Below, in pieces: positions 1 to 40,406 of a stretch of 40,406 nucleotides of DNA. The position numbers were made by a program, and so were the translations under genes. Below the pieces are notes generated by a model, which was given only the letters and a program-made list of their open reading frames with translations, did not search any database and was not told the DNA's origin. This DNA is from Acidobacteriota bacterium (lineage in GTDB: Bacteria > Acidobacteriota > Vicinamibacteria > Vicinamibacterales > 2-12-FULL-66-21), in contig JACPDI010000020.1 of NCBI GenBank assembly GCA_016184105.1, forward strand, positions 1 through 40,406, given 5' to 3'. Every line of letters starts with the position of its first letter. Positions within the stretch are counted from its first letter, which is position 1.

Positions 1-1235
1 TCAGGAGCTTGTGCTTCCTTAGCTGCAAGGGCACGGAACACCGGGTCCAAGTCATCAACTGTGACGGCCTCTCGCACTACGACTGCCATCGGGATTAATC
101 GGCCAAACAAGCGCAGATGCACTTGCTCGCTGGTCAACAGGAACCATGACACTGCCCAAAACGCCCCGCGGTTTTCTGCCCACAAGCGCGTGAAGTAGTA
201 GTTGATGCTGGGCCTCAAAAAGACCGGACGCGCGGGTTCGGCTGCCAGAAACTCGGCGACTTGCGCTGGTTCGTCCTCGATCAACAGGACGCTAACAGCA
301 AAGTCAAAAAGAATGTTGTGAGCGAACGCCACGCGCTGCCCAGCCGTTCCAACCTGAGTAAGGATTTCCGCGCTGAAAAGGTCTCGCCATACTTCGTCGT
401 CTTCGCGCTTGTACGCCGCGTCAAAGCGTACCGACAGCTGATGGGCTTCCACCATTGCTCTTGCGAGCTCCGTCAACACCGAACGGCGTCGCAAAGCCAT
501 CAGGCCCGATGCCACTCGCTGGTGCCAAAACAGTGAAAGCAGCTGAACTTCGGAAGACACATCACTCAGGGTGTCGGGATTGACACCGCCGCCAAGCAAC
601 TTCTCCGCAAGCCACAAATTGAATGGAGTCCGAAGCAACCACCGAAATTCTGGCGAGCTGCGCTCAAAGATCCTGTCGAGCCCGGGGATGCTGGCAACCG
701 CTTGCAGCGTCTCGTCATCCGAGAGCGCTGGGACGACGAAGTGCCGGCATAGCACGCCGCGCATCTGGAATTCAGGAGCCGGTGGAGCTCCAGGCGGAAA
801 CATTGCAAGCAACATTTCGGACCGCAGTGCATCAAACGTACGGACCGCGACAATGATCCGCCAGCTTGCCTGCAGAACGTTTTGCGCACGCCGAATGAGC
901 GTCCGTACGTACTTCTGAGCGTCTTCGGAGCGCAGCGAGTCGTACGAGTCAATGATCAGCAAGCCTGGCGCCGCCGGTGTAGCGCGGACGTCATCGCGCA
1001 GCGTGTCAATCAAATCGCGATCGAGCCCGAGTTCTGTCTGAAGTTCGAGATCGTTGTGAACGGAGTGCTTGTCCAACGACAGCAGATACGCTGGCCGATG
1101 ATCGGCGTGCGCCGCGCGAAAGTGTGTGACGAGCAAGTGCGTCTTGCCCACGCCGGGAGCTCCAAGCACGACGCCATTGCCCTGGCGTTCGAATTTGGCA
1201 AACTCCGTTGCAAGACGATCCCGCCGGATTTCCAT
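1..1235 (-). CDS. P-loop NTPase (AAA/STAND-like), partner of SIR2 gene; partial, runs off left edge
   Basis: The minus-strand frame is open from an ATG at 1235 to the window edge, giving about 411 residues with no stop. A Walker A motif GAPGVGKT lies at residues 25-32 and a Walker B-like strand LLIID at about 92-96, followed by a strand WRIIVAVRTFD. The later part looks alpha-helical, as in AAA or STAND regulators. The ATG directly follows the SIR2 stop (TAAATG), and the Shine-Dalgarno GAGGAG lies inside the end of the SIR2 gene, so the two should be translationally coupled. ATP hydrolysis is expected from the motifs. A role as sensor or regulator of the SIR2 effector is inferred from the pairing. 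Codon use is less GC-skewed than in the respiratory genes, which suggests transfer. The C-terminal part lies outside the window, so the exact family cannot be fixed. Confidence 0.8.
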   Translation of the reverse strand, partial: MEIRRDRLATEFAKFERQGNGVVLGAPGVGKTHLLVTHFRAAHADHRPAYLLSLDKHSVHNDLELQTELGLDRDLIDTLRDDVRATPAAPGLLIIDSYDSLRSEDAQKYVRTLIRRAQNVLQASWRIIVAVRTFDALRSEMLLAMFPPGAPPAPEFQMRGVLCRHFVVPALSDDETLQAVASIPGLDRIFERSSPEFRWLLRTPFNLWLAEKLLGGGVNPDTLSDVSSEVQLLSLFWHQRVASGLMALRRRSVLTELARAMVEAHQLSVRFDAAYKREDDEVWRDLFSAEILTQVGTAGQRVAFAHNILFDFAVSVLLIEDEPAQVAEFLAAEPARPVFLRPSINYYFTRLWAENRGAFWAVSWFLLTSEQVHLRLFGRLIPMAVVVREAVTVDDLDPVFRALAAKEAQAP

Positions 1236-2255
1236 TTACAGCTCCTCTAGGGCTCGACGGGCGAGTCGATCAACGGCTGATTCCGCAGGGGCTGTCGCCC
1301 CAGCCTTGGCACCGAGATCCTCAATCACTGAAGCCAGCCCAGTATGGTCTTGAAGACCCGTCGCGGGATCACGTGGCGCGTGATAGAAAATGGGCACGAG
1401 CCAGGGCGGAAGTCTTTCGCGGAACTTCTGTTTGGCTTCTTCGTGCGCTGCTGCGGGATCGAGCACGCCGGCAGTGGCCGTTAAGTCGACGTCGTAAGGG
1501 ATGATCGAAAAATGCGCCGGTTCGTCGGTCAGGACGAAGTCGCTCCTCAAAAGATCCAGCGCCTTGTTAAAGAACGGATCTGTCATGCTGAAACCGACGA
1601 ACAGCACTGGTCGTGTTGCGAGCAGCGTCCAGATGACCTTTCGGGGAAGGGTTCGGAGCGCCGCATCAGGCGCAGACAAATCGTGCCCGTACGCAGCAGC
1701 GTAGTCGCGGGCACCCAGTATTAGTCGCTTGGGCAAACTGTGAAAGCCGTGCAAGTGCAACACTCGATCGTGGCGAAGACTCGCACCAAGGTTCCGCAGG
1801 AATTCAAAGACGCGGTACGATCGGTCGTCCCTCAAGTCGACCGGCTCGCAGCGATGAACACCAGCCGAGCCCGAATACTCGGCGATGCATGCTTCCTCGA
1901 GCGTCGGATCGAAATTTGGGGTGATGAGCCCGGAGAATCCGAGGGAAATCAGCCGCCGATGAAACCGCAGATCCTTACGTGGAGCGCCGTCGAAACAGAA
2001 AGTGCGGTCGAGCCGCTTGAAGTACTCGTCGGCGCGACCAACAGCCGCTGCGGCGTCGGCGATCTTGTCGACGTCACCTAGGTAATCGTCTGAAACAGCT
2101 AGGGCAGGGGCGAACTCGTCGGCGAGTTGTCTTACCAACCCGCGCCACAGCGGGTAACCCATCACCGCGCTTGCGCCCGCCCCGGCCAAGAGGAGAGGCC
2201 GGCGAGCTGCCAGAAGCGGGACGAGAAGCGCAGCACCGTGGCGAGTCGGCGGCAT
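1236..2255 (-). CDS. SIR2-like domain protein, probable NAD-hydrolysing defence effector
   Basis: A 339-residue protein built almost wholly of a SIR2_2-type fold. Visible motifs in order are the nucleotide-binding LLLAGAGAS with GYPLW near the N-terminus, LITPNFDPTLEEA (the conserved N and D), VLHLHG (the conserved His), a following RDYAAAYG segment, and VLFVGFSMTDPFF near residue 220. Proteins of this type in phage defence (ThsA, DSR and Argonaute-linked SIR2) degrade NAD+ and stop growth of infected cells. That activity here is inferred from the family. The ATG at 2255 is preceded by GAGG at a suitable distance. It is the first gene of a pair with the NTPase and begins about 90 bp from the 3' end of a tRNA-Pro gene, typical of an inserted island. 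No transmembrane segment is evident. Confidence 0.85.
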   Translation of the reverse strand: MPPTRHGAALLVPLLAARRPLLLAGAGASAVMGYPLWRGLVRQLADEFAPALAVSDDYLGDVDKIADAAAAVGRADEYFKRLDRTFCFDGAPRKDLRFHRRLISLGFSGLITPNFDPTLEEACIAEYSGSAGVHRCEPVDLRDDRSYRVFEFLRNLGASLRHDRVLHLHGFHSLPKRLILGARDYAAAYGHDLSAPDAALRTLPRKVIWTLLATRPVLFVGFSMTDPFFNKALDLLRSDFVLTDEPAHFSIIPYDVDLTATAGVLDPAAAHEEAKQKFRERLPPWLVPIFYHAPRDPATGLQDHTGLASVIEDLGAKAGATAPAESAVDRLARRALEEL

Positions 2256-2309
2256 CGACGCCTCATCTTAATCGCCGCCGCCGCGGCGGACCGAACCGGC
2301 GTCAGCCAG

Positions 2310-2329
2310 TGTGACCTATATGTGACCTA
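2310..2329. repeat. Two TGTGACCTA direct repeats, 11 bp apart
   Basis: TGTGACCTA occurs at 2310-2318 and again at 2321-2329, one DNA helical turn apart, between the tRNA-Pro 3' end and the SIR2 start codon. The site could be an operator for the SIR2 operon or a recombinase arm site left by island insertion. Nothing in the window decides between them. Confidence 0.5.
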
Positions 2330-2342
2330 CAGATCGGAAAAG

Positions 2343-2419
2343 TGGTCGGGGCGACTGGATTCGAACCAGCGACCCCCTGCGCCCAAGGCAGGTGCGCTAC
2401 CAGGCTGCGCTACGCCCCG
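2343..2419 (-). tRNA. tRNA-Pro(TGG)
   Basis: On the minus strand the sequence folds as a complete cloverleaf. A perfect 7-bp acceptor stem is formed by CGGGGCG and CGCCCCG. There is a D arm with GCGC/GCGC, an anticodon stem CCTGC/GCAGG around loop CTTGGGC (anticodon TGG), and a T arm with TTCGAAT. The encoded CCA is at 2343-2345. A TTTT run follows the 3' end. The SIR2/NTPase pair lies directly beyond the 3' end, where tRNA-targeted integrases insert. Confidence 0.96.
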
Positions 2420-2427
2420 ACGCGTCA

Positions 2428-2433
2428 ATTATA
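2428..2433 (-). promoter_or_regulatory. -10 box of tRNA-Pro promoter
   Basis: A perfect TATAAT on the minus strand ends 8 nt before the tRNA 5' end. No convincing -35 is visible at 17 bp, where the sequence is GC-rich. Confidence 0.65.
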
Positions 2434-2482
2434 CGGGTTCAGAGGGACATGGGGCAGCCCCGCCTGCCGACGCCACGCGAAA

Positions 2483-2513
2483 TGTTGCGCAACAAAAAGT
2501 GTTGCGCTATCCT
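2483..2513 (+). promoter_or_regulatory. Promoter and palindromic operator of the Xre/RES operon
   Basis: The perfect 12-bp palindrome TGTTGCGCAACA is at 2483-2494, and its half-site TGTTGCGC recurs at 2500-2507, 17 bp downstream. The -35-like TTGCGC (2485-2490) and -10-like TATCCT (2508-2513) are exactly 17 bp apart, so repressor bound at the repeats would cover the promoter. The predicted transcription start falls at about 2520, the antitoxin ATG itself, implying a leaderless mRNA. This fits antitoxin autoregulation. Confidence 0.6.
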
Positions 2514-2519
2514 GATCGC

Positions 2520-2852
2520 ATGCCCGTCGCCACCGCACGCAAGGTCGAGGCGCTCCGGCATGACTTCCGCTCGGCCGCGCGGCTGGCCGACATGCTCGGC
2601 GTCAGCCGTTCGCAGGTCACACGCTGGCTGCAAGGCGCCGGGATCGACCCCCTGAACGCCGAGAAGGTCGACCTGCTGGAGCTGGTCTGGTCCAGCGTGC
2701 TGCGCCTCTACGAGCGCGATGCCGCCCTGGAGTGGCTGTTCGGCATCAACCCGCGGCTGGGCGACCGTCGTCCGATCGATCTGGTCCGCTCGGGGCGCGC
2801 CGAGGAACTGATGCGCGCGCTCCGCGCGGAACGCACCGACTCCTTCGCGTGA
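2520..2852 (+). CDS. Xre/MbcA/ParS-type antitoxin
   Basis: A 110-residue protein. An N-terminal helix-turn-helix covers about residues 15-45 (ARLADMLGVSRSQVTRWL), and a C-terminal region holds AALEWLFGINPRLGDRRPIDLV, the hallmark of the antitoxin_Xre/MbcA/ParS toxin-binding domain. It should neutralise the RES toxin encoded next to it and repress the operon through the palindrome upstream. The ATG at 2520 was chosen because the homologous region starts there; no Shine-Dalgarno is present, in keeping with a start at the predicted transcript end. The frame is open further upstream, but that part crosses the tRNA and is not expected to be coding. The stop overlaps the toxin start codon (GTGA). 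Confidence 0.9.
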   Translation: MPVATARKVEALRHDFRSAARLADMLGVSRSQVTRWLQGAGIDPLNAEKVDLLELVWSSVLRLYERDAALEWLFGINPRLGDRRPIDLVRSGRAEELMRALRAERTDSFA

Positions 2853-3403
2853 TCCTCCACCGCTGCTTCGCCTGGAGCCGGGCCGCGCGCGGCGACGCGC
2901 CCGACGGACCGCTCTGGTTCCCCCGCGTGCTCCAGGGCGAAGGACGCCACGACAACCCCGAGACGTACGGCTGCCTGTATCTGGCCGACCGCCCGGTGTC
3001 CTGCGTCGCCGAACAACTGGCGGCGTTCCGGGGTCAGCGGCTGATCGCGCCGCTCCTCCGGCGCCGGGGCCTGCCTCTGGCGCTCGCCGACATAGAGCTG
3101 GACGACGGCGCGACGCTGATCGATCTCGACGATCCCCTCGTCCTGGGCCGCGAGCGGCTGCGCCCGTCCCGTGTCGCGACCAGGAATCGCTCTGTCACGC
3201 AGCCACAGGCGCTCGCCCTCTATCGGTCGCATCCCAGTGCGGCCGGTCTCCGGTGGTGGTCGAGCTGGGAGGCGCTGTGGGCCAACATCACGCTGTTCGA
3301 CCGCGCGATGCCGCTGCTGCGGCTCGTGGCCGTCCGGGAACTGACGCTCGAGGATCCGGCCCTGCTGGAGGCGGCGGAGTTGTTCGGCCTGCGGGTGGTG
3401 TAA
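2849..3403 (+). CDS. RES-domain toxin
   Basis: A 184-residue RES family protein starting at a GTG that overlaps the antitoxin stop by four bases. The N-terminal part has an RCFAW start and a GRHDNPETYGCLYLADRP segment, matching the R...Y/N...LY region of RES proteins. A conserved-looking SWEALWANITLFD segment follows near residue 140. RES toxins are related to ADP-ribosyltransferases, and characterised members deplete or modify NAD+ (or modify Prs), causing stasis. That activity is inferred from the family. Antitoxin-then-toxin order with translational coupling is standard for this type II system. A second NAD-targeting gene, SIR2, lies on the other side of the tRNA. Confidence 0.87.
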   Translation: MILHRCFAWSRAARGDAPDGPLWFPRVLQGEGRHDNPETYGCLYLADRPVSCVAEQLAAFRGQRLIAPLLRRRGLPLALADIELDDGATLIDLDDPLVLGRERLRPSRVATRNRSVTQPQALALYRSHPSAAGLRWWSSWEALWANITLFDRAMPLLRLVAVRELTLEDPALLEAAELFGLRVV

Positions 3404-3419
3404 TCGACGCCTGGCGCGC

Positions 3420-3447
3420 TTGACCCTCGTCGCCGTTCGTGGATAAC
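3420..3447 (+). promoter_or_regulatory. Probable promoter of the actAB operon
   Basis: TTGACC (3420-3425) and GATAAC (3442-3447) are separated by 16 bp, directly after the RES gene. This gives a leader of about 130 nt before actA. No other gene lies in this gap. Confidence 0.5.
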
Positions 3448-3587
3448 ATGCGCCCCTTAATCCACCGGATTTCGTTCGCTGCCGCTGCGGCGAAACTCCT
3501 GGGGGAGGCGCGAGGATGTGGCAGCAGAGCTCCATCGCTCACTCGCGGTCGGGACAACTGTCCTCCAGCGAGACGGGGTCCTAGCCA

Positions 3588-4232
3588 TTGGCCCAGATTT
3601 TCCCCCCCTGGTGGAACAAACTCCCGCTCGCCGCCGCCCTTGCGGGCAGCCTCGGTGCGGCCCTCGCGATCGCGGGCGTCTGGTACTACTTTTCTCCGTG
3701 GTACACAGACGTCGGCTACCGTCCCGTTCAGCCCGTCCCCTACAGCCACAAACTTCACGCCGGCGAGCTGGGTCTCGATTGCCGGTACTGCCACGCCTCG
3801 GTCGAGATTTCCGCGGTCGCGAACGTTCCGCCCACACAGACCTGCATGAACTGCCATCAGACGGTGAAGAGGGACAGCGCGAAGCTCGCACCGATCCGGG
3901 ACAGCGCCGCCAGCGGCCGGCCGATGCGCTGGATCCGCGTCCACAAGCTTCCCGACTACGCCTATTTCGCCCACAGCGCGCATGTGGCGGCAGGAATCGG
4001 CTGCGTCACCTGCCACGGCCGCATCGACGAGATGGAAACCGTCACCCAGACGACGCCGCTCAGCATGAGCTGGTGCGTCGACTGCCACCGGAACCCCGGT
4101 CCCTACAGACGCCCCGTTTCAGAGGTCACCAACATGAAGTGGACCCCTCCCCGGGACGTCCGGATGCTCGCGGCCGTGCTCGGCGACCGACCGGTCAATC
4201 CGCCGACTGACTGTTCGGGGTGCCACCGGTGA
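3588..4232 (+). CDS. actA: Alternative complex III subunit ActA, pentaheme cytochrome c
   Basis: A 214-residue protein with one N-terminal membrane anchor (about residues 12-32) and five heme c motifs: CRYCH (65), CMNCH (86), CVTCH (139), CVDCH (163) and CSGCH (209). In ACIII, ActA is the pentaheme subunit that passes electrons from the quinol-oxidising core to downstream cytochromes on the periplasmic side. The start is a TTG at 3588. A stop codon lies two codons upstream in frame, and the FPPWWN sequence just after the start is typical of ActA N-termini. It is the first gene of the plus-strand respiratory operon and overlaps actB by four bases (GTGA). Confidence 0.93.
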   Translation: MAQIFPPWWNKLPLAAALAGSLGAALAIAGVWYYFSPWYTDVGYRPVQPVPYSHKLHAGELGLDCRYCHASVEISAVANVPPTQTCMNCHQTVKRDSAKLAPIRDSAASGRPMRWIRVHKLPDYAYFAHSAHVAAGIGCVTCHGRIDEMETVTQTTPLSMSWCVDCHRNPGPYRRPVSEVTNMKWTPPRDVRMLAAVLGDRPVNPPTDCSGCHR

Positions 4233-7195
4233 GCCGGACCTATTGGCGAAGTCTCGCGCAGATCGAGGACCGCCCCGAGGCGCGCGCGTTGCTCGAGCGG
4301 GAATTCCCGGAGGGAGCCTCGGAGCTTCCCGAAGGGGTGACCCGGCGCGAGATGATGATGCTCCTGGGCGCCTCGCTGTCGCTTGCGGGGCTCGCGGGGT
4401 GCCGGCGCCCCGTCGAAGAGATTGTCCCGTATGTGACCGCTCCCGAGGAGATCGTCCCGGGGATCCCCCGCTACTACGCGACGACCATGCCGTTCCGCCG
4501 GAGCGCCTACGGCCTGATCGTCGAGAGCCACGAAGGGCGGCCGACCAAGATCGAGGGAAACCCTTCGCACCCCTCGACCCTCGGGGCCTCGGCCTCCCTC
4601 GTCCAGGCGTCCATCCTCGGCCTCTACGATCCCGACCGCTCGCAGTCGGTCATGCTGCGGAGCACGCGGAAATCCTGGAGCGATTTCGTGACGGCCTGGG
4701 GGCAGCTCTCCGCGGCTCATGCCGCGGATGGCGGCGCCGGCCTTGCCGTCCTCTCCGAGTCCTTCTCTTCGCCAACCCTGGCGCGTCTCGTCTCCGAGCT
4801 TCGTGCCCGCTACCCCCGTTTGCAGTGGGCGACTTACGACGCGGTCAGCGACGAGAGCCGGCTCGCGGGTCTGCGGCACGCCACGGGACGCGACCTCGAT
4901 CTCATGCTCCGGCTCGATCGAGCCTCGGTGATTCTCGCCCTCGACGCCGACCCGTTCCTCACCGACCCGGAGACGATCCGCCACGCGCGAGGCTTCGCGG
5001 ACGGCAGGCGTGCCCTTTCGACAAGCTCAGGGCAGGCCTCCGATGCCTCGATGAACCGGCTCTACGCGGTTGAAGGGGTCTACTCGCTGACGGGAGCCAT
5101 GGCGGATCACCGGCTCCGCCTCGAGAGCCGGCAGATCGCCCCCTTCCTCGCGGCCCTCGCGGCGCGCCTTGCGGCGCCCGGCGCCGGAGCGACGGGCCCG
5201 GCCCACGTCCCGGGTGTCGACCCGCGCTGGATCGACGCCCTTGCGAAGGACCTTCTGGCGAACCGAGGCAAGGGGTTGATCGTGGCGGGGGAGCGCCAGC
5301 CGCCGGCCGTCCACGCGGCGGTCTGCGCCCTGAACACGTATCTCGGCAACACGGGCAGAACGGTCACCTACTACGAGACGAAGGACGCTGCGCTTCCGAG
5401 CGCGAGCTCGCTGGCCTCGCTCGTAGCATCGATTAAAGAGGAGGCGGTCCGGACGCTCGTCATCCTGGGCGGCAATCCTGTGTTCGACGCCCCCGCCGAC
5501 CTCGACTTCGCAACATATCTCTCCAAAGTCCCTCACACGATCGCGCTCGGGCACGCGGTCGACGAGACATCCTCCAGGGCGGAGTGGCATATCCCTCGCG
5601 CTCACTATCTCGAATCGTGGGGAGACGCGCGCGCGGTTGGAGGCACGCTCAGCGTCATCCAGCCGCTGATCCTCCCCCTGTTCGGCGGACGAACCCCCGT
5701 TGAAGTGCTGGGGCTGATGGCCGGGGGCAAGGATCGTCCCGGCTACGAGATCGTGCGGGAGACGTGGAAACCGATCCTGGGCGAGGCCGAGTTCGACAAG
5801 AAGTGGAACCGCGTCCTCCACGACGGGTTCCTTTCCGGCAGCGAGCTTCCCGAAGTCGTTCCCGATCTGACAGGGGAGCCCATTGCGGACCTCGCGCGCT
5901 TGACAGGCGGGCGATCTCCGGACGGCCTTCGACCGGGCTCAGGCCAGGGCCTGGAGATCGTGTTCCTCCCTTCACCCTCGCTACACGACGGCCGGTTCGC
6001 GAACGACGGGTGGCTGCAGGAGCTTCCCGATCCCATCACCAAGCTCACCTGGGACAACCCCGCACTCGTGAGCCCGAAGACCGCCGAGACACTCGGTCTT
6101 GCGAGCGAGGATGTGGTCCGCCTCGATTACGCGGGCCGCTCGCTCGAGCTTCCCGTCTGGATCCTCCCCGGAATGGCAGACGATGTGGTGGCCCTCACCT
6201 TGGGATACGGCCGTCTCCGCGCGGGACGGATCGGGTCCGGCGTCGGGTTCAATACGTTCACCGTCCGGGCGTCCAACGCACCCGGCTTCGACAGCGGCGC
6301 CAGACTCACCAGGCTCGGGCGCGCGTACCCGCTCTCGGCGACGCAGAGCCATGGCAGCATGGAGGGGCGCCCCATCGTCCGCGAGTCGACTCTCGCCGAG
6401 CTTCGATCGGAACCGGCCTCCGCGCCGGAGGAGGCCCCGCATCACTTCTCCCTCTGGAAGGAGCACGCCTACGATCAGGGGCACCAGTGGGGGATGACGA
6501 TCGACTTGAACGCCTGCATCGGCTGCAGCGCGTGCATGACGGCCTGCCAGAGCGAGAACAACGTGCCTGTCGTCGGCAAGACCCAGGTCGCGAAAGGGCG
6601 CGAGATGCACTGGCTGCGGGTGGACCGGTACTTCTCGGGCGAACCCTCCGGCAGCCCGGAGATCGTCTTCCAGCCGGTTCCCTGCATGCACTGCGAGGAT
6701 GCCCCCTGCGAGCAGGTCTGCCCCGTGGCCGCAACCGTTCACGACGGGCAGGGCCTCAACGTGATGGTCTACAACCGGTGCATCGGGACCCGCTACTGCT
6801 CGAACAACTGTCCCTACAAGGTGCGCCGGTTCAATTTCTTCAACTTCACCAAGGACACACCCGACATTCTCCGGCTCGCGATGAACCCGGACGTCACCGT
6901 CCGCGCGAGGGGCGTGATGGAGAAGTGCACCTACTGCACGCAGAGGATCAATCGGGCGAAGATCGATGCGAAGCTCGCGGGGCGCGAGCTTCGTGACGGC
7001 GACGTCAAGACGGCCTGCCAACAGGCCTGCCCCGCCTCGGCCATCGAGTTCGGCGATCTTCGCGACCGATCGAGCCGCGTCGTGAAGGCGAAGGCCGACC
7101 CGCGCAACTACGCGCTCCTCGAAGAGCTGAACACCAGGCCACGGACGACCTATCTGGCCAAGGTGCGCAACCCCAACCCGGAGATGCCGGCATGA
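4229..7195 (+). CDS. actB: Alternative complex III subunit ActB, molybdopterin-oxidoreductase-like and Fe-S protein
   Basis: A 988-residue fusion typical of ActB. It has a large region related to molybdopterin oxidoreductases (which in ACIII lacks the cofactor) and a C-terminal four-cluster ferredoxin-like region from about residue 755. The cysteine motifs are CIGCSACMTAC, CMHCEDAPCEQVC, CIGTRYCSNNC, CTYC and CQQAC. Near residue 40 a twin-arginine-like TRREMMMLLGAS is followed by a lipobox-like LAGC, as in other ActB proteins. The GTG at 4229 overlaps the actA stop; a GTG nine bases earlier is possible but less likely. Two short dispersed repeats lie in frame within the gene (5012-5033 and 5924-5945). 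Its usual partners actC, D and F are on the opposite strand 16-23 kb away. Confidence 0.94.
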   Translation: MSRTYWRSLAQIEDRPEARALLEREFPEGASELPEGVTRREMMMLLGASLSLAGLAGCRRPVEEIVPYVTAPEEIVPGIPRYYATTMPFRRSAYGLIVESHEGRPTKIEGNPSHPSTLGASASLVQASILGLYDPDRSQSVMLRSTRKSWSDFVTAWGQLSAAHAADGGAGLAVLSESFSSPTLARLVSELRARYPRLQWATYDAVSDESRLAGLRHATGRDLDLMLRLDRASVILALDADPFLTDPETIRHARGFADGRRALSTSSGQASDASMNRLYAVEGVYSLTGAMADHRLRLESRQIAPFLAALAARLAAPGAGATGPAHVPGVDPRWIDALAKDLLANRGKGLIVAGERQPPAVHAAVCALNTYLGNTGRTVTYYETKDAALPSASSLASLVASIKEEAVRTLVILGGNPVFDAPADLDFATYLSKVPHTIALGHAVDETSSRAEWHIPRAHYLESWGDARAVGGTLSVIQPLILPLFGGRTPVEVLGLMAGGKDRPGYEIVRETWKPILGEAEFDKKWNRVLHDGFLSGSELPEVVPDLTGEPIADLARLTGGRSPDGLRPGSGQGLEIVFLPSPSLHDGRFANDGWLQELPDPITKLTWDNPALVSPKTAETLGLASEDVVRLDYAGRSLELPVWILPGMADDVVALTLGYGRLRAGRIGSGVGFNTFTVRASNAPGFDSGARLTRLGRAYPLSATQSHGSMEGRPIVRESTLAELRSEPASAPEEAPHHFSLWKEHAYDQGHQWGMTIDLNACIGCSACMTACQSENNVPVVGKTQVAKGREMHWLRVDRYFSGEPSGSPEIVFQPVPCMHCEDAPCEQVCPVAATVHDGQGLNVMVYNRCIGTRYCSNNCPYKVRRFNFFNFTKDTPDILRLAMNPDVTVRARGVMEKCTYCTQRINRAKIDAKLAGRELRDGDVKTACQQACPASAIEFGDLRDRSSRVVKAKADPRNYALLEELNTRPRTTYLAKVRNPNPEMPA
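5012..5033. repeat. 22-bp CTTTCGAC/GCTCAGG dispersed repeat inside actB, copy 1
   Basis: GCCCT and AGGGC form inverted ends around TTCGACAAGCTC. The element is read in frame and adds the low-complexity stretch ALSTSSGQASDAS just before MNRLY. It resembles the CCTTCGAC..GCTCAGG elements scattered through many bacterial genomes. Confidence 0.6.
5924..5945. repeat. 22-bp CTTCGAC/GCTCAGG dispersed repeat inside actB, copy 2
   Basis: GGCCT and AGGCC form the inverted ends, with core TTCGACCGGGCTC. It shares TTCGAC and GCTCAGG with copy 1 and is also read in frame (SPDGLRPGSGQG). Confidence 0.55.
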
Positions 7196-7791
7196 GGGGG
7201 CGGAATCGCGTGTTCGCGTTCCTCTTTCTTGCGTCCGCCGTGGGTGCTGCGGCGGGCTGCGCGCGCGGCTGCACGTCGAGCCGCCCTCCCATCCATCTCA
7301 ATCCGAGCATGGACGACCAGCCGAAGGTCCGCGCGCAGACGGCGAGCAACTTCTTCTACAACGGCGCGTCCATGAGAGAGCCCGTTCCCGGAACGGTCCC
7401 GATCGGCGGGCTGAAGGAAGACGTGCCCTTCTTCACCGGAAAGGAGGCGGACGGGCCGTTTGTCGCGACGATTCCCGTTCCCGTGGACGAGACGCTCGTC
7501 GAGCGCGGGCGCGAGCGGTATCGCATCTACTGCCAGCCGTGCCACGACGCCCGGGGGGAGGGCAAGGGGATCCTGTTCCAGCGAGGCAACGTCCCCACCG
7601 CCTCCTTTCACCAGGACAAGATCCTGAAGTACCCGGACGGGCAGATCTTCGACGTCATCACGAACGGGAGCGGGCTGATGGCCGGATACCGCTGGCCGAT
7701 CCCTCCCGCGGACAGGTGGGCGATCGTCGCCTACGTGCGGGAGCTCCAGCGCAAGCGGCCGGCAGGCGTCACGGGCATCCAGGGGAAATGA
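7192..7791 (+). CDS. actE: ActE-like monoheme cytochrome c lipoprotein
   Basis: A 199-residue protein with a lipoprotein-type signal (AVGAAAGC, Cys22), one heme motif CQPCH at residues 114-118 and a likely axial methionine in NGSGLMAGYRWPI. The layout and the PIPPADRWAIVAYVREL ending match ActE, the monoheme cytochrome c subunit of ACIII that hands electrons to soluble carriers or directly to the oxidase. The ATG overlaps the actB stop (ATGA). In classical act operons actC and actD lie between B and E; they are missing here and are found on the minus strand. A generic small cytochrome c is the alternative. Confidence 0.82.
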   Translation: MRGRNRVFAFLFLASAVGAAAGCARGCTSSRPPIHLNPSMDDQPKVRAQTASNFFYNGASMREPVPGTVPIGGLKEDVPFFTGKEADGPFVATIPVPVDETLVERGRERYRIYCQPCHDARGEGKGILFQRGNVPTASFHQDKILKYPDGQIFDVITNGSGLMAGYRWPIPPADRWAIVAYVRELQRKRPAGVTGIQGK

Positions 7792-7801
7792 GGGAGGCGT
7801 C

Positions 7802-9709
7802 GTGCTGAACGGCGTGATGAACCGCAAACTGCTCGTCGTTCTCGGTCCCCTCACCGTACTCGTGATGTTCGCGGGGACGGTCAAGATGGCCTCGTTGCTA
7901 TTGGACCGCGAGTACAAGGAGCCTTACCGGGCTCCTTCCGCGGCCGTTGACGCGACGCCCCGCGCGCAGGGACTCGCCGCCGAGAGGGCCGATGCGGAGA
8001 GCAAGGCGCGCGCGAAGCCCTACGCGGAGGCCGAGTACCGTACCTTTCCGGTCGTCGGCAGCCGCGTGGCCATCTGGGCGGTCGCGCAGCTTCACCTGCT
8101 GTTCGCGGCGTTCGTCCTGGCCATCCCGATCTTCGCGTTCATCATCGAGGTGATCGGCTACAAGACCGGAGATCTGCGTTACGACCGGCTCGCGTACGAG
8201 TTCACGAAGCTCCTCTCCGTCTCCTTCTCGCTCACCGCGACCTTCGGGGCGTTCCTGACGTTCATGCTCATCATCCTGTATCCGAAGTTCACGAACTACC
8301 TGATGAGCGTGTTCTCTCCCACCTTTCTCCCGTACGTCCTGCTCTTCTTCCTCGAGGCGTTCTTCCTCTACACCTACTATTACGGCTGGGGGAAGTTCCA
8401 TCCCCTGGTTCATCTCGGCCTGGGGCTCGGCCTCAACGTCGCGGGCACGGCGATCATGATGATCGCCAATGCCTGGCTCACCTTCATGATGTCGCCGCGC
8501 GGGGTCTCGGACACGGGGGCGGTGATCTCCGTCTGGGACGCGGTCACCAACCTCACCTGGATGCCGATCAACGTCCATCGATTCATCGCGAACATCGCGT
8601 TCGGCGGGTCGGTCGCCGCCGCGTATGCGGCGTTCAAGTTCCTGCAGGCTGAAACAGACGAGGAGCGGGCGCACTACGACTGGATGGGATACATCGGCAA
8701 CTTCGTCGCGATCAGCGCCTTCCTCCCGCTCCCCTTCGCCGGCTACTGGCTCGCGAAGGAGATCTACGCGTTCTCGCAGACGCTCGGGCTCATCATGATG
8801 GGCGGGGCCTTCTCGTGGCTCTTCATCATCCAGGCCGTCCTGATCGGGAACCTCTTCCTCGCCGCCAACTACTACCTGTGGCTCGGGATGGGGCGGGTCG
8901 AGGGAGTGCAGCCGCTTCAGAAGTTCATCAAGTACCTTCTCATCGCGATCGTGCTCTGCTTCATGGTCTGGGCGACGCCGCGATCGATCATCGCGACCGT
9001 CTCCGAAATCCGGGCGATGGGAGGATCGTCGCACCCCATTCTGGGCTACCTCGGTGTCATGTCCGCCAAGAACACCGCCGTGAACATCCTGATCCTGACG
9101 ACCTTCATGAGCTTCCTCCTCTACCGCCGGACGGGGAAGGTCGCAACGGTGGCCTGGGCGAAGACGGGCCATGCGGCGCAGCTCTCGATCTTCGCGGCCG
9201 CCGCGTTGTTCGTCATCTTCCTCGGCGTCTACGGGTACTTCGTCGAGGCGACGGTCCGGATCCGGCTCTCGGTGCCCCAGGTCGGCTCGGTCCTGCTCGC
9301 CATGGCGTCGATCACCGCCATCGACATCTTCCTCTTCCGCGGGGCGAGGAAGACCGAGGTGCGCTGGGGAAGAATTCCGGCGATCTCGCAATACGTGCTG
9401 ATCTTCATCGCGGTGACCTTCACCTGGCTCATGGGGCTCATGGGCTACGTTCGATCCGGGCTTCGCCAGCACTGGCATGTGTACGGCGTCATTCGGGACC
9501 AGTCGGCCGACGCGTTTACACCCACGCTTGGCTTCGCGACCGAGGTCGTCTCGGTGACCGTGCTCGGGTTCTTCCTCCTGATCGGCGTCGTGTTCTGGAT
9601 CACGAGCCTGCACGACCGGCCCGATTTCAAACGGGAAGCCGCCCCGCGAGCCCGGCGACGGCTATCCCAAGTGGTGGTCGGGTCGGCCGGCACCAGGGAA
9701 CAGAGGTGA
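7802..9709 (+). CDS. Cytochrome bd-type subunit I (CydA)-like membrane protein
   Basis: A 635-residue protein with about 14 hydrophobic segments. It resembles the CydA family in its first helices: a histidine in AQLHLLFAAFVLAIP could be the heme ligand equivalent to CydA His19, FFLEAFFLYTYYYGW matches the CydA FFLE segment, and VHRFIANIAFGG may hold the second histidine. No Q-loop typical of quinol oxidases and no cydB gene are seen, so it belongs to a divergent branch that may take electrons from cytochrome c rather than quinol. Three cytochrome c genes follow. The start is the GTG at 7802, 4 nt after GGGAGG; an ATG at 7817 is possible. The last ~30 residues look non-native, and another frame over 9632-9718 reads GDGYPKWW, so a C-terminal frameshift is possible. 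Confidence 0.75.
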   Translation: MLNGVMNRKLLVVLGPLTVLVMFAGTVKMASLLLDREYKEPYRAPSAAVDATPRAQGLAAERADAESKARAKPYAEAEYRTFPVVGSRVAIWAVAQLHLLFAAFVLAIPIFAFIIEVIGYKTGDLRYDRLAYEFTKLLSVSFSLTATFGAFLTFMLIILYPKFTNYLMSVFSPTFLPYVLLFFLEAFFLYTYYYGWGKFHPLVHLGLGLGLNVAGTAIMMIANAWLTFMMSPRGVSDTGAVISVWDAVTNLTWMPINVHRFIANIAFGGSVAAAYAAFKFLQAETDEERAHYDWMGYIGNFVAISAFLPLPFAGYWLAKEIYAFSQTLGLIMMGGAFSWLFIIQAVLIGNLFLAANYYLWLGMGRVEGVQPLQKFIKYLLIAIVLCFMVWATPRSIIATVSEIRAMGGSSHPILGYLGVMSAKNTAVNILILTTFMSFLLYRRTGKVATVAWAKTGHAAQLSIFAAAALFVIFLGVYGYFVEATVRIRLSVPQVGSVLLAMASITAIDIFLFRGARKTEVRWGRIPAISQYVLIFIAVTFTWLMGLMGYVRSGLRQHWHVYGVIRDQSADAFTPTLGFATEVVSVTVLGFFLLIGVVFWITSLHDRPDFKREAAPRARRRLSQVVVGSAGTREQR

Positions 9710-9715
9710 GCGGTT

Positions 9716-10174
9716 GTGAAGCAATCCTGCCGCGAGCAAGCGCAGCGAGCGAGCCACGCGACCGGAGCGGGGCCTTGGGGCCACCGCGAGGGAGCGTGTA
9801 GCGGGGTCCCCGCCGCGCGGACTGTGCGCGCGACCTGCCACACGATCGGCAAGACGGGGGCGCTCCGGTTCCCCGACCTCGAGGGGGTCGGTGTCCGCGC
9901 GAAGACCCGCGTCCCGGGCCTGAGCGACGTCGAGTACTTCGCGCAGTCGATGTACGAACCTGACGCCTTCATCGTGCCGGGATTCAATCGGGGGATGCCC
10001 GTCATCAACAAGCCTCCGATCGGCCTCACCGATCAGGAGATCCTCTGCGTGATCGCGTACCTCCAGACTCTTGGCGGCACGCCGACGGTGACGCTCCAGA
10101 CGACCCACCGTTACCGCGCGGCGCCGGCTGCCTCCCAGGAGGCGGCGCGGCCCGCTGGAGCGGTGGCACGATGA
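9716..10174 (+). CDS. Cytochrome c-like protein with repeat-derived N-terminus and damaged heme motif
   Basis: The frame starts at a GTG and ends with ATGA overlap into the next gene. From about residue 44 it looks like a class I cytochrome c: TCHTIGKTG, then a possible axial methionine in NRGMPVI and a C-terminal EILCVIAYLQTL helix. The heme motif reads RATCH, so the first cysteine of CxxCH is missing. The first ~40 residues are encoded by a copy of the ~95-bp dispersed repeat. Removing two or four bases at the CG run near 9834 would restore CATCH. The gene may be a cytochrome damaged by repeat insertion, a severed C-terminal domain of the CydA-like protein, or a sequencing error. Whether it makes a functional cytochrome is doubtful. 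Confidence 0.55.
   Translation: MKQSCREQAQRASHATGAGPWGHREGACSGVPAARTVRATCHTIGKTGALRFPDLEGVGVRAKTRVPGLSDVEYFAQSMYEPDAFIVPGFNRGMPVINKPPIGLTDQEILCVIAYLQTLGGTPTVTLQTTHRYRAAPAASQEAARPAGAVAR
9731..9820 (+). repeat. ~95-bp dispersed repeat, copy 1
   Basis: Shares with the other copies GCGCAGCGAGCGAGCCACGC, CGGAGCGGGGC and GAGCGTGTAG in the same order. It lies between the CydA-like gene and the cytochrome c-like gene and is read through in frame. It is the most diverged 3' end: the GAA-loop hairpin is replaced by CGGGGTCCCCG. Confidence 0.8.
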
Positions 10175-10989
10175 ACATTCCGATCGTCCTGGCCGTCGCT
10201 GCCGCGTTCGGGCTCCTTCGCCTCCGTCGGGCCAACCTGCTGATATGGGCCGTCGCGTGGTGGGCGGGGATCTACGTCCTGCTCCGGTTCGGATTCACTG
10301 CCCCGATTCCCTCCTCCGTCGTCTCGCTTTACATGGGAATCGTCTCGATTGCGATCCTGGCGTACGTGTCCTCCAGTCAGGAGCGGCGCGAGGAAGCCTC
10401 CCGCCCGCTCGTCCGGTTCATGACGGAGAAGCGGTACACGGCGCTCCTCGGCGCGACGGTCGTCGCCCTCCCGGCGCTCGCGGCCGCGAACGTCTACGTC
10501 CAGATGAGCGTCCCCATCGAGCCCCCGCTCTTCCCGCGAACGGTCCACCCCGCCTCCCCGACGGAGGTGACCGTTCACGAGAAGAGGATCGACCTGGACG
10601 CCGGAGACAGCCCCTTCCGGCACCTCGAGTCTTCGAATCCGGAAGAGTTCCGCAGGCACGTCGAGAACGGGCGCCAGGTCTACTACCGGAACTGCGTCTT
10701 CTGCCACGGCGACGACCTGTCCGGCAACGGCATGTTCGCCCACGCGCTGGACCCGATCCCGACCAACTTCACCGACCAGGGGACGATTCCGAACCTGCGG
10801 GAGACGTTCCTCTTCTGGCGGGTTTCCAAGGGGGGACCGGGACTTCCCGAGGAAGGGGGTCCCTGGGACACCGCCATGCCGGCCTGGGAGAAGTTCCTGA
10901 AGGAAGAAGAGATGTGGGAGGCGATCCTCTTTCTTTACGATTTCACGGGCCACAGGCCTCGCGCCAGGGAGGAGGTCGCGAGGGAATGA
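10171..10989 (+). CDS. Membrane-bound monoheme cytochrome c
   Basis: A 272-residue protein with three predicted N-terminal membrane helices (about residues 3-15, 22-42 and 48-68), a fourth near 90-110, and a periplasmic cytochrome c domain with CVFCH at 175-179. A likely axial methionine is in DTAMPAWEKF. Starts and stops overlap neighbours on both sides (ATGA), so it is co-translated with the flanking cytochromes. Its place after the CydA-like gene suggests it delivers or accepts electrons in the same complex. I do not recognise a named family for the whole protein. Confidence 0.8.
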   Translation: MNIPIVLAVAAAFGLLRLRRANLLIWAVAWWAGIYVLLRFGFTAPIPSSVVSLYMGIVSIAILAYVSSSQERREEASRPLVRFMTEKRYTALLGATVVALPALAAANVYVQMSVPIEPPLFPRTVHPASPTEVTVHEKRIDLDAGDSPFRHLESSNPEEFRRHVENGRQVYYRNCVFCHGDDLSGNGMFAHALDPIPTNFTDQGTIPNLRETFLFWRVSKGGPGLPEEGGPWDTAMPAWEKFLKEEEMWEAILFLYDFTGHRPRAREEVARE

Positions 10990-12695
10990 TCTCCCGCCCG
11001 ATCGGCCCGCGCTGGTCTCTCGCTGCAGGTCTCGCGGTCCTGATTGCCGCGGTGTGTCTCGCGCTGACGGGATCGGCGCGGGTGACGGCTCAAAACGTGA
11101 CCGAAGCGCAGCGCGAGTCCGGCAGGACGCTCTATCTCAAGTACTGCGCGCAGTGCCACGGCGAGAAAGGGGACGGCGAAGGCTACGCCACCCCACACCT
11201 GCGCCCCAGGCCCCGCGACTTCACCCAGGGCAAGTTCAAGGTCCGCACGACTCCCAGCGGGGCGCTCCCGACCCATCAGGACCTCGTCGACATCATCAGG
11301 CGCGGCATGCCCTACACCTCGATGCCCGCCTGGCCCAACCTCTCCGGCCAGGAAGCATCGGATCTCGCGCACTTCATCACGACGTTCTCCGCCGACTTCT
11401 CCAAGGGCGAGAACGCCCCCCAGCCTGTTCCGCTCCCGAGTGCGCCGAACGCCACGAGGGAGTCGATCGAGCTTGGGAAGAAGCTCTATGTTGAAAGCGG
11501 CTGCGTGCGGTGCCACGGGACGCTCGGCCGGGGCGACGGACCTTCCGCGCCAACCCTGGTGGACGACTGGGGGCATCCGATACGCGCGGCGAACCTCTCG
11601 CAGAACTGGACCTTCCGGGGCGGGTCGTCGCGCGAGGACATCTTCCGGACGATGAGCACGGGGTTCAATGGGACGCCCATGCCGTCGTTCCTCGAGGCGC
11701 TGACGCCCGAGCAGCGATGGGCGATCACCGACTTCATCGTCTCGCTCTCGGGCGGCAAGGGGCCTGGCTATACCAACCTGGTCGTCGCCAGGCACGTCCA
11801 GGATCCGATCGATCTGAAGAGGGGGGCTGCGAGCTTCGAATCCGCGCCGGTCGCCCGCTTTCCGATCATCGGACAGATCATGGAGCCCGGACGCGCGTTC
11901 CATCCTCCCGCCACCTCCGTGACCGTTCAGGCGATCTACGACGCCGAGTCGATCGCCCTCCTCGTCCGATGGCACGACATGAGCGCGCAGAAGACGGGGA
12001 AGAACGGGCCGTCGCTTCCCGTGCCTCCGGAGGAGGAAGAGGAGTCGGCGCCGGGAGCTCCGCAGGAGACCGGACAGAGCCCCTTCGGCGAGGCGGAGTT
12101 GCCGCCGGCGGCGGACCCCTTCGCCGAGGAGGAAGCCGCGCCGGCCGTCCAGCCGTCCGAGTTCTCCGACGCCGTCGCGATCCAGATTCCTTCGCAGGTG
12201 CCGGCCGGCGCGCGAAAGCCGTACTTCATCTTCGGCGACGCCCAGAACCCGGTGGATCTCTGGTTCTTCGATCTGGCCCGCCCCGATCCGCTTCAGTTCA
12301 CCGGCCGCGGCAGCGCGGACATCGCGCCCGACGACACCGGGGAGCTCACGGGAGTCGCGAGCTACGACCAGGGAGAGTGGTCGGTCATCTTCAAGCGGCC
12401 CCTTCGCGCAGGCTCGGGCGCCTCCTTCTCGCCCGGACAGTTCCTGCCGGTCGCCTTCTCGGTCTGGGACGGGTTGTCGCGCGAGCGTGGCAACAGGCGA
12501 GGTCTCACGGCCTGGTACTCCCTCTACGTCGAGCCAGAGGTGGTTCCATCAGCCGTCGGCCCGATGGTGAAGACGGCGTCGCTCATTCTCGCCATCGAGC
12601 TGGCCGTGATTGGCTGGGTGCGGCGGCGCTACGGATCTCGCGCCGGCGAGGAGTCCGGCGGTCGGCGGAGGCAGCAGGCGGCCACCAGCGCATGA
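10986..12695 (+). CDS. Diheme cytochrome c with C-terminal EB_dh-like heme b domain and membrane anchor
   Basis: A 569-residue protein. It has a signal anchor at about 12-35, a first cytochrome c domain with CAQCH at 54-58, a second with CVRCH at 173-177, and from about residue 290 to 540 a beta-rich region. That region (VTVQAIYDAESIALLVRW, DAVAIQIP, DLWFFDL, WSVIFKRPL) resembles the heme-b-binding gamma subunits of ethylbenzene and nitrate/selenate dehydrogenases (EB_dh family). A proline- and glutamate-rich linker interrupts it (about 345-400). A final helix near 545-562 probably anchors it. The ATG overlaps the preceding stop. The protein would hold two hemes c and possibly one heme b and could act as an electron hub for the CydA-like protein or ACIII; this role is inferred. 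Confidence 0.82.
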   Translation: MISRPIGPRWSLAAGLAVLIAAVCLALTGSARVTAQNVTEAQRESGRTLYLKYCAQCHGEKGDGEGYATPHLRPRPRDFTQGKFKVRTTPSGALPTHQDLVDIIRRGMPYTSMPAWPNLSGQEASDLAHFITTFSADFSKGENAPQPVPLPSAPNATRESIELGKKLYVESGCVRCHGTLGRGDGPSAPTLVDDWGHPIRAANLSQNWTFRGGSSREDIFRTMSTGFNGTPMPSFLEALTPEQRWAITDFIVSLSGGKGPGYTNLVVARHVQDPIDLKRGAASFESAPVARFPIIGQIMEPGRAFHPPATSVTVQAIYDAESIALLVRWHDMSAQKTGKNGPSLPVPPEEEEESAPGAPQETGQSPFGEAELPPAADPFAEEEAAPAVQPSEFSDAVAIQIPSQVPAGARKPYFIFGDAQNPVDLWFFDLARPDPLQFTGRGSADIAPDDTGELTGVASYDQGEWSVIFKRPLRAGSGASFSPGQFLPVAFSVWDGLSRERGNRRGLTAWYSLYVEPEVVPSAVGPMVKTASLILAIELAVIGWVRRRYGSRAGEESGGRRRQQAATSA

Positions 12696-12722
12696 ACGGC
12701 CTGGGGCCATCCGGAGAATCCA

Positions 12723-14726
12723 ATGTACAAGAGCATCTACGTTCCCGTCGATAACTCGGACTACTCCAACCGCGCGTCCGCCTGCGCCATCGCGTTGGGC
12801 AAGGCGTTCTCCGCGAAACTGGTCGGCTGCCATGTGTACGCGGCAAGCCTGCACGACTATCGCTTCAGGCAGATGGAGTACACCCTGCCCGAGGAGTACC
12901 TCGACGAGGTGGAACTGGAGCGCCAGCGGAAGATCCACGACAGCCTCATCACGATGGGCCTCAAGCTCATCTCGGACAGTTATCTCGATGGCATGTCACG
13001 CCTCTGCGTGGAGTCGGGCCTCGCCTTCGAGCCGCGGATGATGGACGGGAAGCATCATGTCGAGATCCTCAAGGATCTCGCCGGCTCCGAGCACGACCTG
13101 GTCGTGATCGGCGCCCTGGGGATCGGGCGCGCCCGGGACAGCGTGATCGGCTCGGTCTGCGAACGCGTCGCCCGCCAGTGCGATCGCGATGTCTGGGTGG
13201 TCAAGCACGTCCCGGAGTCGGGCCCCGAGTTGGGCGATGCCGAGCGGGACACGATCCTGGTCGGCATCGACGGAAGCCCCCAGTCGTTCGGCGCGCTCAT
13301 GACCGCGTCCGAACTGGCCCGCGCGTTCGGCAAGAAGGTCGAGGCGATCGCCGTGTACGATCCTTATCTGCACTACTCGGTCTTCAACGGCATCGTCAAC
13401 GTCCTCACCGAGCAGGCGGCGAAGGTGTTCCGCTTCGAGGAGCAGAATCAGCTCCACGAGGAGATCATCGACACCGGGCTCGCGCAGATCTATCAGTCTC
13501 ATCTCGAGGTGAGCGAGCGTATGGGGAGCGAGATGGGCATCGCGATCAAGAAGACGCTCCTCGACGGCAAGCCCTTCCAGAAGATCCTCGACCACGCGCG
13601 CAAGACGAATCCCTGGCTCATCGTGCTTGGGCGGATCGGCGTTCACAGCCCGAAGGACGAGAAGGCGCTGGGGAGCAACGTGGAGAACGTGCTGCGCGCC
13701 GCGACCTGCGACGTCCTCCTTTCCACGCGCCTCGAGGTGCCCAGGCTCGACGTGCGCGCCGAGGAGACCGTCCGGTGGACGCCCGAAGCCGAGGAGCGGA
13801 TGAAGCGCGTGCCCGAGCAGGTGAAGGGGATTGCCCGCACCGGCGTCCTTCGCCTGGCGCTCGAAAAGGGGCATTCGGTGGTCACCAGCGCGGTGATCGA
13901 CGAGGCGATGGATCGCTTCATGCCGAAGAGCGCCTCGACCGCCACCAAGGCGCTGGCCGAGGCGGTGGCGCTCGAGCGGGCGAAGTCTCGCCCGGTGTCG
14001 ATGTGCCGGGCGTGCGGCGTTGCGGCCACGCAGAGCGATCCGGTGAGGTGCACCGTGTGTGGCGCCTCGGACTTCGAGGTGATCTCCCCGGAGATGATCG
14101 AGAAGATCGCGGCGGTGGAGGGAGGGCTCGAGGAGGAGACCACGTACGACGGGCGCAAGCTCCGCTGGACGGAGGATGCGAGGCGGGGCCTCTGGACCAT
14201 GAAGAACGCCTATCAGCGGCGCCGCGTCAAGGCACGCGTCGAAAAGCGCGCGCGCATGATGAGGCTCGACGCGATCACGCTCGAGTTCGCCCGCCAGGTG
14301 ATCGAGGAGGAGACGGGGGCGCCGCTGGAGATTCAGGCACCGTCCGGGGAGAAGGCCGCCACCGGCACAGGAAGCGACGCGAAGCTCGTCGCGCGCGACG
14401 ACAAGAAGAACCCGCTGATCTCGACGTTCGACTGGACGGACGAGGCCGCGCAGCGGATCTTCCGGGTCCCGGCCGGGTTCATGCGGAGCCAGACGCAGGC
14501 GCGGATCGAGGAGCTTGCGCGCGAGCGCGCCGCGGCGACGATCGACCTCGCCCTCGTCGAAGAGGGAATCGAGTTCGGCAAGCGGATGATGGCCGAGATG
14601 ATCGCGAGCTACTCGGCGCCAGGCGCCGGCGCCGCGACGCCGGCGCGGGATTCGGCGGCCGCGAGCTCGACCGCGAGCGCGCCCGCAGACGGTAACGCGG
14701 GCGGCTACCTCAACGAGGTGACGTAA
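12723..14726 (+). CDS. Tandem UspA protein with three PCP_red domains and a zinc ribbon
   Basis: A 667-residue multidomain protein. Two universal stress protein domains occupy about 1-165 and 178-340; both keep the nucleotide-binding loop (GALGIGRARDSVIGS and GRIGVHSPKDEKALGSN). Then come PCP_red-like domains at about 350-402 (RWTPEAEERMKRVP), 479-530 (LRWTEDARRGLWTM) and 569-625 (FDWTDEAAQRIFRVP). A zinc ribbon with two CxxC pairs (CRACG, CTVCG) sits at about 426-445. PCP_red is the C-terminal domain of the BchB/ChlB subunit of dark protochlorophyllide reductase, where it helps form the tetrapyrrole site. The combination with Usp domains is unfamiliar to me. Two other proteins downstream share PCP_red. 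The start has GGAG 8 nt upstream. The function is unknown; nucleotide-dependent handling of a tetrapyrrole or respiratory cofactor is a guess. Confidence 0.85.
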   Translation: MYKSIYVPVDNSDYSNRASACAIALGKAFSAKLVGCHVYAASLHDYRFRQMEYTLPEEYLDEVELERQRKIHDSLITMGLKLISDSYLDGMSRLCVESGLAFEPRMMDGKHHVEILKDLAGSEHDLVVIGALGIGRARDSVIGSVCERVARQCDRDVWVVKHVPESGPELGDAERDTILVGIDGSPQSFGALMTASELARAFGKKVEAIAVYDPYLHYSVFNGIVNVLTEQAAKVFRFEEQNQLHEEIIDTGLAQIYQSHLEVSERMGSEMGIAIKKTLLDGKPFQKILDHARKTNPWLIVLGRIGVHSPKDEKALGSNVENVLRAATCDVLLSTRLEVPRLDVRAEETVRWTPEAEERMKRVPEQVKGIARTGVLRLALEKGHSVVTSAVIDEAMDRFMPKSASTATKALAEAVALERAKSRPVSMCRACGVAATQSDPVRCTVCGASDFEVISPEMIEKIAAVEGGLEEETTYDGRKLRWTEDARRGLWTMKNAYQRRRVKARVEKRARMMRLDAITLEFARQVIEEETGAPLEIQAPSGEKAATGTGSDAKLVARDDKKNPLISTFDWTDEAAQRIFRVPAGFMRSQTQARIEELARERAAATIDLALVEEGIEFGKRMMAEMIASYSAPGAGAATPARDSAAASSTASAPADGNAGGYLNEVT

Positions 14727-14787
14727 AAGGGGGACAGTCACACTTCTGCTCCGCCCTCCTGACAGCAGAAGTGTGACTGTCCCCCTT
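14727..14787. repeat. Perfect 24-bp inverted repeat with 13-nt loop
   Basis: Arms at 14727-14750 and 14764-14787 are fully complementary; each contains GGGGGACAGTCACACTTCTG or its complement. It begins at the base after the Usp/PCP_red stop codon. It has no U-run, so it is not a textbook terminator, but it would make a very strong RNA hairpin. The GACAGTCACACTT core resembles REP-like elements mobilised by RAYT transposases; that link is from memory, not from anything in this window. Confidence 0.9.
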
Positions 14788-14794
14788 CCGAAGA

Positions 14795-15727
14795 ATGCCC
14801 GCATACCGTTTCTGCCGCACGGACGACATCGCGCTTCTCGTCGACGCGCTCAATCGCTGCTGGTCTCCGTACTTTCCCGGCGAGCCAGCCGTGACGCCGG
14901 CTGCGTTCAAGCGGTCGATCCGCGACCTTCAGGTCTGGTGCAGCAGCTGCATGGTTGCCTTCTCGGGTTCCGACGCGATCGGCGTCCTGATCGGCGCCAA
15001 GCGGCCGTCCGGTACCCTCGTTCACACGATCGCCGTCCATCCGGATCATCGGCGACAGGGTCACGGCCGTCACCTGCTCGCCTCGCTCGGGTCGAAGCTC
15101 GCGATTCTCGGCCCTCCCCGGATCGCCGCCGAAGTCCCCGAGAGCCTCGCCCCTGCCTGCGGGCTGTTCAGCGCAAGCGGATACGTCCAGGAAGCGCTGC
15201 TGACGGACTTCGTCCTGCAGCGCGAAGAGAACGATGCGCGCGAGGCAGCGTCAGAGGATCACCGCGGCCGGTTCGTGATTCCTGTCACCGTTGACGATCT
15301 CGCCGCCAACGGTCTCCTCGGGGAGGATCATCCGCAGGTGTGCTGGGAGCGTTCGGTCGAGACCCTCACCGCGAGGAAGGACGACATCGCAGGATTGGCG
15401 GTGGCCTCCGACGAGCGAATCGAGGCGTACCTTCTTTATGTAGATTCGGGGGGCTTCGCCCCAGCGGCAGAGATTGTGTCGCTCCGCTCGTTCGTGGAGG
15501 ACGGTGGAGCCCGTTTGAAGCAACTCCTGTCGCGACTGCGCGCGAAACGCACGGGAACCTTGCAATTCCCGAAGGTTCATCCGGCGGAGATCTCGAAGGA
15601 GTGCCTGGAGGCGCTGGGGTTCCGCGCGGCCGGTGCGCATCGACTCTATGCGGCGAGGGCGCGCGCCGACCTCGAACGCCCATTCGGCCGAGACGTCACC
15701 TTCCGTGGCCGATGCGGGACGGTGTAA
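14795..15727 (+). CDS. GNAT family acetyltransferase, probably two-domain
   Basis: A 310-residue protein. The N-terminal GNAT domain has the acetyl-CoA loop IAVHPDHRRQGHGRHLL (about residues 76-92) and a following cofactor-side helix. The C-terminal half (from about 165) resembles a second, degenerate GNAT fold with no clear acetyl-CoA loop. The substrate cannot be told from the sequence. The ATG at 14795 follows the inverted repeat by 7 nt and has no clear Shine-Dalgarno. A short GGGGGGCTTCGCCCC hairpin at 15447-15462, identical to the end of the ~95-bp repeat, lies inside the coding region. It is separated from the Usp gene by the hairpin and from mrp by a dispersed repeat, so it may be a bystander in this cassette. 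Confidence 0.75.
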   Translation: MPAYRFCRTDDIALLVDALNRCWSPYFPGEPAVTPAAFKRSIRDLQVWCSSCMVAFSGSDAIGVLIGAKRPSGTLVHTIAVHPDHRRQGHGRHLLASLGSKLAILGPPRIAAEVPESLAPACGLFSASGYVQEALLTDFVLQREENDAREAASEDHRGRFVIPVTVDDLAANGLLGEDHPQVCWERSVETLTARKDDIAGLAVASDERIEAYLLYVDSGGFAPAAEIVSLRSFVEDGGARLKQLLSRLRAKRTGTLQFPKVHPAEISKECLEALGFRAAGAHRLYAARARADLERPFGRDVTFRGRCGTV

Positions 15728-15769
15728 GCTAAGCGGCCTCGGAATAGCGGGTTAGCCGCGGGCCCTTTA

Positions 15770-15862
15770 GCGAGCGCAGCGAGTGAGCCACGCGAGCGGA
15801 GCGGGGCAGTGGGTCCCCGCGAGCGAGCGTGTAGGGGGTCCGGCGGGGCGAAGCCCCCCGGT
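15770..15862 (+). repeat. ~95-bp dispersed repeat, copy 2
   Basis: Contains GAGCGCAGCGAGTGAGCCAC, GAGCGGAGCGGGGC, GCGAGCGAGCGTGTAG and a terminal hairpin GGCGGGGCGAAGCCCCCCGG (15840-15861 with one bulged C). The hairpin ends 7 nt before the mrp ATG. Same orientation as mrp. Confidence 0.88.
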
Positions 15863-15868
15863 CCAACA

Positions 15869-16786
15869 ATGAAGCACTACCACGACATCGCCGGCGACGG
15901 AGGATCCAGAATCCTCGAGCAGGTCGCCGAGCAGCGCGACCGCATCACCGACGGGCTCGCCGGGGTGCGCCATCTCGTCGCCGTCGGCTCGGGCAAGGGG
16001 GGAGTCGGCAAGAGCACCCTGACGCGGCACCTTGCGGGCGCCCTGCGCGCCCGTGGGCTTCGGATTGCGATCCTGGACGCGGACTTCAACGGCCCCTCGC
16101 AGGCGCGCATGGCAGGGATCCAGGGGGCCTTGTTCGTTCCCGGCAGCGACAAGGTCCCGCTCCCGCGGACCAGGGACGGGATCGCGGTCTTCTCGATGGG
16201 GTCGCTGATCCCGGAGTCGGAGGCGCTCGAGTTCGAGAGCGCGGCGCGCGGAGAGTCCCATACGTGGCGCGCCACGAAGGAGTTCGCGCTCCTCGGCGAG
16301 ATCCTCGGTGCCTTCGAATGGGGCGCGCTCGATCTACTGCTTTTCGATCTGCCGCCCGGAGCCGAGCGGACCGTCCAGTACGCTGATTTTCTCGGGCCGC
16401 GGACCTCGTTCCTGCTCGTCACGATCCCCTCCGAGGTGGCGCGGGGCGTAGTCGCGCGCTCGGTGGCGGCGCTGTCGAAGAGACCCAATCGGCTCCTCGG
16501 GTACGTCGAGAACATGAGCGGCTACTACTGCCGCGACTGCGACGCCATCAAGCCGCTCTTTGCGCCATCCTCAGGCCGGGGGGCTTCGCCCCGCCGCCCC
16601 CCCCTGCGCGCTCTTGGCGCGCCCGAGCCCTCAGATCTCGGAATCCCGTGCCTGGGGACCGTTCCGTTCGATCCGGAGCTTGCGCGGCACTGCGACGAGG
16701 GAACGCCACCCGGGGCACTCGACGAAACGCCCGTGGGTCGGGCGCTGGACGAGATCGCGCAGCGCCTTCTGGAGTCTGTCCAATGA
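15869..16786 (+). CDS. mrp: Mrp/NBP35-type P-loop ATPase (Fe-S carrier family)
   Basis: A 305-residue protein with the deviant Walker A GSGKGGVGKST (about 44-54), LDADFNGPS (switch I region), LLLFDLPPGAERT (Walker B-like), and the Mrp signature ENMSGYYCRDC, whose CxxC is used in Mrp/NBP35 dimers to hold a [4Fe-4S] cluster. BchL and NifH belong to the same broad ATPase class. The ATG at 15869 was chosen because homology begins near it; there is no Shine-Dalgarno, only a repeat hairpin ending 7 nt upstream. An extra stretch of about 20 residues (SSGRGASPRRPPLRALG) before DLGIPCLGTVPFD is encoded by a fragment of the dispersed repeat. The stop overlaps the next start (ATGA). It probably loads an Fe-S cluster onto the neighbouring radical SAM or zinc-ribbon protein; inferred. 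Confidence 0.87.
   Translation: MKHYHDIAGDGGSRILEQVAEQRDRITDGLAGVRHLVAVGSGKGGVGKSTLTRHLAGALRARGLRIAILDADFNGPSQARMAGIQGALFVPGSDKVPLPRTRDGIAVFSMGSLIPESEALEFESAARGESHTWRATKEFALLGEILGAFEWGALDLLLFDLPPGAERTVQYADFLGPRTSFLLVTIPSEVARGVVARSVAALSKRPNRLLGYVENMSGYYCRDCDAIKPLFAPSSGRGASPRRPPLRALGAPEPSDLGIPCLGTVPFDPELARHCDEGTPPGALDETPVGRALDEIAQRLLESVQ
16576..16610 (-). repeat. Fragment of the dispersed repeat inside mrp
   Basis: The complement reads GGCGGGGCGAAGCCCCCCGG, the 3' end of the ~95-bp element, preceded by GCGCAGGGGGG. It is in the opposite orientation to mrp and is read in frame as an Arg/Pro-rich insert between two conserved Mrp blocks. Confidence 0.7.
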
Positions 16787-17250
16787 AATTCCTTTGCATC
16801 CCGTGCGACACGCCGATGACGCTCCAAACCGTCGGCCCGCCCGAGGGCGGCTCGCTCTCGGTCGTCTACTCGTGCCCCGAGTGCGGCTACGAGATGGCGA
16901 TGCTGACCAATCCATTCGAGACACAGCTCGTCCAGTCGCTCGGCGTGCGGATCGGCCCCTCGACAATGCTCGGGGCGGGCCCCTCGACCGAAGAGCGCGA
17001 GCTCACGTCGGGCGCCAAATGCCCGTTCCCCGCGATGATGCCGGCGACCGGCACCGAGGCGCGACACGTCCGGACCGAAGAGCCGATCCCGATCCGGTGG
17101 ACCTCCGCCGCCGAAGCGCGGCTCGCGAACATTCCCGCGTTCGTCCGCCCCATGGCGAAGATCGGCATCGAGAAATTCGCCCGGGAGAGGGGGGCAGAGG
17201 AAGTGGACGAGAAGATCCTCGACGCGGCGCGCGAGTTCTTCGGCATGTAA
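16783..17250 (+). CDS. Zinc-ribbon protein with C-terminal PCP_red domain
   Basis: A 155-residue protein with N-terminal CIPCDTPM and CPECGYEM cysteine pairs (about residues 5-8 and 32-35) forming a likely zinc ribbon or Fe-S site, and a C-terminal PCP_red-like helix bundle from about residue 104 (IRWTSAAEARLANIPAFVRP). The ATG overlaps the mrp stop by ATGA, so the two proteins are made together. The same RIPAFVR-type motif ends the radical SAM protein that follows. Small PCP_red proteins are known outside phototrophs but uncharacterised as far as I know. A cluster-accepting or scaffold role with Mrp is a hypothesis. Confidence 0.84.
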   Translation: MKFLCIPCDTPMTLQTVGPPEGGSLSVVYSCPECGYEMAMLTNPFETQLVQSLGVRIGPSTMLGAGPSTEERELTSGAKCPFPAMMPATGTEARHVRTEEPIPIRWTSAAEARLANIPAFVRPMAKIGIEKFARERGAEEVDEKILDAAREFFGM

Positions 17251-17266
17251 TTCGATCGAGACGAAC

Positions 17267-18688
17267 ATGCCGCTTGTCAACGCCAGCGCGTTCCACCGGC
17301 CCTACGTCATCTCCTGGAACCTGACGTACCGCTGCAACCTCGCCTGCGAGCACTGCTACCTCGACGCCGGCGGCACGCTTCTCTCACCCCAACGCGCAAC
17401 AGACGCGCGCCGGGGGCCCCGGCTGGTCGGCACGGAGAACTTCGCCGATCGGAGCGAGCTTGGCACCGAGGAGTGCTTCAAGGTGATCGACGAAATCGCC
17501 GCCTTCGCGCCCGAGTGCCTGACGATCCTGACGGGCGGCGAGCCGCTCCTGCGGCGCGACATCCTCGAGATCGTCCATCGCGCGGCGGAGCGTGAACTCT
17601 GGGTCGTTGTCGGCACCAACGGCGTGCGCATCACGGAGAACCTGGCGCGGCGCCTGGCGGAGGCCGGAGCACGCGGCCTGTCCCTTTCCCTCGATGCGCT
17701 CGACCCCGATCGTCACGACCGCTTCAGGAAGGTGCGTGGCGCCTGGCGAAACACGGTCGGGGGAGCGGAGATCCTCAACCGGACCGGGCTCCCCTTCATC
17801 GTGCAGACGACCGCGGGCTCGCACAATCTCGGCGAGCTCGAAGCGATCGCCGACTTCGCGCACGAACGCCTCGCGGCGAAGGTCTGGAACCTCTACTTCC
17901 TGGTGCCGACGGGACGCGGGCAGTTCGTGTCGGACATGACCCCGGCGCAGTACGACGAGGTTCTCGCCTCTCTCTACCGGATCCAGCGGAAGTACGACCG
18001 CCGGATGCTCGTGAACGCGAAGTGCGCTCCGCACTACATCAAGACCGTTCTGGAAAATGCCGAGACCGATCCGATCCCGGCGGCTGCTGAATCGTGGCCC
18101 GACTTGTCCCGCATCAGGATCTACTCCGGAGGGGCGGGCGGGTGCCCGGCCGGGACGCACTACATGGGAATCCGGCCGAACGGGGATGTCACCCCTTGCC
18201 CATATCTCCCGGTCTTCGCGGGCTCCCTGCGCAGCGCAAGTCTCGCGGACCTCTGGACCTCGTCGGGACTGTTCACCGGCATTCGGCGCCGCACCTCGCT
18301 CGGCGGGCGATGCGGGGAATGCGAGATGAACGCCCACTGCGGGGGCTGCCGCGCGCGGGCCTACGGGATGACCGGCGATCTGATGGCCGAAGATCCTCTC
18401 TGCACCCACACCCCCGGCAGGTTCGCCGGCTCGCCTCTTCTCGTCCTCCGCGACCCTGCCGCCGCCTCCGGGGCGCCCCCTGCCATCTATTACGGCGCCG
18501 AGTCGCCGGCAACGATCGCGTGGGACGATGCGGCCGCCGCGCGCATGAAGAGGATTCCCGCGTTCGTCCGGGGGATGGTCGTCCGGGCCGTCGAGGAGTC
18601 CTGCCGCAGGAACGGCCTCGACCGCGTCACCGTTGAAGAGCTCGAGCGGATCCGAGCGCGGATGCCCACCCCAAAACTTTTCGGCTAG
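17267..18688 (+). CDS. Radical SAM/SPASM protein with C-terminal PCP_red domain, NirJ/AhbC-like
   Basis: A 473-residue protein. The radical SAM cluster motif CNLACEHC is at residues 23-30, preceded by YVISWNLTYR as in NirJ and AhbC heme enzymes. GGEPLL follows near residue 90. A SPASM-like region with CPAGTHYMGIRPNGDVTPC and CGECEMNAHCGGC could hold an auxiliary [4Fe-4S] cluster. From about 417 a PCP_red domain (IAWDDAAAARMKRIPAFVR) is fused. Relatives modify heme side chains (heme d1, siroheme-dependent heme) or peptides. Between the cluster motif and the next conserved block there is an extra ~28-residue stretch (residues 35-62). It lies 16 bp after the zinc-ribbon gene in the same unit. 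Which tetrapyrrole or peptide it acts on cannot be told here. Confidence 0.87.
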   Translation: MPLVNASAFHRPYVISWNLTYRCNLACEHCYLDAGGTLLSPQRATDARRGPRLVGTENFADRSELGTEECFKVIDEIAAFAPECLTILTGGEPLLRRDILEIVHRAAERELWVVVGTNGVRITENLARRLAEAGARGLSLSLDALDPDRHDRFRKVRGAWRNTVGGAEILNRTGLPFIVQTTAGSHNLGELEAIADFAHERLAAKVWNLYFLVPTGRGQFVSDMTPAQYDEVLASLYRIQRKYDRRMLVNAKCAPHYIKTVLENAETDPIPAAAESWPDLSRIRIYSGGAGGCPAGTHYMGIRPNGDVTPCPYLPVFAGSLRSASLADLWTSSGLFTGIRRRTSLGGRCGECEMNAHCGGCRARAYGMTGDLMAEDPLCTHTPGRFAGSPLLVLRDPAAASGAPPAIYYGAESPATIAWDDAAAARMKRIPAFVRGMVVRAVEESCRRNGLDRVTVEELERIRARMPTPKLFG

Positions 18689-18773
18689 GCGCGCGGCTTA
18701 TCCATTCCGGCGGAGTCTCTCGAACGAGTGACGGCAGGCCTCAAAGGCTCGCGCCACAGGTCGAGCGGCGGCC

Positions 18774-19583
18774 CTACCGCCAGATGGCGTCCGCTTCGCC
18801 CTGCTCCTTGAGCTTCGCCCCTTCGGCCTCCATCCACTGCCGGAACTCTTCGGCGCTCTGGACGGTGACGAAGCCCCGCATCCGGTAATGGCCCAGACCG
18901 CAGAGCTGCGCGCAGGCGATCTCGTACTGGAACTCGGGATTCCCCGTTCGAGTCCGCATCTCTGCGGTCGTGACGTCGGGGACGAACCAGACGGGGATCG
19001 TGAAGCCGGGGATGGCGTCCTGCTTCACGCGAAACTCGGGCACGTTGAAGCTGTGGATGACGTCCTTGCTCCTGAGCTTCACGATGATCGGCTTGTTCGC
19101 GGGCAGATAGAGCTGATTGAGCGTCGTGATGTCGTCTCTCGCGGCAGGATCGGAGCGATCGAGTCCAAGGGGGTTCGACTGGAGGTCCATCAGCTTGATG
19201 TCCGCGCGGCCGAATACCCCGTCAGGGCCGGCATAGTGGACGTTCCAGGCGAACTGCTCGGCGGTGACCTGAACGACGAGCGCTTCGCTCTCCGGGGGAA
19301 TGCGATCGACCCTCGCCGCCCAGATCGGAATCGAGAATCCGAACAGGAGAATCCCTTCGACGAGGGCCACGCCGATCTCGAGATAGTTCGATTTGTGCGA
19401 CTTGACCCCCGTGTAGTTCGCCACCGGATGCCGCGATCGGCGGAAGCGGACCAGGGTGTAGGTGAAGAACCCTCCCCACCCGACGAACAGGATGAGCATG
19501 AACAGGTGCGTCCAGCCCATGAGGCCGTCGATTTGCCCGCCGTGAGCCGAGGCGAGCGCCGGGAGCCCGAGCCACTGAGTCAT
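18774..19583 (-). CDS. coxB: Cytochrome c oxidase subunit II (CuA)
   Basis: A 269-residue protein with two membrane helices (about 30-50 and 72-92) and a periplasmic cupredoxin domain. The CuA site is complete: Cys224, Cys228, His232 and Met235 in CAQLCGLGHYRM, with an earlier His in HSFNVPEF. It receives electrons from cytochrome c or a cupredoxin for the aa3 oxidase. The ATG at 19583 overlaps the stop of the preceding small gene (ATGA). It is the last gene of the minus-strand operon, unusual since coxB normally precedes coxA. No C-terminal cytochrome c domain is fused. Confidence 0.94.
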   Translation of the reverse strand: MTQWLGLPALASAHGGQIDGLMGWTHLFMLILFVGWGGFFTYTLVRFRRSRHPVANYTGVKSHKSNYLEIGVALVEGILLFGFSIPIWAARVDRIPPESEALVVQVTAEQFAWNVHYAGPDGVFGRADIKLMDLQSNPLGLDRSDPAARDDITTLNQLYLPANKPIIVKLRSKDVIHSFNVPEFRVKQDAIPGFTIPVWFVPDVTTAEMRTRTGNPEFQYEIACAQLCGLGHYRMRGFVTVQSAEEFRQWMEAEGAKLKEQGEADAIWR

Positions 19584-19975
19584 GATGTTCTCGACGCGTT
19601 CTGGAGCTCCGACCATTCGGAGTCGGGCTCGACTTCGGCGATGCGCTTCGCGCGCTTGCGGAGATAGAGGAAGAAGCCCACGAATCCGCCCTGCACCGCC
19701 AGCGTGAGGGCCAGCATCACGACGATACCGAGCTTCGTCCCGTCGATCATCGAGGTTTCCTCCGCCCCGAAGCACATCGGACAGGCGAGGACGCGCGAGC
19801 TGCCGCCGATCATCACGGCCGCCGCCGTCGTGCAGGCCCGTGTCGTTCTTGTCCGCGGGGCTTCGCCCCGCCGGCCCCCCCTACACGCTCGCTCGCGGGG
19901 CCCATTCGCCCCGCTCCGCTCGCGTGGCTCACTCGCTGCGCTCGTTCGCGTCTGACGCCGCGTTCCCGCTTTCAT
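19580..19975 (-). CDS. Small membrane protein of the cox operon, with repeat-encoded N-terminal insert
   Basis: A 131-residue reading frame starting at an ATG that overlaps the preceding stop (ATGA). Residues 9-40 (SAASEPRERSGANGPRERA and on) are encoded by the ~95-bp dispersed repeat. After it comes a hydrophobic leader-like stretch, CPMCFGAEET, one membrane helix (LGIVVMLALTLAVQGGFVGFFLYL) and a basic tail. An alternative start at 19813 would skip the repeat and give 77 residues. Small proteins with a CPxCFG motif next to coxB occur in other bacteria, but I know of no assigned function. The CxxC could bind metal or heme during oxidase assembly; this is speculative. Confidence 0.65.
   Translation of the reverse strand: MKAGTRRQTRTSAASEPRERSGANGPRERACRGGRRGEAPRTRTTRACTTAAAVMIGGSSRVLACPMCFGAEETSMIDGTKLGIVVMLALTLAVQGGFVGFFLYLRKRAKRIAEVEPDSEWSELQNASRTS
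19852..19951 (-). repeat. ~95-bp dispersed repeat, copy 3
   Basis: Read on the minus strand it is nearly identical to the copy at 15770-15862: GAGCGCAGCGAGTGAGCCAC, GAGCGGAGCGGGGC, GAGCGAGCGTGTAG and the hairpin GGCGGGGCGAAGCCCC. It lies within the N-terminal coding part of a small cox-operon gene, in the direction of transcription. Confidence 0.88.
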
Positions 19976-20172
19976 CTGAGCGTCCTCGTCTTGCGCAGGA
20001 ACCACGAGTCGTAGACGACCAGGCCGAACGACACGGCGAACGCCGTGACGGCCGCGAGCAGGCTTGCGATCCCGTCCTCCCGCCCGTACAGGGCCAGGCA
20101 CCAGACGCCGAACAGCACGGCGAGGGCCGCGGAGAGGAGGATCAGCAGCGCATGGAACCACCTGAGGTTCAT
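19972..20172 (-). CDS. 66-residue two-helix membrane protein of the cox operon
   Basis: A short protein with two strong hydrophobic helices (about 8-28 and 36-58) and a basic C-terminus ending RKTRTLR. Its ATG overlaps the coxD stop and its stop overlaps the next start (both ATGA), which is good evidence that it is translated. I recognise no family. It may be a small accessory or assembly subunit of the oxidase. Confidence 0.75.
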   Translation of the reverse strand: MNLRWFHALLILLSAALAVLFGVWCLALYGREDGIASLLAAVTAFAVSFGLVVYDSWFLRKTRTLR

Positions 20173-20498
20173 TCGTGAATCCAGTAGCCGCTGCTGTGCG
20201 TGACGGCGGGAAGGGCCAGCAGCGCGGCGAAGAACACCGCGGTCAGCACGAGGACCGCGTAGATCAGCTTCTTCTCGGAGATCAGGTGCATGAAGTAGCA
20301 CGCGACAAGCGATCCCTTGACGGTCGCGACGAGCAGCGCCACGGTCACGGCAATCGGCACGGGAAGGTGGAGGTATGAGACCGCCACCGTGATGATGGTC
20401 AGGGCCATGAGCGCGACGAAGACGGTGATGTAGACCCTGACGTGCCTGTCGATCTCCGCTGCGTGATCGCCCGCCATGGCTGCGTGGTCGCTCGTCAT
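20169..20498 (-). CDS. coxD: Cytochrome c oxidase subunit IV family protein
   Basis: A 109-residue protein with three membrane helices and the KGSLVACYFMHLISEKKLIY segment characteristic of prokaryotic cytochrome oxidase subunit IV (CtaF/CoxD-like). The subunit stabilises the oxidase; it carries no cofactor. It lies 9 bp after coxC and overlaps the next gene. Confidence 0.9.
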   Translation of the reverse strand: MTSDHAAMAGDHAAEIDRHVRVYITVFVALMALTIITVAVSYLHLPVPIAVTVALLVATVKGSLVACYFMHLISEKKLIYAVLVLTAVFFAALLALPAVTHSSGYWIHE

Positions 20499-20507
20499 TG
20501 CCGCCGC

Positions 20508-21098
20508 CTACAGAAGATACAGAGTGGGGAAGAGAAAGATCCAGACCAGATCCACGAAATGCCAGAAGAGGCCCGAGTTCTCGACCCGGTTGGTGAGCCA
20601 CACCGGATTCGTCTTCCAGAGCTTCGCGCCGGGGCCCCACAGATAGGCGTTCACCACCATCCCGCCGAACACGTGGAGCATGTGCAGGCCGGTCAGGGTG
20701 AAGTAGATGGCCAGGAAGTTGCTGGTGCCGGGATACAACCCGTCGTGGAACTTGTGGCTGTATTCGAAATACTTGACGACGAGGAAGACGAACCCGAGCA
20801 GGATCGTCGCCCCCATGTATATCCGATACGTTCCGAAGCGGGCGCGCATCAGCGACGCCCAGGCCATGACCATCGTGACGGAGGACGAAATCAGGACGAT
20901 CGTGTTGAACGTGGCCAGCGGGACGTTCAGAATCGTGTCTCCCCGCGGCCAGCTCGGCGCCCCCGATCGGATCAGGATGTAGCTCGCGAAGAGGGCTCCG
21001 AACAGCATGACCTCCGACGCGAGGAACAGCCAGATGGCGATCTTGCCGTTCGTCAGACCCGTGTCGCGGCGAACCTCCACGGTGTAGGGGATCTCCAT
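20508..21098 (-). CDS. coxC: Cytochrome c oxidase subunit III
   Basis: A 196-residue protein of the short five-helix subunit III type. It has LFLASEVMLFGALFASY in helix 1 and ends in ENSGLFWHFVDLVWIFLFP, the most conserved part of the family. The ATG at 21098 overlaps the coxA stop (TAATG), so translation is coupled. It supports stability and proton uptake of the aa3 oxidase. Confidence 0.95.
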   Translation of the reverse strand: MEIPYTVEVRRDTGLTNGKIAIWLFLASEVMLFGALFASYILIRSGAPSWPRGDTILNVPLATFNTIVLISSSVTMVMAWASLMRARFGTYRIYMGATILLGFVFLVVKYFEYSHKFHDGLYPGTSNFLAIYFTLTGLHMLHVFGGMVVNAYLWGPGAKLWKTNPVWLTNRVENSGLFWHFVDLVWIFLFPTLYLL

Positions 21099-22861
21099 TA
21101 CGCCTCGTGCTGCGGCGTGAAGTCCCTCGCCGCGCCGGGAACGCTGTACTCGTAGGGCTCCCGGTACGCCTCCGGGGCCACGCGGAAATTGCCGTGCGGG
21201 GGAGGCGAGGGAGCCGCCCACTCGATCGTCGTCGCCTGCCACGGGTTCTCCCCGGCCTGCGCCCCCTTCCGGATGCTCCAGAAGAAATTGAAGATGAAGG
21301 GAATCTGGAAGATCGCGAGGATCCACGCGCCCCAGGAGGAGACCACGTTCAGGTGGAGGACCGGCTGCGCGAAGGCGTAGGTGGCCCCACCGTCGAACAG
21401 GCGCCGCGAGACGCCGGCCAGCCCCATGAGGAACATCGGCATGAAGATGACGTTCATGCAGACGAGCGAGCCGAAGAAGTGGATCTTGCCGAGCGTCTCG
21501 TTCATCATCCGCCCGGTGGCCTTCGGAAACCAGTAGTAGATCCCCGCGAACAGGCCGAAGATCGTGCCCGGCGCGACGACGTAGTGGAAGTGGCCGATGA
21601 CGTAGTTCGTGTCGTGCAGCGGGATGTCCGTGACGTTCAGCCCGAGCGGAAGCCCCGTCAGCCCTCCGATGCCGAACATCGGGAGGAAGCCCAGCGCGAA
21701 GAGCATGGGGGTGTTGAAGCGAATCGACCCGCCCCAGAGCGAGATGATCAGGGCCGTGAGGATCACGACCGACGGGATCGAGATGATCATCGTCGTCGTC
21801 TGGAAGAACGCCGCCATCGCGGTCCCCATGCCGGTCATGAACATGTGGTGCGCCCAGACGATGAACGACATGAAGCCGAGGAAGATGACCGAGTAGACCA
21901 TCGCGCGGTAGCCCCACAGCGGCTTGCGCGTGTTGTTCGCGATGATCTCGGCCACGATGCCCATGGCGGGCAGGATCAGGACGTAGACCTCCGGGTGCGC
22001 CAGGAACCAGAACAGGTGCTGCCAGAGGAGCGGGTTGCCGCCCCCGGCCACGGTGAGGGCCTGGCCGCTGACCACGAGGCCGCTCGGCAGGAAGAAGCTC
22101 GTGCCGGCCACACGGTCCATCAGCTGCATGACCGCCGCGGCCTCGAGCGGCGGAAATGCCAGCAGAAGGAGGAACGACGTGACGAGCTGGGCCCACACGA
22201 AGAAGGGGAACCGCAGGAACGTGAGCCCCTTGGCGCGGAGCTGGATCGTGGTCGTGATGAAGTTGATCGCGCCAAGCAGCGACGAGGTGATCAGGAAGAC
22301 CATCCCGATGAGCCACCACGTCTGGCCCGTGCCCGCCAGGTTGGCGAGGGGCGAGTAGGAGGTCCATCCGGATTGCGCGGCTCCCCCGGGGACGAGAAAG
22401 CTGGCCAGCATCGTCACGCCGCCGAGGAAGAAGAACCAGTAGCTCGCCATGTTCAGCCTCGGGAACGCCATGTCCGGGGCTCCAATCTGGAGCGGCAGGA
22501 CGAAGTTCCCGAATCCTCCGACGGCGAGCGGCACCACCCCGAGGAACACCATGATGGTGCCGTGCATCGCCCCCAGCTCGTTGTAGAACTCGGGGAGCAT
22601 CGTCCCGCCCGGCATGCGCGCATCGCCGAGGAGCCCGCCGAGCAGCGGCAGCGCGGCGCCCGGGTACGCGAGCTGCCAGCGCAGGAGCATCATCAGCGAG
22701 AAGCCAAAGAGGAGGAACAGCAGGCCGGTGACGGCGTACTGGATGCCGATCACCTTGTGATCGGTGGAGAAGACGTACTTGCGCCAGAAGCCGGGCTCCT
22801 CGTGATGGGCCTCGTGCGCAACGTGCGGCGTGGGTGCGGCGACGCCTGCCGGCTCACTCAT
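21098..22861 (-). CDS. coxA: Cytochrome c oxidase subunit I, heme-copper oxidase (A-type)
   Basis: A 587-residue subunit I with twelve or more helices. Expected ligands are present: His in LGAMHGTIMVF (low-spin heme), HPEVYVLILP with the cross-linked His-Tyr of CuB, WAHHMF (CuB histidines) and GHFHYVVAPG (heme a and a3 ligands). Together with subunits II, III and IV this is a complete cytochrome c oxidase that reduces O2 and pumps protons. The start at 22861 has GGAGAG upstream. It follows the cupredoxin-like gene by 19 bp. Confidence 0.97.
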   Translation of the reverse strand: MSEPAGVAAPTPHVAHEAHHEEPGFWRKYVFSTDHKVIGIQYAVTGLLFLLFGFSLMMLLRWQLAYPGAALPLLGGLLGDARMPGGTMLPEFYNELGAMHGTIMVFLGVVPLAVGGFGNFVLPLQIGAPDMAFPRLNMASYWFFFLGGVTMLASFLVPGGAAQSGWTSYSPLANLAGTGQTWWLIGMVFLITSSLLGAINFITTTIQLRAKGLTFLRFPFFVWAQLVTSFLLLLAFPPLEAAAVMQLMDRVAGTSFFLPSGLVVSGQALTVAGGGNPLLWQHLFWFLAHPEVYVLILPAMGIVAEIIANNTRKPLWGYRAMVYSVIFLGFMSFIVWAHHMFMTGMGTAMAAFFQTTTMIISIPSVVILTALIISLWGGSIRFNTPMLFALGFLPMFGIGGLTGLPLGLNVTDIPLHDTNYVIGHFHYVVAPGTIFGLFAGIYYWFPKATGRMMNETLGKIHFFGSLVCMNVIFMPMFLMGLAGVSRRLFDGGATYAFAQPVLHLNVVSSWGAWILAIFQIPFIFNFFWSIRKGAQAGENPWQATTIEWAAPSPPPHGNFRVAPEAYREPYEYSVPGAARDFTPQHEA

Positions 22862-22880
22862 GGGGCTTCTCTCCGGACCG

Positions 22881-23624
22881 CTACTTCGCGGCGGGCGTGG
22901 CGAATTTGAAGTTCTGGGTCTTCGTGTCGTTGGCGCCAACCGTGACCGAGGCCGTCTGCGTCCCCAGCTTCTCGTGCCAGGCGGTGATCTCATAGGTGCC
23001 CGGGTCGAGGCCGGAGATCGTAAACTTCCCGTCCGTGCGCGTCACCGAGAAGAACGGATGGGTGAAGACGCCGACGTACGCGCTCATCCAGGGGTGCACG
23101 TCGCACTTGATCAGGAAGAGCGCCTCCGGCTTGTCGAACGTGGCGCTCGCCTCCTTGACCGTCGGCGGCATCGCCCGGTTGAAGGCCTTGTTGATCCTGG
23201 GAAGCGCGTGGACGTTGTGGAGGATGCCGTCGGAGTTGAAGATCCTGTAGGCCTGGCCGACCATGATCCCCATCACGTGCGGCACGTACACACAGCCTTT
23301 CTGATCGAGAGTCACGGGAGTCTTGGGAGCGGGCCAGGTCTTCCCTGCCGGGAGCCCCTTCGAGACCCAGACCATGATGTTCCCCATCGTGTTGCCGCTG
23401 CCGAGCACCAGCATCTCGTTCGCCACGGGCCCCGAATGCTTCTTGGCGCACGCGGGGTCGGCGTCCATGGCGAGCGGCCTGAGGGTGGGGGCTTTGCCCG
23501 CGAAGGTGACGGTTCCGGCGATGGATGATGCGGCGAGAGCCACTCCAGGCCACACCGCCGCTGTTACCAGCCCAGCCGCCAGGCACACCCGTGCCGTCCT
23601 GCGCACACTCCTTGGGTTCGTCAT
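22881..23624 (-). CDS. Secreted cupredoxin-like protein with carboxypeptidase-regulatory-like domain
   Basis: A 247-residue protein with a Sec signal peptide (residues 1-32, VWPGVALAA). The central part has HNVHALPRIN and later KCDVHPWM, whose C-x2-H-x2-M spacing is that of a type 1 copper site; YVGVFTHPFF follows. The C-terminal ~70 residues (DGKFTISGLDPGTYEITAWHEKLG) form a CnaB/carboxypeptidase-regulatory-like beta domain. Proteins of this layout are often labelled methylamine utilisation or blue copper proteins. Lying between actF and coxA, it may carry electrons from ACIII to the CuA site; that is inferred. The ATG at 23624 has GAGG upstream. A GTG 12 bases earlier is less likely. Confidence 0.75.
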   Translation of the reverse strand: MTNPRSVRRTARVCLAAGLVTAAVWPGVALAASSIAGTVTFAGKAPTLRPLAMDADPACAKKHSGPVANEMLVLGSGNTMGNIMVWVSKGLPAGKTWPAPKTPVTLDQKGCVYVPHVMGIMVGQAYRIFNSDGILHNVHALPRINKAFNRAMPPTVKEASATFDKPEALFLIKCDVHPWMSAYVGVFTHPFFSVTRTDGKFTISGLDPGTYEITAWHEKLGTQTASVTVGANDTKTQNFKFATPAAK

Positions 23625-23738
23625 CGGAAACCTCACTCCTCCGTCATCGTCCCGGGCGGCTGCATTCCGCCCATGCGGGAATTGGGCCGAGACTCTACAC
23701 CCGACGCGGGGATCCGGGCAACCCGCCTTCGCGCGGCC

Positions 23739-24953
23739 TCAGGCGTTCTCGAACGCGATCGATTCGGCGAGCCTCGGGTCGCCGAGCGGTACGAGCGCCT
23801 GCCGGCGCATGAGCCAGCTCGCCGCCGCCACGAAGCACCCGCCGACGGCGGCAAACGCGGCCACGTCCAGCGCCGAGGGACGGACCCCTTCTGGATGGAG
23901 CGTCGGCATGACCTGCCAGTAGAGGTCCACGAAGTGCATGGCGAGGAGCCACATTCCTCCCACGGCCAGGGTCCATCCCCTCCGCTTGACGGCGCGCCCC
24001 ATCAGGTAAAAGAACGGAGCCCCGAAGTGTCCCGCCATGAGGAGGACCGAGACCATCTTCCAGGACCCCTCGATCCGCGTCTTGTACCAAATCGTCTCCT
24101 CCGGGAGGTTGGCGTACCACATGAGGAAGAACTGCGAGAAGGCGATGTAGGCCCAGAACGCCGTGAACGCGAAGAGGAGCTTTCCGATATCGTGCAGGTG
24201 CTCGGGGCTGATGACCGTGTCGAGCAGCCCCGCCCGGCGCATCGCCGCCGCCACGACCGAGAGCAGCGCGATGAACCCGACGAAGGAGCCCGCGAAGAAA
24301 TAGACGCCAAAGATGGTCGAGTACCAGTGCGGCGTGAGCGACATGATCCAGTCAATCGAGGCGAAGGTCTGGGTCAGCGCGAGGACGATGATGGCGGGGC
24401 CGGCGAGGCGGCGCAGGCGGGCGGAGACCGCAGGATCCCCCGTCGCGTCCTGGCCGCGCGAGAGCCGGTAGTAGAGCAGGGCGATGAAGGACCAGCATCC
24501 GAAGTAGAGGGCTGCCCGGATCAGGAAGAACGGCACGTTGAGGAACGGCGCCTTCCAGCGAAGCAGCGCATCGTGCTCGGCTGCGCCGGGGGCGCTCCAC
24601 GAGTAGAGATCGCGCAGGCCGAGGAGCAACGGGAGGAAGAGGGCCGCCATCACGGGGAGCGTCGCGAAGATCGTCTCCCCGATCCGTCGCAGCACGATCC
24701 CCCATCCTCCCTGGGCCGCGTACTGGATCAACACGAAGAACAGCGCGCCGAGCGCCAGGCTCAGGAAGAACAGGAACGACACGAGCCACGAGAAGAAGAA
24801 CTGCTTCGGATTTGCCGCCCCCAGCATCGCGCAGGCCCCCACGCCGAGCAGGGCGCAGACCGCGCCGATCGCCGGAAGTCGGTTCCACGAGTGCCCCGGG
24901 GGGATCGTGGCCTGTTCGGGCCTGAGCGCCACGTGGTCGCGTTCGGAGGTCAT
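23739..24953 (-). CDS. actF: Alternative complex III subunit ActF, NrfD-like membrane protein
   Basis: A 404-residue membrane protein with about ten helices. Segments such as SWNRLPAIGAVCALLG, FASIDWIMSLTPHWYSTIFG and YLMGRAVKRR fit ActF of ACIII, a quinol-facing NrfD-like subunit paired with ActC. The ATG at 24953 has no Shine-Dalgarno. A perfect 9-bp hairpin that ends a dispersed repeat sits 7 nt upstream (24961-24981), as at mrp. The repeat lies between actD and actF, where other act operons carry actE; here an actE-like gene follows actB instead. The next gene begins 115 bp downstream, with a small GGGCGG/CCGCCC hairpin in the gap (23655-23673). Confidence 0.88.
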   Translation of the reverse strand: MTSERDHVALRPEQATIPPGHSWNRLPAIGAVCALLGVGACAMLGAANPKQFFFSWLVSFLFFLSLALGALFFVLIQYAAQGGWGIVLRRIGETIFATLPVMAALFLPLLLGLRDLYSWSAPGAAEHDALLRWKAPFLNVPFFLIRAALYFGCWSFIALLYYRLSRGQDATGDPAVSARLRRLAGPAIIVLALTQTFASIDWIMSLTPHWYSTIFGVYFFAGSFVGFIALLSVVAAAMRRAGLLDTVISPEHLHDIGKLLFAFTAFWAYIAFSQFFLMWYANLPEETIWYKTRIEGSWKMVSVLLMAGHFGAPFFYLMGRAVKRRGWTLAVGGMWLLAMHFVDLYWQVMPTLHPEGVRPSALDVAAFAAVGGCFVAAASWLMRRQALVPLGDPRLAESIAFENA

Positions 24954-24960
24954 CGTCCAA

Positions 24961-25063
24961 CCGAGGGGCTTCGCCCCTCGGGCTCCCCTACACGCTCATT
25001 CGCTCGCCGCGTCGCCGGCTCGCTCCATTCGCGTGGCTCACTCGCGTGCGCTCGTTCGCGCGT
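24961..25063 (-). repeat. ~95-bp dispersed repeat, copy 4
   Basis: On the minus strand it contains GAACGAGCGCACGCGAGTGA, GCCACGCGAATGGAGCGAG, GAGCGTGTAGGGG and ends in the perfect hairpin CCGAGGGGC-GAA-GCCCCTCGG (24961-24981). It is the most diverged copy in the middle, but compensating changes keep the terminal hairpin. Same direction as actF. Confidence 0.85.
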
Positions 25064-25075
25064 CGGATTGGTCAT

Positions 25076-25657
25076 TCAGGACTCCAGGAGCTCGACGCTT
25101 CGTGCGCCCAGCGACTCCAGCAGTTTCCGCGTAGCCGCCGGATCGAACCGGGGATCCCACGATTCGATCGAGATGAAGAAGGCGTCGTCGGTGACGCGCT
25201 CGAAGACCTTGGATCGGAAGAGCGGATGGTGGTGCATGGGGAGCCGGTTCAGGCCGAGCATGCCGAGGACGGCGCCGAGCGCGGCGAAGAGGATTCCCAC
25301 CTCGAACGCGATCGGAACGAAGGCGGGCCAGGCGAAGTACGGTTTGCCGCTGATGACAAGCGGGTAGGCGGCGGCGTGGACCCACCACTGCAGGATGAAG
25401 CCGAGCGCGGCCCCCGTCAGTCCCGTGCCGAGCACGATCCAGGGAAGCGGGGAGCGCCGGAGCCCCATCGCTCCCTCGATGCCGTGGACGGGGAACGGCG
25501 TGTGCGCGTCCCAGCGCGTGAAGCCCGCGTCACGCACCCGCTCGCACGCGTGATAGAGGTCCGCCGGCGTCCCGAACTCGGCGAGGATGCCGAAGTACGG
25601 CCCCTTGGGGAGCTGGTTGACCAGCAGCCTTGGCCTGAGCGAGCGAAGCGAGGGCAT
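25076..25657 (-). CDS. actD: Alternative complex III subunit ActD (DUF3341)
   Basis: A 193-residue protein with YFGILAEFGTPADLYHACE and DAHTPFPVHGIEGAMG near the N-terminus, two membrane helices (about 70-92 and 108-132) and a C-terminal soluble part. This is the ActD pattern; ActD is a structural subunit next to ActC and ActF. The ATG at 25657 overlaps the actC stop (ATGA). The first codons (PSLRSLRPR) are encoded by CCCTCGCTTCGCTCGCTC, reminiscent of the dispersed repeats, so the extreme N-terminus may not be ancestral. Confidence 0.9.
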   Translation of the reverse strand: MPSLRSLRPRLLVNQLPKGPYFGILAEFGTPADLYHACERVRDAGFTRWDAHTPFPVHGIEGAMGLRRSPLPWIVLGTGLTGAALGFILQWWVHAAAYPLVISGKPYFAWPAFVPIAFEVGILFAALGAVLGMLGLNRLPMHHHPLFRSKVFERVTDDAFFISIESWDPRFDPAATRKLLESLGARSVELLES

Positions 25658-27123
25658 CAGGCGGCTCCCTCGGGAGTGGGCTCGTGCGCGCCGTGGGCCG
25701 GAAGCTGAGCACGGTGGTCCCTGATCTCGCGCTCGGGGCCGCGCTGCCAATGCGGATCGGCCTGCGGCAGGACGGTCTTGACCTCGGCGGTTGCCACCAT
25801 CGGAAGAAAGCGCACGAACAGGCAGAACAGCGTAAAGAACAGCCCGAAGCTCCCGACCAGGCACGCCACGTCCCAGATCGTGGGAGTGAAGTAGCCCCAG
25901 GCCGACGGGAGGAAGTCACGGTGCAGGGACGTCACGATGATCACGAACCGCTCGAACCACATGCCGATGTTGATGACGATCGACAGCGCGAACAGGACCG
26001 GGATGCTCGTGCGCGCCCGCCTGGACCAGAAGATCTGAGGGCTGATCACGTTGCAGGCGACCATGATCCAGTAGGCCCAGGCGTACGGTCCGAGCGCGCG
26101 GTTCATGAACGTGAAGAACTCGTACGGGTTGCCGCTGTACCAGGAGGTGAAGAACTCCGTGGCGTAGGCGTAGCCGACCATCGACCCGGTCACGAGCATG
26201 ATCTTCGCCATGTAGTCGAAGTGCCGAAGGGTGATGATGTGCTCGAGACCGAACGCCTTGCGGCAGATCACCATGAGCGTCAGCACCATGGCGAACCCGG
26301 AGAAGATCGCGCCCGCGACGAAGTAGGGCGGGAAGATCGTCGTATGCCACCCGGGGAGGAGGGAGACCGCGAAATCCATCGAGACGACCGAATGAACCGA
26401 GAGGACGAGCGGCGTCGCGAGGGCTGCGAGGACGAGATAGGCGGATTCGTAATGGTGCCATGGCCGCACGGAGCCCCGCCATCCCAGGGCGAAGAAGCCG
26501 TAGGCGAGCTTGCGCGCGCGGCTTTTCGCCCGATCGCGCGGCGTCGCCAGGTCCGGGATCAAGCCGACGTACCAGAACAGGACCGAGACGGTTCCGTACA
26601 CGCTGACCGCAAACACGTCCCAGAGAAGCGGGCTCCTGAAGTTGGGCCACATGCCCATCTGGTTCGGCACCGGGAACATCCAGTAGGCGACCCAGACGCG
26701 TCCCACGTGGATCCCCGGGAACGTCATGGCGCAGATGACCGCGAAGATGGTCATCGCCTCGGCCGCGCGGTTGATCGACGTGCGCCATTTCTGCCGGAAG
26801 AGGAAGAGGATCGCCGAGATGAGCGTCCCGGCGTGCCCGATGCCGACCCAGAACACGAAGTTCGTGATGTCCCACGCCCAGCCGACGGGAACGTTGAGTC
26901 CCCAGATGCCGATCCCCTCCCAGAAGAGCCACGAGACGGCGACGCCCAGAAGGCCGAGGAGCGCGAGCGAAGGGAGGAAGAAGAGCCACCACCCGATCGG
27001 TGCCGGCCGCTCGACCGGCGCCGCGACGACCTCGGTGATGGAATGGAAATCGGGCGAGCGCAGGATGAGCGTGGGACGGCCCGCGACGGGGTTGTCGAGC
27101 AGTTCTGCTTCGGTCTGGGCCAC
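25657..27123 (-). CDS. actC: Alternative complex III subunit ActC, NrfD-like quinol-binding membrane protein
   Basis: A 488-residue NrfD/PsrC family protein with about ten helices. ActC-type segments include [70 protein letters not shown] and [20 protein letters not shown]. In ACIII it forms the quinol site and proton path with ActB's Fe-S clusters. The start is taken as the GTG at 27123, where the conserved N-terminus (MAQTEAELL) begins; a G-rich stretch precedes it. It heads the minus-strand actC-actD-actF-cox operon. Confidence 0.93.
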
Positions 27124-27163
27124 GCCTGTCCCCCGACTGCCAGCGTGAAAAACGGCTGGCTGA

Positions 27164-27192
27164 ATTATCGCGCATCCGCCTCCGCGCGTGAC
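27164..27192 (-). promoter_or_regulatory. Possible promoter of the actC-cox operon
   Basis: On the minus strand GATAAT (27164-27169) has a weak -35 GTCACG (27187-27192) at 17 bp. The predicted transcript starts about 35 nt before the actC GTG. A 6-bp GCCAGC/GCTGGC hairpin (27139-27160) would lie in the leader. Confidence 0.45.
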
Positions 27193-27197
27193 GCGCG

Positions 27198-28418
27198 TCA
27201 GGCGCGCACAGGCGCGACCGTGAGACCGATCTGCCCGAGCAGCGGCTCGAGGTCGTCGCCCGACGCGGGCATGCAGGCGAGGATCCTCGCCGCGTTCTGC
27301 CGGATCCACGGATCCGCCCCCGGAAGCGCGCGCACCGTCGCACCGGCCGGGGTGAAGGCGTCGAGGAGCCATTGCCACGCCTCGTGCGTCCCTGTCCCGA
27401 ACTCCTGGAGAAGGGAAGGCGCTCCCCCCTCGTGCTCGATCCGCGAGATGCGCGCCGCCAGCTCGCACGCTTCGACCAGCCCCGAGTTCATGCTGTGCAC
27501 GCCGACCGGAGCCGCCTGGTGCGCGGCGTCGCCGGCGAGCCAGACGCGTCCATGGCCGAAGCTCCGCGTCAGGCGCCGCTCGAACAGGCCGAGGGTCGAC
27601 CAGTAAATCCGGGTCGGTCGCGCCGTGCACCAGGGAGCCCTCTCGGCGATCAGCCGCTCGAGCCGCTCCATCGATGTCGCGTGTTCCGAAGCGTCACCTA
27701 TCTGGAATCCCCAGCGGCATCGGCCCTCCTCGAGGGGCCAGTACACGCTCGTCAGGCCCGGATCGAGGATGACGCGCACTTCCGCGGGAAGCTCCCCCGC
27801 GGCCTCGATCTCGTAGACGGAGAAGATCTCGGCCGCGCCATGCTCCTCCATCTCGATGCCGGACATCCGCCGCACGGCCGAGTCGTACCCGTCGGCGCCG
27901 ATCACGTAGGCCGGCCGGATCGTCTCGCTTCCTACGACGACCCACTCGCTTCGCGCGACGGGGTAGCCGGTCGCGACCTGGTCGAGCTTCGCCACCTCCG
28001 CCCGAACGCCGCCGCCGTCCGCGGCGAGGGATTGGAGCCGGTGTCCCCAGAGGACCTTGAGCTTCTTCTTGCGGAGCGCCTCCTCGGCGGCCCTCTCCAG
28101 CAGGCTTTGGCGGACGAGGAGGAGATAGGGATGTTTGGAAGCGAGAGCTGAATAGTCGATCTCGGCGTGCCGCTCGCGTCCCTCGTAGTAGGCGACGGTC
28201 GTCAGCTTCCGCCCCGCGCCGATCAGCCCTTCGGAGAGTCCGGCCTCGTCCAGAATCCGGAGCGTGCGCGGATGGATCGCAAGGGCGTAGCTGTGCTGGG
28301 TCGTCCGCTGGTGCATGTCGACGATCGCCACGCGGACCCCGCCCTGCTGGAGGAACAGGGCGGCGGCGAGACCGACCGGGCCGGCGCCGACGATGAGGAC
28401 CTCAGGATCGGGCGTCAT
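27198..28418 (-). CDS. FAD-dependent monooxygenase (PHBH/UbiH fold)
   Basis: A 406-residue flavoprotein. The FAD-binding [13 protein letters not shown] is at about residues 11-23, the DG motif [12 protein letters not shown] near 160, and the GD motif [20 protein letters not shown] near 285. These are the three fingerprints of class A monooxygenases that hydroxylate aromatic or quinone rings with NAD(P)H and O2. The substrate is unknown. The ATG at 28418 overlaps the TGA of the upstream fragment (TGATG), so the two were once translated together. The frame is open further upstream, but homology begins at this ATG. Confidence 0.82.
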
Positions 28419-28504
28419 CAATCCGTGCAACGCGGCCGCCCCACCAGATCGACGAACTCCTGCGGGCAGTCCGAGTCGAACGCGACCACGAAGTCCTGGT
28501 CCCG
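28418..28504 (-). pseudogene. Remnant resembling the C-terminus of a chlorite dismutase family protein
   Basis: The minus-strand frame ending at TGA 28418 encodes DQDFVVAFDSDCPQEFVDLV, very like the end of chlorite dismutase family proteins (DxEFVVAFETD...FxDLV). The usual final RETEASRYT..DTPIF segment is replaced by GRPRCTD and a stop. The upstream 100 codons in this frame do not resemble the family. It looks like the end of a deleted or frameshifted gene. The TGATG overlap with the monooxygenase suggests an ancestral operon. Short similarity only, so this is tentative. Confidence 0.4.
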
Positions 28505-28860
28505 CTCGGGTCGAGGTCGACGGAGGGGCCGCGTCGGGGCGGCGCACCGGTGCCCTCTGGGAGGGTGCTCCATGCTCATATGGGTCGCGGCCAGCGGCTG
28601 AAGGTCGCGCGAACACCGTGCCTGGACGCGGTCGCACTCGACCTCGCCAGCCACAAGAAGGGGCAACGTATGATCCTGCCCATCAGTTGTCAAGGTGTAG
28701 TGGTCACTGACGAGAGCGATAGGATTGCGAAGGCGGGCGCCGGCGGCCGGCGCGTGCGTGCGGCCACGGAACGCTGAGAATTCGCTGGAATCGCGGGGCG
28801 GCGAGTGGCACACTGCCGAAACGCTGCGTCGGAGCCTTGGACATCCGGGAGGCCCGCCCC
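28505..28860. other. Intergenic stretch without a recognised gene
   Basis: Reading frames exist on both strands, but none has a convincing Shine-Dalgarno or recognisable protein sequence. The minus frame that ends in the chlorite dismutase-like remnant runs through here up to 28813. No promoter pair or terminator stands out. Confidence 0.5.
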
Positions 28861-29271
28861 ATGAACTTCGCCCTGGTCGACCTCGTCGTCGTCACCGCCG
28901 CGGTTGTGTGCGCAGGCGTTGGTTTCACCGTGTGGAGGTTCAGGGCACGCACGCCGCACGATGATGCCACGACGACGCTGTTGATGCGCTTCTTCAACGG
29001 CAAGGCGTGCGCGATCTGCAAGCAGCCGATTCCCCCGGTGCACCGGATGGGATCGAAGCCCGGCCTCCTGAATCCCAAGACACACGAAACCCATTCGTGG
29101 GAAGAGATTCCGGATGTCGATCTGTCGAAGGCCCTCGAGACCGAGCTGCCCGTGTGCTTCGCGTGCGAGGTCGCCGAATCGTTCCGGCAGCGCTTCCCGA
29201 ATCTCGTCGTCGACGGCGACCGATCGCTTCAGGACGCGCAGCCGCAGGACCGGCTCCGTACCAGTTCGTGA
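28861..29271 (+). CDS. Small membrane-anchored protein with two CxxC pairs
   Basis: A 136-residue protein with one N-terminal helix (about 5-26) and a soluble part holding CAICKQPIPPVH and CFACEVAESF, probably a zinc-binding treble-clef or ribbon. The ATG at 28861 has GGGAGG about 8 nt upstream. I do not recognise the family and the neighbours give no clear hint of function. Confidence 0.7.
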   Translation: MNFALVDLVVVTAAVVCAGVGFTVWRFRARTPHDDATTTLLMRFFNGKACAICKQPIPPVHRMGSKPGLLNPKTHETHSWEEIPDVDLSKALETELPVCFACEVAESFRQRFPNLVVDGDRSLQDAQPQDRLRTSS

Positions 29272-29382
29272 ACGACGGCGTTCTGCAGTCTTTCAATCGC
29301 CCGCGGGATTCGCCCTGCCCCTTTATCGCCCAATAAAAAGAATCCATTGGACGGCGGACTCCCGACGCCCTATCGTCCGCGA

Positions 29383-30810
29383 ATGCATCAAACCCGTCGG
29401 GACCTGCTGCAGCAGGGTGCGTGTGCCTTGCTGGGCGCCGGACTGATCTCCCGTATCGACACCGTCGCGGCGATGCAGCCCTCGCCGCCGGCGGCCACAA
29501 ATGCCTCGCCGACGCTCAAGGACTTCCTCGACCGCCAGGCGACGCGACAGAGCGAAGCCCTCTTCGTCAAGCCAACCCCCGGCGAGGAAGGCCCGCCGGC
29601 GCCGGCCGCGTACGACCGGCTGCCGCTCGAGTGGAACAAGAAAACCGTGCAGCGGTTCAAGAGCGCGCTCGCCGAGCGCGGCATCGACGCGTTCCTGGTG
29701 CGCAACCCGCTGAACATCATGTACCTCACCGGGTACATGCACACGGTGACCGAGCGGCCGCAGGCCGTCTTCATGAACAAGGGGCAGGCCGACCCCTGGT
29801 TCTTCTACCCGTCGCTCGACCGCGACCTGGTCACCACGTGGTGGTTCGGCGGCGGCCTGAAATACTTCGACGTCCAGGACAACGGCTCGTTCCCGGAAGA
29901 GGGGAGCGTCAAGAAGGGAGAGAAAGTCGACCTCTTCACGTTGATGCTCAACGCGCTGAAGAAGCACGGCATCCAGGGAACGAAGATCGCCCTCGACGGA
30001 GAGCTGTATCCGTCGGAAGCCGCGAAGGTCCGCGAGGTCCTGCCGGGAATCGAGTTCGTGGACGTCAACGACGTCCTGCTCGGGATGCGCATGGTCAAGA
30101 CGCCGGAGGAGCTGGCGCTCTGGCGGCGCGCCTATACGTACTTCGACCGCGCGCACGCCTTCGCGCGTGACTACATCCTGACCCACGGCACGGACGTCAC
30201 CGACTACGAGGTCGGCACGGCAGCCACGCTGTGGATCAACGACGTGCTCTACCGCGACATCGATCTTGCGAACGGCGCCGGCCCGCTCACCGCCTACCCG
30301 CACCCGAACCAGCCGCGCTTCAACCGCATCGGCCGCAACATGGCGATGCAGGTCTCCGGCGTCGGCCGCATCGGCGGCTGCGGCGGCGAGAACTACCGCA
30401 TGTACATCATCGCAGACGCCGCGGGGCGGTTCGATCCCCACATGCAGAAGCTGTGGGACGTCAGCCAGCGGTGCTGCGACATGCAGGTCGAGCTGTCGAA
30501 GGAAGGAACCACCTGCGCCGACGTGGCGTACCCGATCCACAAGTACCAGGTGGAGCAGGGAGTCCAGAAATACGTCTATCACCGGCCCGGTCACGGCGAA
30601 GGCACCGAAGGCCACCAGCCGCCCTACATCGCGCTCGGCGATCACACGGTGCTGAAGGCCGGGATGTGCTTCTCGGAAGAACCGGGGCTCTTCGATCCGG
30701 AACACGGATGCGGCTTCAACTGGAGTGACACGGTTGTCGTCGGGCGGAACAGCGGCTATCGCATGAGTCGCGTGCCGTACACCAGGGAGTGGTGCTTCAT
30801 CTCGCTTTAG
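29383..30810 (+). CDS. Tat-exported M24/creatinase-fold hydrolase with altered metal site
   Basis: A 475-residue protein. A twin-arginine signal (HQTRRDLLQQGACALLGAGL) opens it. An N-terminal creatinase-like domain (DAFLVRNPLNIMYLTGYMHT) and a C-terminal pita-bread domain follow. M24 metallopeptidases keep D, D, H, E, E. Here the His block HRPGHGEGTEGH and the glutamate in CFSEEPGLFDP are kept, but the two Asp positions fall in QVSGVGRIGG and GENYRMYI, and the last Glu is replaced in FNWSDTVV. It may therefore be a metal-free creatinase-type amidinohydrolase or a divergent peptidase. The ATG at 29383 has no Shine-Dalgarno; TTGGAC (29347-29352) and TATCGT (29371-29376) upstream could give a near-leaderless transcript. 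It is the first gene of the catabolic operon. Confidence 0.78.
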   Translation: MHQTRRDLLQQGACALLGAGLISRIDTVAAMQPSPPAATNASPTLKDFLDRQATRQSEALFVKPTPGEEGPPAPAAYDRLPLEWNKKTVQRFKSALAERGIDAFLVRNPLNIMYLTGYMHTVTERPQAVFMNKGQADPWFFYPSLDRDLVTTWWFGGGLKYFDVQDNGSFPEEGSVKKGEKVDLFTLMLNALKKHGIQGTKIALDGELYPSEAAKVREVLPGIEFVDVNDVLLGMRMVKTPEELALWRRAYTYFDRAHAFARDYILTHGTDVTDYEVGTAATLWINDVLYRDIDLANGAGPLTAYPHPNQPRFNRIGRNMAMQVSGVGRIGGCGGENYRMYIIADAAGRFDPHMQKLWDVSQRCCDMQVELSKEGTTCADVAYPIHKYQVEQGVQKYVYHRPGHGEGTEGHQPPYIALGDHTVLKAGMCFSEEPGLFDPEHGCGFNWSDTVVVGRNSGYRMSRVPYTREWCFISL

Positions 30811-30828
30811 AAAGCGGAGGAATTTGAT

Positions 30829-33645
30829 ATGAAAGCCTGGCGCAGGGTCTCCGGACTCGCATTATTCATCGTCTTGGCGGCCGCTGCCGGTGTGCGCGCG
30901 CAGGTGCAGACCGGATCGATCACGGGGACCGCGACTGACGCGAGCGGCGGCGTGCTGCCGGGCGTCAGCGTATCCCTGTCAGGTGAAAAGCTGATTGGCG
31001 GAACCCAGACGGAGGTCACCGACGCGAGCGGCACGTACCGTTTCAGCCGGCTACCCCCCGGCGACTACCGCCTCAAGTTCGAGCTGGAGGGGTTCAAGGC
31101 GGTCGAGCGGGCCGACATCCGCGTCAGCGCGTCGTTTGTGGCGACGGTCAACGCCAAGCTCGAAGTCGGACAGCTGAACGAGACGATCACGATCACCGGT
31201 GAGTCGCCGACGGTCGACACCCGGTCGAACGTGCAGCAGGTCGTCATGAACCAGGAGATCCTCGAGGGGGTGCCGACGGGTCGCGACCCATGGTCGCTCG
31301 CGAAGATCATCCCGGGCGTGCAGATCTCCACCTACGACGTCGGCGGCACGCAGTCGATGCAGGCCAGCCAGCTTTCGGCGCACGGCTCGAGCACGAACGA
31401 CGTCAGCTACAACATCGACGGCAACACGGTGAACTGGCCGGGCAGCGGCGGCGGCGCGACGATGCTGTACTACGACCAGGGGATGTTCGAGGAAGTGAAC
31501 TACCAGACCTCGGCAATCCCGGCGGAAGTCATGGCCGGCGGCGTCTCGATCAACATGGTCACGAAGGAGGCGGGGAACGCCTGGCGCGGCAGTGCGCGGT
31601 TCTCGTACGCCAACGAGGACCTCCAGGCCGACAACTCCGATGACGCGTACCTGCGGCGCTTCAACTTCATCGGCAATCCCACCAAGCGGCTCTACGACTT
31701 CAACATCGGCGGCGGCGGGGCGATTGTCGATCGGGTCTGGGTCACCGGCACGATGCGACGCTGGGTGGTCGACCGCATGACCAGCGCGAAGAACCCTGAC
31801 GGCAGCCGCGCGATCGACGACAACACGATGACCAACTACTACGCCAAGGCGGTGTGGCAGGCGACGAAGACGCAGAAGCTGTCCGCCTCCTACAGCCGGA
31901 ACAACAAGGTCCGCGGCCACCGCCGCGACACGCCGCCCGACTTCGTGCCGGACATCGCCGCGCTGCTGCAGCGCAACCCCGCGAACACGACGCAGGTGAA
32001 GTACACGGGCATTCGCAGCAAGGCGGTCGTGGAGTCGTCTTTGAGTGCGATGATCGGCGAAACGCTGTATCACTACCAGCCGGGAACGCCCGAGAACGCG
32101 ATCCGCGTGATCGACCCGGTGCTGTCGACGGCGGACGTCGCCGCGGCCCGCCGCGAGGAACTGCCCAATTCGCGGATCCAGTTCGACAACAGCCTCTCCT
32201 ACGGGGTCAATGGCCTGGGGGGCGAGCACCTCTTCAAGGTGGGCGTGCAGTTCGCGCGCCTGCACATGAACGACCAGTTCTGGGTGAACGGCGACATGTA
32301 CCTCGTCTACAACAACCGGCGGCCCACCGCGATCCAGATCTGGAACACGCCGACGCATCACGTCAGCATCGAGAAGCTGTTCGGCGTGTTCGCCCAGGAC
32401 GCGTGGACGATCGCGCGCCGGCTCACGCTCAACATCGGCGCGCGCTTCGACATGAACCGCGGGATCATTCCCGAGCAGTCCAGCGGCGCCGGAACGTGGG
32501 TGCCCGAGCGGTCGCTGCCCGAATCGGAACCGATCGATCAGAAGCTCGGCGTCTGGCGGGTGGGGGCATCGTACGATCCCACCGGTGGCGGCAAGACGGC
32601 CGTGAAGGCCAGCTACAGCCGGTACGGCCTGCAGGTGGGCCTCGACCGCGTGCAGAACGTCCATCCCTTCCAGTTCACGTCCGCCAGCTGCCCGTGGTCG
32701 GATCTCAATGGCGACGGGGGGGCGCAGGCCAACGAGATCGGCAAGTGCTCCGGGTTCCCCGGCCTGACGGTTCGGTATGCGCGTCCCGACGGACCGAAAT
32801 GGCCCTACTCCGACGAGGTCACGCTCGGCGTCGAACAGCAGGTTGCGAGAGATCTTCGCGTCGGCCTGATGTACTACTACCGCACGAACCAGGATCAGAT
32901 CGGCCTGCGGAACGAGGCGGTGCCGACGAGCGCCTACACGCCGGTCACCGTCAACGTTCCCGGGGACCCCACGGGGCCCGGCGGCACCGCGACGTTCTAC
33001 AATCTCAACCCGGCGTTCTTCGGCCGGCAGGACAACGTCCTCGACAACAACCCGTACCTCGATACGACCTACAAGGGGTTCGAACTGACGGTCAACAAGC
33101 GGTTCTCGCACCGGTGGCAGATGCTCGCGGGTCTCACGGTGGGCGAGAACACCGGCGGGCTGAACACCGCGGCCGGCACCGGCCAGTCGGCGACGGCGGA
33201 CCTGAACGATCCGAACAACACGCTCTACACCGATGGGATCGTCGGCAACGACTCGAAGGTGGCGTTCCGCCTGGCGGGCAGCTACCGCGCGCCGTGGGAC
33301 ATCTCGATCAGCGGCAGCCTGATTTCAAACGGCGGGTATCCGTACGTGTCGACGTACTCGGTCAACCGAAACATCTTCCCCGGGCTGACGCGCTCGTCGC
33401 AGGCGGTGGCGCTCAGCTCGCGCGGCGACGAGCGGCTGCCCACCGTGACGATGTTCGATGTGCGGCTGTCGAGACCGATTCGTCTGGGCGTGAGCCGGCA
33501 GATCGTCCCGCAGTTCGACATCTACAACATCGGCAACGCGTCGTCGATCGTCCGCTACAACGCGTCGGTCGGCGGCGCGTATCTCGCGCCCGCCGAGATC
33601 GTCGCGCCGCGGATCATCCGGCTCGGATTCACGATTGACTTCTAA
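30829..33645 (+). CDS. TonB-dependent receptor with N-terminal carboxypeptidase-regulatory-like domain (Oar-like)
   Basis: A 938-residue outer membrane protein. It has a Sec signal (1-25), a CarboxypepD_reg-like domain at about 28-110 (GSITGTATDASGGVLPGVSV), a plug domain at about 115-235 and a long beta-barrel ending in the outer-membrane C-terminal pattern IIRLGFTIDF. Such receptors are abundant in Acidobacteriota and import oligomeric substrates using TonB energy. GGAGG lies 8 nt before the ATG, and the gene follows the M24-type hydrolase by 18 bp, so it probably imports that enzyme's substrate or product. No SusD-type partner is present. Confidence 0.92.
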   Translation: MKAWRRVSGLALFIVLAAAAGVRAQVQTGSITGTATDASGGVLPGVSVSLSGEKLIGGTQTEVTDASGTYRFSRLPPGDYRLKFELEGFKAVERADIRVSASFVATVNAKLEVGQLNETITITGESPTVDTRSNVQQVVMNQEILEGVPTGRDPWSLAKIIPGVQISTYDVGGTQSMQASQLSAHGSSTNDVSYNIDGNTVNWPGSGGGATMLYYDQGMFEEVNYQTSAIPAEVMAGGVSINMVTKEAGNAWRGSARFSYANEDLQADNSDDAYLRRFNFIGNPTKRLYDFNIGGGGAIVDRVWVTGTMRRWVVDRMTSAKNPDGSRAIDDNTMTNYYAKAVWQATKTQKLSASYSRNNKVRGHRRDTPPDFVPDIAALLQRNPANTTQVKYTGIRSKAVVESSLSAMIGETLYHYQPGTPENAIRVIDPVLSTADVAAARREELPNSRIQFDNSLSYGVNGLGGEHLFKVGVQFARLHMNDQFWVNGDMYLVYNNRRPTAIQIWNTPTHHVSIEKLFGVFAQDAWTIARRLTLNIGARFDMNRGIIPEQSSGAGTWVPERSLPESEPIDQKLGVWRVGASYDPTGGGKTAVKASYSRYGLQVGLDRVQNVHPFQFTSASCPWSDLNGDGGAQANEIGKCSGFPGLTVRYARPDGPKWPYSDEVTLGVEQQVARDLRVGLMYYYRTNQDQIGLRNEAVPTSAYTPVTVNVPGDPTGPGGTATFYNLNPAFFGRQDNVLDNNPYLDTTYKGFELTVNKRFSHRWQMLAGLTVGENTGGLNTAAGTGQSATADLNDPNNTLYTDGIVGNDSKVAFRLAGSYRAPWDISISGSLISNGGYPYVSTYSVNRNIFPGLTRSSQAVALSSRGDERLPTVTMFDVRLSRPIRLGVSRQIVPQFDIYNIGNASSIVRYNASVGGAYLAPAEIVAPRIIRLGFTIDF

Positions 33646-33658
33646 GAGGAGACGTTCA

Positions 33659-35189
33659 TTGAAGCGATCGATTGCACACTCCGCGTTTGCCTGCGCCGTC
33701 GCCGTCGCCGTCGTGGCGGCGGCGGCGCTGTCCGCGCAGGGGGCCGCGAGCGGCGCCCGCGCCGCGGCGCCCAAGGCCGTTCACGCCAAGCAGGTGAAAC
33801 GGCTGCTCATCGCCAACGCGATGGTGATCTACGGCAATGCCAAACCGCCGTTCGGTCCGGTGGACATCCTGAGCGAGGACGGCCTCATCGCGCGGATTGG
33901 CGATTCGAAGTCGGGCAACTGGCCGGCCGCCGACATGGTCATCGATGCGACGGGCAAGTACGTGATGCCCGGCATGATCAACACGCACATGCACTGGCAC
34001 GAGGACCGCGTGCCCGGCATCCCGATGCCGATCCAGTACGAGCGCAATCTCTACCTGGCGTCCGGCGTGACGACCACACGTGAAGTCGGCAACTCGTCGG
34101 CCGACGGCATCCGCAAGGAGGCGCTGAGCAGCCTGGAAAAGGCGAAGCGCTGGCAGGCGGAAAGCAACGCGCACACGATCGTCGCGCCCCGGATGATCGA
34201 ATACCCGTTCGTGGTCGTGGAGGGCGCCACGCCAGACGCTCTGCGCGCCCAGGTGCGCGAGCTGAAGAAACAGGGGGCCGACGGCCTGAAGCTGGCGGGC
34301 CTCGATCGCGACCAGCTGGCGGCCGTGCTGGACGAGGCGCGCAAGCAGGGACTTCGGACCACGGCGCACATCGCCGTTGAGGAGACGACCGCCCGCGACT
34401 ACGTGGACCTGGGCGTGGACTGCATCGAGCACTTCTACGGTGTGGGCGACGCGGCGCTCGACGGCATCCAGGACTTCCCGCCGGAGCACAACTCCTACAA
34501 CGAAATCCATCGCTTCGGCCGTGCGGGCGAGCTGTACATCCAGAACAACTTCAACCCGGCTAAGCTCTCGGCGGTGCTCGACGACATGGTGAAGAAGGGG
34601 ATCGCATGGAGCCCGACGCTCTCCACCTACGAGGCGTCGCGCGATCTGATCAAGGCGCAGAACCTGCCCTGGTACAAGGACTACCTGCACCCGTCGCTCG
34701 AGGCGTACTACGAGCCGAGCATGGCGCGCCACGGCACGTTCTGGATCGGCTGGAGCGAGGCGAACGAAACCAAGTGGCGCAAGAACTACCAGGTCTGGAT
34801 GGACGCGCTCTACGAGTTCGGCCGGAAAGGCGGAATCATCACGACGGGTGACGATGCCGGGTACCTGTATGGATCGCTGTACGGATTCGGCGTCGTGCGG
34901 GAGCTGGAGCTGCAGCATGAAGCGGGCTTCCACCCGCTCGAGGTGTTGAAGCATGCCACAGTGAACGGCGCGAAGGTCCTGGGACTGGAGGATCGGCTCG
35001 GGCGCGTGCGGCTCGGGTACGTCGCCGACCTGCTCGTGGTCAACGGCAACCCGCTCGAGAACCTGCGCCTCCTAGTGGACGATCAAGGACGGCATCCCGT
35101 ACCACGTGCCGACCCTGATGAAGGAAGTCAAGGACATGGTGGCGACCGCGCGCGCCGCGCGCAGCCGGTCGACCACGTCGCAGCCGTAG
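33659..35189 (+). pseudogene. Amidohydrolase family gene with C-terminal frameshift
   Basis: A secreted metal-dependent hydrolase (imidazolonepropionase/prolidase-like amidohydrolase) starting at a TTG at 33659 with AGGAGA upstream and a signal peptide. The HxH motif NTHMHWHE, IAVEE, CIEHFYGVGD and the final TTGDDAGY are present. After ENLRLL (to 35073) the frame turns to nonsense and would run on to 35872 inside the next gene. In another frame 35077-35189 reads WTIKDGIPYHVPTLMKEVKD and ends in TAG, the normal end of such proteins. Thus a segment of roughly 20 codons and the frame were lost at 35074. DNA from about 34397 to 35073 is nearly identical to the next gene (offset 1489 bp) up to exactly this point, suggesting recombination between the copies or a misassembly. 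Confidence 0.75.
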
Positions 35190-35204
35190 AACCTGAGGAC
35201 TCAC

Positions 35205-36701
35205 ATGACACGCATACTCGCGCGCGCAGCAATCGTCGGCCTGCTCATGGGCCTGACCTCCGTCGTCGCATCGACGCAGGCGCCCGCCGGCGCGCCTGCC
35301 AAGGCAGTCCACGCGAAGAAAGTGAAGCGACTGCTGATTACCAACGCCATGGTGATCTACGGGAACGCCAAGCCCCCCTTCGGTCCCGCGGACATCCTGA
35401 CCGAAGACGGCCTCATCGCGCGGATTGGCAATTCGAAGTCCGGGAACTGGCCCGCCGCGGACATGGTCATCGACGCCACCGACAAGTACGTGATGCCCGG
35501 CCTGATCAACACCCACATGCACTGGCACGAGGAGCGCGTCGGGCCGTTGCCGATCCAGTACGAACGGAACCTGTACCTCGCTTCCGGAACGACGACGGCC
35601 CGGGAAGTAGGAGGGAATCCCACCAAGACCCGGCAGTGGCGCACGGAGGCGGCGGCGCACACGATCATCTCGCCCCGGATCCTGGATTACTCGCGCCCCG
35701 ACCTGGGGCCGCAGCGCACGCCCGAGCAGATCCGCGCGGGCGTCCGCAAGGCGAAGGAGACGGGAGCCGACGGCCTGAAGATCGGCGGCCTCGATCGCGA
35801 TCAGCTGGCGGCGCTCATCGACGAAGCCAAGAAGGTTGGACTCCGGACGACCACGCACATCGCGGTCGATGAGACGACGGCGCGCGACTACGTGGACCTG
35901 GGCGTGGACTGCATCGAGCACTTCTACGGTGTGGGCGACGCGGCGCTCGACGGCATCCAGGACTTCCCGCCGGAGCACAACTCGAACAACGAGATCCATC
36001 GCTTCGGCCGCGCGGGCGAGCTGTACATCCAGAACAACTACAACCCGGCGAAGATGTCGGCGCTGCTCGACGACATGGTCAAGAAGGGGGTGGCGTGGAG
36101 CCCGACGCTGTCCACCTACGAGGCGTCGCGCGATCTGATCAAGGCGCAGAACCTGCCCTGGTACAAGGATTACCTGCATCCGTCGCTCGAGGACTACTAC
36201 GTGCCGAGCATGACCCGCCACGGCACGTTCTGGATCGGCTGGACCGAGGCGAACGAAACCAAGTGGCGCAAGAACTACCAGGTCTGGATGGACGCGCTCT
36301 ACGAGTTCGGGCGAAAGGGCGGGATCATCACCACGGGTGACGACGCCGGGTACCTGTATGGATCGCTGTACGGATTCGGCATGACGCGCGAGCTGGAGCT
36401 GCAGCACGAGGCGGGCTTCCACCCCCTCGAAGTGATCAAGCACGCCACGGTCAACGGCGCGAAGGTCATCGGAATGGAGGATCGGCTCGGGCGCGTGCGG
36501 CTCGGGTACATCGCCGACCTGCTCGTGGTCAACGGCAACCCGCTCGAGAACCTGCGCCTCCTGAACCCGGCCGGCACCGACCTGATGTCGTACAACGGCC
36601 GCATCGTCAACAACTACTCGGGGTTCGTGAAGCCGGGGGATCCCAACGCCATGACGACCGCGCGCGCTGCGCGCACGCGGCGCTCGACCACATCCCAGTA
36701 G
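35205..36701 (+). CDS. Secreted amidohydrolase family protein
   Basis: A 498-residue paralogue of the preceding gene with an intact frame. It has a Sec signal peptide (1-23), a composite beta-sandwich around VKRLLITNAMVIYGNAKPPF, the metal-binding HMH in INTHMHWHEE (near 100), DGLKIGG with a possible bridging lysine, HIAVDETT, CIEHFYGVGD and TTGDDAGYLYG with the catalytic Asp. It ends PGDPNAMTTARAARTRRSTTSQ-like rather than in WTIKDG. Family members hydrolyse cyclic amides, dipeptides or related compounds in the periplasm. Its place after an M24-type hydrolase and a receptor suggests handling of an imported amide or peptide; the substrate is unknown. Confidence 0.86.
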   Translation: MTRILARAAIVGLLMGLTSVVASTQAPAGAPAKAVHAKKVKRLLITNAMVIYGNAKPPFGPADILTEDGLIARIGNSKSGNWPAADMVIDATDKYVMPGLINTHMHWHEERVGPLPIQYERNLYLASGTTTAREVGGNPTKTRQWRTEAAAHTIISPRILDYSRPDLGPQRTPEQIRAGVRKAKETGADGLKIGGLDRDQLAALIDEAKKVGLRTTTHIAVDETTARDYVDLGVDCIEHFYGVGDAALDGIQDFPPEHNSNNEIHRFGRAGELYIQNNYNPAKMSALLDDMVKKGVAWSPTLSTYEASRDLIKAQNLPWYKDYLHPSLEDYYVPSMTRHGTFWIGWTEANETKWRKNYQVWMDALYEFGRKGGIITTGDDAGYLYGSLYGFGMTRELELQHEAGFHPLEVIKHATVNGAKVIGMEDRLGRVRLGYIADLLVVNGNPLENLRLLNPAGTDLMSYNGRIVNNYSGFVKPGDPNAMTTARAARTRRSTTSQ

Positions 36702-36705
36702 CCCG

Positions 36706-37599
36706 ATGACCATCGGCGGCGTCTACTCCGTCGTCCCGACGCCTTTCGACGAGGCAGGGGAGATCGACCACGCGAGCCTGAAGCGCGTCGTCGATCTCTT
36801 CCTGTCCGCCGGCGTGGACGGCGTGACCGCGCTCGGTGTCACCAGCGAGGTGGCGCGTCTCAACGAGGTCGAACGCGATCGCGTGCTGGAGGCGATCCTG
36901 GCGCAGGTCAACGGCCGGGTGCCGGTCGTCGCCGGAACCACGGCGGAGGGGCTGCGGCTCTGCATCGAGTACACGCGGCGCGCGAAGAGCGCGGGCGCGA
37001 CGGCGGTGATGATCTCGCCGCCGCGCATGCTGAAGATCAACTCCGACGCCGTCACGCGGCACTTTGCCGAGGTGGCGGCGGCGGTGGACGTTCCGATCGT
37101 CGTACAGGACTACCCGCCGATTTCCGGGTACGCCATGGAGCCGGCGCTGCTGGCGCGCATCGCGCGCGAGGTCGCGGCCGCCAGGACGATCAAGCTCGAA
37201 GACCCGCCGACGCCGTTCAAGACGGCGCGGATCCTCGAGGCGTCGGCCGGCGTCGACGTCCGGATTCTAGGCGGGCTTGGTGGCGTGTTCCTGATCGAGG
37301 AGCTGCTGGCGGGCGCGGCGGGCGCGATGACCGGCTTCAGTTACCCGGAGATCCTCGTGAAGGTCGTCGCGCTGTTCCGGTCGGGCCGCGTCGACGAGGC
37401 TGCCGACGCGTTCTATCGCGCCGTGCCGCTCATGCGCTTCGAGTTCCAGGAGGGCATCGGCATGGCCATTCGCAAGGAAGTGCTGCGGAGGCGCGGCGCC
37501 ATCCGCCACGCGGGGATCCGCGCGCCCGGCGGGACGCTCGATCGCGGAACGCGCGAGGCGCTCGATCGCGTGCTGGCCTGGGTGAAGTTGCCCGCATGA
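36706..37599 (+). CDS. Dihydrodipicolinate synthase (DapA)/N-acetylneuraminate lyase family aldolase
   Basis: A 297-residue TIM-barrel protein with GVYSVVPTPFDEAGEID at the start, LGVTSEVARL, Tyr136 in QDYPPIS and the Schiff-base Lys163 in TIKLEDPP. The GVTSE rather than GTTGE motif and the catabolic neighbours speak for a 2-oxo acid aldolase or dehydratase, such as an oxo-sugar-acid enzyme, rather than lysine biosynthesis. The start is 4 bp after the amidohydrolase stop and the stop overlaps the SDR start (ATGA). Confidence 0.88.
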   Translation: MTIGGVYSVVPTPFDEAGEIDHASLKRVVDLFLSAGVDGVTALGVTSEVARLNEVERDRVLEAILAQVNGRVPVVAGTTAEGLRLCIEYTRRAKSAGATAVMISPPRMLKINSDAVTRHFAEVAAAVDVPIVVQDYPPISGYAMEPALLARIAREVAAARTIKLEDPPTPFKTARILEASAGVDVRILGGLGGVFLIEELLAGAAGAMTGFSYPEILVKVVALFRSGRVDEAADAFYRAVPLMRFEFQEGIGMAIRKEVLRRRGAIRHAGIRAPGGTLDRGTREALDRVLAWVKLPA

Positions 37600-38387
37600 T
37601 TCCCGGGCTGAGCGGAAAAGTGGCGATGGTGGGGGGCGGCAGCCGCGGCCTTGGATACGCCGTGGCGCACGCGCTGGCGCGCGAGGGGGCGCACGTGTCG
37701 CTCGCCGCACGCAACGCCGACGCGCTTGCCGGCGCGGCTTCCCGCCTCGTGCAGGAAACCGGCGCGGAGGTGGTCGCCGTGCCCGCCGACCTCAGCGCGG
37801 CTGACGGCATCGAGCGGTGGTACAACGCGACCACCGAGCGCTTCGGCGGCGTGGACCTGCTGCTGTCCAACACGGGCGGCCCGCCGGCCGGTCCCGCGCT
37901 TGCGTTCGACGACGCGGCGTGGAACGCGGCGTTCGCGCAGCTCGTTCTGAGCGTCATCCGGCTCGTGCGCCTGGTGGTGCCGGCGATGGAGCAACGCGGC
38001 GGCGGCAGCATCCTGATGGCGACTTCGTCGGCGGTGAAGGAGCCGATCGCGAATCTGGCGCTGTCGAACGTGCTGCGCGCGCCGGTGAGCGCGCTGGCCA
38101 AGACGCTGGCGCTCGAACTGGCGCCGATGAACATTCGCGTGAACCAGATCATTCCGGGACGGATCGACACCGATCGGGTGAGGCAGCTCGACGAGGTGAA
38201 CGGCCGCCGGAACGGGCTCACGGCCGACGAGCAGCGAAGCCGGTCGATGGGGACCATCCCCATGGGACGTTACGGGACGCCGGAGGAATTCGGGATGGTC
38301 GCGGCCTTCCTGCTGTCGGACGCCTCGTCGTACATGACGGGCGCGTCGGTGCTGGTGGACGGAGGGCTGACCCGGAGTGTCATGTGA
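37596..38387 (+). CDS. Short-chain dehydrogenase/reductase lacking the catalytic tyrosine
   Basis: A 263-residue SDR with the NAD(P) motif [20 protein letters not shown] in place of the usual NNAG, a SSAVKEP strand and the C-terminal [15 protein letters not shown]. The YxxxK site is replaced: [17 protein letters not shown] holds Asn where Tyr is expected, a feature of the NTGGPP subgroup often annotated as 3-oxoacyl reductase. It may use another residue or have a different role. It overlaps both neighbours, so it is part of the aldolase-glycyl radical enzyme unit. Confidence 0.87.
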
Positions 38388-39273
38388 GCCTCGCGAGCCG
38401 CCGGCCGGCCGCATCTTCAACATTCAACGTTTCGCCATTCACGACGGACCCGGGATCCGGACGACGGTCTTTCTGAAGGGATGCCCGGCACGGTGTGTGT
38501 GGTGTCACAACCCCGAGAGCCTGTCGCCGTGGCCGGAGTTGCTGTACCTGCGCGAGCGTTGTCTCTCGTGCGGCACCTGCATCCGCACGTGCCCGAACGG
38601 AGCCGACGCGCGGCTCTGCACCGCGTGCGGTGCCTGCGCTCAGGCCTGTCCGACGGGCGCGCGCCAGTTGGCCGGCCGTCGCATGGCGGTCGCCGAGGTC
38701 CTGCGCGAGGTGCAGCTCGATCGCGTGTTCTTCGAGGATTCCGGCGGCGGCCTGACCGTGTCCGGTGGCGAGCCGCTCTCGCAGGCCCGCTTCGTTCACG
38801 CACTGTTGCGGGGCGCCCGGGAGGCGGGAATGTCCACGGCGGTTGACACGTGCGGCGCCGGATCGCGCCAGGCGCTGCTCGCCATCGCGCCGCTGGTGGA
38901 CGTGTTTCTCTACGACCTGAAGATCGCCGACGACCGGCGGCACGCCGAGTACACGGGCCTGCCGCTCAAGCCGATTCTCGCCAACCTGGAGGCGCTCGGG
39001 GGCGAGCATCGGAATATCTGGTTGAGGATTCCGATCGTGCCGGGGTTCACCGATGACGAGCGCTGCCTCGAGACGGCGGCCGGCATCGCCGCCGCCAACC
39101 CTGGCGTGCGCCGCGTGCACCTGCTGCCGTATCACCGGACCGGCAGCGCCAAGTTCGAGCGTCTCGGGCGACCGTATGCCCTCGCGTCGGTGACGCCGCC
39201 GGATCCCTCGCGCATGCGCGACCTGGCGACGATCTTCGAGCGGAAGGGCCTCGATACGATCATCGGAGGATGA
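38377..39273 (+). CDS. Glycyl radical enzyme activating protein (PflA family)
   Basis: A 298-residue radical SAM enzyme. [30 protein letters not shown] contains the CxxxCxxC cluster site. Two more four-cysteine ferredoxin-like sets follow ([11 protein letters not shown] and [11 protein letters not shown]), typical of activases for non-PFL glycyl radical enzymes. It uses SAM to put the glycyl radical on the enzyme encoded next. The start is a GTG at 38377 overlapping the SDR by 11 bases; no better start exists before the conserved FNIQRF. Confidence 0.92.
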
Positions 39274-39274
39274 G

Positions 39275-40406
39275 ATGACGTCCCGTACTGAAACGTTGCG
39301 TTGCCGAAGCCTGGAGGCGAAGCCAACGATTTCCTCCGAGCGCGCCGTCCTGATGACCGGGTTCTCTCGCGGGCACGAAGGGCGGTATTCGCCGCCCGTC
39401 ATGCGCGGCCTGGCCCTGCGCCACCTCGTCGAGCACCAGACGATTTTCATCGGCGAGGGGGAACTCATCGTCGGCGAGCGCGGACCGGCGCCCAAGGTGG
39501 TGCCCACGTTCCCCGAGCTGACGTGTCACAGTCTCGAGGATCTGCGGATCCTCAACTCGCGGCCGAAGACCTGGTACGTGGTGCCGGACGAGGTGCTCGC
39601 CGACTACGAGCGGATTGTGATCCCCTACTGGCACGGGCGATCGCTCCGCGACCGCATGTTCGAGGCGCTGGCGCCCGAGTGGCACACCGCGTACGAGGCC
39701 GGCATCTTCACCGAGTTCATGGAACAGCGCGCGCCGGGCCACACGGTGCTGGACGACAAGATCTACAGCCGCGGCCTGCTCGACTTCATCGCCGACATCG
39801 ATCGCGTGGCGGCGTCGATCGACGGCCTGCGCGACCCCGAGGCGTGGGAAAAGCGCGAGGCGCTCGCCGGGATGCGCCTCGCGGCCGCCGCGGTCATCCG
39901 GTTCGCCGAGCGGCACGCCGACCGCGCGCTGGCACTGGTCGAACAGGAGCGAAGCCCGTCGCGACGGAGCGAGCTGGAACAGATTGCCGCCGTGTGCCGG
40001 CACGTGCCTGCGCACGCGCCGCGCACGTTCTGGGAAGCGCTGCAGGCCTACTGGTTCTGCCACCTGGGCGTGATCACGGAGTTGAATGGATGGGACGCCT
40101 TCAACCCCGGGCACCTGGATCAGCACCTGCTCCGGTTCTACGAACAGGGCCTGGCCGATGGCACGCTCACGGCCGACTCGGCGCGCGAGCTGGTCGAGCA
40201 CGCCGTCAACGTGCCGCTGGGCGACCCGGCCGCGGTGGCCGCCCTGCGTCCCTTCGTGGTCCTGGCCGACCGCCTGGGCCGCTTCAGCGTCCAGCTCGAC
40301 CCCGGCCGCCTGGAGCGCGTGGACGTGATGGTGGCCGGGGCCCTGGCCGGCAGCGACCCCGAGCTCCTGGCCCGGGCCGTGCTGGCCGGCCTGCTGGGCC
40401 CGGTGA
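39275..40406 (+). CDS. PFL2-type glycyl radical enzyme, partial, with foreign 3' end
   Basis: The frame is open from the ATG at 39275, with GGAGG 5 nt upstream, to the right edge. Residues 1 to about 308 match the N-terminal part of pyruvate formate-lyase-like glycyl radical enzymes: HLVEHQTIFIGEGELIVGER, PTFPEL, APGHTVLDDKIY and WFCHLGVITELNGWDAFNPG. The active-site Cys and glycyl loop are not reached, so the substrate (hydroxyproline, choline, diol or other) cannot be assigned. From about 40200 the sequence stops resembling the family and reads like SerA (separate entry). The linked activase upstream supports the assignment of the first part. Confidence 0.85.
   Translation, partial: MTSRTETLRCRSLEAKPTISSERAVLMTGFSRGHEGRYSPPVMRGLALRHLVEHQTIFIGEGELIVGERGPAPKVVPTFPELTCHSLEDLRILNSRPKTWYVVPDEVLADYERIVIPYWHGRSLRDRMFEALAPEWHTAYEAGIFTEFMEQRAPGHTVLDDKIYSRGLLDFIADIDRVAASIDGLRDPEAWEKREALAGMRLAAAAVIRFAERHADRALALVEQERSPSRRSELEQIAAVCRHVPAHAPRTFWEALQAYWFCHLGVITELNGWDAFNPGHLDQHLLRFYEQGLADGTLTADSARELVEHAVNVPLGDPAAVAALRPFVVLADRLGRFSVQLDPGRLERVDVMVAGALAGSDPELLARAVLAGLLGPV
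40200..40406 (+). other. SerA (phosphoglycerate dehydrogenase)-like segment fused in frame
   Basis: From codon 309 the frame reads AVNVPLGDPAAVAALRPFVV, then LADRLGRFSVQL, ERVDVMVAGALA and LARAVLAGLLGPV. This is the pattern of the intervening domain of long-type D-3-phosphoglycerate dehydrogenases (AVNVP...LRPYL.LAERLG..A.QL...VEV.Y.GE.A...L..A.LKGLL). Glycyl radical enzymes have a different sequence here. Codon use becomes almost purely GTG, CTG and GCC. A chimeric contig end is the simplest explanation. Confidence 0.65.

Follow-up and report, generated by a model that had tools for sequence, protein, structure and literature searches.

A conserved PCP_red gene cassette that tracks a CydA-like/cytochrome c complex, and its candidate role in heme-type cofactor maturation

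The window analyzed here, the whole 40,406-nt stretch of DNA, comes from a 4.24 Mb Acidobacteriota genome and carries a PCP_red gene cassette whose members, together with the neighboring CydA-like genes, occupy window coordinates 4220–18688, all on the plus strand. Individual PCP_red copies were scored with PF08369 (Pfam gathering cut-off, 32.5 bits), and counts out of 40 refer to loci that keep the Usp-PCP_red gene, each taken with 10-kb flanks. The features are:

4220–7195, plus strand: ActB/Qrc-like molybdopterin-Fe-S protein (31/40 loci)
7192–7791, plus strand: monoheme cytochrome c (32/40 loci)
7802–9709, plus strand: CydA-like membrane protein of the cytochrome bd superfamily, the proposed client (PF01654, 86.7 bits)
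9716–10174, plus strand: cytc1, a cytochrome c subunit, N-terminally disrupted here (PF00034, 22.9 bits)
10171–10989, plus strand: cytc2, a membrane-anchored monoheme cytochrome c (PF13442; one CXXCH; 39/40 loci)
10986–12695, plus strand: cytc3, a diheme cytochrome c with a C-terminal EbdC-like heme b domain (PF00034, PF13442, PF09459)
12723–14726, plus strand: Usp-PCP_red protein (PF00582, 128.9 bits; three PF08369 stretches)
13776–13907, plus strand: PCP_red copy 1 of the Usp protein (42.4 bits)
14166–14297, plus strand: PCP_red copy 2 of the Usp protein, degenerate (18.3 bits, E = 0.012, under the cut-off)
14433–14564, plus strand: PCP_red copy 3 of the Usp protein (38.2 bits)
14795–15727, plus strand: GNAT acetyltransferase-family protein (PF00583), a conserved cassette member (37/40 relatives' loci)
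15869–16786, plus strand: Mrp/ApbC/NUBPL-type P-loop ATPase (PF10609, 164 bits; cut-off 27.1)
16783–17250, plus strand: zinc-ribbon protein with one PCP_red domain
17098–17232, plus strand: PCP_red of the zinc-ribbon protein (60.7 bits by position in the genome)
17267–18688, plus strand: AhbD/NirJ-like radical SAM (rSAM)/SPASM protein with a C-terminal PCP_red (PF04055, PF13186, PF08369)
18521–18652, plus strand: PCP_red of the rSAM protein (51.2 bits by position in the genome)

The preliminary description had read five PCP_red copies in three proteins, and PF08369 matched all three above the Pfam cut-off, with 74.8 bits for the three stretches of the Usp protein together, 58.3 for the zinc-ribbon protein, and 45.9 for the rSAM protein. 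Four of the copies scored over the cut-off individually, and the weak fifth, copy 2 of the Usp protein, is backed by its conservation in 56 orthologues, by a clade of its own in the domain tree (support 100/98), and by its three helices in the AlphaFold2 model (484–490, 496–512, and 520–531), a pattern common to all three Usp copies. Foldseek placed the three-helix structures 2l09 and 2kru at ranks 1 and 2 (E 0.002 and 0.007) for the model of the zinc-ribbon protein (pLDDT 74.6; above 90 in the PCP_red part). By HMM and fold, the cassette domain is the same as the C-terminal PCP_red of DPOR BchB/ChlB (PF08369; 2kru, 2ynm) and the stand-alone 2l09. Unlike DPOR BchB, however, the cassette has no Oxidored_nitro core, as the nitrogenase-type catalytic domain PF00148 found no match in the three PCP_red proteins, and the genome encodes no PCP_red-bearing BchB. 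All five PCP_red copies of the genome lie within the cassette and a genome-wide profile search returned no further PF08369 match, which excludes chance. Since no other PF08369 gene is present, we also rejected a photosynthesis remnant; the gene set is conserved in soil and aquatic bacteria that are unable to photosynthesize. A limited open-access literature search yielded nothing relevant on PCP_red, PF08369, or the gene combination, and so no published description of a set that had been called undescribed.

The Usp-PCP_red protein, for which we collected 59 relatives, consists of two ATP-motif Usp domains followed by PCP_red 1, a zinc ribbon, PCP_red 2, and PCP_red 3 (AlphaFold2 model, pLDDT 76.5). 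PF00582 matched over its cut-off in two stretches, a G2xG9xGS ATP motif could be read in both, and the top fold match of the Usp part was TTHA0350 with ATP. The tandem universal stress proteins TTHA0350 and UspE likewise carry two Usp domains with ATP motifs, but the cassette protein differs from them in its three added PCP_red domains and zinc ribbon, and in an unusually conserved sequence (56–87% identity across phyla). A CPF or CPV motif was present in 17/42 orthologous Usp tails, and CPF was absent from the tail of this genome's own protein. The original gene inventory, which listed the Usp, Mrp, zinc-ribbon, and rSAM proteins correctly, had overlooked the GNAT protein inside the cassette. 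When the interval separating the Usp and GNAT genes was scanned in relatives for additional pathway genes, it yielded an MFS transporter, a protein with a beta-propeller, and uncharacterized genes.

The Mrp protein conserves a deviant Walker A motif (GKGGVGKS) and a CxxC (C221/C224), features that it shares, along with PF10609, with the Mrp/ApbC/NUBPL Fe-S carrier ATPases. It falls far under the equivalog cut-offs of NCBIfam ApbC and MrpORP, and it differs from these carriers in its setting, since in the loci inspected its gene lies beside one for a zinc-ribbon protein with PCP_red. While its assignment as an Mrp-type ATPase held, the likeness to BchL/NifH that had been attached to it did not: the NifH/BchL models gave E values of 0.01–0.04, with 13.8 bits against a cut-off of 25 for PF00142 and 14 bits against 345 for TIGR01281, and we rejected the protein as a BchL analogue on these grounds. 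Its sequence features identify it as a predicted NUBPL/ApbC-type Fe-S carrier and not a BchL-like reductase. The zinc-ribbon proteins carry an invariant CPF motif (35/35), located in a low-confidence linker of the model.

In agreement with its first reading as a NirJ/AhbC-like enzyme with a terminal PCP_red, the rSAM protein has the rSAM/SPASM architecture of AhbD (TIGR04545), NirJ/NirJ2, and AhbC, which the tree places closest to it among the proteins sampled. The CX3CX2C and SPASM cysteines (C23, C27, C30, C253, C293, C311, C349, C352, C358, C361, and C379) are each conserved in 95% or more of the orthologues. The rSAM-PCP_red proteins stand beside, yet apart from, the heme b synthase AhbD in the phylogeny: TIGR04545 gave 282.4 bits (268.8 bits in the genome search) against a curated cut-off of 500, the PCP_red domain is an addition, and the protein is tied to the CydA-like gene set and not to heme synthesis in general. 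In one genome (G627), a strong AhbD-like gene (494 bits) forms a contiguous block with Usp-PCP_red and rSAM-PCP_red, and the cytc3 and CydA-like genes lie a few kb away.

Upstream, the CydA-like protein keeps H93 (E. coli H19) and E180 (E107) in 42/42 orthologues, whereas the quinol residues K252/E257 and the heme ligands M393 and E445 are not conserved (the alignment is less secure around H186 and toward the C-terminus); by these residues it is predicted to be of the non-quinol type. It shares with non-quinol bd-like oxidases the CydA four-helix part, the H19/E107 equivalents, and frequent adjacency to ACIII-type genes. One such oxidase, Nitrospirales OR-N5, adjoins ACIII, and the accessible part of that report mentions no maturation cassette (PMC12342949). 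This genome's cytc1 lacks a CXXCH, where its orthologues retain CFTCH, while cytc3, found in 39/40 loci, has two CXXCH motifs and matched the heme b subunit model TIGR03477 at 74.8 bits, under its cut-off. The ActB/Qrc-like and monoheme cytochrome c genes (4220–7791) are frequent, but not constant, neighbors of the cassette.

Across 297 Acidobacteriota genomes, PCP_red occurred in 34 and the CydA-like protein in 30, and all 30 of the latter encoded PCP_red (Fisher p 4e-37 over genomes, 2e-20 over genera). PCP_red without a CydA-like gene was confined to three genomes with chlorophyll genes (BchB/BchZ-like), which we counted against a photosynthesis remnant, and one 112-aa remnant. In Desulfobacterota, genomes with Usp/rSAM-type PCP_red encoded the CydA-like protein in 12/14 cases (p 2e-7) and cytc3 in 13/14 (p 2e-8), compared with 0/20 for each among genomes with siroheme-type PCP_red; two CydA-free genomes, G644 and G753, retain rSAM/Usp-type PCP_red. 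In Acidobacteriota, Desulfobacterota, and Myxococcota, the usual neighbors of the cassette are the genes for the CydA-like protein and cytc3, as they are in one Verrucomicrobia locus. The rSAM, Mrp, or zinc-ribbon gene is missing within reach (10-kb flanks) in several relatives' loci. ACIII and the terminal oxidases had been suggested as clients. We rejected ACIII as a constant client because ActB is missing from 9/40 Usp-PCP_red neighborhoods, whereas the CydA-like protein is present in 39/40. The neighborhoods do not support the flanking aa3 oxidase as client, as it is within reach in only 9–10/40 loci, by a count that the 10-kb flanks limit.

We also examined what PCP_red is fused to elsewhere, using 55 proteins, mostly of non-cassette type, picked by availability. 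About 40 carried a tetrapyrrole-enzyme domain: 14 NIR_SIR, 13 radical SAM (9 with SPASM), 9 Oxidored_nitro (BchB/BchZ type), 3 Chlor_dismutase (HemQ-like), and 1 Haem_oxygenas_2. Both HutW/ChuW fusions tested among relatives exceeded the TIGR04107 cut-off of 400 (424.8 and 434.3 bits). The partners (HemQ-like, HutW/ChuW, siroheme reductase-like, AhbD-like, BchB, and BchZ) are unrelated tetrapyrrole enzymes. PCP_red also occurs on MamH-like transporter, flavin reductase-like, and DUF169 proteins, and is therefore not strictly a tetrapyrrole mark. No heme genes were seen among the few neighbors scanned beside PCP_red-ChdC fusions.

The fusion partners and the near-perfect co-occurrence with a bd-oxidase-like protein bear out the link to tetrapyrroles and respiration in the pathway first proposed, without its ACIII component; that the tetrapyrrole is modified is our inference. 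Taken with the AhbD kinship, the CPF motifs, and the EbdC-type heme b domain of cytc3, they lead us to favor, at somewhat better than an even chance, a dedicated cytoplasmic module that matures a heme-type cofactor for the upstream CydA-like/cytochrome c complex. Such a module would prepare, modify, or hand over the tetrapyrrole: rSAM-PCP_red may act on iron porphyrin side chains, the Usp and zinc-ribbon proteins may use their PCP_red domains to bind the tetrapyrrole or dock partners, perhaps assisted by the heme-motif-like CPF sequences, Mrp would load Fe-S clusters, most simply onto rSAM, and assembly could be driven by ATP at the Usp domains or at Mrp. A bolder version, in which PCP_red serves generally to dock tetrapyrroles and the cassette makes a modified, perhaps chlorin-type, heme solely for the CydA-like oxidase family, we consider unlikely.

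We also consider it unlikely that the cassette is an Fe-S maturation module, in which Mrp together with the zinc-ribbon protein would supply clusters to ActB and further Fe-S subunits, with PCP_red only docking Mrp-type ATPases, as it might likewise do for BchL in DPOR. The carrier-type Mrp with its CxxC and the 4-base overlap of the Mrp and zinc-ribbon genes would suit this proposal, but ActB is absent from 9/40 loci as noted, the Desulfobacterota Usp-PCP_red and rSAM-PCP_red pair tracks CydA-like and cytc3, and no Mrp partner is obvious for the fusions with ChdC, HutW, and siroheme enzymes. Equally unlikely is a regulatory or protective role, in which Usp, GNAT, and PCP_red would respond to the state of energy or oxygen by turning the CydA-like complex on or off while rSAM modifies a protein residue. 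Co-occurrence alone does not distinguish regulation of the complex from cofactor making, and the ATP-type Usp domains, the GNAT protein, and the frequency of SPASM domains among peptide-modifying rSAMs are consistent with regulation; the mainly tetrapyrrole-related fusion partners and the closest rSAM relatives, which work on tetrapyrroles (AhbD and NirJ functions, PMC7242693), argue against it.

An alternative heme b supply, with rSAM as an AhbD-type coproheme decarboxylase working without oxygen or peroxide, would draw on the same AhbD kinship and on the PCP_red of HemQ-like proteins, as known members of both families catalyze the same overall reaction. We find this highly improbable, since the genome has an ordinary ChdC-family gene (G000:C13:31153, 197.7 bits), ChdC presence does not track the cassette (10/30 vs. 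100/267, leaving ChdC replacement unsupported), and in three Desulfobacterota genomes rSAM-PCP_red exists alongside a distinct AhbD that passes the 500-bit cut-off. Passive linkage on one transferred operon is hardly credible: the patchy spread does suggest transfer or repeated loss, but CydA-like and cassette parts co-occur even on different contigs or about 20 kb apart, and their link recurs in several phyla with differing gene orders.

A gene set that tracks one CydA-like family across several phyla offers named candidates for how hemes are made and inserted in non-quinol cytochrome bd relatives, a question that stands beside that of where heme d comes from in ordinary cytochrome bd. Sulfidibacter corallicola, which is in culture and has a complete genome, provides a setting in which to test them. 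If PCP_red were demonstrated across enzymes of siroheme, coproheme, heme degradation, and chlorophyll, this little-known domain, whose name comes from a single chlorophyll enzyme, would become a usable marker of tetrapyrrole chemistry, and if the chlorin-type heme reading were true, the cassette would represent a new pathway for modifying heme in bacteria that do not photosynthesize.

The preliminary description had placed PCP_red domains in three proteins of a gene cassette lying between two respiratory operons, and both points were borne out. The flanks are a + strand respiratory operon on one side and a - strand cytochrome c oxidase operon on the other, and Pfam PF08369 scored above its cut-off (32.5 bits) in each of the three proteins.

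Genes of the cassette
12723-14726, + strand, Usp-PCP_red protein
14795-15727, + strand, GNAT protein
15869-16786, + strand, Mrp-type ATPase
16783-17250, + strand, zinc-ribbon-PCP_red protein
17267-18688, + strand, rSAM/SPASM-PCP_red protein

From the end of cytc3, the last of three cytochrome c genes upstream, the successive intergenic gaps are 27, 68, 141, -4 and 16 bases. The first of these cytochrome genes, cytc1 (9716-10174), lacks the CXXCH motif and membrane anchor present in its orthologues, so that the gene is either genuinely disrupted or misassembled at a repeat. GC-rich, short REP-like repeats occur at 15771-15872, 15834-15876, 16561-16603 and 19843-19944, one of them in-frame within the Mrp gene, and similar extra residues are found in the Mrp proteins and zinc-ribbon linkers of some relatives. 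Elsewhere in the window, two adjacent genes form a tandem duplication (33760-34527 and 35288-36016, with stretches 83-86% identical), and 1236-2255 encodes a SIR2-like domain protein (PF13289), a type frequent in defence systems.

Across the entire 4.24 Mb genome, searched in six frames, there were five PF08369 matches, all inside the cassette, four of which pass the cut-off singly. The exception, the second Usp copy (18.3 bits), retains the conserved columns across 56 orthologues, forms its own clade in the PCP_red domain tree and is predicted by AlphaFold2 to have the same three helices as the other copies; with this backing from alignment, tree and model, its reading as a genuine PCP_red domain is well supported, and the proposed count of five holds. 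In the domain tree, built on only 49 columns, each copy position forms a separate clade (support 91/91 to 100/98), and the copies therefore look old rather than recently duplicated.

We gathered 58 PCP_red ORFs from four groups, picked by availability, and 55 matched PF08369 at E < 1e-5. Tetrapyrrole-type partner domains were NIR_SIR (14), radical SAM (13, with SPASM in 9), Oxidored_nitro (9), Chlor_dismutase (3) and Haem_oxygenas_2 (1); the others were Usp (4), MFS (MamH-like, 3), flavin reductase (2), sigma-54 (2) and DUF169 (1). The sigma-54 ORFs look like false hits, since the matched stretch falls in an AAA/Fis-like region. Both ORFs tested passed the HutW/ChuW cut-off, another ORF is plainly a BchZ, and the one Cld fusion that was tested resembles HemQ. 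The recurring partners are protochlorophyllide, chlorophyllide, coproheme, heme and siroheme enzymes, whose folds are unrelated and to all of which a tetrapyrrole is common; this recurrence is our strongest reason for thinking that the cassette handles a tetrapyrrole.

Several of these fusions were observed in particular lineages. In Myxococcota (L116, L118, L119), PCP_red sits at the N-terminus of chlorite dismutase/HemQ-family proteins, each the sole PCP_red gene of its genome, and in the phylum of genome G332 (L155, L156, L193) it is N-terminal on HutW/ChuW-like radical SAM proteins, of which L155 and L193 pass TIGR04107. The commonest architecture in the Desulfobacterota sample joins it to small siroheme reductase-like 4Fe-4S proteins (L142, L149, L151, L160 and others). 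In a non-tetrapyrrole context, MFS proteins carry a C-terminal PCP_red (L170, L174, L175), the one at L175 being kin of the magnetosome transporter MamH. One protein of G731 (L176:762-2312) combines three PCP_red copies with a zinc ribbon and, judging from the order along the sequence, probably a heme-oxygenase-like domain.

The cassette rSAM protein retains the CX3CX2C and SPASM cysteines. Heme b synthase, AhbD, gives its best score and is the nearest sampled relative in the tree, but the protein falls below the AhbD cut-off (282 bits vs 500) and groups beside AhbD with Desulfobacterota rSAM-PCP_red proteins (82/83, moderate). Three genomes carry rSAM-PCP_red as a paralogue alongside an AhbD above cut-off. 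The Mrp protein is of the Fe-S carrier type, and the Usp part is similar to structures of tandem Usp proteins with bound ATP. The zinc-ribbon linker, of low predicted confidence, contains CPF in 35/35 sequences, and CPF or CPV occurs in 17 of 42 Usp tails; CP motifs resemble heme regulatory motifs, a lead only.

A single scan of GTDB genomes, queried with the Usp protein, found 59 loci, mostly in Acidobacteriota, with some labelled Deltaproteobacteria or Myxococcota and one in Verrucomicrobia. Gene order is mostly conserved: ActB-like, cytochrome c, CydA-like (a bd-oxidase-like protein), three cytochromes c, Usp-PCP_red, GNAT, Mrp, zinc ribbon, rSAM. Among the 40 loci whose flanks were long enough, CydA-like, cytc2 and cytc3 were each present in 39, GNAT in 37, and ActB, Mrp and the zinc ribbon each in 31; as flanks run out, rSAM was counted in at least 25 and heme-copper oxidase in only at least 9-10. 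The isolate Sulfidibacter corallicola (complete genome) has Mrp, Usp-PCP_red, CydA-like, rSAM-PCP_red and GNAT within one region; its CydA-like protein carries cytochrome c domains and its zinc-ribbon protein is without PCP_red. At L124 (G400) the Usp protein has four or more PCP_red copies, and the next protein along also carries several. Usp genes at L044, L048 and L080 are 79-84% identical to the window's, and their Acidimicrobiia or Cyanobacteria labels are probably wrong. Chlorite-dismutase-family fragments or weak matches lie about 10 kb from the cassette at G014:C1:6271841, G057:C11:44573 and G036:C21:61441, two with internal stops.

The co-occurrence with cydA-like genes that the preliminary description had proposed as a check held across genomes: PF08369 was found in 34 of 297 Acidobacteriota genomes and CydA-like (E < 1e-20) in 30, all 30 of them PF08369-positive. 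Because the genomes are related, genome-level p-values overstate independence, and the genus-level count (16/16) is the fairer measure. The link holds where the parts lie on different contigs (G067, G198, G272, G273, G295, G170) and where some 20 kb separates them (G160, G265). Four genomes have PF08369 without CydA-like. G140, G164 and G199, probably Chloracidobacterium, carry two PF08369 genes each, one of them BchB-sized; in G199, the genome tested, the other best matches BchZ (506 bits, slightly below the 529 cut-off). The fourth, G012, has a single 112-aa PCP_red remnant. PCP_red of several kinds occurs in 64 of 198 Desulfobacterota genomes. Those with the rSAM, Usp or zinc-ribbon type (14 sampled) had CydA-like in 12 and cytc3 in 13, and those with siroheme reductase-like ORFs had neither (0/20 each), this type being verified in 10 of the 20 and assigned by equal ORF size in the others; a few of the 20 gave CydA-like matches of about 45 bits, the level expected of ordinary CydA. 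The genes adjoin in several Desulfobacterota genomes, and most Myxococcota genomes sampled agree with the link.

Desulfobacterota example, G627:C4 (positions)
89138, CydA-like
92722, cytc3
97102, AhbD-like
98579, rSAM-PCP_red
99637, Usp-PCP_red

The families involved (PCP_red, Mrp, Usp, AhbD-like) are already known. In the searched literature, mainly open-access, we found no description of the gene combination, of the CydA-like tie or of how widely PCP_red is spread among tetrapyrrole enzymes, in keeping with the earlier view of the cassette as undescribed.

The PF01654 match of the CydA-like protein covers its N-terminal part; E. coli CydA residues H19 and E107 are conserved, but not K252 or E257 of the quinol site. 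The cytc3 protein has an additional EbdC-like heme b domain. In Nitrospirales, according to one study, an OR-N5 bd-like reductase is encoded immediately downstream of ACIII genes (PMC12342949). Rival explanations are that the cassette is an Fe-S maturation module, that it serves regulation, or that its genes are linked passively. Plain heme b supply is unlikely, since the window's genome has a ChdC-family gene and the distribution of ChdC does not track the cassette. Most likely, in our assessment, the rSAM-PCP_red protein would modify an iron porphyrin that is held or handed on by the remaining PCP_red proteins, and Mrp would supply Fe-S clusters; the gene links and families are what the data show, and all of the chemistry is inferred. 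The recipient of the cofactor could be either the CydA-like protein or cytc3.
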